NCBI GenBank assembly: GCA_021648145.1
Contig: JAKITI010000003.1
Span: 1-64,000 of the forward strand
DNA length: 64,000 bases
Reading direction: 5' to 3'
Origin: Gammaproteobacteria bacterium
Lineage (GTDB): Bacteria > Pseudomonadota > Gammaproteobacteria > JAADGQ01
Position numbers and translations under genes: made by a program. Within the stretch, counting starts at the first letter, position 1; every line of letters begins with the position of its first letter. Shown here piece by piece: positions 1-64,000 of this stretch. The notes beneath the pieces were generated by a model, which saw nothing but the letters and a program-made list of their open reading frames with translations, was not told the origin of the DNA and ran no database searches.

Positions 1-166
1 TGAGTTTCTTTCCGCCATAGGCATCAAGCTGACCTTCGCCGCTGACACCTCCGACTATTAATCCTACAGATGCGTTCCAGCCTTTTTCTTCAGTTTCAGC
101 GAGCGCGTTACTGCCAAACAAGAGAAACCCCAGTATTAGCATTGCTCTTATAGGTAGTGCTTTCAT
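1..166 (-). CDS. Exported protein, N-terminal part only (function unknown)
   Basis: The gene starts at an ATG at 166 and runs off the left edge, so only about 55 residues are visible. They form a typical Sec signal peptide: a Lys/Arg-containing start, a hydrophobic run (MLILGFLLFG) and a signal peptidase site after SNALA. The mature part begins ETEEKGWNASVGLIVGG, a pattern common at the start of outer-membrane beta-barrels. The product is therefore probably periplasmic or outer-membrane. The family cannot be decided from this fragment. Confidence 0.6.
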   Translation of the reverse strand, partial: MKALPIRAMLILGFLLFGSNALAETEEKGWNASVGLIVGGVSGEGQLDAYGGKKL

Positions 167-284
167 TTCAATACTCCAAGAAAAATTAATAGCCTTGCGA
201 CTGTTATCAATACTTTATTCTTAGAGGCATTAATAAAACGTTAAGAAGCGATCGTGCGAGGGGCAACCACTGTTTGCTCAGATT

Positions 285-553
285 ATGCAGCATGGAAAAA
301 GGCTTGTCGGTGATGATGCAGGCTATGGCATGTTATTAAGTAAATATTTGTTGGATCAGGCTGATCACCCTATCGCCAACGTATTCTCAAGTCGCTCAGT
401 AGCGAATTTTGAACATCAATGAAAATAGTAGTGATTTCTGCTCTATCTCGGGTGGAATTGGATAAAGCGCTTGCAAAGGGCGCTGATGCGGTATTGGAGA
501 AGCCGCTTAATGATGGGTTGCTGGTAGATGCGGTGACTCGTTTGGCTAAATAA
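285..553 (+). pseudogene. Decayed response-regulator receiver domain
   Basis: Two consecutive short reading frames make up the two ends of a CheY-like receiver. The first (ATG 285, stop 420-422) reads MQHGKRLVGDDAGYGMLLSK and onward, like beta1, the acidic pair and alpha1. The second (ATG 419, stop 551-553) reads MKIVVISALSRVELDKALAK, then a GAD turn and EKPL, i.e. beta4, alpha4 and the conserved Lys-Pro after beta5. Together they give 89 residues against about 120 for a receiver. The missing middle should hold beta3 and the phospho-accepting Asp. It lies just upstream of an intact receiver protein starting with the similar MQRNLLLVDDE. I read it as a remnant with an internal deletion and frameshift. 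Two very small real proteins are less likely. Confidence 0.6.
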
Positions 554-574
554 ACTTCTTAGGAGTGAATGATT

Positions 575-2605
575 ATGCAACGAAATCTCTTGTTAGTTGA
601 TGATGAGCACAATATCCAGACCGCGATGCGACGCGCATTGAAGCAAGATGGCTACAATATCTATTGTGCGACAAGTGGCGCTGATGCTTTGCAGGTGCTG
701 GGGAAGCATAAAATTAACGTCATTATATCGGATCAGCGTATGCCGGGAATGACGGGTTCTGAGCTGTTTAATAAGGTGAGCCACCGTTTTCCTGAAACGA
801 TCCGTATTGTACTGAGTGGTTATGCTGATTTTAGTGCTGTGACCGATGCAATTAATCAGGGATCAATTTCTAAATTTCTGACAAAACCGTGGGATGATTC
901 ACTGCTGAGGTGGCATGTGCTGGAGGCATTTCAGCGCTACGAGATGAGTTGGCACAATCGGCAATTGACCGAGATATTTAATAGCACCATGGAAGGGATC
1001 ATGATTACTGACAACGCGGGGGTTATTCAATCGACCAACCCCGCCTTCTCAGCGATTACCGGCTATTCCGAAGGGGAGGTTGTGGGGCGTACACCACGAT
1101 TGTTACGCTCAGATAAAGAGTCTCCTGAATGTCACCAGCAGATGTGGAAAAACCTAAAATCCCAAGGCCATTGGCAGGGTGAGGTGTGGAATCGGCGCAA
1201 AAATGGTGAGGACTATCCACAATGGATGACTATTAGTACATTGCCTAGTGAGTATGGTGAAAATAACCAGTATGTCGCACTGTTCATAGATATCACCAAG
1301 CAAAAAGAGCGTGAGGCATGTATCGAATATCAGGCTTATCATGATGCTTTAACGGCTCTGCCTAATCGTCGCCTATTTCATGATCGACTCGAATGTGCTT
1401 TGGCTCAGGTGGAGCGCAGCGGTGAATCATTAGCCGTACTATTTCTTGATCTGGATCGCTTTAAAAATATTAATGACAGTCTCGGTCATCGTATTGGTGA
1501 TCAGTTATTGCAAGCGGTGGCAAAACGGTTGAAAGAGACGGTGCGTCATGAAGATACTGTTGCTCGTTTGGGCGGTGATGAGTTCACCGTGCTGCTCTCA
1601 CGTATAGCAAAACGACAGGAGGTGGAACAGGTTGTACACAAATTAATTACAGCCTTTCGTCAACCGTTTAAAATAGATGGGCATACTTTGCATATTTCCA
1701 GCAGCATCGGTGTTGCACTTTTTCCTTGTGATGGAGAGACTCCTGAACTACTCATGAAAAATGCTGATAGTGCGATGTATCGTGCCAAGGAAAAGGGTCG
1801 CAACAACTACTGTTTTTACTCTCAAAATATGAATGCTCATTCTGAAAATCGGCTCACACTGGAGAACGATTTGCATGAAGCTTTGGTGCGCGGTGAGATG
1901 ACCCCCTTTTATCAGTTGCAACGTGAAGCACATAGCGGGGCAGTCAGTGGCTTCGAGGTGTTATTGCGCTGGACTCATCCAGAACGCGGTATTGTGATGC
2001 CCAGTGAGTTTATCACTCTGGCCGAAGAGAGTGGCCTGATCGTACCCATCGGTGCATGGGTTTTGGAGGAGGCGTGCAAGCAGGCGAAGGTGTGGGTTGA
2101 TGCCGGTCAGGCTGATCTTACCGTAGCGGTGAATCTTTCAGCGCGCCAGTTTCAGGAGCCTGATTTGGCGAAACAGGTGGCCGATATACTTGAAAAAACA
2201 GGGTTGCCAGCGAAACATCTGGAACTGGAAATTACTGAAAACCTGTTATTACAGAACTCTGATCAAAATAGTGCAGTGTTGCAAGAGTTGCATGAATTAG
2301 GTATTTGTCTGGCACTGGATGATTTTGGCACTGGCTACTCATCATTGAGCTATCTAAAAAAATTCCCGTTTGATCGGCTGAAGATTGATCAATCCTTTGT
2401 GCGTAATTTGCCTGATAGCCATGAAGATGCAGCACTTGTGGATGCCATTATTACTCTGGGTCACACTTTGGGTCTCGAAATTATTGCCGAAGGGGTGGAG
2501 AATGAAGTACAGCTTGCATTTTTACGTGACCGAGGATGTGATTTGATTCAGGGATATCTATTCAGTGAGCCGTTGCCTGCGGTGCAAGCTGCACGGTTTT
2601 TGTGA
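575..2605 (+). CDS. Response regulator with PAS, GGDEF and EAL domains (c-di-GMP turnover)
   Basis: This 676-residue cytoplasmic protein is predicted to make and/or degrade cyclic di-GMP under phosphorylation control. The order is: receiver (about 2-118; acidic pair in LLLVDDE, phospho-acceptor Asp in IISDQRMPG, Lys in LTKPW), PAS (about 130-235), GGDEF (intact GGDEF at about 333-337) and EAL (about 425-675). The EAL signature is EVL (461-463), a tolerated variant. Other phosphodiesterase motifs are present: NLSARQF, ITENLLL, DDFGTGYSS, KIDQSFV and QGYLFSEPL. No transmembrane segment is seen. An ATG also exists at 569, but AGGAG at 561-565 is better spaced for 575. No partner kinase is visible, only a decayed receiver upstream. 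The architecture is firm; which activity dominates is not. Confidence 0.9.
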   Translation: MQRNLLLVDDEHNIQTAMRRALKQDGYNIYCATSGADALQVLGKHKINVIISDQRMPGMTGSELFNKVSHRFPETIRIVLSGYADFSAVTDAINQGSISKFLTKPWDDSLLRWHVLEAFQRYEMSWHNRQLTEIFNSTMEGIMITDNAGVIQSTNPAFSAITGYSEGEVVGRTPRLLRSDKESPECHQQMWKNLKSQGHWQGEVWNRRKNGEDYPQWMTISTLPSEYGENNQYVALFIDITKQKEREACIEYQAYHDALTALPNRRLFHDRLECALAQVERSGESLAVLFLDLDRFKNINDSLGHRIGDQLLQAVAKRLKETVRHEDTVARLGGDEFTVLLSRIAKRQEVEQVVHKLITAFRQPFKIDGHTLHISSSIGVALFPCDGETPELLMKNADSAMYRAKEKGRNNYCFYSQNMNAHSENRLTLENDLHEALVRGEMTPFYQLQREAHSGAVSGFEVLLRWTHPERGIVMPSEFITLAEESGLIVPIGAWVLEEACKQAKVWVDAGQADLTVAVNLSARQFQEPDLAKQVADILEKTGLPAKHLELEITENLLLQNSDQNSAVLQELHELGICLALDDFGTGYSSLSYLKKFPFDRLKIDQSFVRNLPDSHEDAALVDAIITLGHTLGLEIIAEGVENEVQLAFLRDRGCDLIQGYLFSEPLPAVQAARFL

Positions 2606-2684
2606 TAGTTATTTTTGCACCGTAACTTGCAGAATTTAGGTTATAATCTGCGCCTGGTTTTGTTTACAAAGGGGAATCATTGCA

Positions 2685-3191
2685 ATGACTGACACCGAAA
2701 AACCACTGGTTGGAATCATCATGGGCTCGACCTCTGACTGGGATACCATGAGTCATGCTGCCGAGGCTTTGGAGCGCTTGGGTGTACCCCATGAAGTTGA
2801 AGTCGTCTCTGCTCACCGTACGCCGGATAAATTGTTCAGTTATGCAGAAGCGGCTGAAGCGCGGGGTATTGAGGTCATCATCGCTGGTGCGGGTGGTGCG
2901 GCTCACCTGCCTGGTATGGTGGCCGCGAAAACTGTGGTGCCGGTGTTGGGTGTGCCGGTGCAGTCCAAGGCGCTTAATGGCATGGATTCCTTGTTGTCGA
3001 TTGCGCAAATGCCTGCCGGTATTCCGGTTGGAACCTTGGCGATTGGTAAGGCGGGTGCCACCAATGCGGGTCTGATGGCGGCGGCGATTGCTGGAAATAA
3101 ACACTCTCAGTTCCGTGAGGCGCTGAAAGAGTTTCGTCAAAGCCAAACCGACAAGGTTCTGGCTCACTCTGACCCAAGAGAACAGGGCTAA
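2685..3191 (+). CDS. purE: N5-carboxyaminoimidazole ribonucleotide mutase PurE
   Basis: PurE converts N5-CAIR to CAIR in de novo purine synthesis, acting after PurK. The 168-residue length and the motifs are typical of class I Pur[11 protein letters not shown] near the N-terminus, SAHRTPDKL with the catalytic His, [12 protein letters not shown], and [17 protein letters not shown]. The ATG at 2685 follows GGGG at 2671-2674. A TATAAT sequence at 2642-2647 is a plausible -10 element, though I see no good -35 at the right distance. The stop codon overlaps the purK start by one base, so the two genes are almost certainly co-transcribed and translationally coupled. Confidence 0.96.
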
Positions 3192-4297
3192 TGATTGGTG
3201 TTTTGGGCGGTGGGCAATTGGCGCGCATGCTGGCTTTGGCGGGTTATCCGCTGGGGCTGAATTTTATTGTGCTCGACCCTGCTGAGGGCGTTTGCTCTGC
3301 CTCACTGGCGCATCAACTGAAAGGTGCCTACGACGATAAAGTCTTATTAGCCAGGCTTGCAGAAAAAGTTGATGTAGTGACTTACGAGTTCGAAAATGTA
3401 CCCGCCGAATCAGTGGCTTTCCTCGCCGATAAGGTGGCGATCTACCCACCACGACAAGCCTTGGCAACAGCTCAGGACAGGTTGACTGAAAAAACAGCCT
3501 GCCGTGATCTCGGTATTGATACCGCTCCTTTTGTTGCCGTGAATAGTCTGGCTGATTTGCAGGCAGCCATGGACAAGGTGGGTTGGCCCGCTGTGCTTAA
3601 AACACGCAGTGAAGGTTATGATGGTAAAGGTCAGGCCGTTTTGCATCAGCCAGAAGATCTGGCCGAGGGCTGGCGGGCCATTGGTGAAGTCCCGGCTATC
3701 GTCGAGGGTTTTGTGTCTTTTGATCGTGAAATCTCAATGATTGCTGTTCGCAGTTGCAGCGGCGAAACTGCTTTTTATCCCTTAACCGAAAATGAACATC
3801 AAGGTGGTATCCTGCGGGTGTCGATAGCGCGACCTAACGATGCGATGCAAGGTCTGGCAGAAGAGTACGCCGCGAAAGTGCTTAATAAGCTGAATTATGT
3901 CGGTGTTTTGGCATTGGAGCTTTTCCAGGCTGGGGATCGTTTGCTGGTTAACGAGTTTGCGCCGCGTGTTCATAATTCTGGCCATTGGACTCAAGATGGT
4001 GCAGTGACCTGTCAGTTTGAAAATCACCTGCGCGCCATTCTGGGTTTGCCTTTAGGCGCGACCGATATAGTGGGCTATGCGGGCATGGTGAACCTGATTG
4101 GTGAAATCCCAGACAGTAAAGCTGTGCTGGCAATCAACAGCGCTCGCCTACACCTCTATGACAAAAAACCACGTGCAGGCCGTAAGGTGGGGCATATTAA
4201 TTTAATGAATCAGGAACAAACGGCTTTTGAAACCGATTTTCAGACTGTTCTGGATCTGGTGGCTGACCGTCATGGAAAGGGAAGTGAGGCAGATTGA
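3191..4297 (+). CDS. purK: N5-carboxyaminoimidazole ribonucleotide synthase PurK
   Basis: PurK is the ATP-grasp enzyme that carboxylates AIR with ATP and bicarbonate to N5-CAIR, the PurE substrate. At 368 residues it has the family's usual size. It opens with the phosphate-binding GVLGGGQLARML, followed by the ATP-grasp core with LKTRSEGYDGKGQ, the metal-binding region near LALELFQAGDRLLVNEFAPRVHNSGHWT, and the C-terminal segment with GRKVGHINLM. The start is the ATG that shares its first base with the purE stop. The gene ends the purEK operon; about 100 bases separate it from the convergent aldolase gene. Confidence 0.96.
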   Translation: MIGVLGGGQLARMLALAGYPLGLNFIVLDPAEGVCSASLAHQLKGAYDDKVLLARLAEKVDVVTYEFENVPAESVAFLADKVAIYPPRQALATAQDRLTEKTACRDLGIDTAPFVAVNSLADLQAAMDKVGWPAVLKTRSEGYDGKGQAVLHQPEDLAEGWRAIGEVPAIVEGFVSFDREISMIAVRSCSGETAFYPLTENEHQGGILRVSIARPNDAMQGLAEEYAAKVLNKLNYVGVLALELFQAGDRLLVNEFAPRVHNSGHWTQDGAVTCQFENHLRAILGLPLGATDIVGYAGMVNLIGEIPDSKAVLAINSARLHLYDKKPRAGRKVGHINLMNQEQTAFETDFQTVLDLVADRHGKGSEAD

Positions 4298-4370
4298 TTT
4301 GCGGCGATGAGATAGTGGCTTACACCTAAACTCAGGATAAACAGGTTTACGAATTAACTGAAGAGAGAAT

Positions 4371-4398
4371 GTATAAGTTGTTTCGTGATCGTTCCTAA
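4371..4398 (-). repeat. Half-copy of a palindromic repeat over the aldolase stop codon
   Basis: On the minus strand this stretch begins TTAGGAACGA and ends CTTATAC. It matches the left arm of the 42-base palindrome at 39813-39854 at about 23 of 27 positions. Only one arm is present here, as the similarity stops after TTATA. The TAG stop of the minus-strand class II aldolase gene (4395-4397) lies inside it. The family's extent elsewhere in the genome is unknown to me. Confidence 0.45.
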
Positions 4399-5033
4399 AT
4401 ACTTGTTCGATAATCTTCGAATTTTTCTAATACTCGTGTCATTTCATGTTCGTCAAGCAATAATGGTGTTCCAATCTGTAATGTCTGGCTGTAGATTTGT
4501 GCGAGGTTTTCTATTTCTATGGCAAGTGATAGGGCTTTGGAGAGGTCTTGTTCCAGGCAAAGCATGCCGTGATTGGCAAGTAAGCAGGCTTTGCGTTCTT
4601 TAAGGGCATCAAGAGTATAGTCTGATAATTCTTGTGTACCAAAAGTGGCGTAAGGTGCGCAGCGAATATCATTGCCGCCTGCAATAGCAATCATGTAGTG
4701 AAATGCAGGTATCTTTTTATTCAGACAAGCCAGAGTCGTGCATGAGGGTGAGTGAGCGTGTAACACAGCTCCTGCATCTTTGCGGTTAAGATAAATATCT
4801 TTATGAAAACGCCACTCACTGGAAGGCCTGCGTATGCCCTCCCATTCACCAGACAGGTTCATAAAAACAATATCTTCACACTGGTATTTGTTGTAAGGCA
4901 GCGCAGATGGCGTGATTAGAAAACCACCTTCAACACGTACGCTGATATTTCCAGAAGTGCCTTGGTTGATGCCGCTGGCATTCATGGCTAAAGTGGTATC
5001 AATGAGCTGTTGGCGTAAGTCGAGGTGTTTCAT
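4395..5033 (-). CDS. Class II aldolase/adducin family protein (L-fuculose-phosphate aldolase-like)
   Basis: This 212-residue cytosolic enzyme belongs to the zinc-dependent class II aldolase family, which cleaves sugar phosphates to dihydroxyacetone phosphate and an aldehyde. The expected residues are visible: GTSGNISVR for phosphate binding, SSEWRFH with the catalytic Glu, the metal ligands in AVLHAHSPSCTTLA, and a third His in ANHGMLCL. It starts at the ATG that overlaps the yjbQ stop by four bases, so the pair forms a small minus-strand operon. Its stop codon lies in a short repeat. No other sugar-catabolic gene is nearby, so the substrate is open; fuculose 1-phosphate is only the closest familiar match. 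Confidence 0.85.
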   Translation of the reverse strand: MKHLDLRQQLIDTTLAMNASGINQGTSGNISVRVEGGFLITPSALPYNKYQCEDIVFMNLSGEWEGIRRPSSEWRFHKDIYLNRKDAGAVLHAHSPSCTTLACLNKKIPAFHYMIAIAGGNDIRCAPYATFGTQELSDYTLDALKERKACLLANHGMLCLEQDLSKALSLAIEIENLAQIYSQTLQIGTPLLLDEHEMTRVLEKFEDYRTSI

Positions 5034-5452
5034 TGTTGCCCCTGAGCAGTGATGACGATATGGCGACTGCCGCCATAATTTCTATGTTCACAAAGGTATA
5101 TTCCTTGCCATGTGCCCAGATTGAGTCTGCCATTGGTGATCGGTATCATCAGGCTGTTGCCCAGTATGCTGGATTTCAGATGAGCGGGAAGGTCATCAGG
5201 GCCTTCATCGGTGTGTAGATAATAGGGTTCGTTTTCTGCAACGGCACGACTAAAGTAGCTCTCAAAATCCTGCCGTACTGTCGGGTCAGCATTTTCGTTG
5301 ATTGTCAGCGAAGCGGAAGTATGTTTGATAAAAATATGAATCAAACCAATACTGAAATTTTTCAGTTCTGGAAGTTCACCCGTTATTTCATCTGTAATGA
5401 GATGAAAGCCTCGGGGGCGCGCTTTTAAATGGATCTCTTTTTGTAGCCACAT
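5030..5452 (-). CDS. YjbQ family protein (UPF0047; secondary thiamine-phosphate synthase type)
   Basis: This 140-residue soluble protein belongs to the YjbQ/UPF0047 family, some members of which have weak thiamine-phosphate synthase activity in vitro; the physiological role is unsettled. Family marks are HLITDEITGEL, the conserved HTSASLTINENADP with its central His, DEGPDDLPAHLKSS, and the C-terminal LGTWQGIYLCEHRN. An in-frame GTG at 5488 would extend the gene by 12 residues, but the family's usual MWLQKEI start at 5452 is preferred. It overlaps the downstream aldolase start by four bases. A divergent flavoprotein gene begins about 85 bases away. Confidence 0.88.
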   Translation of the reverse strand: MWLQKEIHLKARPRGFHLITDEITGELPELKNFSIGLIHIFIKHTSASLTINENADPTVRQDFESYFSRAVAENEPYYLHTDEGPDDLPAHLKSSILGNSLMIPITNGRLNLGTWQGIYLCEHRNYGGSRHIVITAQGQQ

Positions 5453-5536
5453 CGCTGTTTTTCTCAAGCCGTTTTGATATGGCGACACTTTAACATAGCG
5501 CTGTACAATGGCGGTTTCTTTGTAATAGGGTTTTCC

Positions 5537-6718
5537 ATGAAATCACCAGACGTTATCATCATCGGTGCAGGTGCAGCGGGTTTAATGTGCGCCATTGAAT
5601 CAGGCAAACGTGGGCGTTCGGTGCTGATGTTGGATCAAGGTAATAAACCAGGGCGCAAAATTTTGATGTCTGGAGGAGGGCGTTGCAATTTCACTAATTA
5701 TGAAGTGAGTGCGGAACATTACCTTTCTCATAATCCCCACTTTTGTAAGTCTGCATTAAGCCGCTTTTCTCAGTGGGATTTTCTGGCTTTGATTTATGAT
5801 TATCAAATTCCTTTTCATGAGCGTGATCACGGTCAGCTATTTTGTGATAACAGTGCCAAAGATATTCTCAACATGTTGTTGGCCGAAAATAAAAAAGCAG
5901 GCGTGGAAACTCAGTTAAAAACTGAAATTAATAAAGTTAATAAACTGGATAATGGTCACTTTACTTTAAAAACATCACGAGGGGATTTTCTGTGTAAATC
6001 GCTCGTTATTGCTACGGGAGGGCTCTCTATTCCCTCCATGGGATCCTCGCCCTTTGGCTACAAAATTGCTGAGAAGTTTGGAATTAAAATTCAGCCTACT
6101 CAGGCAGGTCTAGTGCCTTTCACCCTGCAACCAGAAGATAAAGCACGTTACTCGGCTTTGACGGGTATTGCTGTAGACAGTGTAGTGACGAATGCGTGTG
6201 CCAGTTTTCGAGAAAATGTTCTGTTTACTCACCGTGGTTTGAGTGGCCCGGCAATTTTGCAGGTATCTTCTTTCTGGAGATCGGGTGAGTGGATTGAAAT
6301 TAATTTGCTCCCGAATTTGGGTTTGTATGAGGGTTTAAAAAAAGCACAGAAGGCGCACCCTAATCAGCAGATTAAAACCTACCTGGCCAAGCATTTACCG
6401 AAGCGTTTAGTGACTGCATTTTTGAGTAGGGAGCTGGCCGATAAAATAGTGGCTGATACATCGAATGTACTGCTTCAACAGATCGCTGATACTTTTCATT
6501 GCTGGAAGATCAAACCGAATGGCACCGAAGGTTATCGAACAGCAGAAGTCACAATTGGTGGTGTAGATTGTAATGCAATTTCATCAAAGACAATGGAAGC
6601 CAATAATGTACCTGGGCTCTATTTTATTGGTGAGGTGATGGATGTGACAGGTTGGTTGGGCGGATATAACTTTCAATGGGCATGGTCATCAGGGTGGTGT
6701 GCAGGGCAGTATGTTTAA
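5537..6718 (+). CDS. HI0933/BaiN-type FAD-dependent oxidoreductase
   Basis: This 393-residue flavoprotein carries the N-terminal Rossmann dinucleotide motif (VIIIGAGAAGLMCAIESGKR), the second family motif NKPGRKILMSGGGRCNFTN, and a C-terminal FAD segment with AEVTIGGVD, PGLYFIGEVMDVTGWLGGYN and FQWAWSSGW. These are diagnostic of the HI0933 family (E. coli YhiN and clostridial BaiN). The physiological substrate in most bacteria is not known. An in-frame ATG lies 63 bases upstream, but it would add a tail absent from the family and run into the yjbQ promoter region, so 5537 is chosen. It lies 36 bases upstream of epmB, possibly in the same transcript. Confidence 0.9.
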   Translation: MKSPDVIIIGAGAAGLMCAIESGKRGRSVLMLDQGNKPGRKILMSGGGRCNFTNYEVSAEHYLSHNPHFCKSALSRFSQWDFLALIYDYQIPFHERDHGQLFCDNSAKDILNMLLAENKKAGVETQLKTEINKVNKLDNGHFTLKTSRGDFLCKSLVIATGGLSIPSMGSSPFGYKIAEKFGIKIQPTQAGLVPFTLQPEDKARYSALTGIAVDSVVTNACASFRENVLFTHRGLSGPAILQVSSFWRSGEWIEINLLPNLGLYEGLKKAQKAHPNQQIKTYLAKHLPKRLVTAFLSRELADKIVADTSNVLLQQIADTFHCWKIKPNGTEGYRTAEVTIGGVDCNAISSKTMEANNVPGLYFIGEVMDVTGWLGGYNFQWAWSSGWCAGQYV

Positions 6719-6754
6719 TGCATATACTCAGCCTTTCCTGTATCTTGACCCTAC

Positions 6755-7768
6755 ATGAAAAGTCAGGGGAAAAAATTATGGAAAAAAGAGCTGGCACGGT
6801 CGATTAAAGCACCGAATGCGTTAGCAGATGCGTTGCAACTGTCCTCAGAGCAGCAGGCCGATATGCAGGGTGCTCATCAAAGTTTTCCCGTTCGTGTGCC
6901 GCTGGACTGGATTGCGCGGATTAATCAAAATGATTCGAACGATTCTTTGCTGCGTCAGGTGCTCCCTCATGCGGATGAACTACTGGATGTAGCAGGCTTC
7001 ACTGATGATCCCTTGGACGAATCCAGTTCAATGCCGTACAGAGGTATTTTGCATAAATATCGTGGCAGAGCGCTGTTGATTGCAAGTGCCGCCTGCGCTA
7101 TCCATTGTCGATACTGCTTTCGTCGTCATTTTCCTTATCAAGATGCAACGCCAACAACAGAGCAGTGGGCGCAAGCTTTTAGTTATCTGGAAAGTCATGC
7201 TGATATTAGTGAGGTTATTTTAAGTGGCGGTGACCCACTGACATTGAACAATGACCGGCTTTTCCAGTTGATGCAGCGCCTTGAAAAAATACCTCATATT
7301 CGCAGGTTGCGTTTGCATACGCGCACGCCGATTGCATTACCTTCCAGAGTTGATCATGGGTTTGTTGAACGACTAAGCCAACTACAAGAAAAAATCAAAG
7401 TGGTTGTTGTGCTGCATGTGAATCATGCTAATGAAATTGACGCTCATGTCAGTGACTCAATTTTTAGAATAAGACAAACCGGAGTGACCTTGCTCAATCA
7501 ATCCGTTTTGTTGCGCGGAGTGAATGATTCTGTTGATGCATTGGAGAGCCTGAGTGAAAAGCTGTTTGGTGTTGATGTTTTACCTTATTATTTACACCTT
7601 CTGGATAGAGTGCAGGGCGCTGCACATTTTGAGGTGAGCCGAGCTGAGGCGGTTGATTTGATGGTCGCACTGCAAGGGCGATTGCCAGGTTATCTGGTGC
7701 CAAAGCTGGTGCAAGAAAATGTGGGTGAGCCATTTAAAACATTGATTGATCTGTCGGTGGCTAAATGA
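6755..7768 (+). CDS. epmB: EF-P beta-lysylation protein EpmB (radical-SAM lysine 2,3-aminomutase)
   Basis: EpmB converts (S)-alpha-lysine to (R)-beta-lysine, which EpmA attaches to elongation factor P so that ribosomes pass polyproline stretches. The 337-residue protein has the radical-SAM cluster motif CAIHCRYCFRRHFPY, the SAM-binding SGGDPL, LRLHTRTPI, and the C-terminal PLP-lysine region GYLVPKLVQE. NHANEID and LLNQSVLLRGVND also match the family. efp, often its neighbour, and epmA are not in this window, so the pathway must be completed elsewhere. The ATG at 6755 gives the usual N-terminal length. Confidence 0.93.
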   Translation: MKSQGKKLWKKELARSIKAPNALADALQLSSEQQADMQGAHQSFPVRVPLDWIARINQNDSNDSLLRQVLPHADELLDVAGFTDDPLDESSSMPYRGILHKYRGRALLIASAACAIHCRYCFRRHFPYQDATPTTEQWAQAFSYLESHADISEVILSGGDPLTLNNDRLFQLMQRLEKIPHIRRLRLHTRTPIALPSRVDHGFVERLSQLQEKIKVVVVLHVNHANEIDAHVSDSIFRIRQTGVTLLNQSVLLRGVNDSVDALESLSEKLFGVDVLPYYLHLLDRVQGAAHFEVSRAEAVDLMVALQGRLPGYLVPKLVQENVGEPFKTLIDLSVAK

Positions 7769-7835
7769 TGAATAAAACGCTACACTTCTGCCCTAGATTT
7801 CAGCACTACTTACTATAAAAAACTGGAGATAATTC

Positions 7836-8276
7836 ATGGCAATTGAACGTACATTTTCTATTATTAAACCTGATGCTGTTGCAAAAAATGTGATTGGGAA
7901 AATCTATAGCCGTTTTGAAAATGCGGGTCTAAAAATTGTGGCTTCAAGAATGGAGCAACTGACGCGTGAGCAAGCGGAAGGTTTTTACGCTGTTCATAAA
8001 GAGCGTCCGTTTTTTAATGATCTGGTTTCATTCATGATTTCTGGCCCTGTGATGTTGCAAGTGCTCGAAGGTGAAGATGCGATCAAAAAAAACCGTGACT
8101 TGATGGGCGCAACCAATCCTTCGGAAGCAGCGGGCGGCACGATTCGTGCAGATTTTGCAAGTTCCATTGATGAAAATGCAGTGCATGGTTCTGATGCGGT
8201 TGAAACGGCTAAAGAGGAGATTGAGTATTTTTTTGGCACAAAATGTGGAAGTTGTGTGTGTGCACGTACTCGGTAA
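7836..8276 (+). CDS. ndk: Nucleoside diphosphate kinase
   Basis: Ndk transfers the gamma-phosphate of ATP to other (deoxy)nucleoside diphosphates through a phospho-histidine. It opens with the family's [11 protein letters not shown]; the active-site His lies in ENAVHGSD and the nucleotide-binding region is [10 protein letters not shown]. At 146 residues it is slightly longer than the E. coli enzyme. The C-terminal tail has three cysteines ([15 protein letters not shown]) where E. coli has one. The start is preceded by GGAG. It lies seven bases upstream of rlmN, a neighbour order common in gammaproteobacteria. Confidence 0.96.
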
Positions 8277-8282
8277 TTTGCT

Positions 8283-9386
8283 TTGAGTGTCGGGACTAAA
8301 AAAACTTCGGTCAAAACCAATCTTCTGGATTTAGACCGGCAGGCGATGGAGGCCTTTTTTTCTCAGATGGGAGAAAAGGCTTTTCGTACATCGCAGGTGT
8401 TAAAGTGGATCTATTCGGTTGGCGTTCATGACTTTGATGAGATGACCAATTTAAGCAAAGTGCTTCGTACTCATTTGAAAGAGAGTGCAGAGATTAAAGT
8501 GCCCGAAATGATACGGCAACAAACATCAAAAGATGGAACATGCAAATGGCTTTTTCAGTTAGACGATGGCAACTGTATTGAAACGGTTCTGATTCCTGAA
8601 AAGGAGCGGGGAACATTATGTGTTTCGTCTCAGGTGGGTTGTGCGCTTGATTGCTCTTTTTGCTGCACGGCACAACAAGGTTTTAACCGAAATTTGAGCG
8701 TGAGTGAGATCATTGGTCAGGTTTGGTGGGTTTATCATCATTTAAACAGCGAGCGTGGAAAGCCACGCCCCATTACGAATGTTGTTTTAATGGGAATGGG
8801 CGAACCTCTGCTTAATTTCAATAATGTCATCAGCGCGATGAACTTAATGAAGGATGATTTGGGCTTTGGTCTATCGAAACGGCGTATTACTTTAAGTACT
8901 GCGGGTGTAGTGCCTGCGCTAGATCGTTTCACTGAAATAAGTGATGTAAGTTTGGCGATCTCTTTGCATGCGACTACCGATGAAATACGTAATACGTTAG
9001 TGCCTGTGAATAAAAAGTACCCGCTTGAATCACTGATCGCAGCGTGCAGGCGTTATGTTGAAAAGCAAACTGGGCGGACGATTACGTTTGAGTATGTCAT
9101 GATTGATGGTGTTAATGACTTACCTATACATGCAAGGCAGCTTGTTAAAATGTTAAAAGGAATTCCTTTAAAAATTAATTTAATTCCATTTAACCCTTTT
9201 CCGGGAACAAGTTATGTGTGCTCAACACTGGAGGCGATTGAGCGATTCAGGCAAATTTTGATGTCATCAGGGTTGATTACAGTGACTCGTAAACCCCGTG
9301 GCGAAGATATTGACGCGGCATGTGGGCAGTTAGCCGGGCAAGTAAAAGATCGAACTAAACGCAATACGATTACCAGGGTGGGTTAA
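8283..9386 (+). CDS. rlmN: Dual-specificity 23S rRNA/tRNA adenine-C2 methyltransferase RlmN
   Basis: RlmN is the radical-SAM enzyme that methylates C2 of A2503 in 23S rRNA and A37 in several tRNAs. The cluster motif CALDCSFCC follows [36 protein letters not shown] and ISLHA are all present. The C-terminal [13 protein letters not shown] holds the cysteine that forms the protein-RNA intermediate. The start is a TTG at 8283; the next in-frame ATG (8346) would remove the conserved [10 protein letters not shown] segment. The gene is followed six bases later by pilW, the usual gammaproteobacterial order. Confidence 0.96.
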
Positions 9387-9392
9387 TCTCGA

Positions 9393-10145
9393 ATGTATAA
9401 AATTATTTTGCTTTTAATTATTGTTGTTAGCCTGATGGCTTGCAGTACAACATCGACAAAAACTCTTGAGGATAATCGTCAAACAGCGGCTGATGTGAAT
9501 TCTCGGTTGGCACATGCTTATATTCTCCAGGGCAATAAGAGGGATGGTATAGCGAAGTTACGCAAGGCGCTGGAATTAAAGCCGGAGATGCCTTCAACAC
9601 ACCACTATATTGCGGAAACCTATCGTTTGTTGGGGCAAGCAGCACTGGCAGAATCTCACTATTTAAAGGCAACAAAACTCACGCCTGATGATTCATCAAT
9701 GCAGAACAATTATGGTGTATTTTTATGTGAGCAGGGTCGTTATGATGATGCTGAAAAGCGTTTTTTAGTGAGTGCGCGTAATCCACTTTATGCGACACCG
9801 GAAGAGGCTTATGAAAATGCAGCGCTGTGTGCATTGCGCTTGCCGGATAAGGAGAAGGCTGAGTTTTACTTTCGCAAGGCAGTGGAGGTTCATCCACTTC
9901 GGGCACGCTCGCTTTATCAGTTGGCGCTTCTTGAATTCGAACAAAAAAACTATATGCAGGCTCGTGCGTTTCTTCAGCGCTATGATGGAGTTTCTGTGGA
10001 GAGCTCTGAATCTTTGTGGTTAGGTTTACGAATAGAGCGCTTCAATGAAAATCAGACAATGATGACACAATATGCCAAATCTTTGACTGAGAAGTTTCCT
10101 GAATCTCAAGAGGCTCAATGGTATCTGGAGTCGAAAAAACCATGA
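9393..10145 (+). CDS. pilW: Type IV pilus biogenesis lipoprotein PilW/PilF (TPR)
   Basis: PilW (PilF in Pseudomonas) is an outer-membrane-anchored lipoprotein that assembles the PilQ secretin of type IV pili. The 250-residue protein begins with a lipoprotein signal (LLLIIVVSLMAC, Cys in the lipobox). Tandem TPR helices follow (AYILQGNKRDGIAKLRKAL; HHYIAETYRLLGQAALAESH; NYGVFLCEQGRYDDAEKRF; and more). Identification rests on these repeats plus its place between rlmN and rodZ. Its stop overlaps the rodZ start by four bases. It implies that type IV pilus genes exist elsewhere in the genome. Confidence 0.9.
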   Translation: MYKIILLLIIVVSLMACSTTSTKTLEDNRQTAADVNSRLAHAYILQGNKRDGIAKLRKALELKPEMPSTHHYIAETYRLLGQAALAESHYLKATKLTPDDSSMQNNYGVFLCEQGRYDDAEKRFLVSARNPLYATPEEAYENAALCALRLPDKEKAEFYFRKAVEVHPLRARSLYQLALLEFEQKNYMQARAFLQRYDGVSVESSESLWLGLRIERFNENQTMMTQYAKSLTEKFPESQEAQWYLESKKP

Positions 10146-11101
10146 CGACATTTGTCGAATCTTCCAAAAAAGATCAATGCCACTCTTCTGCGGCCGTTGG
10201 GATTGGTTCTCAATTGCGCAAAGCGCGTGAGTCACGCCAGTTAAGCCAGATGGATGTTGCTGAGCAATTATATCTGGATGAAAATATAGTGAGCGCATTA
10301 GAGCGAGATGATTATGGTGCATTACCTGAGGCTATTTTTGTTAAAGGTTATATTCGTAATTATTCACGTTTAGTGGGATTGAACCCTGACACTTTAGTTA
10401 AGCTTTACGAAAATAGTGAAATACAGCAGCCTTTACCTGTGTTGGAAAATGTTTGTAAAACTAAAGATAATGTATCTGAGCAACACGCTTTACCGCGCTG
10501 GCAGATTTTATCCTTGGTTGCGGTCAGTTTGGTATTGCTCCTGTTTGTCTATCTTTTTAATAGTTCTGAGCGGCCGGAAAAATCTGTGGCAACAAACGCA
10601 TTTGAAGAACGTGCTCTGGTGTCATTGCCTGGTGATGAAGTTGAAACGACTGTTTTGGTGGAGCTTCCTCAAAATAGTAAAAACAGAGAGGTGCAGTGGC
10701 CCATAGATTATTCGAATGAAAATAATGAGCATGTTAAAGAGTCCTCTCAAGCGGTTGAGACTGTTCAATCTGAATATGTCGTGACCGCACTTGAAGATGA
10801 GAGTAAAACGACCAAGGAAGAGCTTCTCATCGATAAAAATGTTGGAGTAAAATTTAATTTTACACAAGATTCCTGGGTCGAGGTTGTGGATGCAACAGGG
10901 CAGCGTTTATATTTTAGCTTGGCAAAAAGTGGCAGCGAAATCAAATTGTTGGGTGTTGCTCCTTTTGATGTTATTTTGGGGTTCGCTGTTGGGGTGACAG
11001 TTAAATACAACAATAAACCCTTTGATTTAACACCTCATGTTCAAGAGGGTGTGGCGCGCTTTACACTGGGAAAAACAGGCGGCAAGGCGAATAAACAATG
11101 A
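10142..11101 (+). CDS. rodZ: Cytoskeletal protein RodZ
   Basis: RodZ links the MreB cytoskeleton to the cell-wall elongation machinery. The 319-residue protein has the expected three parts: an N-terminal helix-turn-helix (about 18-95, with [20 protein letters not shown] and [15 protein letters not shown]), one transmembrane helix (about 118-138, [17 protein letters not shown]), and a periplasmic beta-domain of the DUF4115 type (about 235-312, with [19 protein letters not shown]). The ATG at 10142 overlaps the pilW stop and is preferred to an in-frame start 24 bases upstream. The stop overlaps the ispG start. Confidence 0.92.
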
Positions 11102-12180
11102 GCTTTAAAACAACGATCAAACGTCGGTTATCCAGAAAAATTCATGTTGGCTCTGTCGCGGTGGGTGGTGATGCGCCTATTTCAGTTCAGAGTATGACCA
11201 ACACGGACACCTGCGATGTGCAGGCGACCGTGGCACAAATTAGAGCGCTAGAGAGTGTGGGGGCTGATATCGTACGTGTTTCCATTCCGACGATGGATGC
11301 CGCAGAAGCTTTGGGAGCCATTCGTAAAGAGGTTGAGGTTCCTTTAGTCGCTGATATTCATTTTGACTATAAAATTGCATTGCGCGCTGCTGAGCTTGGA
11401 GTGGATTGTTTGCGCATTAACCCTGGAAATATCGGGCGTGATGATCGTGTTAAAGCCGTGGTTGATTGTGCTCGTGAGCATAATATTCCGATCCGTATAG
11501 GAGTGAATGCGGGTTCTTTGGAAAAAGAACTCCTTCAGCGTTACAAAGAACCCACGCCACAAGCGATGGTTGATTCGGCGATGCGGCATGTTGATCTTCT
11601 TGATAAATATGATTTTCAAGACTTTAAGATCAGCTTGAAAGCCTCTGATGTTTTTATGACTGTTGCGGCTTATCGAATTCTGGCCAGTCAAATTGAGCAG
11701 CCACTGCATTTGGGAATTACTGAAGCCGGTGGTTTTCGTGCGGGTACTGTCAAATCTGCAATTGGTTTGGGTATGTTGTTGGCTGAAGGAATCGGCGATA
11801 CGTTACGTGTTTCCCTGGCGGCTGATCCCGTTCAGGAGATCAAAGTGGGCTTCGATATTTTGAAAAGCCTTCACTTGCGTAGTAAAGGGATTAATTTAAT
11901 TGCTTGTCCGAGCTGCTCAAGACAGAACTTTGATGTGATTAGCACTGTAAATGCATTAGAAGCACGTCTGGAAGATATTATTGAGCCTTTGGATGTTGCC
12001 GTGATTGGCTGTGTAGTGAATGGGCCTGGCGAGGCGCGTGAAGTTCAAGTCGCTGTGACGGGGGGAACGCCCAACTTGATCTATCTCAATGGCAAACCGG
12101 ATCATAAAGTTTCCAATGAACAGTTGGTTGATCGCATGGAAAAAGAGATTCGTGATGCAATTGCATCAAGACAGGAATAG
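11098..12180 (+). CDS. ispG: 4-hydroxy-3-methylbut-2-enyl diphosphate synthase IspG
   Basis: IspG (GcpE) is the penultimate enzyme of the MEP isoprenoid pathway, reducing MEcPP to HMBPP with a 4Fe-4S cluster. The 360-residue protein has [12 protein letters not shown], the TIM-barrel segments [12 protein letters not shown] and RINPGNIG, and the cluster ligands in LIACPSCSR and [12 protein letters not shown], where the Glu is the fourth ligand. It begins four bases inside rodZ. In many relatives hisS follows; here the next gene is a DUF1249 gene, so the conserved string is broken after ispG. Confidence 0.96.
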
Positions 12181-12188
12181 AAGCCAAA

Positions 12189-12638
12189 ATGAGGCTTGAT
12201 GATCGGGTTCGAGTACGTCGATTTTATTCCTGGGCAAGAGTTTATGAAATTAATCATCGACTTTTGCTCAAGCTCATTCCTGAGCTTAAAGAGCTTCCTG
12301 ATGAAATTTTTCTGCTGGACGGTGGTTCGTGCACGGTGGCTGTTTCTGTTGTTGAACGCTGTAAATTTACCACTTCCATCACGCTGAGTCATGATCTGAA
12401 AAGCCATGATCTGTTTGTTATAAATCCTTCTGTAAAAATTCGTATCTACCATGATGCTCGGCTTGCCGAAGTTGTGGCTTGTCAGCAAGATTCGAAATTT
12501 TTTGCTGTTTACCCCTTTATTTTAGCTAAAGTCCCTTTTCAAAATGAGAAGCGTGATGTCAATCTATTTTTAAGAGAGTGGCTCAACCACTGCCTTGCAC
12601 AAGGCTATACTCAAAAATACCGTAAATTAGACTTTTAA
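12189..12638 (+). CDS. DUF1249 family protein (YqiB-like), function unknown
   Basis: This 149-residue cytosolic protein resembles E. coli YqiB (DUF1249). The clearest segments are VKIRIYHDARLAEVVACQQ and, near the end, FLREWLNHCLAQG, both close to YqiB as I remember it. No catalytic motif, signal peptide or membrane helix is evident. It follows ispG by eight bases, so it probably shares that transcript, and it ends just before a strong terminator. In enterobacteria yqiB lies in a different neighbourhood, so context gives no functional hint. Confidence 0.8.
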   Translation: MRLDDRVRVRRFYSWARVYEINHRLLLKLIPELKELPDEIFLLDGGSCTVAVSVVERCKFTTSITLSHDLKSHDLFVINPSVKIRIYHDARLAEVVACQQDSKFFAVYPFILAKVPFQNEKRDVNLFLREWLNHCLAQGYTQKYRKLDF

Positions 12639-12698
12639 CGCCCAATAACTGCGTTATAATTTCTTCCTTTATAGGCAGGCTCATACTTCATAGTGATT

Positions 12699-12726
12699 AA
12701 AAAACCACATTTATATGTGGTTTTTT
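12699..12726. terminator. Bidirectional intrinsic terminator
   Basis: A 12-base stem (AAAAAACCACAT pairing with ATGTGGTTTTTT) encloses a TTAT loop, with a U-run on either strand. It should end the rlmN-pilW-rodZ-ispG-DUF1249 transcript about 60 bases after the last stop codon and insulate the dcw cluster. Confidence 0.85.
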
Positions 12727-12905
12727 TGTGGGATTTATTTTTACCTTAATAAACAATGAATCATGTATTTTATGTATTTTTTTACATTCAATAATATATT
12801 TAACTATTTGATTTGTATATTTAATCATTTTTGTTGGTAATAGATTATATGTAAAGTGGTGATTTTTCTTGTGTGGCATTTAATTGGGGTATATAGTGTT
12901 GAAAT

Positions 12906-12940
12906 GTGGTTGTATGTGGGTAAATGTGGGTAATTATGGG
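12906..12940 (+). promoter_or_regulatory. MraZ operator boxes
   Basis: Four boxes spaced exactly ten bases apart precede mraZ: GTGGT at 12906, GTGGG at 12916, GTGGG at 12926 and ATGGG at 12936. Known MraZ proteins bind TGGGN repeats with five-base spacers upstream of their own gene, so this is very probably the autoregulatory operator of the dcw operon. The last box ends about 11 bases before the start codon. Confidence 0.85.
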
Positions 12941-12951
12941 AGTAGGTTGAG

Positions 12952-13407
12952 TTGTTTCGAGGTGTTTCAGCACTGAATCTTGATGGTAAGGGGCGCATGG
13001 CGATCCCTGCCAGGCATCGCGGTCGCTTGGCTGATTGTGATGAAGGTCAGTTGATACTTACTGTGGATAACAACTCGCCTTGTCTATTGCTTTACCCTTT
13101 GGCGGAGTGGGAAGAAATTGAAAGGAAGCTTATAAAACTTCCCAGCCTGGACAAACAAGCACGTCGTTTGCAGCGCCTTTTGATTGGCCATGCAACTGAG
13201 TGTGATATGGATGGTGCAGGCCGGATTTTAGTGCCCTCACCTCTGCGTAGTTTTGCTCAGCTTGAAAAACGTGTCGTGATGATTGGTCAGGGCAATAAAT
13301 TTGAAATCTGGAATGAGCAAACCTGGCAGACAAGTTGTGATGAGTGGATGTCTGAAAATGATGTCGACGAACCACTTTCGAGTGATTTGGAATCGTTATC
13401 TTTATAG
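12952..13407 (+). CDS. mraZ: Transcriptional regulator MraZ
   Basis: MraZ is the ring-forming AbrB-fold repressor of the dcw cluster. The 151-residue protein has the two halves of the family, each with its own repeat: FRGVSALNLDGKGRMAIPAR with RHRGRL, then ATECDMDGAGRILVPSPLR. The start is a TTG at 12952, which gives the family's FRG N-terminus; no ATG upstream is usable. The periodic boxes directly upstream fit autoregulation. It is the first gene of the division and cell-wall operon and ends three bases before rsmH. Confidence 0.95.
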   Translation: MFRGVSALNLDGKGRMAIPARHRGRLADCDEGQLILTVDNNSPCLLLYPLAEWEEIERKLIKLPSLDKQARRLQRLLIGHATECDMDGAGRILVPSPLRSFAQLEKRVVMIGQGNKFEIWNEQTWQTSCDEWMSENDVDEPLSSDLESLSL

Positions 13408-13410
13408 TCA

Positions 13411-14355
13411 ATGATGAAAAAATTTTCTCACCAACCCGTATTGCTGAATGCTGCGGTGGATGGACTGGCTGTCGAGCGTAAAGGGATTTATGTCGATGGC
13501 ACATTTGGGCGAGGCGGCCATGCATCGCTTGTTTTGTCTCGTCTGAATGATTGTGGTCGCTTGTATGCTATCGATAAAGATCCTGAGGCGCTTAAAGTGG
13601 CTCAGGATCAGCTGGGTACAGATCCCCGTTTTTCTATTACGCAGGGTTCGTTTGCTATGCTGGCAAGGTATGCCCATGAATGGGGTGTTGCTGGAAAAAT
13701 CAATGGCGTTTTACTTGATTTAGGTGTCTCATCTCCTCAGTTGGATGATGCGATGCGTGGTTTCAGTTTTAGCTCTGATGGTCCATTGGATATGCGTATG
13801 GATCCCAGCTCTGGTATCAGTGCTGCTTCGTTTCTTGCGACGGCAGAGGCTTATGATATTACTCAGGTACTTCGTAAATATGGCGATGAGCGCTTTGCCA
13901 AGCGTATTGCTAAAGCGATTGTTGCCTCCAGAGAGACTCAGCCGATTACAACAACAGCTCAGTTGTCAAAAATCATATCTGAAGCCAATCCGCGTTGGGA
14001 GAAGAAAAAACATCCCGCAACACGTAGTTTTCAGGCGATTCGTATTTTCATTAATAAAGAGCTGGATGATTTGGAGAGTTGCCTGGATCAAGTTTTGGAT
14101 GTTCTGGCTCCGGGTGGGCGTTTATCTGTTATCAGTTTTCACTCTCTGGAAGATCGGATTGTTAAACGTTTTATGCGTAAACAGGCGCGTGGTGATGATT
14201 TTCCACCTGATTTACCCATTCCCCAGTCACAGCTAAACCCCAAGCTTAAACTGATCAGTAAAGCGATTCGTGCAAGTGACGAAGAGGTGGCGCAAAACCC
14301 ACGAGCACGCAGTGCAGTGTTGAGGGTTGCTGAAAAAGTGGGGGCTTCAATATGA
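13411..14355 (+). CDS. rsmH: 16S rRNA m4C1402 methyltransferase RsmH
   Basis: RsmH (MraW) N4-methylates C1402 in the ribosomal P site using SAM. The 314-residue protein shows [13 protein letters not shown], the SAM-binding [17 protein letters not shown], the family signature [25 protein letters not shown], and the C-terminal [15 protein letters not shown]. Two adjacent ATGs (13411 and 13414) are possible starts. Its stop overlaps the ftsL start by four bases. Confidence 0.96.
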
Positions 14356-14624
14356 TTGCATGGGAAAAAGCATTACTTTTTTCATTAATGCTAGCTGTAT
14401 TGCTGTCTGCAATCGGTGTTGTGTATAGCAAGCATACTCATCGTCAGTTGTTTTTTAAATTGCAATCTTTACAAGTCGATGGAGATCAGTTGGAAATTGA
14501 GTGGGGTCAGCTTCAGCTGGAGCAAGGGGCTCGCTCAGCGCACTCTGAAGTGGAAAGAGTTGCACGCAATAAGCTTGACATGGTCTCACCCTCAACAGAA
14601 TCAGTGGTTTTTATTAAGCCATGA
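14352..14624 (+). CDS. ftsL: Cell division protein FtsL
   Basis: FtsL is a small bitopic protein that forms the FtsQLB divisome complex and helps activate FtsWI. The 90-residue sequence has a short cytoplasmic start, one transmembrane helix (about 6-24, [19 protein letters not shown]), and a periplasmic coiled coil (about 35-75). Sequence conservation is low in this family; identity rests on this architecture and its fixed place between rsmH and ftsI. Overlaps with both neighbours suggest coupled translation. Confidence 0.9.
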
Positions 14625-16369
14625 ATGCGAGCAATAGAAAAATAAAAGCGCAACCTATTCTCCAGCAGCGGAGAATATTGTTGCTCGCTATGTTAGGTGT
14701 TTTTGCTGTTGCATTGATGGGGCGGGCAGTTTATTTGCAGGTTCTTAATAAAGAGTTCTATCAGGGAAAGGCGAAGAACCATTCAAGTACCGTGGTAATT
14801 GTTTCTCATCGCGGCATGATTACAGATCGTTTTGGTGAACCACTGGCGGTGAGTACTCCGGTCTATTCTGTTTGGGCGAACCCTCAGGAGCTTGATGCAG
14901 AGTCTCAGCAGCTCCCGCATTTAGCGCACATACTGGATATGAAAGTATCAAAAATCCATCAGTTACTAGAGAAATACAGTAACAGCTCATTTGTTTATTT
15001 AAAACGGCAAATAGAGCCAAGCCAAGCCGAGTGGGCAAAAAAAATTGGTTTGGATGGCGTTCATATTCAGCGTGAATATCGTCGCTATTATCCAACGGCA
15101 GATGTCATGGCGCATGTGACGGGTTTTACCAATATAGAGGATCATGGTCTTGAAGGGCTGGAAAAAACTTACGATACCTATTTAAGCGGCATCAATGGCA
15201 AAGAGAGGGTGCTGCGGGACAGTCGGCGTCGAGCCGTTGAGAAAGTTGATCGTATGCAGGAGCCTGTTCCTGGAAATGATTTAAAGCTGAGCATTGATCG
15301 TCGGTTACAGTATTTGGCCTATCGAGAACTGCAAATAGCCATAGACAAACACAATGCGGTGTCTGGATCAATTGTTATGCTGGATGTTAAAACGGGTGAA
15401 GTGCTGGCGATGGTCAACTCCCCCTCATATAACCCGAATGACTGGTCATCTCGCAAAGGGAGTGCTTTACGTAATCGTGCTGTAACGGATATTTTTGAGC
15501 CAGGATCCACCATCAAGCCTTTTGTGGTTGCGGCGGCTTTAGAAACGGGACGCTATTTGCCTACAACACAAATTAATACGGCTCCTGGTTATTTTAGAGT
15601 CAATAAGCATCTGACGGTGCGAGATATTAAGAATTACGGGTTGATTGATGTCAGCACCATCATCAGTAAATCAAGCAATATTGGGATGAGTAAAATTGCC
15701 TTGTCGCTAGAGTCTGAGCTGTTATGGCAGACCTTTTCTGACGTGGGTTTAGGCATGATTACGGGAAGTGGATTTCCTGGGGAAGCGGATGGTTGGTTGA
15801 GTTATCCCGGGCGTTGGCGTGAAGCGGAGCGTGCGACTTTATCATTTGGTTATGGATTATCGTTGACTCCACTGCAGTTGGCGCGTGCCTATTCGGTGTT
15901 GGCTGATGATGGTTTGATTAAGCCGGTATCATTTACTGTGATTAATGATACGCCTGTCAGTGAACGTGTATTCCAGGCAGAAACAGCCGTACGTTTACGG
16001 AGCATGATGGAAGATGTTGTCGCTGATGGGGGAACTGCAATACGAGCGCAAGTGCCTGGATATCGCATTGCCGGTAAAACAGGGACGGTGAAAAAGTCAT
16101 CAAAGTCTGGGTATAGCGATGATAAATATCTTTCACTGTTTGCCGGAATGGCACCTGCGAGTGATCCACGACTCGTGATGGTGGTGGTAGTTAACGAGCC
16201 ACGTAATGAAGACTATTATGGCGGAATTGTTGCGGCACCTGTCTTTTCTAATGTGATGTCAGGGGCACTTCGTTTGATGGATATTGCACCAGATCATCTG
16301 GAATCACTGGATGCTCATATGGTGCTGGGCTCTGAAGTGTCCGAGTCTTCTCTGGCGGGTGTGCGATGA
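14621..16369 (+). CDS. ftsI: Peptidoglycan D,D-transpeptidase FtsI (PBP3)
   Basis: FtsI crosslinks septal peptidoglycan and is a target of beta-lactams. The 582-residue protein has an N-terminal transmembrane helix (about 19-39), a pedestal domain starting near RGMITDRFGEPLA, and a C-terminal transpeptidase domain. The catalytic motifs are all visible: STIK with the nucleophile at Ser296, the SSN triad in ISKSSNIGM, and KTGT in IAGKTGTVKK. It overlaps ftsL and murE by four bases each. Confidence 0.96.
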   Translation: MNASNRKIKAQPILQQRRILLLAMLGVFAVALMGRAVYLQVLNKEFYQGKAKNHSSTVVIVSHRGMITDRFGEPLAVSTPVYSVWANPQELDAESQQLPHLAHILDMKVSKIHQLLEKYSNSSFVYLKRQIEPSQAEWAKKIGLDGVHIQREYRRYYPTADVMAHVTGFTNIEDHGLEGLEKTYDTYLSGINGKERVLRDSRRRAVEKVDRMQEPVPGNDLKLSIDRRLQYLAYRELQIAIDKHNAVSGSIVMLDVKTGEVLAMVNSPSYNPNDWSSRKGSALRNRAVTDIFEPGSTIKPFVVAAALETGRYLPTTQINTAPGYFRVNKHLTVRDIKNYGLIDVSTIISKSSNIGMSKIALSLESELLWQTFSDVGLGMITGSGFPGEADGWLSYPGRWREAERATLSFGYGLSLTPLQLARAYSVLADDGLIKPVSFTVINDTPVSERVFQAETAVRLRSMMEDVVADGGTAIRAQVPGYRIAGKTGTVKKSSKSGYSDDKYLSLFAGMAPASDPRLVMVVVVNEPRNEDYYGGIVAAPVFSNVMSGALRLMDIAPDHLESLDAHMVLGSEVSESSLAGVR

Positions 16370-17877
16370 AACAGCACTCTATAATAAAACTTCAGACTTT
16401 ATTGAATGGTGATCTGTCAGTAGATGGCATCGTGGATTGTGATGTTTCTAGTATCACAATGGACAGTCGAAATGTTCAGTCAGGCTCTCTATTTTTAGCA
16501 TGTTCGGGTGAGATGAGTCAGGGGCATCACTTTATTGAGCAAGCCATACAGATGGGTGCTGTGGCAATACTCTATGAAACACCTGTACCTGAGGGCGTAT
16601 CAGAAAAAGAGCTGAATGACTTGTCTGTCCCTGTTTTAGCATTTCCAGAATTAAGTGCGAAGGCAGGGGTGATTGCAAGCCGTTTTTATGATGACCCATC
16701 AACGGATATGACCGTGGTAGGCATTACTGGAACCAACGGTAAAACGTCGTGTTGTCACTTTACAGCTCAAGCATTGCATGACAGTGGACTGTCTTGTGGT
16801 GTGATTGGAACATTGGGTAATGGCATTTACGGCTCATTAAAAAGTACAACACATACAACACCAAACGCTATTAAATTGCAGCAGTTATTGGCACAGATGC
16901 GTGACCAAGGCGTATCGCATGTGATCATGGAGGTGTCATCACACGGTATACAGCAGCACCGAATTTCAGGGGTTCAATTTGATGTGGCTCTGTTTACTAA
17001 CTTGAGCCGTGATCATCTTGATTATCACGGTGATTTGGTCAGTTATGCCAATACAAAAAAACGTCTGTTTGTTATGCCTGGGTTGCGTTTTTCTGTGATT
17101 AATTCAGATGATTCGGTCGGACGAGAACTGCTTCATGAGTTATCTGAAAAATCGCCTGGAAAAGTTAAATGTTTGAGTTATGGTTTATCGGATGTTGAAA
17201 GTAATGTTCAGGGTTATGACTTGGCGTTGATGTCCAGTGGCTTGACGATGCAAGTGAAAACACCTTGGGGTCAAGGTGAGTTGAATAGTCCGTTGTTGGG
17301 TCGTTTTAATGCCAGCAATTTATTGGCGGTGCTGACTGTTTTGTTATCACTAAAAATTTCCCTTAATGATGCAATTTATCGTTTGGCTCACCTTAAAGCT
17401 GTGCCTGGGCGTATGGAGTCTTTGGGTGGCCAGCAGGGGTTGCCATTAGTTATAGTTGATTTTGCACACACTCCAGATGCTTTGATGCAGGTATTGCAAG
17501 CGCTGAGGTTGCATTGCGGTGGAACTCTTTGGTGTGTTTTTGGCTGTGGCGGTGATCGAGATAAGGGTAAGCGAGCGGAAATGGGGGCTGTTGCTGAGCA
17601 GTATGCTGACCAGATTGTGATTACCGATGATAACCCTCGTTTTGAACGTGCTGAGACTATTACTGAAAATATCTTGCAGGGAATAAAATCGCCTGAGCAA
17701 GTGAAAGTAATGAGTGATCGCGGTGAGGCGATTCACTATGCCATAAGTCATGCTGCCGCCAATGATATGGTGTTGATTGCAGGTAAGGGGCATGAAAATT
17801 ATCAGCTTATTAATGGTGAAGCAGCGCCGTTCAATGATTGTGAACAAGTGGTTGCAGCGTTAAAGGAGGCCGCTTGA
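16366..17877 (+). CDS. murE: UDP-MurNAc-L-Ala-D-Glu:meso-DAP ligase MurE
   Basis: MurE adds the third residue of the peptidoglycan stem peptide. The 503-residue ligase has the N-terminal UDP-binding domain (SITMDSRNVQSGSLFLAC), the P-loop VVGITGTNGKTSC, HTTPNA, the carbamylated-lysine region, and the C-terminal VDFAHTPDAL. The DNPR motif (ITDDNPRFE) marks enzymes that use meso-diaminopimelate, so the wall is DAP-type as expected for a Gram-negative. It overlaps ftsI by four bases and murF by one. Confidence 0.96.
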   Translation: MKQHSIIKLQTLLNGDLSVDGIVDCDVSSITMDSRNVQSGSLFLACSGEMSQGHHFIEQAIQMGAVAILYETPVPEGVSEKELNDLSVPVLAFPELSAKAGVIASRFYDDPSTDMTVVGITGTNGKTSCCHFTAQALHDSGLSCGVIGTLGNGIYGSLKSTTHTTPNAIKLQQLLAQMRDQGVSHVIMEVSSHGIQQHRISGVQFDVALFTNLSRDHLDYHGDLVSYANTKKRLFVMPGLRFSVINSDDSVGRELLHELSEKSPGKVKCLSYGLSDVESNVQGYDLALMSSGLTMQVKTPWGQGELNSPLLGRFNASNLLAVLTVLLSLKISLNDAIYRLAHLKAVPGRMESLGGQQGLPLVIVDFAHTPDALMQVLQALRLHCGGTLWCVFGCGGDRDKGKRAEMGAVAEQYADQIVITDDNPRFERAETITENILQGIKSPEQVKVMSDRGEAIHYAISHAAANDMVLIAGKGHENYQLINGEAAPFNDCEQVVAALKEAA

Positions 17878-19250
17878 TGAACATGCATTTATCAGAAGTT
17901 GCCAGCGCTGTAGATGGGAAATTAATTGGAAGTGACTGTCTGTTCCAATGTGTCACTACAGACAGTCGTACTCAAGTTTCAAATGGCCTGTTTGTTGCCC
18001 TGAGCGGTGAAAATTTTGATGGACATGATTATATAGAAAAAGCGCAAGAACAAGGCGCTGTTGCGGCATTGGTGTCGCAACAAATAGATTGCCAATTGCC
18101 TCATGTCGTTGTGGCTGATACTCAAGTGGCTTTGGGTAAGTTAGCCGCGAGCTGGCGAACACGTTTTGAAATACCATTTATCGCGATCACGGGCAGTAAT
18201 GGAAAAACCACAGTTAAAGAGCTTGTGGCCTCAATTTTAAGGCAGTGCGGTCAAGTATTAGCGACAAAAGGGAACTTGAATAACGAACTGGGTGTTCCTT
18301 TAACGCTACTGTCATTGCGACAAACAGATCAATTTGCTGTTATTGAAATGGGTGCGAATCATTCAGGGGAGATCGCATACTTAAGTCGCCTGGCTCAGCC
18401 TGCTGTGGCGATTCTTAATAATGCAGCCCCTGCTCATCTGGAAGGCTTTAAGACAATTGAAGATGTAGCGACAGCAAAAGGTGAGATTATTGAAGGGTTA
18501 GGCCCCGATGGTATTGCCATTTTGAATGCGGATGATCCCTTTTATAAAACATGGTGTAAGCGTGCGGGCGTACGGCGCTGGATCAGTTTTGGTTTGAATG
18601 GCTCAGCTGATGTTCATGCCTATGTCGATGATGGCTCTTCAAATGCTGCGCTTCAGAACACAAGTTTTCGTATGACAACGCCAGCGGGGAGTATCCCGAT
18701 TAATTTGCCATTGCCTGGTTTGCATAATGTGAAAAATGCTTTGGCTGCGACGGCGGCATGTCTGGCCGTCGGCATTGATTTGGCTGTGATCAAAAAAGGG
18801 TTGGAGGAAGCAGGTGCCGTTGAAGGACGCTTAAATGTTAAAGAGTGTAGGCATGGTTTGACTGTAATTGACGACTCTTACAATGCAAACCCTGCATCGG
18901 TTCAAGCCGCACTGTTATTGTTGTCACAATTGACAGGAAAGCAGCGAGTATTGGTTTTGGGCGATATGGCTGAGCTCGGTGACACAGCAAAAAAACTACA
19001 TAAAGAAATTGGAGTTCAAGCCCGTGAATTGGGCATTGAGTTTTTATATGCGACAGGCGAGCTGAGCAGCTCAACCGTAGAAGGGTTTGGTGAAAATGGA
19101 TTTTATTTTGAAAACAGAGAGCAGTTACTTGGACAGTTGCAAGCTGATTTAATCGGGAAATTAAAAACAGATGTGGTTGTATTAGTGAAAGCTTCACGTA
19201 GTAGTCGTCTGGAAACTGTTGTCCAGGCTTTATACAAAGGAGTTATATAA
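17877..19250 (+). CDS. murF: UDP-MurNAc-tripeptide:D-Ala-D-Ala ligase MurF
   Basis: MurF completes the stem pentapeptide by adding D-Ala-D-Ala. Of about 457 residues, the N-terminal domain shows [18 protein letters not shown], the central domain the P-loop [26 protein letters not shown] and [10 protein letters not shown], and the C-terminal domain [15 protein letters not shown] and LGDMAELG. An in-frame TTG lies three bases upstream; the ATG at 17877, which shares a base with the murE stop, is preferred. It is followed five bases later by mraY. Confidence 0.96.
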
Positions 19251-19255
19251 ACAGT

Positions 19256-20341
19256 ATGTTGTTGTACCTGACCGAATATTTGACACAGTTTCATAGTGGC
19301 TTCAGTGTTTTTCAATACCTGACACTGCGTGGAATTCTTGGTGTGCTGACGGCTTTGATTATTTCATTCATCGTGGGGCCTTATATGATTCGAAAGTTAA
19401 GCTTTCATCAGATTGGCCAAAATATACGCGACGATGGCCCTGAAAGTCACTTCAGTAAAGCGGGTACTCCGACGATGGGGGGTGCGCTGATTATTGTGAC
19501 AATCGCAATTAGCACACTTTTATGGTCAGACCTCAGTAATCGGTTTGTCTGGATTGTGTTGGTTACAACTTTGCTGTTTGGCATTATTGGTGCGGTGGAT
19601 GATTATAAAAAGCTGGTCTACGGAAACAGCAAAGGGCTTTCTGCCTCGCAGAAATATTTATGGCAATCCATTGCTGCATTAGGCATTGCATGCTTTATAT
19701 ATTTTAGTGCTTCAAGTCCTGCTGAAACAACGCTTATTATCCCATTTTTTAAAGACTTTGCTTTTGAGTTGGGAATGGTCGGTTTTATTGTATTGTCCTA
19801 TTTTGTCATCGTTGGCACCAGTAACGCCGTGAATCTGACCGATGGACTGGATGGGTTGGCTATTTTGCCTACAGTGATGGTGTGTGTGGCTCTTGGAATT
19901 TTTGCTTATGTGACAGGGCATATCAAGTTTGCAGAATATCTGGGAATTCCTTATATCCGAGGCGTGGGTGAGGTGGTTGTTTTTTGTGGCGCATTGGCTG
20001 GGGCTGGGCTGGGTTTTCTCTGGTTTAATGCTTATCCCGCCCAGGTATTTATGGGTGATGTGGGCGCGCTGGGTCTGGGGGCAGCTTTAGGTGTTTTAGC
20101 GGTTGTCGTCAGGCAGGAGTTAGTGCTATTTATTATGGGAGGCATCTTTGTGATGGAGGCTGTTTCAGTCATATTGCAGGTAGCCTCTTATAAGTTGACC
20201 GGTAAGCGTATTTTTCGCATGGCACCACTGCATCACCATTATGAATTAAAAGGCTGGCCTGAGCCACGTGTGATTGTACGGTTCTGGATTATCACCGTCA
20301 TACTGGTTTTAATTGGTTTATCGACACTGAAGTTACGTTGA
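19256..20341 (+). CDS. mraY: Phospho-MurNAc-pentapeptide transferase MraY
   Basis: MraY makes lipid I by moving phospho-MurNAc-pentapeptide onto undecaprenyl phosphate at the inner membrane. The 361-residue polytopic protein has about ten hydrophobic segments. Family signatures are [40 protein letters not shown] and [15 protein letters not shown], containing the Mg-binding aspartates, plus [13 protein letters not shown] near the C-terminus. Its stop shares one base with the murD start. Confidence 0.97.
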
Positions 20342-21759
20342 TGAATATGACAAACAATGACTCTCAAGAAACAATGGTCAGAACCTCAGAGGAGAAGGTG
20401 ACAGCTTTACCTGAGTCTGCGGTTGTGATTGGACTAGGTAAAACAGGCTTGTCATGTGCTCGTTTTCTTGAGAGATCAGGCGTGCATGTGACTGTTGTAG
20501 ATAGCAGAAATGAACCCCCTTGCCTGATTGAGCTTCAAGAGAGAGTTCCAGGCGCTGATATTTGTGTCGGTGGTTTTGATAAAGCACTATTTTGTACAGC
20601 AGAATTACTTGTGGTTAGCCCCGGTGTGCCACTGGATACGCCTGAGATTAGCGAAGCGGTAGCGTTTGGTGTGCCTGTGATTGGTGATATTGAGTTGTTT
20701 GCTCGATATGCAACGGCTCCCGTGATTGCAATTACGGGTTCGAATGGTAAAAGCAGTGTCACGACGCTGGTTGGGGAGATGTTCAAACAAGCGAATCGCA
20801 CTGCTATTTTGGGGGGTAATTTAGGCATTCCTATACTGGATCTTCTTGAGCAGGATAAACCTGATTGTTATGTGCTGGAGCTTTCCAGTTTTCAGCTGGA
20901 AACTACATTTTCACTGAATCCTGCTGCGGCAGTAATTTTAAACATTAGCCCAGATCATTTGGACAGATACGACAGTGAAAAGAGTTATTTAGTAGCTAAA
21001 CGACGAATATATCACGGTGATGGTGTGATCGTGATCAATGCGGATGAGCCTCGTTTTCAGCAAAGTTTTGCTGCCACTCGTAAGCTGGTACGATTTGGTC
21101 TGAAACAATCAAAACGGGCAGATGATGATTTTGGTGTAGAGCAGTATCAACACGAGCTTTGGTTAATGAAGGGAACCGAACATTTGTTGCCTGTGTCGAG
21201 CTTACCTCTACAAGGCCAACATCACCTTTTAAATTCACTGGCAGCACTGGCGTTGGGCTCGGCGCTTAAACTACCCATGCCTGCGATGCTTGGTGCATTA
21301 CGTGACTTTAAAGGGCTGCCTCATCGAACTTCATTGGTCGCAGAAAAAGAGGGTGTGACTTGGATTAATGACTCCAAAGGCACCAATGTGGGCGCGACGC
21401 TTGCAGCACTTAAGGGAATGCCCGGAAAGGTAGTATTGATAGCTGGCGGTGTTGGAAAAGGAGCTGATTTTTCACCACTGCGTGAAGTTGTGTCTGAAAA
21501 GGTGCGAGGCGTTATTTTGATTGGACAAGATGCGCCTCTTATTGCAGATGCACTTGAGGGTTGTTCGATCCTCAAACACTCAGACTCACTAGAAAATGCT
21601 GTTCTGCAAGCGCATCAATTGGCTCAAAAAGGCGATACAGTTTTATTCTCTCCTGCATGTGCCAGTTTTGATATGTTTAGTGGTTTTGCTGCACGTGGTG
21701 AGAGTTTTGTAATAGCCGTTAAAAATTTTCTGAAGATTGATTCAGGAGGTGTGGTATGA
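20341..21759 (+). CDS. murD: UDP-MurNAc-L-Ala:D-Glu ligase MurD
   Basis: MurD adds D-glutamate to UDP-MurNAc-L-alanine. The roughly 472-residue protein has an N-terminal Rossmann-like domain (VVIGLGKTGLSCARF), the P-loop [39 protein letters not shown] and NDSKGTNVGATLAAL. A 20-residue charged N-terminal extension precedes the core. The ATG at 20341 is preferred to an overlapping TTG. It overlaps ftsW by four bases. Confidence 0.96.
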   Translation: MNMTNNDSQETMVRTSEEKVTALPESAVVIGLGKTGLSCARFLERSGVHVTVVDSRNEPPCLIELQERVPGADICVGGFDKALFCTAELLVVSPGVPLDTPEISEAVAFGVPVIGDIELFARYATAPVIAITGSNGKSSVTTLVGEMFKQANRTAILGGNLGIPILDLLEQDKPDCYVLELSSFQLETTFSLNPAAAVILNISPDHLDRYDSEKSYLVAKRRIYHGDGVIVINADEPRFQQSFAATRKLVRFGLKQSKRADDDFGVEQYQHELWLMKGTEHLLPVSSLPLQGQHHLLNSLAALALGSALKLPMPAMLGALRDFKGLPHRTSLVAEKEGVTWINDSKGTNVGATLAALKGMPGKVVLIAGGVGKGADFSPLREVVSEKVRGVILIGQDAPLIADALEGCSILKHSDSLENAVLQAHQLAQKGDTVLFSPACASFDMFSGFAARGESFVIAVKNFLKIDSGGVV

Positions 21760-22913
21760 GTGCTGTCAGTATGACAGGTTCACGTTCATCCCAGCTGCTG
21801 GATTATGAGCTGTTATTCAGTATTCTCATCCTGCTGGGGCTGGGTATTGTCATGGTGGCTTCGACTTCCATGGGAATCAGTGAGAGTAAGTTTGGAAATC
21901 CGTTTCACTATCTATCTCGACAGTTACTGTTCGTTGTAGTGGGTGGAGTTTTTGCTGTCGCTGTTTTCAAGCTTCCACTGCAACTGTGGCAACATATCGG
22001 CTTTATATTACTGTTGGTCAGTGCTGTTTTGCTTGTTGCGGTGTTAATTCCTGATGTTGGAAAAACAGTGAACGGCAGTTCGCGCTGGCTACCGATGGGG
22101 CCTTTTAATTTTCAAGTCTCAGAATTTGTAAAACTTGTTGTGCCCATCTATATGGCGGGCTATCTAGTGCGACATGCTGAGGAGGTGAGAGGCTCATTTA
22201 CTGGTTTTTTAAAACCGATGGGAATTCTTTCAGTTTTTGGTGTTTTGTTGTTGCTGGAACCTGACTTTGGAGCAACAGTCATCATTATGGCAACGGCTTT
22301 GGGCATGCTGTTCTTGTCCGGAGTGCGTTTTGGCCAGTTCTTTTTACTGATCGCATTGATTGCTTTGGCAATGGTTTTATTGGCGGTTTTTTCCCCTTAC
22401 CGCTGGGAGCGTTTGACAACGTTCCTTAACCCATGGGCGGATCCATTTGATAGCGGTTTTCAGTTAACTCAAGCATTGATCGCTTTTGGGCAGGGAGAGT
22501 GGTTTGGTGTTAGTTTGGGCGGCGGTGTACAGAAACTGTTTTATTTGCCTGAAGCACACACTGATTTTCTATATGCAACACTGGCTGAAGAGTTAGGGCT
22601 TGTGGGGTCGGTGGTTGTTATTTTGTTATTTGGCTTTATTGTTTGGCGGGCTTTTGATATTGGCCAGCGAGCACTTCGAATAAAAAAAGTATTTGAAGCT
22701 CATTTAGCACATGGCCTGGGTTTGTGGTTTGGTTTACAGGCTTTTGTGAATCTGGGTGTGAATATGGGAATGCTGCCCACTAAGGGGTTGACTTTGCCAT
22801 TGATGAGTTATGGTGGCAGTAGTTTGATTGTGACCTGTATTGCAGTGGCGCTTTTGCTACGTATTGATTACGAAGTGCGTGGACATGTGAAAAAGCAGGA
22901 GCAGTCAGCATGA
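21756..22913 (+). CDS. ftsW: Septal peptidoglycan glycosyltransferase FtsW
   Basis: FtsW is the SEDS-family polymerase that works with FtsI at the septum. The 385-residue protein is strongly hydrophobic with about ten membrane helices. It shows VMVASTSMGI, VNGSSRWLPMGPFNFQVSEF, the catalytic-loop region LLEPDFGATVII, and the C-terminal GMLPTKGLTLPLMSYGGSSL, all typical of FtsW/RodA proteins. Its position between murD and murG identifies it as FtsW. Four-base overlaps join it to both neighbours. Confidence 0.96.
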   Translation: MSAVSMTGSRSSQLLDYELLFSILILLGLGIVMVASTSMGISESKFGNPFHYLSRQLLFVVVGGVFAVAVFKLPLQLWQHIGFILLLVSAVLLVAVLIPDVGKTVNGSSRWLPMGPFNFQVSEFVKLVVPIYMAGYLVRHAEEVRGSFTGFLKPMGILSVFGVLLLLEPDFGATVIIMATALGMLFLSGVRFGQFFLLIALIALAMVLLAVFSPYRWERLTTFLNPWADPFDSGFQLTQALIAFGQGEWFGVSLGGGVQKLFYLPEAHTDFLYATLAEELGLVGSVVVILLFGFIVWRAFDIGQRALRIKKVFEAHLAHGLGLWFGLQAFVNLGVNMGMLPTKGLTLPLMSYGGSSLIVTCIAVALLLRIDYEVRGHVKKQEQSA

Positions 22914-24046
22914 ATGCATCACCGCTTAAAAATTATACACCGATGCGGATTCTGATCATGGCCGGTGGCACCGGTGGGCATGTGTTTCCGGCACTGGCGG
23001 TTGCAAATGAGTTACGCGCCCAAGGCGCTGAAATAATCTGGATGGGTACGCGCTCGGGTTTAGAAGCGCAAATTGTACCTAAAGCGGGAATTCAAATCGA
23101 ATGGGTCAGTATCTCGGGTTTACGTGGGAAAGGTCTGTTCAGTTTGGTACTGGCACCGTTTCGATTGTTAATTGCACTGAGCCAGGCATTGAAAATTTTG
23201 ATGTATCACCGTCCGATGGTTGTGCTGGGAATGGGTGGGTTCGTTGCTGGGCCTGGTGGGTTGGTGGCTTGGTTATTACGCAAACCTTTGGTTATTCATG
23301 AACAGAATGCCGTGGCAGGAATGACAAATCGTCTCTTGGCACATGTGGCAACAAAGGTAGTGACAGCATTTCCTGATGTATTACCTGATGCCATTCATTT
23401 AGGTAACCCAGTACGTGCGGAGATTAGTCGTTTACCTGAACCGAAAAAACGTTTTGAAAATCGCGAGGGTGCATTACGTTTGTTGGTGATTGGTGGAAGT
23501 TTGGGGGCTGCTATTTTTAATGAAGTGGTTCCAGCCGCTTTAGCATTGCTTGCTAAAGAGCAAGGTGGTGATGTGCCGTCGATTGATGTTTGGCATCAAG
23601 CGGGGTCACGTAATATTGAAGAAGCTCAGTCGCAATATCGTAAAATGAATGTTAAAGGTCGTATTGAGGCTTTTATTGATGATATGGCCGCGGCATATGC
23701 ATGGGCCGATGTTGTTCTGTGTCGTGCGGGCGCGTTGACGGTCTCCGAGCTGGCCGCAGCGGGTGTTGCATCCATTCTTGTGCCTTACCCTTATGCGGTT
23801 GATGACCATCAAACACACAATGCAAACTATCTGGTTTCAGCCGGAGGCGGCAAATTATTGCCGCAAAACCAATTGAGCAGTGAACGTTTGTGTCAATTAA
23901 TTGGCTCTTTGGATCGAGTCGAGTTGCTTGAGATGGCTCAAACGGCACGAAATATGGCAAAACTTGATGCAACTCAATCGGTTGCGTCGTTATGCCGAAC
24001 GCTTGCAGAAGAGGGTGTCGGCTGCAGTCAAGGTGGGGCTCAATGA
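22910..24046 (+). CDS. murG: UDP-GlcNAc:lipid I transferase MurG
   Basis: MurG converts lipid I to lipid II on the cytoplasmic face of the inner membrane. The 378-residue GT-B enzyme has the N-terminal glycine-rich [24 protein letters not shown], the second G-loop [29 protein letters not shown], and the C-terminal donor-binding GGSLGA and [15 protein letters not shown]. Four-base overlaps join it to ftsW and murC. Confidence 0.97.
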
Positions 24047-25476
24047 TCAGAGAAAAACAGACACAACAACAGATTATTTTGGAGCCAATGCGACGTATAA
24101 GGCGCATTCATTTTGTCGGTATTGGTGGTGTTGGCATGGGGGGGATTGCTGAAGTTCTTCTGAATTTGGGCTATGAAGTTTCAGGTTCAGATATTCAGCA
24201 AGGGGCGATGACCAAACGTCTCGGTGATTTAGGTGCTCGAATTTTTATTGGTCACCAAGCGGAAGCTGTTTCTGGAAGTGATGCTGTTGTTGTGTCAACA
24301 GCAGTAAGTCAGGAAAATCCTGAATTGATTGCAGCCAATGAACAACGCATCCCTGTCGTACCTCGTGCTGAAATGCTTGCTGAACTGATGCGCTTTCGCT
24401 ATGGAATTGCAGTGGCGGGTACACATGGTAAAACAACCACGACAAGTTTGATTGCAACAGTATTGGCGGAAGGTGGCTTGGATCCCACTTATGTGATTGG
24501 TGGGAAACTTAACAGCGCGGGTAAACATGCACAGCTGGGTACTGGGCGATACTTGGTTGCTGAAGCGGATGAAAGTGATGCGTCGTTTCTCTATTTGCAG
24601 CCTATGTTAGCGGTTGTGACGAATATTGATGCCGATCATATGGGAACGTATGGCGGTGAATTTAGCCGTCTAAGGCACGCGTTTACTGAGTTTCTGCACC
24701 ATCTGCCTTTTTATGGCCTTGCTGTGATGTGTATTGATGACCCTGTGATTCATGAACTATTGCCATCTCTGAATCGACCACTATTGACCTATGGTTTTGA
24801 TGAAAATGCGGATATTCGAGCCTTTGATCTTGAACAAAATCAAGGGAAATGTACATTTAAAGTCACCTTTTCTACTCGAGAGCCATTGCTTGATATTACG
24901 TTGAATATGGCAGGGAAGCACAATGTATTGAATGCACTGGCAGCGATTGCTGTCGCTCACGAGTTAGGGGTTGATGGTTTGGCGATTCAAAAATCATTGG
25001 CAGATTTCCAAGGCATTGGACGGCGTATGCAAGTCAATGGTGACATTGAAGTTGCACAAGGTCGAGTGTTGCATATTGATGACTACGGACATCATCCCAG
25101 TGAAATTTCAGCCACTTTAAATGCGGTTAAAAAAGGCTGGCCAGGGCGGCGTGTCGTCGTCGTGTTTCAGCCACATCGTTATACTCGCACGAGAGACTTG
25201 TTTGAAGATTTTGCAAAAGTGCTTTCTGCCATCGATGTTTTGGTTCTGTTGGATATTTATGCGGCAGGCGAGGAGCCTATTTCTGGAGCCGACGGTCGAG
25301 CACTTTCTCGGGCGATCCGTTTACGCGGTCATGTCGATCCTGTTTTTGTTGAGAATGTGAGTGAGTTGCCGGATGCTTTGAAAGTGCTGCTTGCTGATGG
25401 TGATATTGTTTTGACGATGGGGGCGGGTAATATTGGTGCCGTAGCAGCTACACTGGCACAAAGTTTGCTAGGTTGA
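24043..25476 (+). CDS. murC: UDP-MurNAc:L-alanine ligase MurC
   Basis: MurC adds the first amino acid, L-alanine, to UDP-MurNAc. From the ATG that overlaps the murG stop the protein has about 477 residues. It shows [17 protein letters not shown], the P-loop [38 protein letters not shown], the C-terminal [10 protein letters not shown] and [17 protein letters not shown] longer in-frame start exists inside murG but is not needed. It overlaps murB by one base. Confidence 0.96.
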
Positions 25477-26381
25477 TGTTTATGAATTCAGCACAGAGAC
25501 TACAAGAGCAACGAGGCCAGCTTCTAATTGAAGAGCCGATGTCTCGCCATACTTCATGGCGCGTAGGCGGGATGGCTGAGAATTTTTATATTCCTGCTGA
25601 TATCGACGACCTTGTACTATTTCTTGAACAATTGCCTGCAGGTGAGAATCTGTTTTGGTTTGGTTTGGGTAGTAACTTGCTGGTTCGTGACGGAGGTATT
25701 AAAGGTACGGTGATCTGTATGACGGGTGTATTGAATACAATCAGAAAAACAGATGCGCTGCATGTTGATGTGGGTGCCGGCGCTTCCTGTGCAAAACTGG
25801 CACGATTTTGTGTGAAATCCGGGCTAACAGGTGCAGAGTTTCTTGCAGGAATACCGGGCACAATGGGTGGCGCACTGACAATGAATGCGGGGGCTTTTGG
25901 TGGAGAAATCTGGCCACTCGTAGAGCAAGTTGAAGTGATAAATCGCTTTGGAAAACGAGTATGGCGATCAAGTGATGAGTATCGCTACTCTTATCGTCAT
26001 GTTGAGGGGCCTGAAAATGAGTGGTTCATTGCGGCACGGTTAAAATTGAAAATCGGCGATAGCGCTCTGGCCATGGTTCGTATTAAAAAGTTGCTTGAAC
26101 AGCGTAACGCAGCACAACCCATTGGTTTGCCGAGTTGTGGTTCAGTATTCAGAAACCCTGATAACGACCATGCGGGGCGATTGATAGAGATGTGTGGTTT
26201 AAAAGGGCACTCTCTAGGCGGGGCTATGGTCTCTGATAAACATGCCAATTTTATTATCAACAAAGGTCATGCGACTGCGGCAGATATAGAGTCGTTAATA
26301 AATTTGATTGTAACAACGGTTGAAAAACAGTGTGATGTACGGTTGAAAACTGAAGTGCGTATTGTAGGGGTCAGTTCATGA
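25476..26381 (+). CDS. murB: UDP-N-acetylenolpyruvoylglucosamine reductase MurB
   Basis: MurB reduces UDP-GlcNAc-enolpyruvate to UDP-MurNAc with FAD and NADPH. The 301-residue protein has the FAD-binding GLGSNLLVRDGG and AGIPGTMGGALTMNAGAFGGE, the catalytic-Ser region PSCGSVFRNP, and the C-terminal VSDKHANFIIN with LKTEVRIVG. The compact sequence and GTMGG form look like a type II MurB rather than the longer E. coli type I enzyme. The ATG at 25476 shares a base with the murC stop. Confidence 0.95.
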   Translation: MFMNSAQRLQEQRGQLLIEEPMSRHTSWRVGGMAENFYIPADIDDLVLFLEQLPAGENLFWFGLGSNLLVRDGGIKGTVICMTGVLNTIRKTDALHVDVGAGASCAKLARFCVKSGLTGAEFLAGIPGTMGGALTMNAGAFGGEIWPLVEQVEVINRFGKRVWRSSDEYRYSYRHVEGPENEWFIAARLKLKIGDSALAMVRIKKLLEQRNAAQPIGLPSCGSVFRNPDNDHAGRLIEMCGLKGHSLGGAMVSDKHANFIINKGHATAADIESLINLIVTTVEKQCDVRLKTEVRIVGVSS

Positions 26382-27328
26382 TTGATGAGCGACAAAATAA
26401 AATAGATCATCCTGCAGATTTTGGGCGTGTTGCTGTCTTGGCGGGTGGAAGTTCAGCTGAGGCTCATATTTCACTGAAAAGTGGCAGTGCCGTATGGCAG
26501 GCTCTGCGCACACGCGGTGTTGATGCTGTTTTAATTGATACTGCGATGGGTGCGGTTCCGTTGCTGCAGAAACTTGTCAATGAATCTTTTGATCGAGCTT
26601 TTATTGCACTGCATGGGCGCGGTGGCGAAGATGGATTGTTGCAAGGTGCTTTGGAAACATTGGAGATCCCTTATACGGGAAGTGGTGTTTTAGGTTGTGC
26701 CATCAGTATGGATAAAGTGCGTTGTAAAATGTTATGGAAAGGGGCGGAGTTACCGACGCCTGATTTTTGTATTTTAGATAGTATTGATGCTTGCACTCGT
26801 GCGGTGAAAAAATTAGGTTTGCCGCTGGTGGTAAAGCCTGCTCATGAAGGTTCCAGTTTTGGAATTAGTAAAGTCACCACTGAAAATCAAATTGAAGCGG
26901 CATGGCAAACAGCATTAAAGTTTGATGAATATGTGATGGCTGAGTGCTGGGTCGAAGGCAATGAGTATACGGCGACCATTCTTGAAGGCGAGGCACTGCC
27001 ATTGATAGGGATTAGCCCTTGTGATGGGTTGTATGATTATGCAGCAAAATATGAGCTGGATAATACTCAGTTTTTTTGCCCATCGGGTTTATCTGCAGAG
27101 ATAGAAATTCAACTTCAAGCACTGGCAGTAAAAGCGTTCAATTCCGTGGCCGCCCGAAGTTGGGGGCGAGTTGATTTCATGCTTGATGAAGCGGGCAACC
27201 CTTGGTTGATAGAAGTGAATACTGTGCCTGGAATGACAGATCATAGTCTGGTACCTATGGCTGCCAAAGCGGTGGGAATTGAATTTAATGATTTGGTATG
27301 GCGTATTTTAGAAGGTGCAACAGCATGA
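26378..27328 (+). CDS. ddl: D-alanine--D-alanine ligase
   Basis: Ddl makes the D-Ala-D-Ala dipeptide used by MurF. The 316-residue ATP-grasp protein has VAVLAGGSSAEAHISLKSG, ALHGRGGEDGLLQGALE, YTGSGVLGCAISMDK, VVKPAHEGSSFGISKV, RVDFMLDE, and the metal-binding IEVNTVPGMTDHSLVP. Like other dcw-encoded copies it corresponds to DdlB of E. coli. It overlaps murB and ftsQ by four bases. Confidence 0.96.
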   Translation: MIDERQNKIDHPADFGRVAVLAGGSSAEAHISLKSGSAVWQALRTRGVDAVLIDTAMGAVPLLQKLVNESFDRAFIALHGRGGEDGLLQGALETLEIPYTGSGVLGCAISMDKVRCKMLWKGAELPTPDFCILDSIDACTRAVKKLGLPLVVKPAHEGSSFGISKVTTENQIEAAWQTALKFDEYVMAECWVEGNEYTATILEGEALPLIGISPCDGLYDYAAKYELDNTQFFCPSGLSAEIEIQLQALAVKAFNSVAARSWGRVDFMLDEAGNPWLIEVNTVPGMTDHSLVPMAAKAVGIEFNDLVWRILEGATA

Positions 27329-28098
27329 GTTTGCGTAATAAGCGAAAAAAAACAAACCAGCGCAACGCTGTTGAGCGAGAAAAACGTCAGTGGTTGAAAC
27401 CTGGTTGGCTTAAGCGAGGGGCTGTTTTTGTAGCCTCCGTGAGTGTTGTTATGTGGGGTTTGGTTATGTTGTCAGACCCACAAACAATGCCGTTGAAAAA
27501 TATTCAGGTTGAAAGTGAGTTTCGTCATATTGATGCGGATCAAATAAGGCAAGTTGTTGCAAATTATGCAGAACAGGGGTTTTTGAAAATTGATACTGAT
27601 ACGGTAAAAAGTGATTTGATGACAATGCCATGGATTGCTGCGGTAAATATAGAGCGTGTATGGCCTGATGAGCTGTATGTGAAGGTCGTTGAACATAAAG
27701 CGGTTGCTCGTTGGGAGGATGGAGGATTGCTTGATGAGTCAGGTGTACATTTTTCTCCAGAAGAGAGTACTTTTCCCGAGAGTCTGGTGATATTTTCCGG
27801 GGATGTGGATCATGCTTTAGAGATGACCCAATATTATCAAAATAACAAAGAAACGATATCCCAGTTGGGTTTGAGTATTGTACAAATTAAACTTGACGAG
27901 AGACATGCCTGGCATATCACTCTGAATAACAGTATGACGTTGATTTTAGGGCGAACAGAAAGTGAGCAGCGTTTGCAGCGTTTTGTGCGTTGGTATCCTC
28001 AGTTGGAAGGGGGGGAAGTAAAGCAGGTTGACCTGCGATACAGCAATGGTTTTTCAATTGAATGGTTAGAGCAAACAGAGGAGGCCACAAAAGCTTAA
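27325..28098 (+). CDS. ftsQ: Cell division protein FtsQ
   Basis: FtsQ is the bitopic scaffold of the FtsQLB complex. From the ATG that overlaps the ddl stop it has 257 residues: a very basic cytoplasmic tail, one transmembrane helix (about 32-52), a periplasmic POTRA domain (about 56-125, starting LKNIQVESEFRHIDADQIRQ and containing MPWIAAVNIERVWPDELYV), and the FtsQ-type beta domain. An upstream in-frame start inside ddl is not preferred. Confidence 0.94.
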   Translation: MSLRNKRKKTNQRNAVEREKRQWLKPGWLKRGAVFVASVSVVMWGLVMLSDPQTMPLKNIQVESEFRHIDADQIRQVVANYAEQGFLKIDTDTVKSDLMTMPWIAAVNIERVWPDELYVKVVEHKAVARWEDGGLLDESGVHFSPEESTFPESLVIFSGDVDHALEMTQYYQNNKETISQLGLSIVQIKLDERHAWHITLNNSMTLILGRTESEQRLQRFVRWYPQLEGGEVKQVDLRYSNGFSIEWLEQTEEATKA

Positions 28099-28125
28099 GC
28101 AATTTGTTTGAGCGTGTACGCATCT

Positions 28126-29361
28126 ATGTCAAAAAAATCTGAAAAAAATTTAATAGTCGGTTTGGATATTGGAACTACAAAGGTCGTCGCTATTGTTTGT
28201 GAAGTCGGTGCGGATGGTACGTTAAGTATTATTGGCGAAGGGACTTGTCCTTCACGAGGAATGAAGAAAGGTGTTGTGGTTAACCTGGAATCAACGGCGG
28301 GTTCAATTCAGCGAGCAATAGAAGCGGCTGAATTGATGGCGGGATGCCAGATTAATACCGTTTATGTGGGGATTGCAGGTAATCATATTAGTAGTTTTAA
28401 TTTACAGGGTATGGTGGCTATTCGTGATAAAGAGGTCACGCAAAATGATGTCTCCCGCGTTGTGGATTCGGCCAGCACTTTAAATATGCCGAGTGATCAA
28501 CAGATTATCCATGTGATTCCTCAAGAATATATCATTGATAAACAAGAGGGGATTCATGAACCGATAGGGATGGCTGGCGTGCGCCTGGAAACCAATATTC
28601 ATTTAGTTACCGCAGCATCAGGCGCGGCACAAAATATTGAAAAATGTGTGCATCGTTGTGGTCTTGAAGTTGAAGATCTTATTCTTGAACAGTTAGCTTC
28701 TAGCTGTGCTGTTTTGAGGGAAGATGAGAAAGAACTGGGTGTTTGTCTGGTTGATATTGGTGGTGGAACCACTGATATAGCCGTGTTTGCCAATGGTGCA
28801 ATTCGTCATACAGCGGTGATACCGATCGCAGGAGATCAGGTGACTAATGATATTGCGGTCGCGTTGCGCACGCCGACGAGATACGCTGAAGAGATCAAAG
28901 TTAAACACGCATGCGCTTTAGCGCAGTTGGCTGATCCAGAGAGAGAGATTGAAGTTCCTGCTGTGGGGGATCGGCCTCCACGGATTTTGACCCATCAAAT
29001 ATTGGCTGAAGTTGTGGAGCCACGTTATGAAGAGCTTATGCAGCTAATACAGGCAGAGCTCCGGCGCAGTGGTTATGATGATCTGTTAGGGGCAGGCATT
29101 GTTCTAACAGGGGGAAGTTCCAAGGTAGAGGGGTTGGCGACATTAGCAGAAGAAGTTTTTCATCAGCCAGTACGGATTGGCATTCCTTCGCATGTGTCTG
29201 GTTTGTCAGATGTTGTAAAAAACCCGATTTATGCTACAGCGGTTGGGCTTTTGTTATTTGGTCATCAACAGATGGATCAGGAAGATAGTATGGATAACGT
29301 GAAAAATAGCCATGGTAGTTTTTGGGCAAAAATAAAAAATTGGTTTCACGGTAGTTTTTAG
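28126..29361 (+). CDS. ftsA: Cell division protein FtsA
   Basis: FtsA is the actin-like ATPase that ties FtsZ filaments to the inner membrane. The 411-residue protein shows the phosphate-1 motif IVGLDIGTTKVVAIV, the phosphate-2 region LVDIGGGTTDIAVF, the adenosine motif GIVLTGGSSKVEGL, and a C-terminal amphipathic helix (SFWAKIKNWFHGSF) that serves as membrane anchor. The ATG at 28126 gives the standard N-terminus. It lies 27 bases after ftsQ, one of the few real gaps in the cluster. Confidence 0.97.
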   Translation: MSKKSEKNLIVGLDIGTTKVVAIVCEVGADGTLSIIGEGTCPSRGMKKGVVVNLESTAGSIQRAIEAAELMAGCQINTVYVGIAGNHISSFNLQGMVAIRDKEVTQNDVSRVVDSASTLNMPSDQQIIHVIPQEYIIDKQEGIHEPIGMAGVRLETNIHLVTAASGAAQNIEKCVHRCGLEVEDLILEQLASSCAVLREDEKELGVCLVDIGGGTTDIAVFANGAIRHTAVIPIAGDQVTNDIAVALRTPTRYAEEIKVKHACALAQLADPEREIEVPAVGDRPPRILTHQILAEVVEPRYEELMQLIQAELRRSGYDDLLGAGIVLTGGSSKVEGLATLAEEVFHQPVRIGIPSHVSGLSDVVKNPIYATAVGLLLFGHQQMDQEDSMDNVKNSHGSFWAKIKNWFHGSF

Positions 29362-29417
29362 TGCAGCTCACTTTAAGTGATGGGCTACAATTGTTTTTAG
29401 TTTAAGGGGGATTGAAA

Positions 29418-30659
29418 ATGTTTGAATTCGTAGATACATGTACACAAAGTGCAGTGATCAAAGTGATTGGTGTAGGTGGTGGTGGTGGCAATGCTATTGA
29501 CCATATGGTGCTGGAGGGGATCGATGGGGTTGAGTTTATTAGTGCAAATACCGACGCTCAGGCATTAAAAAACTCTTCCGCAAAAACAATTTTGCAATTG
29601 GGTAACAGTATTACTAAAGGTTTGGGAGCGGGTGCAAACCCTGAAATCGGACGTGAGGCTGCAAAAGAGGATCGTGAACGTATCATGGAAGTTCTTAGCG
29701 GAGCTGATATGGTGTTTTTGACGGCGGGTATGGGCGGAGGAACCGGTACTGGTGGGCTTCCTATTGTTGCTGAGTGTGCAAAAGAGCTCGGTATTTTAAC
29801 GGTCGGTGTTGTGACCAAGCCTTTTCCTTTTGAGGGGCCAAAGCGAGCGTCTATTGCAGATGAAGGGATTGCTGAACTTTCTAAATATGTTGATTCGCTC
29901 ATTATTGTTCCTAACTCTCGTCTACTGGCGGTGCTGGGAAAAAGTGCTTCACTGCTGGATGCCTTTAAAAAAGCAAATGATGTTTTAAAGGATGCAGTGC
30001 AGGGTGTTTCTGAGTTAATTACCAAGCACGGTATGATGAATGTTGATTTTGCCGATGTACGTACGGTTATGTCTGAAATGGGCGTGGCAATGATGGGTTC
30101 TGGAGTCGCACAAGGTGAAAATCGTGCCAAAGAGGCTGTTGAAGCGGCGATGTCGTGCCCATTCCTTGAAAATGTCAACTTGTCAGGTGCTCGCGGTATG
30201 TTGGTCAATATTACTGCAGGCCTGGATATGTCCATGGGTGAGTTTGAAGAGATTGGTAATACCGCCAGAGCGTTGGCATCCGATGGAGCTACGGTTGTTG
30301 TAGGAACCGTTCTAGAACCCGAAATGGAAGATGAGTTGCGTGTAACAATTGTAGCAACTGGGCTTGATAGCTCAGCTCCCAACCGAGTTGAAGAAGAAAA
30401 AGTTGACCTTGTAAATACCAGAGTGGTTAAGAGAAGTGAGCCTGTTACTGTTACGCCGGAAAAACCTGCGCATGAAGTGGTTGCCAAAGTTGAGCTTGAG
30501 ACCGTTCGTTTGAATACTAAAGATGCAGTTAACCATGGTAATCTTGAATTTAGAGCACTTAACTCCAAGAGAGCGTCCAAAGTGAATCAAGATCATCTGG
30601 ATCATGATAACTTGGAATATCTGGAAATCCCAGCATTTTTACGTAGGCAGGCAGATTAA
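29418..30659 (+). CDS. ftsZ: Cell division GTPase FtsZ
   Basis: FtsZ is the tubulin-like GTPase that forms the division ring. The 413-residue protein has [17 protein letters not shown], the tubulin signature [19 protein letters not shown], the synergy loop [15 protein letters not shown], a variable linker (about 320-395), and the conserved C-terminal peptide [14 protein letters not shown] that binds FtsA and ZipA. The ATG at 29418 lies behind an AAGGGGG ribosome site; an in-frame TTG at 29412 is too close to it. Confidence 0.98.
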
Positions 30660-30696
30660 GGAATATTAGGTTTAACTAGAGGTGTGTGCTAACATT

Positions 30697-30724
30697 TTGC
30701 GGGTTTTTTAGGCTTGGTTATAAC
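30697..30724 (+). promoter_or_regulatory. Probable sigma-70 promoter for lpxC
   Basis: TTGCGG at 30697-30702 and TATAAC at 30719-30724 are separated by 16 bases and lie about 40 bases upstream of the lpxC start. This fits an lpxC-specific promoter in addition to read-through from ftsZ. It is a consensus match by eye only. Confidence 0.45.
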
Positions 30725-30764
30725 TGTATATACTTAAACTCTGATTGCTGTGAGGATGTTGGCA

Positions 30765-31676
30765 ATGATCAAACAACGAACACTGAAAAATACGATTCGA
30801 GCCACAGGAATTGGGTTGCACACAGGCGAGAAAGTGTATCTGACTTTGAAGCCTGCTGCTGCAGATACCGGTATTGTATTTCGCCGTGTTGATTTTGATG
30901 TGCCCGTTGAAATAACAGCATGTCCTGAAAATGTTGGGGATACACAGCTTTCGACAACCTTAATTAAAGGTGATGTGCGTATTTCTACTGTGGAGCACCT
31001 ATTGTCGGCCCTGTCAGGCTTGGGTATTGATAATGCTTATATAGAATTAAGTGCATCTGAAGTGCCTATTATGGATGGCAGTGCTGGGCCGTTTGTATTT
31101 TTAATTCAATCTGCCGGTATTGCGGAGCAAGATACGCCTAAGCAGTTTATTCGTATTAAAAAATCTATCACGGTTCATGATGGTGAAAAATGGGCAAAGT
31201 TTACCCCTTTTAATGGCTTTAAAGTCTCATTTTCAATTGACTTTGATCACCCTGCTTTTCGAGGTCGAGCGCAGAAAGCTGAGGTGGATTTTTCCTCAAC
31301 AGCTTTTGTTAAAGAGGTGAGTCGTGCACGTACTTTTGGCTTTATGCGTGACTTGGAAATGCTGCAAAAAAATAAATTAGCATTGGGTGGTAGCTCGGAT
31401 AATGCCATAGTTATGGATGAGCAACGCATTTTAAACGAGGATGGCCTTCGTTACGATGATGAGTTTGTAAAGCATAAAGTGCTTGATGCGATTGGTGATC
31501 TCTATTTACTCGGACATAGCTTGATTGGTGAATTTACAGGCTATAAGTCGGGGCACCATTTAAATAATAAATTGTTGCGTGCATTGGTGTCAGATGAAAG
31601 TGCTTGGGAAATGGTCACTTTTAAAGACGATGAACACGCACCTGTTCAATATATGCCGGCAATGAATGAGTTGTAG
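30765..31676 (+). CDS. lpxC: UDP-3-O-acyl-N-acetylglucosamine deacetylase LpxC
   Basis: LpxC is the zinc enzyme that commits UDP-acyl-GlcNAc to lipid A synthesis. The 303-residue protein begins [21 protein letters not shown] and contains the zinc ligands in [12 protein letters not shown] and [28 protein letters not shown] carries the catalytic His. The ATG at 30765 matches the usual N-terminus and sits nine bases behind GAGG; ATG 30756 and GTG 30750 are alternatives. It ends the dcw run, 12 bases before the convergent dciA stop. Confidence 0.96.
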
Positions 31677-31688
31677 CGGGTTATTATG

Positions 31689-32153
31689 TTACCCCAGGCT
31701 GTTTCGACCTCGGTTTGATAGCCTTTTAAGTGCGGCTTTTAAGGTTTTATCTTGTGTGCTATTGGCTGCTTGTGCGATGAGGTGAGCACTCTCGCTGGAC
31801 ATATGTACGACTCTTATTTGCTCATCCTCGACATGATATTCCCGAGGTCGGGTTTTGATTCGTACTGAGTTTAGCTGCTGCAGTTCTGGGCGTTTTTTCA
31901 TATGAGCCAGAATGGTGGGAAGGTAGAATCGAACCTTGGTGCTCCAAGCGGGCGAGTCTGTAATGAGTACAAGATTCATATTGCTACGGTTCATTTTAAT
32001 GTTGGCAACTTGGCAATGAGGTGCAACGGCCTCTGGTAAAATAGTGCGTAAATAACGGGTCAGTTCATTTAAATAACTGGCACGATCAAGTAGCCCTTTA
32101 ATCTCCTTTGATGAGCCGAAGAGTAGTTTGTTGATCGGTTTTGGTGATTTCAT
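31689..32153 (-). CDS. dciA: DciA-like DUF721 protein (probable replicative helicase loader)
   Basis: This 154-residue basic protein resembles the DUF721/DciA family. DciA loads or activates the replicative helicase DnaB in bacteria that lack DnaC. The conserved core is seen around LTRYLRTILPEAVAPHCQVANIK and LVLITDSPAWSTKVRFYLPTIL, the KH-like fold of the family. Its place between lpxC and secA on the opposite strand is the standard gammaproteobacterial position for this gene. The C-terminal third is variable. Confidence 0.82.
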   Translation of the reverse strand: MKSPKPINKLLFGSSKEIKGLLDRASYLNELTRYLRTILPEAVAPHCQVANIKMNRSNMNLVLITDSPAWSTKVRFYLPTILAHMKKRPELQQLNSVRIKTRPREYHVEDEQIRVVHMSSESAHLIAQAANSTQDKTLKAALKRLSNRGRNSLG

Positions 32154-32245
32154 ACGGACTGTTTGCTTTTCAAGGGTTGAGATTTATAGCTCTGCCTATA
32201 TAGAGATATTAATAAATATAACTTTTTTGGATATTGGTCAATTAA

Positions 32246-34981
32246 ATGATAAGCGGATTTTTTAGTAAAGTTTTTGGCAACCGTAATGAGCGGTTATTAA
32301 AAAAGATTCGAAAAACGGTTGAAAAGATTAATGTGTTTGAAGACGCATACGTTGAACTATCTGACCAGGAACTGCAAGAAAAAACGCCGATACTTAAGCA
32401 GCGTCTGGAAAGTGGTGAAACGCTGGACGATATCCTACCCGAGGCTTTTGCCGTCGTGCGTGAAGCGAGTAAACGGGTGCTGAATATGCGCCATTTTGAT
32501 GTGCAGCTCATCGGAGCGGTTGTGCTGCATGAGGGTAAAATCTCGGAAATGGGTACGGGTGAAGGTAAAACGCTGATGGCGACATTGGTAGTTTACTTAA
32601 ATGCACTGCTGGGCAAAGGTGTTCATGTTGTTACTGTCAATGATTATTTGGCTCAGCGCGATGCGACATGGATGATGCCTCTGTATGAATTCTTAGGTTT
32701 AACCACTGGCATTATTCTTTCGGGTCAGGATTCTGAAACTAAACGTGCGGCTTACGCTTCGGATATTACATACGGCACCAATAATGAGTTTGGCTTCGAC
32801 TATCTGCGCGACAATATGGCTTTTAGCCCAGAAGATAAGGTTCAGAGAGAGCCGTTTTTTGCCATTATTGACGAAGTAGATTCAATTTTAATTGATGAAG
32901 CACGTACGCCACTGATTATTTCTGGTCCTGCGGAAGATAGCTCGGAACTCTATAAAAAAATTAACGAACTGATTCCCAAGCTGACTGAACAGGAAAAGCA
33001 AGAAGGTAGTCAAGAGGGCGAGGAGAATGATGGGCCAGGTGATTACTCACTTGATGAAAAAAGTCGCCAGGTTCACCTCACCGAAGAAGGGCATGAACGT
33101 ATTGAAAATATGCTTTTGGATGCAGGCTTATTACAGGAAGGTGAAAGTCTTTACGACACGTCAAATATCAGCTTGATGCACCATATTAATGCTGGATTGC
33201 GTGCTTATACCTTGTTTCAGCGAGACGTACATTATTTGGTACAAAATAAGAAGGTTGTGATAGTTGATGAGTTTACTGGGCGTACCATGCCGGGACGACG
33301 TTGGTCTGATGGTCAGCATCAAGCGGTAGAAGCCAAAGAAGGTGTGCCGATTCAGCATGAAAATCAGACGTTGGCATCCATTACATTTCAAAATTACTTC
33401 CGCCTTTATGACAAATTGGGGGGGATGACAGGCACAGCCGACACCGAAGCATTTGAGTTTCAGCAAATTTATAGTTTGGAGGTGGTCATTATTCCGCCTA
33501 ACCGTCCCAATGCTCGAATTGATATGGGGGATTCGATTTATCTGACGACGAAAGAAAAATATGTAGCAATGGCTGAGGAGATTCGTACATGTATCTCGAA
33601 TGGCCAGCCTGTACTCGTCGGAACCGCATCCATTGAAAGCTCTGAAATTCTATCGGACTTATTGAAAAAAGAAAAAATAAAACACAGCGTACTCAACGCT
33701 AAGCATCATGCTCAGGAAGCTGAAATCATTGCGCAGGCAGGCAGACCCGGTATATTGACAATTGCAACCAATATGGCCGGTCGAGGTACAGATATTGTGC
33801 TCGGTGGAAATCTTGAGGTCGAAATTTCTGAATTAAAAAATCCGGATGATCAAGCCGCCGTCGAACGTTTACGTGAAGCGTGGGAAGAGCGTCACCAACA
33901 AGTGCTGGATAGTGGCGGTTTGCATATTATTAGTACTGAACGCCATGAGTCTCGCCGTATTGATAACCAGTTACGCGGTCGCTCGGGTCGTCAAGGGGAT
34001 CCAGGTTCCAGCCATTTTTACTTGTCACTTGAAGACAGTTTGATGCGTATTTTTGCTTCGGGGCGTATTTCGACACTGATGCAAAAACTAGGGCTTGAAG
34101 CGGGTGAATCTATAGAGCACCCTTGGGTTTCAAAAGCCATTGAAAATGCTCAGCGTAAAGTCGAGGGGCACAACTTCGATACGCGTAAACAACTGTTGGA
34201 ATATGACGATGTTGCAAGTGATCAACGTAAAGTCATTTACGAACAGCGCAATGAGTTGATGGCTTCTGAAGATGTTAGCGAAATGATTGACGTGATGCGT
34301 CAGGATGTTGCAACTGCGCTTGTTAATGATTATATACCGCTTCAAAGTATGGAAGAGCAATGGGATGTTCCCGGTCTGGAGGCAGCGATTGAGCGTGAAT
34401 TTGGAGCAAAATTTGATATCCGAGGTTGGTTGGATGCGGATGATGATTTGCATGAAGAGACGTTGCGAAGCAAAATATCGGATGAGTTGCTCAAGATACA
34501 TCAGGAAAAAGAATCTGGAGCAGGAACGCAAGTGCTGCGTCACTTTGAAAAGGCGGTGATGTTACAGGTATTGGATAATCTTTGGAAAGAGCACTTGGCA
34601 GCGATGGATCACTTGCGTCAGGGTGTTCATTTAAGAGGTTATGCGCAGAAAGACCCTAAACAAGAGTTTAAACGTGAAGCTTTTGAAATGTTTGGTCTGT
34701 TGCTTGATCGTATCAAGCATGAAGTTGTTAGTATTGTTTCAAAAGTGCAGGTGAATACCGAAGCCGATGTTGCAGCGATAGAAGAGCAGCGCCGTATGGA
34801 TATGGCCAGTGGTTCAATGGAAATGCAGCATGAACAGACGACTGCGATGGCTTCTGATGATGCTGTTGGTGAAAGTGGTGATGATACCTTTGTACGAAAA
34901 GATCGCAAAGTTGGGCGTAATGAGCCTTGCCCGTGTGGGTCAGGTAAAAAATATAAACAATGCCATGGGCGATTAAGTTAA
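32246..34981 (+). CDS. secA: Preprotein translocase ATPase SecA
   Basis: SecA drives secretory proteins through SecYEG. The 911-residue protein has the Walker A region [13 protein letters not shown], the DEAD-type [19 protein letters not shown], the preprotein crosslinking domain, the second nucleotide domain with [14 protein letters not shown] and [15 protein letters not shown], the helical scaffold, and the C-terminal zinc-binding SEC-C motif ([15 protein letters not shown]) that contacts SecB. An acidic insertion rich in Glu lies at about 250-270. No secM-like arrest peptide is recognisable upstream. argJ begins eight bases after the stop. Confidence 0.97.
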
Positions 34982-34988
34982 GAATAAA

Positions 34989-36209
34989 ATGGCTGTTGGA
35001 TTAACTGGGTTATCAAAATTATTGCCTGTTGAAGGCATACGTTTAAGTGCGGTTAATGCTGGAATCAAGCAAACAGAGCGTGCTGATGTTGTGCTTGTAG
35101 AACTTGCGACAGGGGCGCGAACAGCCGCTGTTTTTACACAAAATGCTTTCTGTGCAGCTCCTGTTATTGTTGCACGCCAGCATTTAGAGTCAGATAATCC
35201 ACGGTTTTTATTGATTAATTCTGGTAATGCCAATGCTGGAACGGGTGATGCGGGGCTGGTAGATGCACATCTTTGCTGTGATGGCATAGCAGCCGCTGCA
35301 AATTGCCAATCAACTCAGGTATTGCCATTCTCAACGGGTGTGATTGGTGAGCCACTGCCTGTGGCTAAAATTCAGGCTCAGTTTGCAGCTTTGGTCGATA
35401 AGTTATCGGCAGATTCCTGGTGTGATGCTGCACATGGCATCATGACAACGGATACTGTAGCAAAAGGTCTGTCTCGGCAGATAGAGATTGATGGGCATCA
35501 AATTACGGTGACGGGTATTGCTAAAGGGTCTGGAATGATTCGCCCAGATATGGCGACAATGCTGGCCTATATCGCAACCGATGCAACTGTTTCCCAAGAG
35601 CTTTTACAGCACTGTCTGGAAGCTGCTGTCTCAGGCTCTTTTAATAGCATTACGATAGATGGAGATACATCAACGAACGATGCCTGTGTGTTGATGGCGA
35701 CAGGTAAAAGTACTCTTCCTGAAGTAGTGGGTAAAACTTCAAAAGCGTACACTCTTCTAGAAAAAACAGTCAGAGAAGTATGTGAATATTTAGCCGCGTC
35801 AATTATTCGTGACGGTGAAGGGAGTACAAAGTTTGTCACAATAGAAGTGCTTGAAGGGCAAAGTGAAGCAGAGTGTCGCAAGGTTGCTTATACTGTTGCA
35901 CAATCTCCACTTGTTAAAACTGCGCTGTTTGCCAGTGACCCTAATTGGGGGCGAATACTGGCTGCGGTCGGGCGCTCAGGTGTGGTTGATCTTGATGTGG
36001 ATTTAATATCAATATATCTGGGCAAAGTCTGTATTGTTCGTCAAGGCTCCCGTGCCGCCGAGTATACTGAGTCTGCAGGTGTTGCTGTGATGGCGAGTGA
36101 TGAAATTATTATACGGATTAATTTGGGTAGAGGCCATGCTCAAGCGCGAGTCTGGACGAATGATCTCTCCTATGACTATGTACGTATTAATGCGGAATAT
36201 CGAACTTAA
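34989..36209 (+). CDS. argJ: Glutamate N-acetyltransferase/amino-acid acetyltransferase ArgJ
   Basis: ArgJ transfers the acetyl group of N-acetylornithine to glutamate, recycling acetyl in arginine synthesis; bifunctional forms also use acetyl-CoA. The 406-residue precursor is self-cleaved before a Thr, and the site is visible in KGSGMIRPDMATMLAYIATDA. Other marks are the early VFTQNAFCAAPV, LINSGNANAGTG, MTTDTVAK, SFNSITIDGDTSTND and the C-terminal ASDPNWGRILAAVGRSG. Which form this is cannot be told from sequence alone. Placement just after secA is common in gammaproteobacteria. Confidence 0.95.
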   Translation: MAVGLTGLSKLLPVEGIRLSAVNAGIKQTERADVVLVELATGARTAAVFTQNAFCAAPVIVARQHLESDNPRFLLINSGNANAGTGDAGLVDAHLCCDGIAAAANCQSTQVLPFSTGVIGEPLPVAKIQAQFAALVDKLSADSWCDAAHGIMTTDTVAKGLSRQIEIDGHQITVTGIAKGSGMIRPDMATMLAYIATDATVSQELLQHCLEAAVSGSFNSITIDGDTSTNDACVLMATGKSTLPEVVGKTSKAYTLLEKTVREVCEYLAASIIRDGEGSTKFVTIEVLEGQSEAECRKVAYTVAQSPLVKTALFASDPNWGRILAAVGRSGVVDLDVDLISIYLGKVCIVRQGSRAAEYTESAGVAVMASDEIIIRINLGRGHAQARVWTNDLSYDYVRINAEYRT

Positions 36210-36266
36210 ATCCGATTATTGTAAAATTTATTAATTCTTAATATTGGCTGAGACAGGAGATAAATA

Positions 36267-37082
36267 ATGGATATGACGGCTATATTGATCGCGGTGGCTT
36301 GTTTGGTCATTGGAATGATTATTGGTGGCTTTATTGGAGCATCATTAAGCAAGTCGGCAAAAGAAACTAAAGGATTGCGCCGTGAGTTGGATCAGGTGCG
36401 TGATGAGTTAGGAACCTATAAAAAACAGGTCAGACAGCACTTTTCTCGTACCTCTGAACTCGTTAACAATATGACAAGTAGTTACCGAGCAGTACATGAA
36501 CATTTGGCAAGCAGCGCTCAAGACCTATGTGATGGCTCTGTTGCAAATCTCGATTTGGCAACACCGGAGCTGCTAGTATCTTCTAATTCTGATAAAAAAT
36601 CTGGGCTGGAAAGTGCAGCAACGACATCAAAAACAGAAGCTAAAGAGAATCTGGCAGTAAAAGTACAAGCAGCAAGTGGAGCCGCCGCTTACGATGCTAG
36701 AACACTGTTTGAAAAAATTGGGGGTGACTCTAAAGTTGCAGTGGCGACTGATATATTTATTGAAAAACTGTCATCGGATGAGCGGACTAAAGAGGTTTAT
36801 AATTCTGTTTCAAAATCACAGCATAAGGCATTTCTAACCTTTGCTTTTGGTGGAACAGATGATTATAGAGAAAAGGATCTAAAAAATCTTAATAATGCAC
36901 ATTTTGATGTCGTGATGGAGCACTTGAACTCAACATTGAGTGGGTTGGGTATGTCTCCTAACTTAACCACCGAAGTGTTGAATTTAGTTCGATCAGTACA
37001 CCCCACGGTTGATGAAAAAATAGCAGTTGATGGAGTTGCAAAAGCTTCCCTTAAAAATGAGACTCCACAAGTCTACCATTAA
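36267..37082 (+). CDS. ZapG/YhcB-like (DUF1043) membrane protein fused to a truncated-globin domain
   Basis: This 271-residue protein joins two families. Residues 4-27 are one membrane helix (IAVACLVIGMIIGGFIG), followed at about 30-90 by a coiled coil with the DUF1043 pattern (QVRQHFSRTSELVNNM, then YRAVHEHLASSAQDL) known from ZapG/YhcB, an inner-membrane protein linking envelope growth and division. After a polar linker (91-145) comes a group I truncated-haemoglobin-like domain (146-250: LFEKIGGDSKVAVATDIF, HKAFLTFAFGG, HFDVVMEHLNSTLSGLG). Compared with the intact globin at 54380, about ten residues are missing between FGG and HFD, including the proximal (F8) His, and the B10 Tyr is replaced by Ile165. 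It may therefore be haem-free. It follows argJ by 57 bases and its end overlaps the convergent folA by four. Confidence 0.8.
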   Translation: MDMTAILIAVACLVIGMIIGGFIGASLSKSAKETKGLRRELDQVRDELGTYKKQVRQHFSRTSELVNNMTSSYRAVHEHLASSAQDLCDGSVANLDLATPELLVSSNSDKKSGLESAATTSKTEAKENLAVKVQAASGAAAYDARTLFEKIGGDSKVAVATDIFIEKLSSDERTKEVYNSVSKSQHKAFLTFAFGGTDDYREKDLKNLNNAHFDVVMEHLNSTLSGLGMSPNLTTEVLNLVRSVHPTVDEKIAVDGVAKASLKNETPQVYH

Positions 37083-37573
37083 GGTTTATGGTTTTTATCC
37101 ATGACTAAAAAGCTATAGTCATACGCGTTACGTTCGTCTGCCTCATGGTCTGTACGTTCTATCAAAGACCACTCCTGTGGGTTAAATTCAGGAAAGTAAG
37201 AGTCTCCTTCAAAATCGGCATGCACTCTTGTTAAATAAAAACGCTGTGCGAGTGGTAATACTTGTTTGTAGAGTGATGCTCCGCCGATGATCATCACCTC
37301 TTTTGTCGCCCCTGTTTGCTGCAATGCTTCTTCAATAGAGTGAGCCACTATGCACCCTTCGGCATGAAAATCTAAATCTCGGGTGATAATGATATTGGTG
37401 CGCCCAGGCAGCGGTTTACCGATAGATTCGTAGGTCTTACGCCCCATGATAATGGGTTTTCCCATCGTTGTACTTCGGAAAAACTTCATGTCAGCAGGAA
37501 GCTTCCAAGGAAGTTGATTGTTAATGCCGATGACTCGGTCATTTCCCGTAGCGGCGATAATTGAGATGATCAT
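37079..37573 (-). CDS. folA: Dihydrofolate reductase
   Basis: FolA reduces dihydrofolate to tetrahydrofolate with NADPH and is the target of trimethoprim. The 164-residue protein has the usual length and motifs: IISIIAATGNDRVIGINNQLPW at the N-terminus, LPADMKFFRSTTMGKPIIMG with the catalytic acidic residue, RKTYESIGKPLPGRTNIIIT, and MIIGGASLYKQVLP with the nicotinamide-binding glycines. It is transcribed away from the flagellin gene and its stop overlaps the end of the DUF1043-globin gene by four bases. Confidence 0.96.
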   Translation of the reverse strand: MIISIIAATGNDRVIGINNQLPWKLPADMKFFRSTTMGKPIIMGRKTYESIGKPLPGRTNIIITRDLDFHAEGCIVAHSIEEALQQTGATKEVMIIGGASLYKQVLPLAQRFYLTRVHADFEGDSYFPEFNPQEWSLIERTDHEADERNAYDYSFLVMDKNHKP

Positions 37574-37641
37574 ATATAACTTTCCAGTGTATTGTTTGAA
37601 TTCAGTTAATACCCCGTCAGCTTATTGTGGGGTCGTTTTAT

Positions 37642-37669
37642 TAAAGTTTAATCTTCCTGTTTCCGATAG
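37642..37669 (+). promoter_or_regulatory. Sigma-28 (FliA) promoter of fliC
   Basis: TAAAGTTT (37642-37649) and TCCGATAG (37662-37669), 12 bases apart, closely match the sigma-28 consensus (TAAAGTTT, 11-12 bases, GCCGATAA). They sit about 105 bases upstream of the flagellin start, as expected for a late flagellar gene. Confidence 0.75.
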
Positions 37670-37774
37670 ATCTTTCGGGAGCGGTGAATACTTACTTGTT
37701 GAGTATATCCGCTAAAATTTTAACCTTCAGTGCCTTTATTGCCGTTCGGCTAGGGTGCTTATAGGAGATATCAC

Positions 37775-39316
37775 ATGGCTGCTGTCATTAATACTAACGT
37801 TGCTTCATTAAATGCTCAACGTAATCTTTCACAATCACAATCTCAATTAACCACGTCATTAGAGCGCTTATCAACTGGTTTACGAATTAACAGCGCCAAG
37901 GATGATGCTGCGGGCTTGGCGATCAGTAATCGCATGACCTCTCAAATTCGTGGTATGGATCAGGCCGCACGTAATGCCAATGATGCGATCTCGCTCGCCC
38001 AAACGGGTGAAAGCGCGATGGCTCAAATGACCACTAACTTACAACGTATGCGTGAGCTCTCCATTCAATCAGGTAATGCGACTAATACGGAAGCTGACCG
38101 TAAATCACTGGATGCAGAGTTTCAGCAACTTCTTCAAGAAAATGATCGTATGGCAGAAACCACCAGTTTTAATGGTCAAAAAATTCTTGATGGTAGTATG
38201 CAAACCGCTACGTTCCAAGTGGGAGCCAATGTCGGTGAAACAATCTCTGTCGATATCAACCAGAGTATGCGGACTGATTCTGTCGGTTCGTTTGCCAATG
38301 TTAGTAATGCGCTTCAGGGGTCGGTGGGTACAGTTGTTGGCGCCGCAGCTGTACCTGAAGATGGCCTTCTTGATGCTGATGGCGACATTGAGATCAACGG
38401 TACGGAGATTGTTGCAGCTAAGGATTATAGTACAGCCGCATCACCTGATTTTAAAGAAGGTTTGGCTGGTGCAGGTAAATCTGCTGGCAGTGCATTTTCT
38501 ATTGCCGAGGCAATCAATAAGGCACAGGATACAACTGGTGTAACGGCGACTGCAACAGGAGCTGAGCAGGAGATTACCGCAGCTACTATTTCATCAGCGG
38601 TTGTGGGTACTGGTGATACTTACACTATGAATATCAATGGTACCGATATCTTCACGCAAGGTGAGGGTGAAAAATTTACAGCCTCCGAGTTAGCAAATGC
38701 CATTAACAATAAAAGTGGTGATACCGGTGTGACTGCAAAAGTGGGTAATGATGGTGGTCTCACAATCACAGCAGCGGATGGCCGTAATATTGAGATGACA
38801 GAAACAATCGGTGGTACAGGTACTGGTGTCTCTGGTTACACTGGAGCTGGGCTAACTGGAACTGAGGTTGGCTCAACCATGAGCAAAGGTTCAATTGAAC
38901 TTTCATCCAATGCCGCAATTACAGTGACATCTGATAATACCGCCGGCGGTGATATTTTTGCAGGAATCGCTGCTACTGGCGGTAGCCAAAACACTACAAC
39001 CACAACATTAAATAGCACTGATATCAGAACTGTTGAGAATGCCAATGCATCCATTCAACGCATTGATGCGGCGATCACCCAAATTGATAGTTTGCGCGGT
39101 ACTTTTGGTGCGGTTCAGAGTCGATTTGAGTCCACCATTTCCAGCCTTCAAAGTGCTTCTGAAAATATTTCAGCCGCGCGTAGCCGGATTATGGATACTG
39201 ATTTTGCCGCTGAAACAGCCGCGATGACTCGTGCTCAGATTCTACAGCAAGCAGGTACCGCGATGGTTTCTCAAGCCAATGCATTGCCTCAAGGCGTACT
39301 CTCTCTTCTCGGGTAA
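37775..39316 (+). CDS. fliC: Flagellin
   Basis: Flagellin is the filament subunit, exported through the flagellar type III apparatus. The 513-residue protein has the conserved N-terminal D0/D1 helices (AAVINTNVASLNAQRNLSQS, LSTGLRINSAKDDAAGLAIS) and C-terminal D1/D0 helices (SAARSRIMDTDFAAETAAMT, ILQQAGTAMVSQANALPQGV). The middle (about 180-430) is a variable Gly/Thr/Ala-rich surface region with hook-IN-like stretches. LQRMRELSIQSGN matches the TLR5-recognised type of motif seen in beta- and gammaproteobacteria. The ATG follows AGGAG, and a sigma-28 promoter lies upstream. Confidence 0.97.
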   Translation: MAAVINTNVASLNAQRNLSQSQSQLTTSLERLSTGLRINSAKDDAAGLAISNRMTSQIRGMDQAARNANDAISLAQTGESAMAQMTTNLQRMRELSIQSGNATNTEADRKSLDAEFQQLLQENDRMAETTSFNGQKILDGSMQTATFQVGANVGETISVDINQSMRTDSVGSFANVSNALQGSVGTVVGAAAVPEDGLLDADGDIEINGTEIVAAKDYSTAASPDFKEGLAGAGKSAGSAFSIAEAINKAQDTTGVTATATGAEQEITAATISSAVVGTGDTYTMNINGTDIFTQGEGEKFTASELANAINNKSGDTGVTAKVGNDGGLTITAADGRNIEMTETIGGTGTGVSGYTGAGLTGTEVGSTMSKGSIELSSNAAITVTSDNTAGGDIFAGIAATGGSQNTTTTTLNSTDIRTVENANASIQRIDAAITQIDSLRGTFGAVQSRFESTISSLQSASENISAARSRIMDTDFAAETAAMTRAQILQQAGTAMVSQANALPQGVLSLLG

Positions 39317-39337
39317 TTGAAACCTGACAATAGGATT

Positions 39338-39374
39338 GTGGCTCATCATTAAAGATGGGTCACTTCCTTCTTTA
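39338..39374 (+). terminator. Probable terminator after fliC
   Basis: GTGGCTCATC (39338-39347) can pair with GATGGGTCAC (39354-39363), a 10-base stem with two G-U pairs, followed by the pyrimidine-rich TTCCTTCTTTA. It lies 22 bases after the fliC stop and before flaG. Read-through may remain. Confidence 0.5.
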
Positions 39375-39394
39375 TAGTTAAGTGAGGTCATGAT

Positions 39395-39778
39395 ATGAAT
39401 GATATCGGACTTGAAAATTTACAAAGCATCTCTCTTTCTGGATTAAAACCAGCCGTCTCTCCTGTCATCAAATCAGACTCTGAAAAAAATTCTGAAACAG
39501 TGAAAAACCAACAGCCAATAGCTTTGAAAGAGTCATCAAAAGTTGACGAATCAGAGCTTAAACTGGCGATGAACCAAATAGATGATTTGATGAAAAATAT
39601 GCAAAGGGAGTTGAGCTTCAGTGTCGATAAAGAGAGTGGCAAAACAGTTGTTAAGGTGATGGATGCACAAACCCGAGAAGTGATTCGGCAAATGCCATCA
39701 GAGGAAGCTTTGAAGCTGGCTCAAAGAATCAAGGAAGGCCATGATTTTGAAGGAATGTTACTGAATAGCAAGGTATAA
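39395..39778 (+). CDS. flaG: Flagellar protein FlaG
   Basis: FlaG proteins influence filament length in polar flagella; the mechanism is unclear. The 127-residue sequence has a polar, poorly conserved N-terminal half and the conserved C-terminal FlaG segment: LSFSVDKESGKTVVKVMDAQ followed by TREVIRQMPSEEALKLAQRI. Its place between fliC and fliD is standard for polar flagellar clusters such as those of Vibrio and Pseudomonas. The ATG follows GAGG. Confidence 0.9.
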   Translation: MNDIGLENLQSISLSGLKPAVSPVIKSDSEKNSETVKNQQPIALKESSKVDESELKLAMNQIDDLMKNMQRELSFSVDKESGKTVVKVMDAQTREVIRQMPSEEALKLAQRIKEGHDFEGMLLNSKV

Positions 39779-39812
39779 ACCTGGAAAAATAAAACAGTTT
39801 TAATTTACTTAG

Positions 39813-39854
39813 GAACGAGCGCGAAATAATTTATAAGTTATTTTGTGACCGTTC
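39813..39854. repeat. 42-base imperfect palindrome in the flaG-fliD gap
   Basis: The sequence starts GAACGAGCGCGAAATAA, turns at TTATAA, and ends with the near-complement TTATTTTGTGACCGTTC. Its left arm, with the preceding TTAG, matches a half-copy at 4371-4398. It could act as a transcriptional attenuator between flaG and fliD or be a small dispersed repeat of REP or MITE type. No long U-run follows directly. Confidence 0.55.
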
Positions 39855-39904
39855 TTTATTTCAGGCTTGTTTTTTAATTCTCGATAGTAAAGGGTGGCGT
39901 GATT

Positions 39905-41341
39905 ATGGCAGCTATAACTTCAGCAGGTATCGGTTCAGGAATTGATATAGAAGGCTTGGTTAGTCAGCTAATGGCGGCTGAGCGAGCGCCGGCAACGAAT
40001 CGCCTTGCATTTAAAGAATCCAGATTTTTGGCGGAGCTTTCAGGGCTGGGTCAATTAAAAGGTGCAATGTCACAATTTCAAGACAGTGTGACTTCTCTGA
40101 AAAATTTATCCACCTTTATGGCGCGTGATGCGGCATCTGCTAATGAAGAGCTGTTCACCGCGACGGCAAGTTCGTCAGCCGTTGCGGGCAACTATAATGT
40201 TGAAGTCATTCAAAAAGCCCAGGTGCATAAATTAATGACGGAAGGGTTTACCGATAAAAACAGTGAGGTAGGAACAGGCAACTTAATTATCTCCACCGGT
40301 ACAAAGAGTTTCACAATTGAAATTGATGATAGCAATAAAACATTGGAAGGAATCAGCCAGGCGATTAATAGCGCATCAGATAATCCAGGTGTGACAGCCA
40401 CGATTATAAATGTAGATGATGGTACGGGCGGAACAGTCAGCAAATTAGTGATGAGTGCTACGGAAACAGGAAGTGATAATGCACTGGAAATAAGGGTCAC
40501 TAATGATGGTGATGGGGATAATGAAGATCATGGTGTCGGTTTGTCACAACTGATTTTTGACAAAGATTACCATAATGAATATTTGACGGAAATTAATGCC
40601 TTTGCTGACCTGGATGCACAGATAAAAATTGATGGGCAGATGGTGACGCGTTCATCTAATTCAATTGATGATGCCATTGAAGGTGTGACCATTGATTTGC
40701 AAAAAGCTGAAATAGGCACTGAAGTTTCTCTTAATATATCTTTGGACAGTGGCGAGTTAAATGAGACGATTTCAGGCTTTGTAAGCAGCTATAACAGTAT
40801 GATTGAGACGATGAAATCACTCTCAAAATTTGATCCGTCGGGTGGTCCATCGGGTGTATTTCTGGGTGACTCTACACTGCGCAATATTCAGTCACAAATA
40901 CGCTCTGTCATTGCATCTGTTGTGGGTGATAGCAACGAATCAGCATTTACGATGTTGAATGAAATAGGTATCACTACAACGGCGCAGGGAACACTGGAAA
41001 TTAACACCTCAAAATTAAATGAAGCAATGGATCAGGATTTTGGCGCTATTGGTGAGCTGTTTGCGTCCGATAACGGAATTGCAGCACGGCTTGATGCATC
41101 ACTCTCTTCTTTTCTGAACTCTGATGGAGTGCTGGACAGTCGTACCAAAGGAATTCAGGGCAGTATTGATCGTTTATCAGATCAGCGTGAGGTGCTGGAT
41201 CGTCGTATGCAATCGCTTGAGGCTCGCTATCGATCCCAGTTTGTTGCAATGGACCTGTTATTGAATCAGTTACAAACGACGGGGGGGTATTTGACATCAC
41301 AGCTAGAGAGTTTGCCGGGTGTTGTCAGGCGTAATAGATAG
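39905..41341 (+). CDS. fliD: Flagellar filament cap protein FliD
   Basis: FliD forms the cap at the filament tip and helps flagellin polymerise. The 478-residue protein has the FliD N-terminal domain (ITSAGIGSGIDIEGLVSQLM at the start), a central region with hook-IN-like repeats (TKSFTIEIDDSNKTLEGIS), and the FliD C-terminal domain with a coiled-coil end (RLSDQREVLDRRMQSLEARY, FVAMDLLLNQLQTTGGYL). An in-frame GTG lies six bases upstream; the ATG at 39905 is preferred by spacing from AGGGTGG. It heads fliD-fliS-fliT-tPilZ. Confidence 0.95.
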   Translation: MAAITSAGIGSGIDIEGLVSQLMAAERAPATNRLAFKESRFLAELSGLGQLKGAMSQFQDSVTSLKNLSTFMARDAASANEELFTATASSSAVAGNYNVEVIQKAQVHKLMTEGFTDKNSEVGTGNLIISTGTKSFTIEIDDSNKTLEGISQAINSASDNPGVTATIINVDDGTGGTVSKLVMSATETGSDNALEIRVTNDGDGDNEDHGVGLSQLIFDKDYHNEYLTEINAFADLDAQIKIDGQMVTRSSNSIDDAIEGVTIDLQKAEIGTEVSLNISLDSGELNETISGFVSSYNSMIETMKSLSKFDPSGGPSGVFLGDSTLRNIQSQIRSVIASVVGDSNESAFTMLNEIGITTTAQGTLEINTSKLNEAMDQDFGAIGELFASDNGIAARLDASLSSFLNSDGVLDSRTKGIQGSIDRLSDQREVLDRRMQSLEARYRSQFVAMDLLLNQLQTTGGYLTSQLESLPGVVRRNR

Positions 41342-41380
41342 AAGTGACAAGGAACTTGAAATTAATCATTGAGAGAAATT

Positions 41381-41824
41381 ATGAAACAATCACATAGTCC
41401 AATTGATCAGTATATGCAAGTCAATGTACATGGTGGCACCAGTGATGCCAGCCCTCATCGCTTGATTCAGATGTTGCTGGATGGTGCGCTGGATCGAATC
41501 GCCGTTGCGAAGGGACATATGGCGCGCGGTAATATTGCTGAAAAAGGTCGGTATATTGGTTTGGTTATTTCGATTATTGATGGTTTACGCATTAGCTTGG
41601 ATAAGCCAGGCGGCGGAGAGATTGCTCAAAATCTGGATGATCTGTATGAATATATAACAAGGCGTCTGGCGGAAGCGAACCTTAAAAATGATGAGGGAAT
41701 GCTGGATGAGATAACGAGCCTGTTAAAAGAGGTTAAAGAGGGGTGGGATGCGATTCCTGAGGAGTTTAGGCATCAAAAAAATGAAACAATAGATGAAGAG
41801 CGAGAGCCTGTATTGCTTGATTGA
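41381..41824 (+). CDS. fliS: Flagellin chaperone FliS
   Basis: FliS binds the C-terminus of flagellin in the cytoplasm and keeps it unpolymerised before export. The roughly 147-residue helical protein shows the family's YMQVNVHGGTSDASPHRLIQ, the conserved MLLDGALDRIAVAKGHM, and LDDLYEYITRRLAEANLKND. The ATG at 41381 follows GAGAG; an in-frame TTG at 41369 is less likely. The stop overlaps a possible TTG start of the next gene. Confidence 0.94.
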   Translation: MKQSHSPIDQYMQVNVHGGTSDASPHRLIQMLLDGALDRIAVAKGHMARGNIAEKGRYIGLVISIIDGLRISLDKPGGGEIAQNLDDLYEYITRRLAEANLKNDEGMLDEITSLLKEVKEGWDAIPEEFRHQKNETIDEEREPVLLD

Positions 41825-41829
41825 GTAAT

Positions 41830-42171
41830 ATGATAAACCGTGACAATGTGATGCCTCGGCAGCAAAAAACAGTGCAATTTCAGCAGTTAGGAAAAATTGT
41901 CGCAACCAGTCGAAAGATGTTGGAATACGCACAAGTAGATGATTGGAATTCGCTTGTTTTATTGGAAAAGGAGCGAAGTCACTTGTTATCTGAATTTTTT
42001 CAGAAACCTGCTGATGAAAGTGAATCCAATGATATCGCCTCTGCCATTCTTCTCATACAGTCACTGGATAAAAAAACGATGGAATATGTTAAGTCCGAGC
42101 ATAAAACGGTCTCCGAGGAGCTGAAAAAACTGAATAAAGGGCGGCGTGTCAATAAGGCATATTTACAATGA
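41830..42171 (+). CDS. fliT: FliT-like flagellar chaperone (tentative)
   Basis: This small helical protein of about 113 residues lies directly after fliS, where polar-flagellum clusters usually carry fliT. FliT binds FliD and in some species the class-2 regulator. Sequence support is weak because the family is poorly conserved, but size, predicted all-helix nature and the WNSLVLLEKERSHLLSEFF segment fit the FliT pattern. The ATG at 41830 follows TTGAG; a TTG at 41821 is an alternative that overlaps fliS. The stop overlaps the next start by four bases. Confidence 0.65.
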   Translation: MINRDNVMPRQQKTVQFQQLGKIVATSRKMLEYAQVDDWNSLVLLEKERSHLLSEFFQKPADESESNDIASAILLIQSLDKKTMEYVKSEHKTVSEELKKLNKGRRVNKAYLQ

Positions 42172-42731
42172 ATGCATTAATCAGAGGCGATCAATTAGGG
42201 CACAGTCTGACATACCAAGGTGATGTGCCATTGCGTTGGTATCTTCCTGAAAAACCTTTGGATGCTGCTCAAGCTTTACAACTGCAAAATAAAAATGAAT
42301 CCGTACTGTGCAAGCTGCTGGAGTTGGATGATATTCATGTCGATGTGAATGATGAGTCGCGTGAAAATCATGCTGATCTGGCGCGCCTTGAATTTAAAGT
42401 TGATCTGGCTCTGGAATTACTCAATCAACTTTATATGCGAGAGATAAACCTACCCGACGTATGTCCATTAACGCTGAATACGGCTTACGCCGAATGGATG
42501 GATGCACGATCTCCTTCAGTGAATAAATACATTCATCTGGAAGTTTTTTTAGATACTAAATACCCTCACTCTTTGGTTTTTCCCGCTACGGTTCAGAGCG
42601 TGATTGAAAAAAGTGGTCGTTTTAAAGTGACGGCTAAATTAGATTTTTCTGGCGAATTAGTGAACGAGAGTCTAGAAAAACTTATTTTTCGCCACCATCG
42701 ACGCAGTATTGCAGTTTCACACCAGGGTTAA
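42168..42731 (+). CDS. Atypical PilZ-domain protein (c-di-GMP receptor type)
   Basis: This 187-residue cytosolic protein resembles the atypical PilZ (tPilZ) family of c-di-GMP receptors that sits beside fliS in many gammaproteobacterial flagellar loci. The ending, LVNESLEKLIFRHHRRSIA, is the region where such proteins carry a conserved basic motif; LDLALELL-type helices precede a beta-rich half. The classic RxxxR and D/NxSxxG PilZ motifs are not both clear, so real c-di-GMP binding is uncertain. It could connect the GGDEF-EAL proteins to flagellar output. It overlaps the fliT-like gene by four bases and precedes fleQ. Confidence 0.7.
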   Translation: MNALIRGDQLGHSLTYQGDVPLRWYLPEKPLDAAQALQLQNKNESVLCKLLELDDIHVDVNDESRENHADLARLEFKVDLALELLNQLYMREINLPDVCPLTLNTAYAEWMDARSPSVNKYIHLEVFLDTKYPHSLVFPATVQSVIEKSGRFKVTAKLDFSGELVNESLEKLIFRHHRRSIAVSHQG

Positions 42732-42744
42732 TCCATTTGATGGT

Positions 42745-42758
42745 GTCGAATTTTTGAC
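42745..42758. promoter_or_regulatory. FleQ-type binding site upstream of fleQ
   Basis: GTCGAATTTTTGAC has the outer GTC...TGAC dyad and AT-rich core of the 14-base Pseudomonas FleQ box (GTCNNTAAANTGAC type). It lies about 65 bases upstream of the fleQ start, suggesting autoregulation. The core differs from the consensus, so this is a weaker match than the one at 44325. Confidence 0.45.
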
Positions 42759-42823
42759 ACACTGATATATCAATGTTCTACTAAAGGGATGTTCGACTTT
42801 TTTAACATGGAGGTTAATACTAC

Positions 42824-44242
42824 ATGTCGGCAAACCTGTTAGTTATTGATTCTGATCCGCAGCGGTGTGCTGCCATTAAAACGATTCTTGAATTTAGTGA
42901 GTATGGTGACGTGATTACATCGTCATATCAAGATTGGCAGGAAAAATCTCGCCCGCCTGAATCAATTATGGCTGTCTTGTTAGGTGTCTCGGAGTCTGAA
43001 AATCAGCTAATGACGCTGTTTTATGCATTGAAAGCATGGGATGAATCCACTCCTGTTTTGCTGGTTTTTGATAAATCACAAAAAAAATATATTCCCGAAG
43101 CTGTTCTTAACAGTGCTCTGGCGACTCTGGAATCACCTCTTAAGCATAGCGAACTCTCTCATTCGTTAAATCTGGCGAAAGTCGCTTATAAAAAAAGTAA
43201 AACTGAAAGTGTACGCAATACTGAGCTGTTTCGTAGCATGGTGGGCAACAGTCGTGGAATTTTGCAAGTTAGAAAGCTTATAAAACAGGTTGCAAATACA
43301 AGTGCTAATGTACTAATTTTGGGTGAATCTGGAACAGGCAAAGAAGTTGTGGCGAGAAACCTGCACTATTTTTCAGCACGTCGTGATCATCCTTTCGTGC
43401 CGATTAATTGTGGCGCAATACCTGCTGATTTATTAGAAAGTGAGCTGTTTGGTCACGAAAAAGGGGCTTTTACAGGAGCGATCAGCACTCGCAAGGGGCG
43501 CTTTGAACTGGCTGAAGGTGGCACTCTGTTTCTTGATGAAATCGGCGATATGAGTTTGCCGATGCAAGTGAAATTATTACGTGTGCTGCAAGAGCGTGTA
43601 TTTGAAAGGGTCGGCAGTAATAAAAGCATAAGTGCTGATGTGCGCATTATTGCTGCAACGCACCGCAATTTGGAAGAAGCGATTACTAACGGTAATTTTC
43701 GTGAAGATCTTTATTACCGCCTGAATGTATTTCCCATAGATATGCCGCCACTGCGTGAGCGCATTGAAGATATTCCACTGCTTATTAATGAATTGATCGC
43801 ACGGCTTGAAAATGATGGGTGTGGCACGGTACGTTTAACAAATGCTGCAATGATTGCTTTGTGCCAGTACGAGTGGCCAGGTAACGTGCGTGAGTTGGCG
43901 AACTTGATGGAGCGATTGGTGATTATGTTCCCGAGTGAACAGGTAAATATGCATGATTTACCGGCCAAGTTTCGTAAAGATGATACAGATTCGAATACCA
44001 CAGATACAAAATTAAACATCTCTTCTTCACTCCTCGATATAAGTTCATCTTCAATATTACCTCGCTTACCTAAAGACGGTGTTGACTTAAAAGAGTATTT
44101 GGCTAATTTAGAGCAGGATTTGATTACTCAGGCACTTGAGGAGGCTGATGGCATCGTTGCCCATGCCGCGACTTTGCTGGGGCTGCGTCGTACGACTCTG
44201 GTTGAGAAAATTCGCAAATATGAATTACAAACCCTAAGCTAA
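42824..44242 (+). CDS. fleQ: Flagellar master regulator FleQ (sigma-54 activator)
   Basis: FleQ/FlrA proteins activate class II flagellar genes with sigma-54 and, in Pseudomonas, bind c-di-GMP. The 472-residue protein has an N-terminal receiver-like FleQ domain without a phospho-acceptor pattern (about 1-120), an AAA+ domain (about 140-375) with Walker [12 protein letters not shown], the sigma-54 contact loop GAFTGA and Walker [11 protein letters not shown], and a C-terminal Fis-type helix-turn-helix ([20 protein letters not shown]). The ATG follows GGAGG. Its place between fliS/tPilZ and a FleR-like gene supports the name. Confidence 0.92.
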
Positions 44243-44324
44243 ATTTTCATACTTGCTGTCGGTTCACAAGCTCACCGTCAACCTACGGTATACCACTATT
44301 AACCTGCCCGAGCTGGATTTAGGT

Positions 44325-44338
44325 GTCATTAAATTGAC
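44325..44338. promoter_or_regulatory. FleQ-type box upstream of the PAS-AAA+ activator
   Basis: GTCATTAAATTGAC agrees with every position of the FleQ consensus as I know it (GTCNNTAAANTGAC type). It lies about 53 bases upstream of the sigma-54 -24 element, a normal distance for an enhancer site. This would place the next gene under FleQ. Confidence 0.7.
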
Positions 44339-44390
44339 AATAAAATTTTATTTAATTCTAACTCTGTGATTCTTCTCTTTATATTATTTC

Positions 44391-44405
44391 TGGTATGCAT
44401 CTTGC
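44391..44405 (+). promoter_or_regulatory. Sigma-54 promoter of the PAS-AAA+ activator
   Basis: TGGTATG (44391-44397), four bases, then TTGC (44402-44405) give the required GG and GC ten bases apart. Consensus is TGGCACG-N4-TTGC. It lies 37 bases upstream of the ATG at 44442 and downstream of the FleQ-type box. Confidence 0.7.
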
Positions 44406-44441
44406 TCTTCGTAATACTCAACGAAAAGCGAGATATATATC

Positions 44442-45770
44442 ATGAGTCAGTTAGCTACGTTCGACAACTATTCAACAGGTAACGCGGGTTTAATGCAATC
44501 GGTATTCGATTCTTTTCCGAATGCTGTCGTTGTTGTGGATGGCAAGGGGTGTGTTCAGGCTTGTAATACTGCTGCACAGTTACTGTTTGACGAAGATTTT
44601 TCTGGCGAAAAATGGAGTGCTGTGATTCATCGTGCCTTTATGCCAGAGAATGAAAATGACTCTTATGTAAAACTGCGTAATGGTCGTTTACTGACCCTTG
44701 TAACATGCCCGTTGTCTTTGAATAAAGGGCAAATTCTGGTATTCACTGACATGACCCATAGTCACTCACCTGACAGTTCACAACCACCTTGTGCGGTTGA
44801 TGAGAGCTCTGGTGTCATTGCAGTGGATCCTGAAAGCCGTAAATTACTGGTTTTGGCCAAACGTGTGGCCATGAATAATGTCACTGTCATGATTTGTGGT
44901 GAAAGCGGGGTCGGCAAAGAGGTTATGGCCCGCTATATCCATGAAAATTCAAAATATGCCCGTGGGTCTTTTGTGGCGATTAACTGTGCCGCTATTCCTG
45001 AAAATATGCTTGAAGCAACTCTGTTTGGTTATGAGAAAGGTGCTTTTACAGGGGCGCACCAAGCATCTCCAGGTAAATTTGAGCAAGCGCAAGGGGGAAC
45101 GTTATTGCTGGATGAAATTTCAGAAATGGCGTTGGATCTGCAAGCCAAGTTGTTGCGTGTATTACAAGAGCGTGAAGTTGAACGGTTAGGAGGACGTAAA
45201 ATAATCTCTTTGAATGTAAGGGTTTTGACAACCTCCAACAGGGATATGAAAGCAGAAGTCGCGGCAGGGCGGTTCCGTGAAGATCTATTTTTTCGCTTGA
45301 GTGTATTTCCGTTGCTGATACCGCCTTTACGAAAACGTAGTCGTGATATTTTGCCGTTAGCGAGCATCATTCTGAAAAGTTTTGCGGCATCCAATGGAGT
45401 GATCATTCCTGCTTTGACAAAGCGTGCAGAAAAACTTTTGTTAAAACATGCCTGGCCAGGCAATGTTCGTGAACTGAATAACGTATTGCAGCGGGCAATG
45501 ATTTTAAAGGATGCTAAAGCCAGAAAGATAGATGTGGGTGATTTGCAAATTGAGTGCTACGACTCCTCTGTAGCTACAGTTTTTTCGACTAAAGTCGATG
45601 ATTTAAAACAATTAAATGAAAACCTCAAGGAGCATGAGCATGATTTGATTATTCGTGCATTGAGAGAGGCGATGGGTGATCGCTCAGTGGTTGCAAAAAA
45701 GCTGGGGATCAGCCCGCGAACTTTACGTTACAAATTAGCAAAAATGCGTGAAAGAGGTATGGTTGTTTAA
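44442..45770 (+). CDS. Flagellar sigma-54 activator with N-terminal PAS (FleR-like, FleS-like PAS)
   Basis: This 442-residue regulator occupies the position of fleR/flrC, which switches on basal-body and hook genes through sigma-54. The effector part is complete: AAA+ with GESGVGKEVMA, GAFTGA and GTLLLDEISEM, and a Fis-type helix-turn-helix (VAKKLGISPRTLRYKLAKM). Instead of a receiver the N-terminus (about 10-115) is a PAS domain (VFDSFPNAVVVVDGKGCVQA, then FSGEKWSAVIHRAF and GQILVFTDMTHS) that closely recalls the PAS of the kinase FleS. No fleS kinase gene lies next to it. It looks like a one-component version of FleS-FleR. A FleQ-type box and a sigma-54 promoter precede it. Confidence 0.85.
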   Translation: MSQLATFDNYSTGNAGLMQSVFDSFPNAVVVVDGKGCVQACNTAAQLLFDEDFSGEKWSAVIHRAFMPENENDSYVKLRNGRLLTLVTCPLSLNKGQILVFTDMTHSHSPDSSQPPCAVDESSGVIAVDPESRKLLVLAKRVAMNNVTVMICGESGVGKEVMARYIHENSKYARGSFVAINCAAIPENMLEATLFGYEKGAFTGAHQASPGKFEQAQGGTLLLDEISEMALDLQAKLLRVLQEREVERLGGRKIISLNVRVLTTSNRDMKAEVAAGRFREDLFFRLSVFPLLIPPLRKRSRDILPLASIILKSFAASNGVIIPALTKRAEKLLLKHAWPGNVRELNNVLQRAMILKDAKARKIDVGDLQIECYDSSVATVFSTKVDDLKQLNENLKEHEHDLIIRALREAMGDRSVVAKKLGISPRTLRYKLAKMRERGMVV

Positions 45771-45805
45771 GGGATCTATGATGTTTTTTTTAAAAGGAGG
45801 ACGCT

Positions 45806-46126
45806 ATGAATGAAATAGATAGCAGTCAGATGATATCTCAATTGCGCAGTATGGCAGCACTTGCGCAAGGCCAGAATAGTGAAACGGGCAATGTTGGAAA
45901 AGCAGTCGATTTTTCAGCTTTACTGGGCAATGCGATTGACAAGGTGAATCATATGCAAAAAACAGGCGGCGCAATGGCCAAAGCATTTGATGCAGGAGAC
46001 CCGTCTGTCTCTTTACCTGAAACAATGGTCGCGATGCAAAAATCGAGTATTGCTTTTGAGACGATGAAGCAGGTGCGAAACAAAATGGTTTCTGCTTATC
46101 AAGACGTTATGAGCATGCCAATTTAA
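45806..46126 (+). CDS. fliE: Flagellar hook-basal body protein FliE
   Basis: FliE joins the MS ring to the proximal rod. The 106-residue protein ends with the family's signature, SLPETMVAMQKSSIAFETMK followed by QVRNKMVSAYQDVMSMPI. The ATG follows an ideal AAGGAGG ribosome site. It starts the run fliE-F-G-H-I-J, all closely spaced, and lies 35 bases after the sigma-54 activator gene. Confidence 0.95.
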   Translation: MNEIDSSQMISQLRSMAALAQGQNSETGNVGKAVDFSALLGNAIDKVNHMQKTGGAMAKAFDAGDPSVSLPETMVAMQKSSIAFETMKQVRNKMVSAYQDVMSMPI

Positions 46127-46127
46127 T

Positions 46128-47780
46128 ATGGCTGAAAATAAAACGGGTGGCCTGATTGCTTTTCAGGGGTTGAATAAACTTCCTGTATTACGACAAATTG
46201 GTTTGATGGTCGGGCTGGCGGCGAGTGTTGCCATTGGCGTTGCTGTTGTGCTGTGGTCGCAATCACCAAACTATCAGCAGCTTTATAGCGGTCTGTCTGA
46301 AACTGATATGGTGTCTGTGACGGCTTCACTGCAAGGTAGTGGTGTCGATTTTAAGATGGTTCACTCTTCAGGAACCGTTTTAGTGCCCTCCAACCAGTTA
46401 CAGAAACTGAAGTTGTCGATGGCATCTCAAGGCCTGCCTGCGGGTAAGATGACAGGGTTTGATATTCTGGATCAAGAACAAAGCTTTGGCACCAGCCAGT
46501 TTATTGAAAAAATACGTTATCAACGGGCGTTGGAAGGTGAGCTGGCAACAACGATTTCATCCATGCGTAATGTTCAATCCGCACGCGTTCATTTGGCACT
46601 CCCCAAGCAGTCTGTTTTTGTTCGTGACCGAAAGCCCCCTTCGGCTTCTGTTTTTGTGAATTTAATTTCAGGGCGTAGCTTATCTAAAGATCAAGTGGCA
46701 GCGATCACTCATTTGGTGGCTTCAAGTGTGCCGGATTTAACCAATGAAAATATTAGTGTGACCGATCAAAAAGGGCGGCTGCTTAGTAATAAACAGCAGT
46801 CACCCGATATGAAGATGAACTCGGATCAGTTTGAATATAAGCATCGTCTGGAAAACTATTACGTCAAGAGAATTGAGGAGATTATTTCACCCATGGTGGG
46901 GATTGAAGGAATCCGGGCTCAAGTCAGTGCAGAGCTTGATTTTACCGTTATTGAACAGACTGAAGAGCGCTTTGATCCTGATCAACAAGCGATTCGCAGC
47001 GAACAAATTACTGAACGCCAAACACAAGGCCGAGAAAATGTTGGCGGTGTGCCTGGAGCGCTCTCGAACCAACCCCCGGAAGAGGCCGTTTTGGAAGATG
47101 GAGCCGTGGGTGCGGTTGGAACCGCTGTGGGGGCAGGAGGCGGTTCTCTGAATTCAAGTCGCCGCGCAGTTCGGAATTATGAAATCAATAAAAAAGTGAG
47201 CCATACGCGTAATCCAAGCGGAACCATACAGCGTCTTTCGGTTGCGATACTGGTTGATGAACGCAGCACCACTAATGAGGAGGGTGTTGTTGAAAGTCAC
47301 CCATTAAGTGAGAATGAAATAGCCAATATTACAACCTTGGTCAAAGAGACGATTGGCTTTGATGAGGCTCGGGGAGATCGTGTGAGTGTCGTCAATAGCT
47401 CTTTTTATGTGCCGGAGGCTGTGGTCATTGAAGAGCCTGGGCTTATGGATAACCCGGCTTTAATGGAAGGTGGTAAGCAGTTACTCGGTTGGTTGATGGT
47501 TTTGATTTTGATTTTTGGAGTGTTACGGCCTGTATTACGCTCTTTGGCTGAAAAAGGTGTGGCACCACCACCTGCACTCGCTGTTGCAGCACTTCCTGAT
47601 GGAGGTGGTGGTAGCAGCAGCTTGCCCGTTGGAGCACTGGAAAATAAAGCGGGGGCTGGAGCCTCTCAAAAAGAGCTGTCTCCAACTGCTTTGGATCATA
47701 ATATGATAGCCGCAAAAGCGATTGTTGATCAGGATCCTAAACGAGTCGCACAAGTTATGAAAGAGTGGATCTCTGAATAA
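46128..47780 (+). CDS. fliF: Flagellar MS-ring protein FliF
   Basis: FliF forms the MS ring in the inner membrane. The 550-residue protein has two membrane helices (about 23-43, IGLMVGLAASVAIGVAVVLW; about 445-465, LLGWLMVLILIFGVLRPVL) around a large periplasmic part with the YscJ/FliF domain (YQQLYSGLSETDMVSVTASL, TSQFIEKIRYQRALEGELA). The cytoplasmic C-terminus ends with the FliG-binding AIVDQDPKRVAQVMKEWI. It begins one base after fliE and shares one base with the fliG start. Confidence 0.96.
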   Translation: MAENKTGGLIAFQGLNKLPVLRQIGLMVGLAASVAIGVAVVLWSQSPNYQQLYSGLSETDMVSVTASLQGSGVDFKMVHSSGTVLVPSNQLQKLKLSMASQGLPAGKMTGFDILDQEQSFGTSQFIEKIRYQRALEGELATTISSMRNVQSARVHLALPKQSVFVRDRKPPSASVFVNLISGRSLSKDQVAAITHLVASSVPDLTNENISVTDQKGRLLSNKQQSPDMKMNSDQFEYKHRLENYYVKRIEEIISPMVGIEGIRAQVSAELDFTVIEQTEERFDPDQQAIRSEQITERQTQGRENVGGVPGALSNQPPEEAVLEDGAVGAVGTAVGAGGGSLNSSRRAVRNYEINKKVSHTRNPSGTIQRLSVAILVDERSTTNEEGVVESHPLSENEIANITTLVKETIGFDEARGDRVSVVNSSFYVPEAVVIEEPGLMDNPALMEGGKQLLGWLMVLILIFGVLRPVLRSLAEKGVAPPPALAVAALPDGGGGSSSLPVGALENKAGAGASQKELSPTALDHNMIAAKAIVDQDPKRVAQVMKEWISE

Positions 47781-48784
47781 TGGCGGATGAGGCATTAAGT
47801 TCATTAGAAAAGGCTGCCGTTTTATTGCTTTCCCTTGGTGAAGAGAGTGCCGCTGCGGTGATGAAGTTTTTAGGGCCTAAAGAGGTTCATAAAATTGGCT
47901 CGGCGATGGCTGAAATGAGAAAGGTCAGTAAACCTCAGGTTGAGCAGGTCATGGATAGCTTTTTGGTGGCTGTTGGTAATGAAACTTCCATTGGCATGGG
48001 TGCCAATGATTATGTGCGTAAGGTGCTTGTTTCAGCGCTGGGAGAAGATAAAGCGGGTAATTTGGTTGATCGTATTCTGATGGGCTCTTCAGTCACTGGG
48101 CTTGAGCAATTAAAATGGATGGATTCACGCTCTATTGCAGAGATTATTCGTCTGGAGCATCCGCAGATTATTGCGATTGTGCTGGCCTACCTTGATTCTG
48201 ATCAGTCGGCAGATGTGCTGGCGCAGTTTCCTGACCGTGTTCGAGAAGATGTGCTGATGCGAGTCGCTGCGCTGGATGGTATTCAACCTGCCGCCCTTCA
48301 TGAGTTGAACATGATCATGGAGAAGCAGTTTTCAGGAAGTAATAACGTAAAATCTTCGGCGTTGGGTGGGGTAAAGTGTGCGGCGGATATTCTTAATTTT
48401 GTAGATGGTAGTGTTGAAGAGCAGGTATTAAATCATATCAAAGAAGTAGATGAAGATATGGGGCAGCAAATTCAGGATCTCATGTTTGTTTTTGAAAATC
48501 TGAAAGAGCTGGATAATCGAGGCTATCAAACATTACTACGTGAAATTTCAACAGACTCCCTGATTTTGGCGTTAAAAGGAGCCGATGAAGAGATTAAAGA
48601 CAAGTTTATTGGAAACATGTCAAAGCGTGCCGCAGAAACTTTACGTGAAGATTTAGAGGCGAAAGGTGCGGTGAAGTTAAGTGAGGTGGAGACTGCACAA
48701 AAAGAGATTTTAGGGATTGCCAGACGTTTGAGTGAATCAGGTGAAATAAGTTTGGGTGGTAAGGGGGAAGAGCTTGTCGGGTAA
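47780..48784 (+). CDS. fliG: Flagellar motor switch protein FliG
   Basis: FliG is the rotor protein that meets the stator MotAB and changes rotation sense. The 334-residue protein has the N-terminal FliF-binding domain (EKAAVLLLSLGEESAAAVMK), the middle domain with the EHPQ motif (IIRLEHPQIIAIVLAYL), and the C-terminal torque domain (LMFVFENLKELDNRGYQTLL, with charged residues in LKGADEEIKDKFIGNMSKRA). It overlaps fliF by one base and fliH by about ten. Confidence 0.96.
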   Translation: MADEALSSLEKAAVLLLSLGEESAAAVMKFLGPKEVHKIGSAMAEMRKVSKPQVEQVMDSFLVAVGNETSIGMGANDYVRKVLVSALGEDKAGNLVDRILMGSSVTGLEQLKWMDSRSIAEIIRLEHPQIIAIVLAYLDSDQSADVLAQFPDRVREDVLMRVAALDGIQPAALHELNMIMEKQFSGSNNVKSSALGGVKCAADILNFVDGSVEEQVLNHIKEVDEDMGQQIQDLMFVFENLKELDNRGYQTLLREISTDSLILALKGADEEIKDKFIGNMSKRAAETLREDLEAKGAVKLSEVETAQKEILGIARRLSESGEISLGGKGEELVG

Positions 48785-49520
48785 TCATAAAAAGCCGGCT
48801 TCCCGCTTGATAACGGCTGAAGGTTTTGGCTCCGTTCAGCGCTGGAAACTTCCTGCTGTGGGCGGTGTTCTTGTTGAAAGCCCTGAAGATGAATCTAAAC
48901 TTTCTATAAATAAGCTGCAGATAAAGTCGAAAAACAGTCGTTCTCAAACGGCTCATAAACCTGTCACGGTGGGGCAAGTTGAAGAGATCCATAAGCAGGC
49001 ATATCGAGAAGGGTTCGAGTCAGGTAAAAAAGAGGGGTTTGAAAAAGGAAAAAAAGAGGGGCGTGATCTCGGTTCCAGGCAAGGAAAGGCTGAAGCCAAA
49101 GAAAAAATTCAACAGTTTGAAAGTATTCTTCAAACACTCAGCAAACCACTACTGCAGCTAGACGATGCAATTGAGCAGGAGCTGCTATCTCTGGTTATGG
49201 CGATTGCACGACAAGTGATTCGCCGTGAGTTGAAAACAGACCCCGGACAAGTGATTGCCGTGGTTCGAGAAGCCGTGGGTGCTTTACCGTTAGCGGATGC
49301 AAAAGTGCGTGTTTTTCTTCACCCTGAAGATGCTGCCTTGGTACGTGAAGCACTGACGATGCCTGAAGATGAGTATGCTTGGCAAGTTGTGGAAGATCCC
49401 GTGTTGTCACGCGGTGGTTGTAAGGTGGTGACAGAGACATCTCAGGTGGATGCGAGCCTGGATACGCGTCTGGCTGCACTCGTGAGCGGTGTTTTTGGGG
49501 AGGGTCGCCAAAGTGATTGA
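48774..49520 (+). CDS. fliH: Flagellar export regulator FliH
   Basis: FliH is the stator-like partner that regulates the FliI ATPase of the export apparatus. The roughly 248-residue protein has the classic Gly-rich heptad region (about 72-105, with [20 protein letters not shown], GxxxG repeats) and the C-terminal FliH domain ([33 protein letters not shown]). I take a TTG at 48774 as start because AAGGGGG lies eight bases upstream; a GTG at 48756 would be longer. The start lies inside fliG. Confidence 0.9.
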
Positions 49521-50895
49521 AACTGCTGACCGTCGAATTCGGTGGCGAGAGCGCCTGAACCAATGCCGAAAGCGAATACAAAAGGTGCCTTCACATGTTG
49601 TTGAAGGTCGCTTGACACGCATGGTGGGTCTTACGATGGAAGCTGTCGGTGTTCAAGCGGCAGTAGGTGAACGTTGCCTAATACGTGATTCACTAGGGCG
49701 AGCCATAGAAGCGGAGGTGGTCGGCTTTTCGGGGGGAAGCACTTATTTGATGCCGACAGAGCATGTTAGTGGTGTGGTTCCAAATTCCCGCGTGATTCCC
49801 ACGGGGCGTGTGAGTGATGTTGCGGTCAGTCATGAGTTGTTAGGGCGTGTGTTGGGGGGCGACGGTGAGCCACTTGATGGCAAAGGGCCTTTGAAATCAG
49901 AGCGGCGTGTGTCACTGACAGGGTGCCCAATTAATCCGTTAGAACGTGACCCTGTGCGTACGCCTCTGGATGTCGGCGTGCGTGCGATTAATGCACTGCT
50001 AACAGTCGGGCAAGGGCAGCGCATGGGGTTGTTTGCTGGCAGTGGTGTGGGTAAAAGTGTGTTGCTGGGAATGATGACGCGTTTTACCAAGGCTGATGTC
50101 ATTGTGGTCGGTTTGATCGGTGAGCGTGGCCGTGAAGTTAAAGAGTTTGTCGAAAATATTTTAGGTAAAGAGGGGATGGCGCGAGCCGTTGTGATCGCCG
50201 TGCCTGCAGATCAATCGCCCTTGAAACGATTGCATGGTGCGATGTTGACAACAAGTATTGCAGAGTACTTTCGTGATCAGGGGCTTCAGGTTTTAATGTT
50301 AATGGATTCACTCACACGTTATGCGCAAGCGCAGCGTGAAATCGCTCTGGCGGTGGGCGAGCCGCCTGCTACAAAAGGTTATCCACCTTCAGTATTTGCC
50401 AAGCTGCCTGCATTGGTTGAGCGTGCGGGCACAGGGGGTGCAGGAGGGGGCGCTATTACCGCATTTTATACCGTTCTTACCGAAGGGGATGATCCGCAAG
50501 ATCCCATTGCAGATTCAGCACGCGCTATTCTTGATGGACATATCGTACTTTCACGGAAAATTGCAGAATCAGGTCAATATCCTGCGATTGATATCGAAGC
50601 ATCAATCAGTCGGATTATGACAGAAATTGTCACGCCAGAGCATCAGCAGCAAGCACGCCGTTTTAAACAAATCTATTCAACTTACCAGCAAAATCAGGAT
50701 CTTATTAATGTGGGCGCATATACAAAAGGCAGTGATCCACATATTGACGAATCAATTATCTACCAACCTCGCTTACGCTCTTTTCTGGAGCAGAATATTT
50801 ACGATGTGGTGGATTATGAAGCAAGCATGCAGGAGCTGTATAAATTAATGCAATCACCGCAGCCAGAGAAAATGAGTCAGCATGAAAAAGTCTAA
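49513..50895 (+). CDS. fliI: Flagellar export ATPase FliI
   Basis: FliI is the hexameric ATPase that feeds substrates to the flagellar export gate. The roughly 460-residue protein, related to the F1-beta subunit, has Walker [64 protein letters not shown] and [16 protein letters not shown]. The start is a GTG at 49513, eight bases behind GGGGAGGG and inside the end of fliH. It overlaps fliJ by 14 bases. Confidence 0.95.
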
Positions 50896-51319
50896 ACGAT
50901 TATCAAAAATTGCATCATTGACAGGGCATCAAGAGCGTCAAGCTGCGGAGGGTGTTGGTGAAGCCAAAAATGTTGTTGATGAACGTAGTTTGCGCCTGAG
51001 TGAGCTGGAAAACTATCGTGATGAATATATTGCTAATTTTCAATCAAAGGTCGGTGGTGTGCTGAATGTGAATCAATTAAAGGATTATCGTGCATTTACT
51101 GCCCGTTTAAATAGTGCAGTTGAACAGCAAGGGCAGTTGTTAGAGCAGAGTCAAAATATTTTAGAAGAAAAAAAGAGAGCGTGGTTTATTATACGTAATA
51201 AATATCAGTCTATTGAAAAAATAGCGGAGCAGAGCCGTGATGCTGAACAGTTTGATGTAAACCGCCAGGAACAAAAAGAGAGTGATGCCAGAAGCCGTAT
51301 ATCTGAGCCATTCTATTAA
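50882..51319 (+). CDS. fliJ: Flagellar export chaperone FliJ
   Basis: FliJ is a small coiled-coil protein that acts as the central stalk of the FliHI export ATPase. The 145-residue sequence is almost entirely charged helix (about 10-135), basic at the start, with [20 protein letters not shown]. Sequence conservation is low; identity rests on length, coiled-coil nature and its place directly after fliI. It is the last gene of this flagellar run; fliK and later genes are not present here. Confidence 0.88.
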
Positions 51320-51397
51320 CAGGAATAAGCACCGCTTTAAAGTGAATCTCATAGTCAATACAGGCAAGTAAATAACATCGTGATTATATGTTTTTCC

Positions 51398-51682
51398 CTA
51401 CCTGCCATAAGAGTTTTTTCTGTGTTTGAAATCGACTATAAATACGATAACCTTCTGGTTGTCTATCAGATAAAATAGCCTGTAGTTGCCTATCCTGTAT
51501 CGATAGTAGCCCTCGAATTCTCCTTTTAGATTTTTAATGTTTGTTCCAAAAAATGGGTTGTTTCGTAATTGTGGATAGACAATTTGTTTGATTTTTTGAT
51601 ACAGTTTTTCATCAATTTTTTTCTTGGTTTTTTCAAACACCTTTGTTTCAGCGATTTTGAATTCAGACAATGGTGTAATCAC
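51398..51682 (-). CDS. RelE/ParE-type toxin
   Basis: This protein of 90-94 residues has the RelE/ParE pattern: a first helical half (FEKTKKKIDEKLYQKIKQIV), then LKGEFEGYYRYRIGNYRLFY, a short strand and the end FIVDFKHRKNSY. Such toxins are usually ribosome-dependent mRNA interferases, or gyrase poisons in the ParE branch. The long form starts at GTG 51682, overlapping the antitoxin stop by 20 bases. A TTG at 51670, seven bases behind AAGGTG, gives a more typical N-terminus and may be the true start. It forms a minus-strand pair with the antitoxin upstream. Confidence 0.85.
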   Translation of the reverse strand: MITPLSEFKIAETKVFEKTKKKIDEKLYQKIKQIVYPQLRNNPFFGTNIKNLKGEFEGYYRYRIGNYRLFYLIDNQKVIVFIVDFKHRKNSYGR

Positions 51683-51902
51683 CTTTTTTGATATCCTTCA
51701 AGCCACTTCTCAAGTTTGAGAGAAGTTCTGAGTCGCTGAGTATCTGTTTCATCTCTTTGTCATCGACATAGCTTTCTGATGTTAAATATTGCAATGTTGC
51801 GAATTCAATAAAGTTTGAAAGGTTTCGCCGTTGCCCGTCGGCTGCCATTTTTATCATTTGATAGATATTGTCATCAACTCTAAGTGTGACTGTTTTAGAC
51901 AT
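51663..51902 (-). CDS. Ribbon-helix-helix-type antitoxin
   Basis: The 79-residue protein begins with an RHH-like DNA-binding part (SKTVTLRVDDNIYQMIKMAA, then RNLSNFIEFATLQYL). An acidic, probably disordered C-terminal half likely wraps the toxin. The ATG at 51902 has GGGGAAC upstream; longer in-frame extensions are not plausible. Gene order antitoxin-toxin with overlap is standard for such modules, which repress their own promoter. It lies between the flagellar operon and the first chemoreceptor gene. Confidence 0.85.
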   Translation of the reverse strand: MSKTVTLRVDDNIYQMIKMAADGQRRNLSNFIEFATLQYLTSESYVDDKEMKQILSDSELLSNLRSGLKDIKKGDYTIV

Positions 51903-52006
51903 AATGTTCCCCGTCCTTTTTGAATTAATAATGTTGCTGTTGTATTCAATTTTATTCAAATGAATTCGCCAAGTCAAATATAGTGGTGTTAATAGATTTG
52001 TAAATT

Positions 52007-52033
52007 TCAAGCAAATCAATTGATCGCCGATAT
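52007..52033 (+). promoter_or_regulatory. Sigma-28-like promoter of the haem chemoreceptor gene
   Basis: TCAA (52007-52010), 15 bases, then GCCGATAT (52026-52033) match the sigma-28 consensus with the -10 differing only in its last base. It lies about 32 bases upstream of the chemoreceptor start, tying the gene to the flagellar regulon. Confidence 0.65.
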
Positions 52034-52064
52034 TGCTTGAAAGATTGTAAATTAATAGGGAAAT

Positions 52065-53768
52065 ATGGATATGAAATGGAATAAGTTAGGCTTGTTATGG
52101 CAAATGATGATCCCTGTGTTTGCTGTTTTTTTTATTGGTATTATTGTGACTGTATCGCTTATTCCTGGGCAGATTGAGCGCAATGTGATTGAAACGGCGA
52201 TACAATCATCAGAGCAGACCGTTCAGCAGTTCAAAACACTGCGTAAATATTATGCCGACTATGTCGTTCAACCTGTTAAGGGCAGTGGTGATATCAGTGT
52301 GGCTATTGATCATAAGCAGAACAATAAAGCCATTCCACTTCCAGCGACGATGATTCATGATTTAAGTGAACTGTCTGCAGGTGAAGGTGTGACTGTAAAA
52401 CTTTACAGCGATTTTCCTTTTCCAAATCGGGCATCACGCCAGCTCGAAGCGTTTGAATCAGATGCCTGGAGTGCCATCACTCGTAACCCAGATGAAACCT
52501 ATAGTAAACGAGATGTTATTGACGGCAAGCAGGTGCTTCGAGTTGCCATTGCAGACAAAATGGCTAGCAAAGTCTGTGTAGGTTGTCATAACAGTCATCC
52601 ACAAACACCTAAAAATAACTGGCAGCTGGGGGATGTGCGCGGCATCCTTGAGGTCACGACCGTCATTGATGACCAACTCTCTTCTGGAGCACTTATAAGT
52701 AAAGAGGTTTTACTGTTATTGCTTGGAGTTCTGGCGATTTCGATGCTTGCAATATATTTTGCCTATAAAATGACAATTGATCGGCGTTTGAGTGAAATAA
52801 ACCGAGCCATGAGCAGCTTGGCACAAGGGTATAGTGATCTTGATAGTCGGATGGATAGCTCTGGTAATGATGAAATCAGTATATTGGCTAAAAATTTCAA
52901 CAGCTTTATAAGCAAACTTCAAGAGCTGATTCATGGAGTAGCAAATTCGAGCTCTAGTGTAGAGATTGCTGCGAGTGAAATGTCTGATTTGGCTAATCAA
53001 TCCAATCAAAAAATTTCACAGCAAAAAAATGAAACGGATCAAGTCACCTTTGCGGTAGAAGAGATGGCAACGGCTGTTCAGGAGGTCGCAAGTAACGCGG
53101 CGACCGCAGAGAGTGCAGCGAGTAGAGCGCATGATGAAGCCGTAAATGGACAGGCTGTCGTTGCAAAAACAATCGCTTCAATTAATTTGTTGGCTGGTGA
53201 AGTGGAAAAAGCCTCTGATGTGATAAAAACGCTTGAAACAGAGAGTGAGTCAATTGGTTCTGTGTTGGATGTAATAAAGGGCATTGCTGAGCAAACGAAT
53301 CTGTTAGCGCTGAATGCTGCAATTGAAGCCGCACGTGCGGGAGAGCAAGGACGAGGGTTTGCTGTGGTGGCCGAAGAAGTTCGAACATTGGCGAGCCGTA
53401 CACAAGAATCAACGCTTGAAATACAAGATATGATTGAGCGTATTCAGGCCAGCGCAAGAAGTGCTGTAAGTGTGATGAATGGTGGAAGTTCACAAGCAGG
53501 TGAGAGTGTGCAGCAGGTGGCGATGGCTGAAGTGTCGCTAAAAGCCATTATGAACGTTATTAATGAAATTCATGAAGTTAACGCAGGAACTGCAAGTGCT
53601 GCAGAGCAGCAGAGTGCGACTGCGGAGCAAATTAAAAACAGTATTGTCGCAATCGGTGATATTGCAGGACAAGCGACTATGATGGCAGAGAAAACTGCAC
53701 AAGGCGGTGGGAAATTGGTTGATTTAACAAAGGAGCTTAATACAAAATTTGACCACTTCAAGTCATAG
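52065..53768 (+). CDS. Chemoreceptor (MCP) with a Tll0287/DUF3365-like c-haem sensor domain
   Basis: This 567-residue membrane chemoreceptor has a first helix (about 11-33), a periplasmic domain (34-210), a second helix (about 214-234), a HAMP domain and a cytoplasmic methyl-accepting domain with the CheA/CheW tip ([20 protein letters not shown] and [18 protein letters not shown]). The periplasmic part has the Tll0287/DUF3365 look ([16 protein letters not shown]) and a CVGCH c-type haem attachment motif at 171-175. It should therefore carry covalent haem and sense redox state, O2, NO or CO; the ligand is inferred. There is no C-terminal methylation-enzyme pentapeptide. Its end overlaps the convergent hemerythrin gene by 11 bases. 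Confidence 0.9.
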
Positions 53769-54156
53769 AGTCGAACCGCTGTATAAATTGAGCGGTGATG
53801 GAATCCATTGTATCAACATGTAGATAAAACCAGGGTGTGACAGTATCAGAAATGTATTTTTCCAAGGCTTCTCTGTCATGCCTGTTGTCCCAGTCAATGA
53901 CAGCACTTTTCAGTGAATCTATAACCTGATCATGTTCACCCTTATGCATTGGGTATGGTGGAAAACTGATACGTTGCATCTCACACTCTTCATGTGAAAA
54001 ATGTTCACAGGTATGCTCAACTAGTTTAGTTAGAAGTTCACTTATTATTTTATTGGAATCATTTTTCAATGCTGTATTGAGCTGGGTTAATTGCTCAACG
54101 AATTCAGCATGGTCTTTGTTCATAAAATCAATAGCGACAGTGACTGGAAGCTGCAT
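53758..54156 (-). CDS. Bacteriohemerythrin
   Basis: This soluble protein of about 132 residues is a single-domain hemerythrin, a di-iron O2-binding fold also used for O2 delivery or NO handling. All seven expected ligands are visible when counted from the ATG at 54156: His16, His52 and Glu56 (HFSHE), His71 and His75 (HKGEH), His113 and Asp118 (HVDTMD). The start has AGG eight bases upstream; an in-frame extension to 54234 would add a non-family tail. It is divergent from the truncated haemoglobin gene, with candidate operators in between, and convergent with the haem chemoreceptor. Confidence 0.93.
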
Positions 54157-54193
54157 ATAGGTAACCTGGAATTTGTTTTTACTGTAGATTATT

Positions 54194-54225
54194 TTAGATA
54201 TACATCTAATTTTTAGTTGGGTCAA
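54194..54225 (-). promoter_or_regulatory. Hemerythrin promoter overlapped by an inverted repeat
   Basis: On the minus strand TTGACC (54225-54220) and TATATC (54202-54197) are 17 bases apart, a good sigma-70 promoter about 40 bases upstream of the hemerythrin ATG. A perfect dyad, TTAGAT-4-ATCTAA (54194-54209), covers the -10 element and contains AGATGTAT, the core of an NsrR half-site. Repressor binding here would block transcription. Confidence 0.5.
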
Positions 54226-54251
54226 GGTTGACATTTTTTCATTGTAATAAA

Positions 54252-54274
54252 AAGATGTATTTAAAATACTTCTC
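54252..54274 (+). promoter_or_regulatory. NsrR-like operator between hemerythrin and haemoglobin genes
   Basis: Two 11-base half-sites lie around one central base: AAGATGTATTT (54252-54262) and AAATACTTCTC (54264-54274). The NsrR consensus is an 11-1-11 repeat of AAGATGYATTT type; the left half matches fully and the right half at 9 of 11 positions. It lies about 105 bases upstream of the haemoglobin start. The nsrR gene itself is not in the window. Confidence 0.6.
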
Positions 54275-54379
54275 TAAAGAATTTTGGTAAGATGCCGAAT
54301 GCGTAGGTGCTTTGATAAGGGTCTAATGCATATTAAATGTTGAAGCTTTTTTTATTAATTTTAAAAGGGAAATAAAGAG

Positions 54380-54763
54380 ATGGGTGGAGAAATGAGTAAC
54401 AAAAGTTTGTTTGAAAAATTGGGTGGTGAAGCTGCGGTTGATGCAGCAGTTGATATTTTTTATCGTAAAGTTCTTGGTGATGACAGAATCAGTCATTGGT
54501 TCGAAGGGACTGATATGGAAAAACAGGCCGTTAAGCAAAAAGCTTTTCTGACCTATGCTTTTGGTGGCCCTAATAATTATACAGGAATGGATATGCGTAA
54601 AGGGCATGCTCATCTGGTAGAAAAAGGCTTGGGTGATAGTGATTTTGACGCGGTTGTTGAGCTTCTTGGAGCAACATTGAAGGAGCTGGGTGTTGCGGAT
54701 GATCTCATTGCAGAAGTTGCTGCAACGGCTGAAACAACACGTAAAGATGTATTAGGCCGGTAA
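54380..54763 (+). CDS. Group I truncated haemoglobin
   Basis: The 127-residue protein is a complete 2-on-2 globin of group I (TrHbN/GlbN type), a family linked to NO dioxygenation and O2 binding. It shows LFEKLGGEAAVDAAVDIFY with Tyr28 at position B10, KQKAFLTYAFGGPNNYTGMD, and the proximal His76 in MRKGHAHLVEKGL, followed by the G and H helices. A second ATG at 54392 is a possible start. It is followed 21 bases later by a flavin/iron-sulphur reductase gene, probably its electron donor, and preceded by an NsrR-like operator. Confidence 0.94.
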   Translation: MGGEMSNKSLFEKLGGEAAVDAAVDIFYRKVLGDDRISHWFEGTDMEKQAVKQKAFLTYAFGGPNNYTGMDMRKGHAHLVEKGLGDSDFDAVVELLGATLKELGVADDLIAEVAATAETTRKDVLGR

Positions 54764-54784
54764 AAATAGAAAGGTCGCCGCACA

Positions 54785-55753
54785 ATGTCTAGTGTAAGTT
54801 ATGACGGTCAGGTTTATGAAGTTCTTGATGGTGAGTCTGTTCTTCAATGTTTACATCGCAATAGTGTGGCGATTCCCTCATCATGTGGGAATGGTATTTG
54901 CCAAAGCTGCTTGATGCGTGCAACGGAGGGTATGCCGCCTGAAAGTTCACAAAAAAATCTGAAAAAAAGTTTGAAAGAGAGTGGTTATTTTCTTGCCTGT
55001 ATCTGCAAACCTGAAGGTGACCTTGAGGTCACTTTGGCTGGCGATGAAGTCTTTCATCGAACAGCGGTTCGTATTGTTGATAAATATCAAATGAATGGCC
55101 AAATTTTAAGGTTGCGTTTGGAGTGCCTTGAAGCGTTTGAGCACAAAGCGGGGCAGTTTATTAACTTACATCGACCCGATGGTTTGACACGTAGCTACTC
55201 TATTGCAACTTCACTGCCAGATAATATGCTGGAACTTCATGTCGAATATTTGCCAAATGGTAAAATGAGCGCCTGGATTCATGATGAGTTACAGGTGGGT
55301 GATCTACTGGAAATTGATGGGCCTCATGGCGATTGTTATTATTCACCCGATGATCAAGAACAAAATCTGCTACTGATTGGTACGGGATCAGGGTTGGCTC
55401 CATTAGTGGGTATTCTTCACGATGCGTTGGCACAAGGGCACCGAGGTCATATTCACCTGTTTCATGGAGTGATTGATGTCAGCAGGCTTTATATGGTTGA
55501 TGAATTGTGCCAGTTAGCCGATGCACATAAAAATGTTTTTTATACACGATGCATTTCTGGGGATGTTGTACCCGAGGATTGTTATGCTGGGTTTGCCAAT
55601 GCTGCGGCACTAGAGCAGTACACCAGTTTGACAGGTTGGCGACTGTTCCTTTGTGGTCATCCAGATATGGTGAAAGATAGCAGGAAAAAAGCTTTTCTTG
55701 CAGGCGCTTCATTGCAAGAAATTTTTAGTGATCCGTTTGAGTTTAGTCATTAA
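54785..55753 (+). CDS. 2Fe-2S ferredoxin-FAD-NAD(P)H oxidoreductase, probable globin reductase
   Basis: The 322-residue protein is a three-part reductase: a plant-type 2Fe-2S domain (about 1-90; ligands in SSCGNGICQSCL and a fourth Cys in YFLACICKP), an FAD-binding barrel (about 92-190; RSYSIATS and the downstream GKMSAWIH), and an NAD(P)-binding domain (about 195-320; LIGTGSGLAPLVGIL and FLCGHPDMV). This layout is known from phenol and toluate-type oxygenase reductases, but no oxygenase is near. With the truncated haemoglobin 21 bases upstream, it most likely re-reduces that globin; this pairing is inferred. Confidence 0.88.
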   Translation: MSSVSYDGQVYEVLDGESVLQCLHRNSVAIPSSCGNGICQSCLMRATEGMPPESSQKNLKKSLKESGYFLACICKPEGDLEVTLAGDEVFHRTAVRIVDKYQMNGQILRLRLECLEAFEHKAGQFINLHRPDGLTRSYSIATSLPDNMLELHVEYLPNGKMSAWIHDELQVGDLLEIDGPHGDCYYSPDDQEQNLLLIGTGSGLAPLVGILHDALAQGHRGHIHLFHGVIDVSRLYMVDELCQLADAHKNVFYTRCISGDVVPEDCYAGFANAAALEQYTSLTGWRLFLCGHPDMVKDSRKKAFLAGASLQEIFSDPFEFSH

Positions 55754-56901
55754 TTTACACGTAGCTCACGAATTACATCTGTATGTGCCAATATTCCGAC
55801 CAAACGCTGTTCATCGTTCAGTATGGGAATATGACGAATTCCTTTCTCTTTGAAAATTGAAAAAGCATGGGCAACAGGTTCGTTTTCTTGCAAAGTAATC
55901 ACAGGCGATGTCATCAACTGCCCTACCACTTCAGGTTTAATTGAGGTCAGTTCGCCCATCTGTTTGGTCACTATTTTTAGGCGCTCCTCAATGCTTTTTT
56001 TATGATATTTATCGGCCTCTTTTATGAAATCACAGGCAGTGATGATGCCACTGATTCGTCCAGATTTATCAATCACTGGAATGCTACGTATTTTGTGTTC
56101 TTGCATGAGCCTCCATGCTTCATCCAGACTACTGCCAAACTCTACTGAAATAACAGGGTGAGTCATAATATCCTTGCAAGCCTTCGTTCCCAAATTGCGT
56201 TTATGAGCGAGCAGAGTTGCATTTGTATAAATATTGTTTAAATCTGTAATGGAAACATCTATATAAGCGTTGATCTCTTGCAGCGCCTTGTTTAAATCAT
56301 CTTTTGAAAAAGGCAGCAGGTTTGGCAAGTCACTTTCTTTGCTCTCTTCGTCATCAAAAACAAAGGTTAACTCTTTTGTTTTACGTCTCTTGGCGAGTAT
56401 CAGGCGTGTCAACCAGACTGCCACGGCCATAATTAACACATTCAGGCCAACAGGCACGAGTACGTAAAGATACCCCAAAGCATGAATTTGATCACCACCA
56501 ACGACAGCAACCAATGCAGCTGCGCCTCCTGGAGGGTGTAAACAGCTCAATTCATGCATCACAAAAATAGCGAGCCCCACAGCTAAAGCACTGGCTAGAA
56601 ACAGATCAGGAATCCATTGAGCACAGGTAACTCCCACAATGGCTGACACCAAGTGCCCGCCTACAAATGGCCAAGGCTGAGTTAATTGGCTATGTGGCGC
56701 TGCATAGAGTAGTACTGCGGCGGCTCCCATTGAAGCGACTACAAAAGGTAATCCAGCATCACCTACAAAGTGATGGCTAACCCATGTGACAAGACCAATG
56801 CCAATAATGGCACCTAATGAAGATAAGAACACTTCATCCTGGGATTGCCTGGCTGGTATTTCGCCAAAAACAAATTGTTTTAACCTTATTAGAAGATCCA
56901 A
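55750..56901 (-). CDS. HPP-family membrane protein with two CBS domains
   Basis: The 383-residue protein has an N-terminal HPP domain with about four membrane helices (about 27-175), including the namesake motif in SCLHPPGGAAALVAVVGG, and a cytoplasmic tail with two CBS domains (about 240-300 and 320-380; DIMTHPVISVEFGSSLDEAW and LMTSPVITLQENEPVAHAFS). HPP proteins of cyanobacteria and plant plastids transport nitrite, and CBS pairs usually sense adenine nucleotides, so nucleotide-gated nitrite or anion transport is a reasonable guess. The start appears to be a TTG behind TAGGCC. Its stop overlaps the end of the convergent reductase gene by four bases. Confidence 0.85.
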   Translation of the reverse strand: MDLLIRLKQFVFGEIPARQSQDEVFLSSLGAIIGIGLVTWVSHHFVGDAGLPFVVASMGAAAVLLYAAPHSQLTQPWPFVGGHLVSAIVGVTCAQWIPDLFLASALAVGLAIFVMHELSCLHPPGGAAALVAVVGGDQIHALGYLYVLVPVGLNVLIMAVAVWLTRLILAKRRKTKELTFVFDDEESKESDLPNLLPFSKDDLNKALQEINAYIDVSITDLNNIYTNATLLAHKRNLGTKACKDIMTHPVISVEFGSSLDEAWRLMQEHKIRSIPVIDKSGRISGIITACDFIKEADKYHKKSIEERLKIVTKQMGELTSIKPEVVGQLMTSPVITLQENEPVAHAFSIFKEKGIRHIPILNDEQRLVGILAHTDVIRELRVN

Positions 56902-56988
56902 TTGATGGCCTATACATTATGATTGGTTAAGTTATCGTCATTTGTTGCCGCAATTAAAACTATATTTAGAATAAATTGGGTGGAATTG

Positions 56989-58257
56989 GTGGCAAATTTT
57001 TTTATTAAGCCTGCCAGGATGGCGAATGCAGCATTTAAGTTTTTATCTAAGGTCGTACTGTTAGCAGCAATAATGCTGGGAAGTACGGCAACCTTGAGCT
57101 ATTTGGTTAATAATCAATACCAGCAACAAATTAATATATTACAGAAAGATAACGCATTAGAAAAAGTTCAGGAAATTGAGAAAAAGCGCTTGGATTTACT
57201 TCTGTTTTCGGTGTTGATTTTTGCTCTGTTTATTTACATATTGACCGGTTATTACTCGGGTACTATGCGAGCTATTAATGATCTGAAAAGAAATAGTCAG
57301 GCGATTGTGGATGGTGAATTGTCACTGCATCTTAAATCAACAACGCATGATGAATTGGGTTCGTTATATGGCAGTTTAGAGACAATTTCTACAGAGTTTG
57401 AACGTGCCATCAGTGAAATTACAGAGTCAGCTGCTGAAGTGCAAAGTGCTGCATCTGAACTGTCAATAGCCGCTAAACGAGAAGTTAAAAACTCACAGCA
57501 ACAGGTGCAATCTGTTTCTGCAATTACTTTGGCTATTGAGGCGGCTGCACAAAATAGCCTTGAAATCGCAGGTCAGGCAAAAGATGTTAAAACGGCGGTT
57601 GATCATACTGATCAGCTTGCGGGTGATGGTGGGGAAGTGGTTATTAAATCTATTGAAAGTATTCAGCAGACATTTGAATCTGTTGAAAATTCTGAGCGTT
57701 TATTAACAACGCTGGGAGAGCGCTCTAATGAAATCAGCAAAATTATTGAAGTGATTCAGGAAATTGCAGCACAGACCAATTTGCTTGCATTGAATGCAGC
57801 GATTGAAGCGGCGCGTGCGGGTGAGCATGGTCGTGGATTTGCTGTAGTTTCTGACGAGGTGCGTTCCTTATCTCAGCGAACCCATCAGGCAACGGCTCAA
57901 ATTACCGGCATGGTGAGTACAATTCAGGAAGAAATTTCGAATAATATTTCCAGTATGGAAGCAGTTCATAATAATGTTGTGAGAGGTGTTGAGTGGGGTA
58001 ATAAGGCAGGAGATCATTTGCAGCAAATTAGAATAAATGCGATGAATACGTCTAATGTGATGCATGAAATTACTGAAGCAATATTACAACAGAGCAATAA
58101 AACTCAAGAGATTGCGAAGCATATTGAAAATATTAACCAAGCCGCTATTGAAAATGGTGCAGCATTTGATGAAACATCAACAACAGCAGATTATTTGCAA
58201 ACACTTTCTCAGCACATGGTTGATGTTATTCCAAATAATAAATCGTCGCATTCATAA
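56989..58257 (+). CDS. Minimal chemoreceptor (MCP) with almost no periplasmic domain
   Basis: This roughly 422-residue chemoreceptor has two membrane helices separated by only about 30 residues (first [19 protein letters not shown]; second [18 protein letters not shown]), then HAMP ([20 protein letters not shown]) and a full signalling domain with [20 protein letters not shown] and [18 protein letters not shown]. It therefore lacks a normal ligand-binding domain and may take its signal from a partner; the NIT-like membrane protein gene begins 40 bases downstream. The start is uncertain: GTG 56989 behind GGGTGG is chosen, TTG 56923 is longer and ATG 57019 shorter. Confidence 0.85.
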
Positions 58258-58297
58258 ATTCAGAAGTTGTCATGATTACTAAGTGGGGAAAGCAGTA

Positions 58298-59254
58298 ATG
58301 ATTTTAACTCTGTCCATAATAGTTGTTAGTGCCATTTTGGCGTTAACTATTACAACGATTCATTGTAAGAGGTCAGCCTTATTTATTCGGCATCAGCGCC
58401 AAGGTATTGGCGCTATTGGTGAAATTCGTAAGTTGATTGAGTTCATGCCTCAGCATCGAGGCATGTCTAACTCACTGCTTCTAGGTGATGACTCTTTTAA
58501 AGAAAAAATTATTGAAGTTCAAAATAAGGTAGACAAAAGTATTCAGGAAATTGATAAAACGGGGGATATTGAAGGAAAGTTACTGCGTTGGAAGATAATC
58601 AAAGCCGACTGGGTCTCATTAAAAAATTGTTATTCGGGTTTGTCAGCATCTAAAAGTTTTCAACAACATTCAGATTTGATCAATGAAGTGCTCTATTTAA
58701 TTGTTGATGTTGCAAACGATTCGGGGCTTTACTTTCATGAAGATAAAAAGTGCCGGGATTTGACCGTCGGGCTATTTTATTATTTGCCGATGATGATTGA
58801 ATTTGTTGCGCGTGCTCGTGGTGTGGGAGCCGGTGTTGCAGCACAAAACAGAGTAATCATATCTGCACGTATTAAACTTCAGTTTTTACATAAGCGGGTC
58901 AATAAAAGTTTAGAATCTATTCATTCAACGCTGGCTCAATCATTGGCGGATACCAGTTATCAAGGTCAATCACCTGAAGTACTCATTACTGAAGGCCTTC
59001 AGCCTACCTATTTCTTTATGCACATTCTGCAGGAAAATTTATTAGGCGAACGTGGAGTTGCGATCAGTTCCACTGAATACTTTGACGCAGGTACATCGGC
59101 AATATCAACGAGCTTTGAGCTGTTTGATACGTTAATACCTATTGTGAATGACTATTCAGATAAGGATGAAGTGAAACTGAAGCGGCAGATCAAATGGCTC
59201 TGGTTTTTTGGTTTTATTATCACTGGGGCAACTGCATTTTTTGTACTGATTTGA
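58298..59254 (+). CDS. Membrane protein with NIT-like (nitrate/nitrite-sensing) domain and no output domain
   Basis: The 318-residue protein has one membrane helix at each end (about 2-20 and 298-317) around a large helical periplasmic part. That part resembles the NIT domain of bacterial nitrate/nitrite receptors: the first conserved region is IRKLIEFMPQHRGMSNSLLL and the second MIEFVARARGVGAGVAAQNR, each with the typical Arg-Gly. NIT domains normally precede a HAMP-MCP, kinase or ANTAR module, but here nothing follows the second helix. The ATG at 58298 is preferred to GTG 58283 because GGGGAA lies at the right distance. It follows the minimal chemoreceptor by 40 bases, suggesting one functional unit. 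Confidence 0.75.
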   Translation: MILTLSIIVVSAILALTITTIHCKRSALFIRHQRQGIGAIGEIRKLIEFMPQHRGMSNSLLLGDDSFKEKIIEVQNKVDKSIQEIDKTGDIEGKLLRWKIIKADWVSLKNCYSGLSASKSFQQHSDLINEVLYLIVDVANDSGLYFHEDKKCRDLTVGLFYYLPMMIEFVARARGVGAGVAAQNRVIISARIKLQFLHKRVNKSLESIHSTLAQSLADTSYQGQSPEVLITEGLQPTYFFMHILQENLLGERGVAISSTEYFDAGTSAISTSFELFDTLIPIVNDYSDKDEVKLKRQIKWLWFFGFIITGATAFFVLI

Positions 59255-59260
59255 TCGTTC

Positions 59261-60457
59261 CTATCCCAAGCGTCCATCTACGCGTCGCATGACCAAAACC
59301 GGCAGATAGATCAAGAAAAATAGAGCAAATGAACTGATCCATAATACTTGTGATATGCCGATCCATATTGTGTAGTGATCAGAAAATAATAGCGGAAAGA
59401 TAACTCTGACGATTGACCCTGTGAGCAATAGCAATAAGCTCGGAACTAATAGCTTGGGTGGCTCAGCAATATTTCTGCCTGTATGGCCCAATGAGACGCG
59501 AGCCATCATGCCCATCGTCATCATGCCAATTCCTCCCATCGCAAATGCGTGTATCGTAATGCTGGCCGTTAAATCTAAAAACAGAGCTAATGCGGTTAAT
59601 AAAAAACCAAAAATAAGAAATATATAGGCGATATAAAGAATCCAGAGCAGTGGTTTTTTCCAGATTCCAACGGTGTACCATCCCCATAGCCTAATGCTAT
59701 GTAGCACAAATAAAGTGGTAGCAAGTAAAGCAGTGATGGTGTCGAGTGCGGTAAAACTGGCAGTGATCCAGAATATAAAAAATAGCACTAGGCTTGAAAC
59801 ATCCAGCCATTGCCAATTTTTAATTTGAGCAGGGTCATCCACTCCTTTTTCAATGAAAAATGGAATCACTCGCCGACCTAACATGAGAATCAGACCAATA
59901 ACAAGGTAGAGGCCGGATAACAAACCTTGTTGTACACCATTTTCAATCACTCCAGCATTGCCAAGATAAAAAAGAATATTGCTTAAAAGTATCAGAATAA
60001 GTTTGGCGATAATGCCTAGTTGCTTGCGACTATTGGCTTTGATGATGGGATAAGTGAGTGCGACAATTAAAACCAATAAAAACAGGCAGTCTAGCACAGC
60101 AATAATCTCAATGGGTGTTTGGGTTAAAGCTAAAATTCGAGTGACTGCCCAGAGTGTAAAAAGCCCCGCTAGCTGATAGCCTTGCAGGGTTTGAATGCCT
60201 GTCCAGTTTTTAACCGCTGTCAGTAAAAAACCTGCAATGACGGCAAGGCTATAACCATAAATCATTTCATGGGCATGCCAGGTGGTTGCGGGTAAACCGG
60301 CAAGCCCAAGGTTCCAGCCCAGTAGGTAGACTCCCAGCCATACCGTCATGGCTAAAATAGAAAATGCAGCAGCCCCCAGAAAAAATGGACGGAAGCCTAA
60401 ACTAAATAGAGCAAACTTGGGAATATTGCGTGCGGGTGGTTCAATATTAATAAGCAT
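59261..60457 (-). CDS. nnrS: NnrS family haem-copper membrane protein
   Basis: NnrS is a polytopic membrane protein that protects against nitrosative stress and is controlled by NO regulators in denitrifiers and Vibrio. The 398-residue protein has about twelve hydrophobic segments. Family marks are the N-terminal LFSLGFRPFFLGAAAFSILA, the metal-binding TWHAHEMIYGYSLAVIAGFL followed by LTAVKNWTG, RVIPFFIEKGV, HAFAMGGIGMMTMGMMARVS and LGHTGR. Its stop lies six bases from the convergent NIT-like gene. No clear NsrR or FNR-type site was found in the 146 bases upstream. Confidence 0.92.
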   Translation of the reverse strand: MLINIEPPARNIPKFALFSLGFRPFFLGAAAFSILAMTVWLGVYLLGWNLGLAGLPATTWHAHEMIYGYSLAVIAGFLLTAVKNWTGIQTLQGYQLAGLFTLWAVTRILALTQTPIEIIAVLDCLFLLVLIVALTYPIIKANSRKQLGIIAKLILILLSNILFYLGNAGVIENGVQQGLLSGLYLVIGLILMLGRRVIPFFIEKGVDDPAQIKNWQWLDVSSLVLFFIFWITASFTALDTITALLATTLFVLHSIRLWGWYTVGIWKKPLLWILYIAYIFLIFGFLLTALALFLDLTASITIHAFAMGGIGMMTMGMMARVSLGHTGRNIAEPPKLLVPSLLLLLTGSIVRVIFPLLFSDHYTIWIGISQVLWISSFALFFLIYLPVLVMRRVDGRLG

Positions 60458-60603
60458 TATTTAATTCTAACTCAAACCTTTATTAGTTTTGAAGGTGAAA
60501 TTTTATTAAAGAAAATATGAACTTGCAATTTATGTAATATCCCTTCATTCTTAGTGTGGTTTCGACTATGAAAGTTCAAGTAATCTAAAGCTGCCGGGTT
60601 ATT

Positions 60604-61293
60604 ATGCAAAGAATTATTGTAATGAACTCCAAGGGCGGATGCGGTAAAACAACCATCGCAACGAACTTGGCAAGTTATTACGCGTCGAAGGGACTCAATA
60701 CCGCGTTATTTGATTATGATCCTCAAGGGTCAAGTACAGAATGGCTTCGTCAACGGTCTGTTGATATGCCTGATATTTATGGAGTTGTGGGGTATCGAAC
60801 TCGCACAGCTCAAAGCAGCACGCAAGCCTGGAAGCTTAAGGTGCCGCTTGATACTCAGCGTATTGTGCTAGATATGCCTGGGGGAATTAAAGCACATGAG
60901 CTGTCCGCTCACGTCAAAAATATTAATGCCGTGATTATCCCGGTATTGCCTTCTTCCATTGATATGGCTGCAACGGCTCGTTTTGTTCGGGAGCTTATAT
61001 TTGCAACGCGGTTACGCCGCAATAAAACCCCCGTTTTTTTTGTAGGAAATCGTGTTCATCAACACGCCAATACATTTCATAAGCTTGAAGCATTCCTTGA
61101 TGATATGAGTATTCCTGTCGCGGCTAATTTTAAGGATAGTCTAGACTATGTAAGAGCAGCAGAAACAGGTATTGGTATTCATGAGATGACATGCCAGTCT
61201 GTTCAGCATGAACGGGCGAGTTGGGATGAGATGATAGGTAAGATTGATGCTGCGTTAAAGTCACCGAGCACTCATGCGGCACTTTACGGTTAG
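60604..61293 (+). CDS. Orphan ParA/MinD-type ATPase
   Basis: This 229-residue ATPase has the deviant Walker A motif of the ParA/MinD family (MNSKGGCGKTTIATNLASYY), Walker A' DYDPQGSSTEWL and the switch II region IVLDMPGG. It has no N-terminal helix-turn-helix, so it is the short type. No parB, parS-like repeat or partner gene is visible; family members position chromosomes, plasmids, chemoreceptor arrays or flagella. Its closeness to two chemoreceptors allows a role in array placement, but that is speculative. A strong terminator follows 27 bases after the stop. Confidence 0.85.
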   Translation: MQRIIVMNSKGGCGKTTIATNLASYYASKGLNTALFDYDPQGSSTEWLRQRSVDMPDIYGVVGYRTRTAQSSTQAWKLKVPLDTQRIVLDMPGGIKAHELSAHVKNINAVIIPVLPSSIDMAATARFVRELIFATRLRRNKTPVFFVGNRVHQHANTFHKLEAFLDDMSIPVAANFKDSLDYVRAAETGIGIHEMTCQSVQHERASWDEMIGKIDAALKSPSTHAALYG

Positions 61294-61320
61294 TTTTCGG
61301 TGAATTTATCTAGATGATAA

Positions 61321-61348
61321 AAAAGCCGGACGAAAAGGTCCGGCTTTT
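61321..61348. terminator. Bidirectional terminator between parA and porin genes
   Basis: AAAAGCCGGAC (61321-61331) and GTCCGGCTTTT (61338-61348) form a perfect 11-base stem with a GAAAAG loop. A- and U-runs on both sides serve the convergent parA-like and porin genes. Confidence 0.92.
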
Positions 61349-61363
61349 GAATGAGTTCTAGTT

Positions 61364-62317
61364 TTAGAAATTATGCTCAATGCCTAGGCCAAAAACGTTT
61401 GTCTCTTTCTTTGCATCATCTTCAATGGCTGAATAATAAGCAAATGTTTTTGTCATTTTGCTTAATTCATAATCAACACCGAAAGCTATTTGTGTATTGC
61501 CTTTTCTGGTTTCATCAGAGGTGGCGTATTGCGCTTTAAATTTGAATGTATCCATTTTGTAGTAGCCGCTGATAACAAAAGCATCTTCCGCATCTTTGGA
61601 TCCATCTGAAGGTTCTGATTGTTGCCATAGAGCGCCAGCACCAAAGCCTTTTCCTTTGTAAAGTGCTGTTGCACGAACAGCGTCTTTATCTTTAATGGCA
61701 TCATCCATTGCAACAGCAAAATACATGGCATCACGTTTATAATTAAGGGACACGGATTTGCCATCAGCAATACCATCTTCTTTATCCGTGCCAGCTTTTT
61801 CGCCTGGTTGTAGAAGTGCTGTGATAGATGCGCCTTCAAAACTTGGTGATGTATACATAATGGCGTTTTTTGCTCGCACTTCACCACTTAATATATTTTT
61901 TAAGTCACCGTTCTTTAAATTATTAAACATGTCAATTTTGCCTTGAGACGTTTTGAACGGTGTGTCATGACGACCTAAAATAATTTTTCCAGCTACGCCT
62001 TTCAGGCCAACATACGCATTACGTTGAGTAAAAGGGGTATTATCTTTCGCTGTATCATCTGGGTATATACCATATTCCAGTTTATAAATGACATTCAGGT
62101 TTTCCTTGATTTCAGTGTTACCTTTAAACCCTAAACGAGAGCTAGCATTTGCAATCTCCCAGGCTTTATCGGTGCCGTCATCAATATTGATCACAGAAAG
62201 GTTGATTTTTCCATAAATTTTGCCATCAATTGGGCCTTCAGCTAATACGGAAGAGGAGCCAAAAGCAATCACAATAGCAGCTGTAATGGGTAGAGTTTTT
62301 TTTGTATGTATATTCAT
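61364..62317 (-). CDS. Gram-negative porin
   Basis: The 317-residue outer-membrane porin has a signal peptide (TKKTLPITAAIVIAFGSSSV, cut after VLA) and alternating beta-strands with the family's first strand (GPIDGKIYGKINLSVINID), the loop-3-like region KIILGRHDTPFKTSQGKID, and a C-terminal strand ending in Phe (NVFGLGIEHNF), the BAM recognition signal. It resembles the general Gram-negative porin family of beta- and gammaproteobacteria. Substrate selectivity cannot be read. The ATG at 62317 gives a clean signal peptide. It is divergent from the next porin. Confidence 0.92.
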   Translation of the reverse strand: MNIHTKKTLPITAAIVIAFGSSSVLAEGPIDGKIYGKINLSVINIDDGTDKAWEIANASSRLGFKGNTEIKENLNVIYKLEYGIYPDDTAKDNTPFTQRNAYVGLKGVAGKIILGRHDTPFKTSQGKIDMFNNLKNGDLKNILSGEVRAKNAIMYTSPSFEGASITALLQPGEKAGTDKEDGIADGKSVSLNYKRDAMYFAVAMDDAIKDKDAVRATALYKGKGFGAGALWQQSEPSDGSKDAEDAFVISGYYKMDTFKFKAQYATSDETRKGNTQIAFGVDYELSKMTKTFAYYSAIEDDAKKETNVFGLGIEHNF

Positions 62318-62755
62318 ATAGTTAAATGCCCGAAGGTATCTCCTTTGTGGTATTGGATAGTTTACACATTGCAATATTACTAACGAAATATTACAAGAAT
62401 ATTAAGAATCCTGAAGTTTGACCTGTTTTAGTGCAACACTGCATTTTGGCGGTTATCGAAAATACAATCAGATTTTTTGCTAAACCTTGTTGTTTGGGTA
62501 CTTATGATTTTGCAGGTCACTAGCAAGTTGATCTTGAAGGAAAACCTTAAGTTAATTTGGTGGTGCGCATTAAAAACGTGAAGTTTATCAAAATTTCAGG
62601 GGGGTGGGTGGTATGCATGAAGGTTTCGATCAATTTAGAATCCTGATGATTTTTATAAGAAATAGTTGCATTCCCAGTCATTGCTGTTATAAATGCATTC
62701 GTCATGCTATTTAAGTATGGCTTTTTTTAGCAATAATAATTCGGAGAGTTATATC
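62318..62755. other. Intergenic region between divergent porin genes
   Basis: This 438-base stretch has no convincing gene. It holds a good promoter for the plus-strand porin (62666-62693) and an AT-rich part (about 62365-62410) with repeated AATATTA words that may contain the other porin's promoter. No PhoB box or other known operator was recognised. Confidence 0.5.
62666..62693 (+). promoter_or_regulatory. Probable sigma-70 promoter of the plus-strand porin
   Basis: TTGCAT (62666-62671) and TATAAA (62688-62693) are 16 bases apart. The likely start of transcription, near 62700, would leave a leader of about 55 bases before the GTG start of the porin gene. Confidence 0.55.
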
Positions 62756-63802
62756 GTGAATAAGAGCCTGATTACCCTCGCCGTCGCTGCTGCTGTCGCT
62801 GTGCCGATGCCTGCTAGCGCCGCCAAAGCTGAAGCTAAATTTTTCGGTTATTCTCAGATTACTGCTGCTGTAGGTAAAGGAGCAGTTGATAATGATAAGG
62901 CTGATGGGCTGCGTTTTGGCGCTGATAGTATTCGTATTGGTTATAAAATTAAACGAGACAAGGCATGGGGTAAGTTGCAACTGGACTTTAATAAGACTGA
63001 TAATTCTGGTTACGATAAGGATGCAACAAAAATTGGTGTACCAGAGATCATTAAGGATGCAGTTGTCGGTTATAAACTCAGCAAAGCGGCTAAAATCAGT
63101 GCGGGTGTTTTTAAAACGCCTATTGGTATGGATTTCAATGTCGCAGGCAAAAAACTTGATATTACCAAGCGTGGAATGGAGGCAGGCCTTGTATTGGAAC
63201 GTGCTGCGGGTCTGATGTTGAGTGGTCGAAGCCTGAGTGGTTTCGGTTATGATTTAGGTGTTTTTAATCCCACTGGTCGTTCTTATGCAGTTGATTTTGG
63301 TGATGCGGGTGATGCTATGGCTTACGCTGGCCGAGTGACGTATGACATGGATGAAAGTTTACATTTTGAACTCTCTTATGGTTCGAGTACTCAAAATTCT
63401 GACTCTACTGATGAAGATTATACCGTGACGGGTGTTGCGGGTTCCTACAAAACAGGGGCCATGACTTTCAAAGCTGAGTATATTACGGGTAGTAATGTAA
63501 AGGGCAAGAAAGGTAGCGATGAAAGTGTTGGATATATACATGCGGGTTACACCATTGATAAGATGAATGAAGCTGTGATCCGTCACTATTCTGCTAATAG
63601 TAAGTCTGAGGGCGCTGATGATACCCGCTTAGGTAATACTTACATTGGCTGGAATATCTTTTTGGCTGAGAAGAAGCAAAATGCTCGTATCCAGCTAAAC
63701 TATGTCGTGGCTTCTGGCGACAAAAAGACCTACAACGGTTATGCAACGGGTAAGGGCTACACAGATAATGTCTTCTTGGCACAGTTTCAAGTGGGTTTCT
63801 AA
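62756..63802 (+). CDS. Outer-membrane porin (Porin O/P-like)
   Basis: The 348-residue protein starts at a GTG behind GGAGAG; this gives a textbook signal peptide (NKSLITLAVAAAVAVPMPAS, cut after ASA). The mature protein is a beta-barrel: FFGYSQITAAVGKG, a long set of amphipathic strands, and a C-terminal strand ending in Phe (NVFLAQFQVGF). The segment YKLSKAAKISAGVFKTPIG recalls the phosphate-selective porin O/P family, but the substrate is uncertain. An in-frame ATG at 62693 would put the signal peptide inside a long tail. A terminator follows. Confidence 0.85.
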   Translation: MNKSLITLAVAAAVAVPMPASAAKAEAKFFGYSQITAAVGKGAVDNDKADGLRFGADSIRIGYKIKRDKAWGKLQLDFNKTDNSGYDKDATKIGVPEIIKDAVVGYKLSKAAKISAGVFKTPIGMDFNVAGKKLDITKRGMEAGLVLERAAGLMLSGRSLSGFGYDLGVFNPTGRSYAVDFGDAGDAMAYAGRVTYDMDESLHFELSYGSSTQNSDSTDEDYTVTGVAGSYKTGAMTFKAEYITGSNVKGKKGSDESVGYIHAGYTIDKMNEAVIRHYSANSKSEGADDTRLGNTYIGWNIFLAEKKQNARIQLNYVVASGDKKTYNGYATGKGYTDNVFLAQFQVGF

Positions 63803-63828
63803 ACTTGGTTTAGATGTGTGTGCCTAAG

Positions 63829-63856
63829 TAGGAGCGGGTCACCGCTCCTATGAATT
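63829..63856 (+). terminator. Terminator after the plus-strand porin
   Basis: TAGGAGCGG (63829-63837) pairs perfectly with CCGCTCCTA (63842-63850) around a GTCA loop and is followed by TGAATTTTT. It lies 27 bases after the porin stop. Confidence 0.8.
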
Positions 63857-63869
63857 TTTCTGATAGTTC

Positions 63870-64000
63870 CTAGAACTTCAAGGTATAGCGGGCATAGAGG
63901 TCACGGTCGACCCGCTTTTCAGATTTATCAGTACGTTGTTTGATATCGGTGCGATAGCGCAACCGTACTTCAATGCGCTGTCGCTTATCCAGATTCCAGC
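63870..64000 (-). CDS. C-terminal end of an outer-membrane beta-barrel protein (partial)
   Basis: On the minus strand an open frame enters from the right edge and ends with TAG at 63872-63870. The last 43 or so residues are strand-like and include LDKRQRIEVRLRYRTDIKQR and a final strand LYARYTLKF. The terminal Phe is the outer-membrane assembly signal. The rest of the gene is outside the window and the family is unknown. Confidence 0.6.
   Translation of the reverse strand, partial: WNLDKRQRIEVRLRYRTDIKQRTDKSEKRVDRDLYARYTLKF

Follow-up and report, generated by a model that had tools for sequence, protein, structure and literature searches.

A truncated haemoglobin gene (trHb), the reductase gene behind it (Red), an HPP membrane protein gene and a gene pair encoding a minimal chemoreceptor (MCP2) and a NIT protein form a five-gene core that is, with hardly any room for doubt, a real conserved unit. 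The core lies within an eight-gene block of the window, by which we mean the whole stretch of 64,000 nucleotides analyzed here (Gammaproteobacteria bacterium, GCA_021648145.1 JAKITI010000003.1:1-64000). On balance we favor the view that the block is a conserved nitrogen-oxide locus, which would join the removal of NO to taxis.

Gene content of the locus

All eight genes were borne out by ORF calls and Pfam (Table 1), and the gene families that the first-pass annotation had assigned to this 8.5-kb block stood in eight of eight cases, each at the place given for it. The claim that the bacteriohemerythrin (Hr) carries all seven ligands also held: alignment to solved bacteriohemerythrins showed the iron ligands H42, H78, E82, H97, H101, H139 and D144 to be kept. 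The count of tight gene junctions had to be corrected. Four gene ends had been described as meeting with overlaps or gaps of 4-11 bases; we count three, namely an 11-nt overlap of MCP1 and Hr, a 4-nt overlap of Red and HPP and a 6-nt gap between NIT and NnrS. Comparison with the congener and with relatives indicated that the starts of trHb, Hr, MCP2 and NIT are probably later than the ORF calls. The HAMP match of MCP2 lies below the Pfam cut-off.

Flagellar genes and a RelE-type pair form the left flank of the block in the window. On the right, a NarK-type nitrate/nitrite transporter gene is found both in the window genome and in the congener, followed in the window genome by the gene of a PP2C-kinase protein. 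Rfam gave no match in the window, and general promoter and terminator scans returned no more than expected by chance.

Table 1. Features of the eight-gene block, with positions counted from the first nucleotide of the window and protein identities to the congener.
Feature	Position	Strand	Identity	Evidence and remarks
MCP1, chemoreceptor with periplasmic c-haem (CVGCH) Tll0287-like domain, HAMP and MCPsignal	52065..53768	+	85%	Pfam
Bacteriohemerythrin (Hr)	53758..54234	-	66%	Probable start ATG 54156; Pfam; seven ligands aligned
TTGACA, possible -35 element of the trHb promoter	54228..54233	+		Read from alignment; kept in congener
NsrR-type operator AAGATGTATTTAAAATACTTCTC, Hr/trHb intergenic	54252..54274	.		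1 mismatch to published core; perfect in congener
Group I truncated haemoglobin (trHb; Pfam Bac_globin)	54380..54763	+	93%	Probable start ATG 54392
2Fe-2S/FAD/NAD reductase (Red; Pfam Fer2/FAD/NAD), presumed electron donor of trHb	54785..55753	+	85%	Pfam; adjoins trHb across the class
HPP membrane protein (TM_HPP and 2 CBS), possible nitrite transporter	55750..56901	-	85%	Pfam; adjoins trHb in six family codes
Minimal MCP (MCP2), TM hairpin, HAMP-like, MCPsignal, without periplasmic domain	56923..58257	+	71%	Probable start GTG near 56980; Pfam and hydropathy
Stand-alone NIT protein, TM - NIT - TM, without HAMP or signalling domain	58283..59254	+	67%	Probable start ATG 58298
NnrS	59261..60457	-	87%	Pfam 1e-98; kept in congener; no NsrR-type site upstream

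Conservation of the block and of its core

One congener was compared, the MAG Gammaproteobacteria bacterium isolate S141_38 (contig WFXF01000017.1). It carries the eight-gene block in the same order and orientation as the window, with the protein identities listed in Table 1, and the similarity continues beyond NnrS into ParA (85%) and a porin (76%). The left flank of the congener is unrelated to that of the window and encodes, as judged by eye, a MobB-MobA-type molybdenum-cofactor protein and a squalene/phytoene-synthase-like protein. A gene for a PIN-domain-like toxin, likewise identified by eye, sits between NIT and NnrS in the congener.

The complete set of eight genes was found in one genus only, and the core extends further. 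Matches to trHb were found in 66 of 369 sampled members of the class. In the loci that were extended, HPP lies next to trHb in six families, which we denote by working labels that are not taxon names (f1, f128, f77, f53, f36 and f144). Two genomes of f128 (G337 and G376) hold all five core genes with the order and strands of the window, trHb, Red, minimal MCP and NIT running forward and HPP in reverse, and in a third (G371) trHb, Red, MCP and NIT are colinear, the MCP frame being broken in that assembly. A further arrangement occurs in three genomes of f77 (G078, G204 and G306), where trHb and HPP on one strand face NIT and MCP on the other. This arrangement lacks Red, and a NasA/FdhA-type molybdoenzyme gene adjoins it in G204 and G306. 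In the stretches examined from beyond the genus, none of the c-haem MCP, hemerythrin and NnrS genes adjoined the core. Among the loci of the class, trHb-Red is mostly found without MCP-NIT.

The arrangement of the block therefore exceeds chance, as the whole is kept in the congener and the core in other families. The first-pass annotation had named a lack of conserved co-occurrence as the outcome that would speak against its reading; what we found is the block in the congener and trHb-Red-HPP-MCP-NIT in other families.

HPP was also seen in another setting: in one genome (G002) it stands in line with a different MCP, which has a TM hairpin and no periplasmic domain.

An NsrR-type operator at the hemerythrin and globin genes

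The operator between Hr and trHb has a counterpart at the same place in the congener, AAGATGTATTTGAAATGCATCTT. When compared with the published NsrR consensus gATGyAT-N5-ATrCATc (PMC1274295), the window site differs at one position and the congener site at none. Within the window, within L016 and across each of the two whole genomes (the window's and the congener's), the operator pattern has this one match when up to 3 mismatches are allowed, and control searches with shuffles and with the reversed pattern gave none. The published core was found upstream of trHb-then-Red in 26 of 38 loci across the class at up to 2 mismatches (dinucleotide shuffles, 0.37%) and in 32 of 38 at up to 3 mismatches (dinucleotide shuffles, 4.4%), some of the 38 loci coming from related genomes, so that their effective number is smaller. 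Of nine trHb genes without Red, none had the core even at up to 3 mismatches.

A gene for an NsrR-like protein adjoins trHb-Red in about ten loci. The window genome and the congener genome each encode one close NsrR-like protein, beside genes that by eye are recR- and orn-like. It has three cysteines, and its best NCBIfam family is NsrR (5e-39), at 133 bits versus a curated cut-off of 182 bits. Upstream of NnrS, HPP, both MCPs and NIT, no NsrR-type site was found.

The NsrR-type operator is direct support for NO handling at the level of sequence, and Hr and trHb-Red very probably answer to NO through NsrR. The globin itself has Synechocystis cyanoglobin as its nearest solved relative, with Chlamydomonas THB1 among the next. 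The RAHQ motif of cyanoglobin reads AVKQ in the window trHb, the cyanoglobin His being replaced by Lys, a change reminiscent of the Lys ligand of THB1. A group I truncated globin gene that adjoins an FNR-type reductase gene has the genetic layout of a two-component NO dioxygenase; we infer that trHb and Red would work as such a two-protein enzyme, for which NO turnover is predicted.

The earlier proposal of one locus for detoxifying nitrogen oxides or O2 and swimming relative to them stands in part. It gains from the conserved block and core and from the operator, and it loses from the restriction of the NsrR-type site to Hr and trHb-Red, because of which one shared NO response of the whole locus is not supported. 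This restriction also favors an alternative in which the block is a loose thematic cluster, with NO detoxification (Hr, trHb-Red and NnrS) and nitrogen-oxide taxis (the MCPs and NIT) both useful around nitrate and lacking shared control or direct coupling, while MCP and NIT might still be one receptor. The prevalence of trHb-Red loci without MCP-NIT and the occurrence of MCP-NIT without trHb in f132, f65 and f151 point the same way. However, two families keep an identical five-gene order on identical strands and f77 a third arrangement, which goes beyond what a shared theme alone is expected to preserve, and we regard such a loose cluster as unlikely, if worth serious attention.

A probable receptor split between two membrane proteins

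The first-pass annotation listed the minimal MCP and the NIT-like protein as two separate items; they are better read as halves of one receptor. By hydropathy, MCP2 has two membrane helices joined by a loop of 27 residues, and the corresponding loop spans 1-38 residues across eight minimal MCPs, too short to accommodate a periplasmic ligand domain. The NIT protein has, judged by hydropathy only, an N-terminal membrane helix and usually another at the extreme C-terminus, with nothing beyond it. In eight measured pairs the two genes share a strand with MCP first, and they overlap by 4-7 nt or are separated by gaps of 3-25 nt. The pair occurs in six family codes, f1, f128, f77, f132 (G133), f65 (G066) and f151 (G263), and in the last three it has neither trHb nor HPP alongside. 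In-frame MCP-NIT fusions had been suspected in G066 and G263 and were ruled out, the genes there being overlapping or adjacent and in different frames.

The window protein scores 18.7 bits against Pfam NIT, versus a curated cut-off of 24.9, and the homologue in G337 scores above it, at 29.5 bits. Among 14 aligned members of this NIT family, 12 match the profile, and H58-R59-G60 and R179 are invariant in all 14. An AlphaFold2 model of the NIT protein, built from two sequences, reached a pLDDT of 51, and PDB sequence searches with NIT, using the single sequence and a 14-row profile, found nothing. The window genome also encodes a one-chain NIT-HAMP-MCP-hemerythrin protein (L011 3971-6445); parts that are separate in the window thus form one polypeptide in the same cell.

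The minimal MCP and NIT probably act as one bipartite receptor. Nitrate or nitrite is an evenly balanced candidate for its ligand; the uncertainty arises because neither ion was bound by at least one NIT receptor domain, from P. aeruginosa (PMC6381276).

The minimal MCP could instead work alone as an energy- or redox-taxis receptor or read HPP, with NIT acting for something else, for instance HPP or a kinase encoded elsewhere. HPP does lie beside MCP and NIT in three families, and the HPP-MCP link of G002 comes without NIT. Against this, MCP and NIT always adjoin on one strand, the pair persists without HPP in f132, f65 and f151, and one-chain NIT-MCP proteins are common. We consider an MCP that acts apart from NIT improbable.

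Nitrogen metabolism and haem-protein context

Four molybdopterin-family matches were found in the genome; the three that were examined are NasA/Fdh-like, NasC/Fdh-like (beside NirB and NirD) and arsenite-oxidase-like, and no NapA equivalog was seen. Together with NarK, these enzymes suggest assimilatory nitrate use.

In relatives, soluble NIT proteins are encoded in nitrate loci; that of G047, for instance, lies next to a nap operon, with a Tll0287 haem protein and a globin also present. Similar loci, with small Tll0287 proteins and globins, are present in G038 and G045.

O2-binding members exist in each of the hemerythrin, truncated haemoglobin and c-haem MCP families, and the same genome encodes a fusion of hemerythrin with a chemoreceptor. 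The block might accordingly be an O2 or redox locus, with O2 as the main molecule carried or sensed by Hr, trHb and the c-haem MCP and with an incidental link to NO. The NsrR-type operator, strongly associated with the trHb-Red pair, and the context of NnrS, NIT and NarK speak against this, and we hold it to be very unlikely. The O2 handling proposed earlier remains a guess from family names.

Lineage of the split NIT proteins

In a tree of 52 NIT domains, a branch with 100/100 support divides 32 fused NITs and one unclear protein from the 12 split and 7 soluble NITs. As the tree separates split from fused NITs, the split form is an old lineage and not a local accident. That the window pair is a recent, decaying break-up of a fused NIT-HAMP-MCP gene is barely credible and is contradicted by the tree, where the window NIT lies outside the fused NITs: both halves do resemble parts of NIT-HAMP-MCP proteins, which the same genome encodes, but there are 12 stand-alone NITs in six families, all 32 of 32 fused NITs fall across the 100/100 branch, MCP keeps its two TMs and NIT its own helix or helices.

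Discussion

The sequence itself shows the eight genes, a conserved operator, a core that recurs and the pairing of split MCP and NIT genes; NO-dependent derepression, catalysis, transport, a ligand and an MCP-NIT contact are what we infer, in the following scheme. NO would inactivate the repressor NsrR, which is encoded elsewhere in the genome. This would free the divergent Hr/trHb promoter, so that hemerythrin and the two-protein NO dioxygenase would be made, and trHb with Red would convert NO and O2 to nitrate. HPP might carry nitrite across the membrane. On the periplasmic side NIT would bind nitrate or nitrite; the signal would travel through its membrane helices to the minimal MCP, entering at the TM hairpin and HAMP, and so reach CheA, while MCP1 may contribute a haem-based redox or gas input.

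Most transmembrane chemoreceptors consist of one chain, and transmembrane signalling has therefore been studied within a single protein. A conserved two-chain receptor with its sensor on a separate membrane protein would offer a natural test of lateral transmembrane signalling. Tentatively, and with slightly less than even confidence, we propose that the pair represents an undescribed class of two-gene transmembrane chemoreceptor, in which a periplasmic nitrate/nitrite sensor subunit with helices of its own would signal laterally through the membrane to a receptor without a ligand domain, and which would be kept with an NO dioxygenase to let cells navigate by the substrates and products of that enzyme. 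With its unique predicted operator and defined gene pairs, the locus is also a concrete test of whether NO detoxification is coordinated with swimming in nitrogen-oxide gradients. A search of open-access literature turned up no account of either a NIT-MCP gene pair or such a neighbourhood, which is a weak sign of novelty.

The globin-reductase-NsrR part is already known from Legionella pneumophila, where a glbN-ferredoxin reductase operon is under NsrR (reviewed in PMC3820574). In both, an FNR-type reductase comes after a group I truncated globin, and the NsrR control known there is predicted for the window. The window differs in its Hr gene, with which trHb-Red has the operator region in common, and in carrying HPP and receptor genes alongside. 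Known NsrR regulons that include hmp and nnrS (PMC1274295) have the operator consensus and the role in NO detoxification, here a predicted one, in common with the window, which differs in having a truncated globin and reductase instead of Hmp and an nnrS without a site.

For the receptor, the one-chain NIT-HAMP-MCP proteins (PF08376; e.g. PA4520, PMC6381276) have the same sensor and signalling domains, but the window pair consists of two genes in reversed order, with separate anchors and a lineage of its own in the NIT tree. The co-component systems VtrA/VtrC and ToxR/ToxS (PMC9214523) resemble it in their partly overlapping genes and in their two membrane proteins, the downstream one with a periplasmic sensor part; their output is transcription rather than chemotaxis and their domains are unrelated. 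CetA/CetB, the bipartite energy-taxis receptor of Campylobacter jejuni in which CetB is a peripheral PAS protein (PMC2628428), likewise combines an MCP that has only a TM hairpin, HAMP and signalling domain with a sensor from a separate neighbouring gene. The sensor of the window, unlike CetB, has no PAS; it consists of a NIT domain, predicted to be periplasmic, on a protein that brings membrane helices of its own. Judged by its domains, the minimal MCP-NIT pair would at most work like CetA/CetB and is not a member of that system.

Globin variants in related genomes

Two group I truncated globins in tandem make up a whole protein of ~270-300 aa in eight of the stretches compared (L138, L133, L141, L144, L147, L150, L153 and L161). 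The tandem-globin genes have no adjoining reductase, and the NsrR-type site, a predicted NO-sensor operator, was absent from the tandem-globin loci tested (L104, L099 and L109). A single-domain globin occurs in a locus shared by L073, L076 and L077, together with an FAD oxidoreductase, a multihaem-type cytochrome and a small haem protein of the Tll0287 family; nap or nitrate-transporter genes lie near this locus in two of the three.

Genes at and beyond the block

Toxin-antitoxin genes flank the eight-gene block in the window and lie inside it in the congener, where the PIN-like toxin was recognized by eye. Beyond the block lie two adjoining porins, one of which shares just 28% identity with its counterpart in the congener, against 76-87% for the genes adjacent to it; this porin looks as if it had been replaced or were fast evolving. 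Elsewhere in the window's own genome, c-type cytochromes are encoded upstream of arsenite-oxidase-like genes.

Coordinates of the features described
Feature	Stretch	Position	Strand
RelE-type toxin and partner, left of MCP1	window	51398-52019	
PIN-like toxin and antitoxin-like stretch, between NIT and NnrS	L016 (congener)	11110-11865	
Porin	window	61364-62374	
Porin	L016	14002-15063	
Arsenite-oxidase-like large subunit with TAT/Rieske-like small subunit	L246 (G000:C11)	5393-11118	
HPP in line with MCP	L092 (G002:C105)	2881-4479	
NIT-HAMP-MCP-hemerythrin protein	L011 (G000:C17)	3971-6445	-

Further chemoreceptor architectures

In the family's other genus, the MCP in line with HPP has an unusual domain order, in which a TM hairpin at the start is followed by the signalling domain and then by a 4HB-type domain. 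The window's own genome also encodes an 824-aa nitrate-type chemoreceptor with a hemerythrin fused on.

Follow-up and report, generated by a model that had tools for sequence, protein, structure and literature searches.

Two adjacent genes of the window, as we call the whole 64,000-nucleotide stretch of DNA analysed here, would encode a single bipartite chemoreceptor composed of an MCP transducer and a separate, cytoplasm-facing NIT sensor, following the logic of CetA/CetB or Aer with NIT in the place of PAS. We put the probability of this reading, drawn from sequence comparisons, at roughly three in four. The initial annotation had already proposed that the MCP and the NIT protein form a split chemoreceptor, and this part of it is supported by the recurrence of the pair in 17 genomes; its placement of the NIT domain in the periplasm is not.

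The gene pair in the window

The features of the locus are collected in Table 1. The first gene encodes an MCP whose signalling domain was matched by PF00015 (MCPsignal) with 140.9 bits and an E-value of 4.7e-41 (residues 222-384). Hydropathy bore out the earlier description of an MCP with about 30 residues between its two membrane helices, the measured loop being about 27 residues long. At about 27-30 residues this loop is too small for a sensor domain, and in most of the other pairs described below it counts about 7-12 residues, which makes a CetA-like hairpin. The HAMP profile matched the window MCP weakly (22.6 bits, E 1.3e-4, Pfam cut-off 25) and matched the short MCP of the sister species (L005) weakly as well, again below cut-off, while 8 of the 10 short MCPs of one Pfam scan and 2 more scanned separately gave no HAMP match. 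An N-terminal leader motif, F..P...L, is common to short MCPs and fused NIT-MCPs. Scanning of positions 56700-59500 for promoters and terminators returned no more than was found in shuffled sequences.

The second gene, a NIT-like gene 40 bases downstream of the MCP as first described, has a ribosome-site-like GGGGA upstream of its ATG. Its product carries a hydrophobic helix at both ends and no domain beyond the second, in agreement with the earlier picture of a NIT-like protein flanked by two membrane helices and ending there. Taken alone, the window protein falls under the Pfam NIT cut-off (18.8 bits against 24.9, E 0.0023), but the profile does recognise its family: each of the 15 split NITs scanned gave a match (E up to 0.05, best 4.8e-8), several of them exceeding the cut-off with 29.5, 30.9 and 30.8 bits. 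Positions invariant in the alignment of 15 split NITs include H53, R54, G55, W105, H124, E168 and R174 (window protein numbering). Neither PAS nor ANTAR was matched in the window protein by Pfam. The top PDB match of its fold model was NasR (4AKK, Z 12.4 over 248 residues), a score that unrelated helical bundles can reach and that comes from a weak model (pLDDT 56, two sequences); sequence-profile searches of the PDB gave chance matches only.

Other signalling genes were seen in the same genome. A second MCP of the window (52065-53768, + strand) contains a CVGCH c-heme motif within a Tll0287/DUF3365 domain; this family has been reported to be NO-sensor-like when fused to signalling modules. 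A hemerythrin-domain protein (53758-54234, - strand) lies between this c-heme MCP and the truncated globin. Contig C17 carries a fused NIT-like MCP whose C-terminal domain is a hemerythrin (L004, 34-2508, - strand).

Table 1. Features of the MCP-NIT locus in the window (positions from the first letter of the stretch).
Feature	Position	Strand	Basis or remark
Truncated globin	54380..54763	+	PF01152, E 4.4e-17
2Fe-2S/FAD/NAD reductase	54785..55753	+	Pfam
HPP-CBS membrane protein, nitrite-transporter family	55750..56901	-	PF04982, E 8.9e-48
Sensor-less MCP transducer	56989..58257	+	422 aa, GTG start; MCPsignal and membrane hairpin
MCP membrane helix 1	57052..57108	+	Hydropathy, residues 22-40
Loop joining MCP helices, about 27-30 residues	57109..57189	+	Hydropathy
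MCP membrane helix 2	57190..57246	+	Hydropathy, residues 68-86
HAMP-like segment, below Pfam cut-off	57265..57390	+	Residues 93-134
MCP signalling domain	57652..58140	+	MCPsignal match
Intergenic gap, 40 bases	58258..58297	+	Between MCP stop and NIT-like start
Stand-alone NIT-like sensor protein	58298..59254	+	318 aa, ATG start; Pfam NIT, fold model
NIT protein membrane helix 1, N-terminus predicted outside	58298..58357	+	Hydropathy, charge
Basic cluster CKRSALFIRHQRQ after helix 1, positive-inside signal	58364..58402	+	Charge
NIT-like domain, predicted cytoplasmic	58442..58951	+	PF08376, residues 49-218
NIT protein membrane helix 2, C-terminus predicted outside	59195..59251	+	Basic cluster KLKRQIK precedes
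NnrS	59261..60457	-	PF05940, E 2.3e-98

Recurrence and joint divergence of the pair

Profile searches covered 369 and 368 genomes of the class in two overlapping samples, 398 genomes of the phylum and three orders. Matches were mostly fused NIT-MCPs, with a minority of stand-alone NITs, whose neighbourhoods we read. The MCP-NIT pair was found in 17 genomes of 10 families, all of one class: G000 (the window), G002, G337, G370, G372, G377, G078, G204, G306, G133, G699, G603, G685, G744, G519, G066 and G263. This count includes G372, whose MCP is split over two frames in the assembly, and G370, where the contig ends within the MCP. In the GC-rich genomes G066 and G263 the pairs escaped the gene caller and were recovered by three-frame reading, so further pairs may hide in long open frames and 17 is a lower bound. 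Scanning genome contigs with the single NIT protein returned the sister species only, and no relative was present in the viral contigs or plasmids searched. CheW-domain genes were found in all 15 pair genomes searched (all but G066 and G263). At one locus (L051, 3409-4652, - strand) the MCP of the pair is in two pieces, a membrane part of 172 aa and a signalling part of 239 aa, either through an assembly error or as a real split.

For 17 of the 18 stand-alone membrane-anchored NITs that we read, the gene immediately upstream, on the same strand, encodes a sensor-less MCP. NIT-like homologues of this type thus rarely occur without such a neighbour, which supports the idea of a split receptor. 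The pair is conserved and tightly spaced: the two genes are separated by 40 bases in the window and by at most 24 elsewhere (counted from an internal start in G519), and in 7 of the 17 they overlap by 4 or 7 bases. Outside the 17 of 18 stand G337:C16 (L036/L020), G209 (L041) and G482 (L066), which were taken for broken or fused genes, L041 less securely, and seven NIT-only proteins lacking an N-terminal anchor in the match (G047, G242, G373, G374, G375, G377:C85 and G547).

A fused NIT-MCP gene recently broken by frameshift, decay or assembly error might also leave two neighbouring genes, and the MCP leader F..P...L does resemble that of fused NIT-MCPs, among which broken genes exist (L036, L066). 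The conservation of the pair in 10 families refutes this; in addition, the order MCP then NIT is the reverse of that in fused proteins, both proteins carry helices of their own and the fused NITs form a separate group. We regard recent breakage as having next to no chance of being correct.

The eighteenth anchored NIT, in G161 (L042), is followed by an ANTAR response regulator instead of an MCP. There (5134-6614, + strand) the anchored NIT gene overlaps the separate ANTAR response regulator gene, with a molybdopterin oxidoreductase and ABC transport genes as neighbours; L042 can be described as a NasR-like system split in two. Most of the seven unanchored NIT-only proteins adjoin ABC transport or nitrate-type assimilation genes (G373 was not resolved by the gene caller). 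Soluble NIT-like proteins without an output domain were seen beside nitrate-type ABC transport genes in L045 (4968-5882, - strand), L063 (4562-5500, + strand), L065 (4155-5096, + strand) and L044 (5329-6264, + strand). The ANTAR-paired homologue and the soluble proteins beside nitrate-type transporter genes would both fit a NIT protein that is a membrane-bound regulator of something else, for example gene expression, with the MCP merely an operon partner. We consider this unlikely: the same type of MCP, devoid of a sensor of its own, occupies the same position beside 17 of the 18 anchored NITs, and the two proteins diverge together.

This joint divergence was measured on 15 of the 17 pairs, the set also used for the Pfam NIT scan and the trees. 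Distances between NITs and between MCPs were correlated with a Mantel r of 0.94 over 15 pairs, and of 0.82 over the 11 pairs left after removal of near-copies and of L059, a long branch, none of 5000 permutations being as high in either case; part of this correlation reflects shared species history. The MCP and the NIT protein of the pair thus diverge in step. Both trees gave, in the main, the same groups: A (the window, L005, L052, L037, L051 and L053), B (L038-L040) and C (L043 and L054-L057). In the NIT tree a branch supported at 100/100 separates all fused rows from the split, soluble and ANTAR-paired NITs. The tree was read as unrooted and gives no direction of change between fused and split forms.

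Membrane orientation of the NIT domain

The initial annotation had taken the NIT domain to be periplasmic, and the distribution of charges around the membrane helices points the other way. In all 17 split NITs, helix 1 starts at residue 1-6; basic residues are absent ahead of it and number 3-7 in the 20 residues that follow. The K/R count thus rose across helix 1 in all 17 split NITs but in none of 23 fused NIT-MCPs, where the bias was reversed by net charge in 23 of 23 (four proteins without helix 1 were dropped from the count). The difference between the first 15 pairs and the fused NIT-MCPs gave a Mann-Whitney p of 2e-7. Around helix 2, present in eight of the split NITs, K/R counts were 2-5 higher before than after in all eight. 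Seven further long proteins showed an excess after helix 1 in two cases by count and in none by net charge; one of these two, L060, was later identified as the split NIT of G066.

Cysteine counts, an independent check, separated the two forms in a similar manner. Cysteine is scarce in many exported domains; of 17 split NIT domains 16 contain it, at 1.1 per 100 residues, compared to 1 of 27 fused ones (0.03), two fused rows with a missing motif having been skipped and L060 left out; the single cysteine-bearing fused row, L050, is a partial sequence from the end of a contig. L042, where an anchored NIT of the same type is paired with ANTAR, a cytoplasmic output, points the same way. Charge bias and cysteine content, which are statistical evidence, together make a cytoplasmic position of the split NIT domain very probable. 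They also carry a caution: two flanking helices alone are no ground for calling NIT proteins periplasmic.

A split chemoreceptor whose NIT domains dimerise in the periplasm, read an external ligand and drive the MCP hairpin across the membrane would agree with the fused NIT-MCP homologues, one of them in the same genome, in which NIT is flanked by two membrane helices whose charges signal a periplasmic position. Given the opposite charge bias and cysteine content of the split NITs, and the 100/100 branch that sets the fused rows off from all split, ANTAR-paired and soluble NITs, we judge this arrangement very improbable and retain a receptor with its sensor inside the cell.

A proposed two-protein receptor and its possible signal

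With a sensor that is very probably cytoplasmic, CetA/CetB or Aer is a better analogy than a periplasmic sensor. We propose that an N-terminal helix, joined by a C-terminal one in about half of the family, holds the NIT protein in the membrane beside the hairpin of the MCP, the termini lying outside and the NIT domain inside the cell. A change in internal nitrate, nitrite or a related nitrogen oxide would shift the helical NIT domain. Contacts between helices and close to the membrane would carry this shift to the MCP, into its HAMP-like or adaptor region, and the MCP would then bias CheA/CheW signalling. Swimming would in this way be steered by the internal level of the ligand, which in this genome may be supplied by the adjoining HPP transporter.

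Other receptors share parts of this plan. Sensory rhodopsin-Htr complexes have a separate membrane sensor that drives a transducer, the sensor being unrelated to NIT and the signal being light. Fused NIT-MCPs (PA4520 type; L003, L004) have a homologous NIT domain and a similar MCP leader, but they are single polypeptides, periplasmic in their NIT domain by charge and cysteine counts, on a separate branch of the NIT tree. NasR, a NIT-ANTAR antiterminator and the best structure match of our weak model, resembles the pair in its cytoplasmic NIT domain and differs from it in being soluble, fused to ANTAR and in control of RNA rather than taxis. McpN, a chemoreceptor with a PilJ domain, mediates nitrate taxis by direct binding and, unlike the pair, is a single protein with a periplasmic sensor domain (PMC6381276).

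The nearest known system is, by analogy, the bipartite energy-taxis receptor CetA/CetB, known from Campylobacter jejuni and, as CetBA2, from Magnetospirillum gryphiswaldense. According to PMC2628428 and PMC12442639, CetA consists of a membrane hairpin, HAMP and a signalling domain, CetB is a membrane-bound cytoplasmic PAS protein, and deletion of CetA2 or of CetB2 gives the same phenotype. As in our pair, the two genes are adjacent (overlapping in M. gryphiswaldense), the transducer has a membrane hairpin without a sensor and a separate sensor lies on the cytoplasmic side. Unlike CetB, the sensor of the pair is NIT, not FAD-PAS, and is integral to the membrane; the MCP gene precedes the sensor gene, and the likely signal would be nitrogen oxides rather than redox state. 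Since its partner has no PAS and HAMP is weak or missing, the pair would work like CetA/CetB but is not taken as a member, and the weakness or absence of HAMP would place the relay point elsewhere than in CetA.

As to the ligand, nitrate, nitrite or an N-oxide is only suggested by the neighbouring genes. The truncated globin was found near 8 of the 17 pairs and the HPP gene near 7, all in groups A and B, the two clades closest to this genome, and the 2Fe-2S/FAD/NAD reductase beside 5, compared to none of 20 fused NIT-MCP loci for each of the three genes, several of these control loci being shortened by contig ends (6-11 kb). Neither globin nor HPP was present in the 8 soluble or ANTAR-paired NIT loci examined. 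NnrS is kept at the locus of the sister species (L005), and nitrogen-oxide neighbours were absent beside the group C pairs and those of G066 and G263. The same bipartite receptor could also respond to NO, to redox state, to another small anion or to HPP transport activity, a choice to which we give serious weight, if rather less than an even chance. In tests of PA4520, a chemoreceptor with a periplasmic NIT domain, no binding of nitrate or nitrite was seen (PMC6381276), and globin, reductase, NnrS and a c-heme MCP of the NO-sensor type are among the neighbours of the pair; on the other side, the NIT domain of NasR responds to nitrate and nitrite (PMC7496416), and HPP proteins of cyanobacteria and chloroplasts are nitrite transporters (PMC7438415, citing Maeda 2014).

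A NIT-based bipartite chemoreceptor seems not to have been described before. None was found in titles or abstract openings of the open-licence papers searched, a scope that takes in few subscription journals, and in the papers covered the sensor of bipartite bacterial chemoreceptors is PAS. We tentatively suggest, at somewhat under even odds, an undescribed class of two-protein chemoreceptors that carry NIT on the cytoplasmic side of the membrane, the other side from that in their fused relatives, and that would direct swimming by internal nitrate or nitrite (or NO), read directly beside a nitrite importer, instead of by an external ligand or respiratory redox state. If this is true, the two-protein receptor plan is more general and able to carry a sensor other than PAS, and bacteria would have a route to steer by their internal nitrogen-oxide pool. 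The same domain on opposite sides of the membrane, fused in one case and split in the other, would then offer a natural comparison of how sensor input reaches an MCP.
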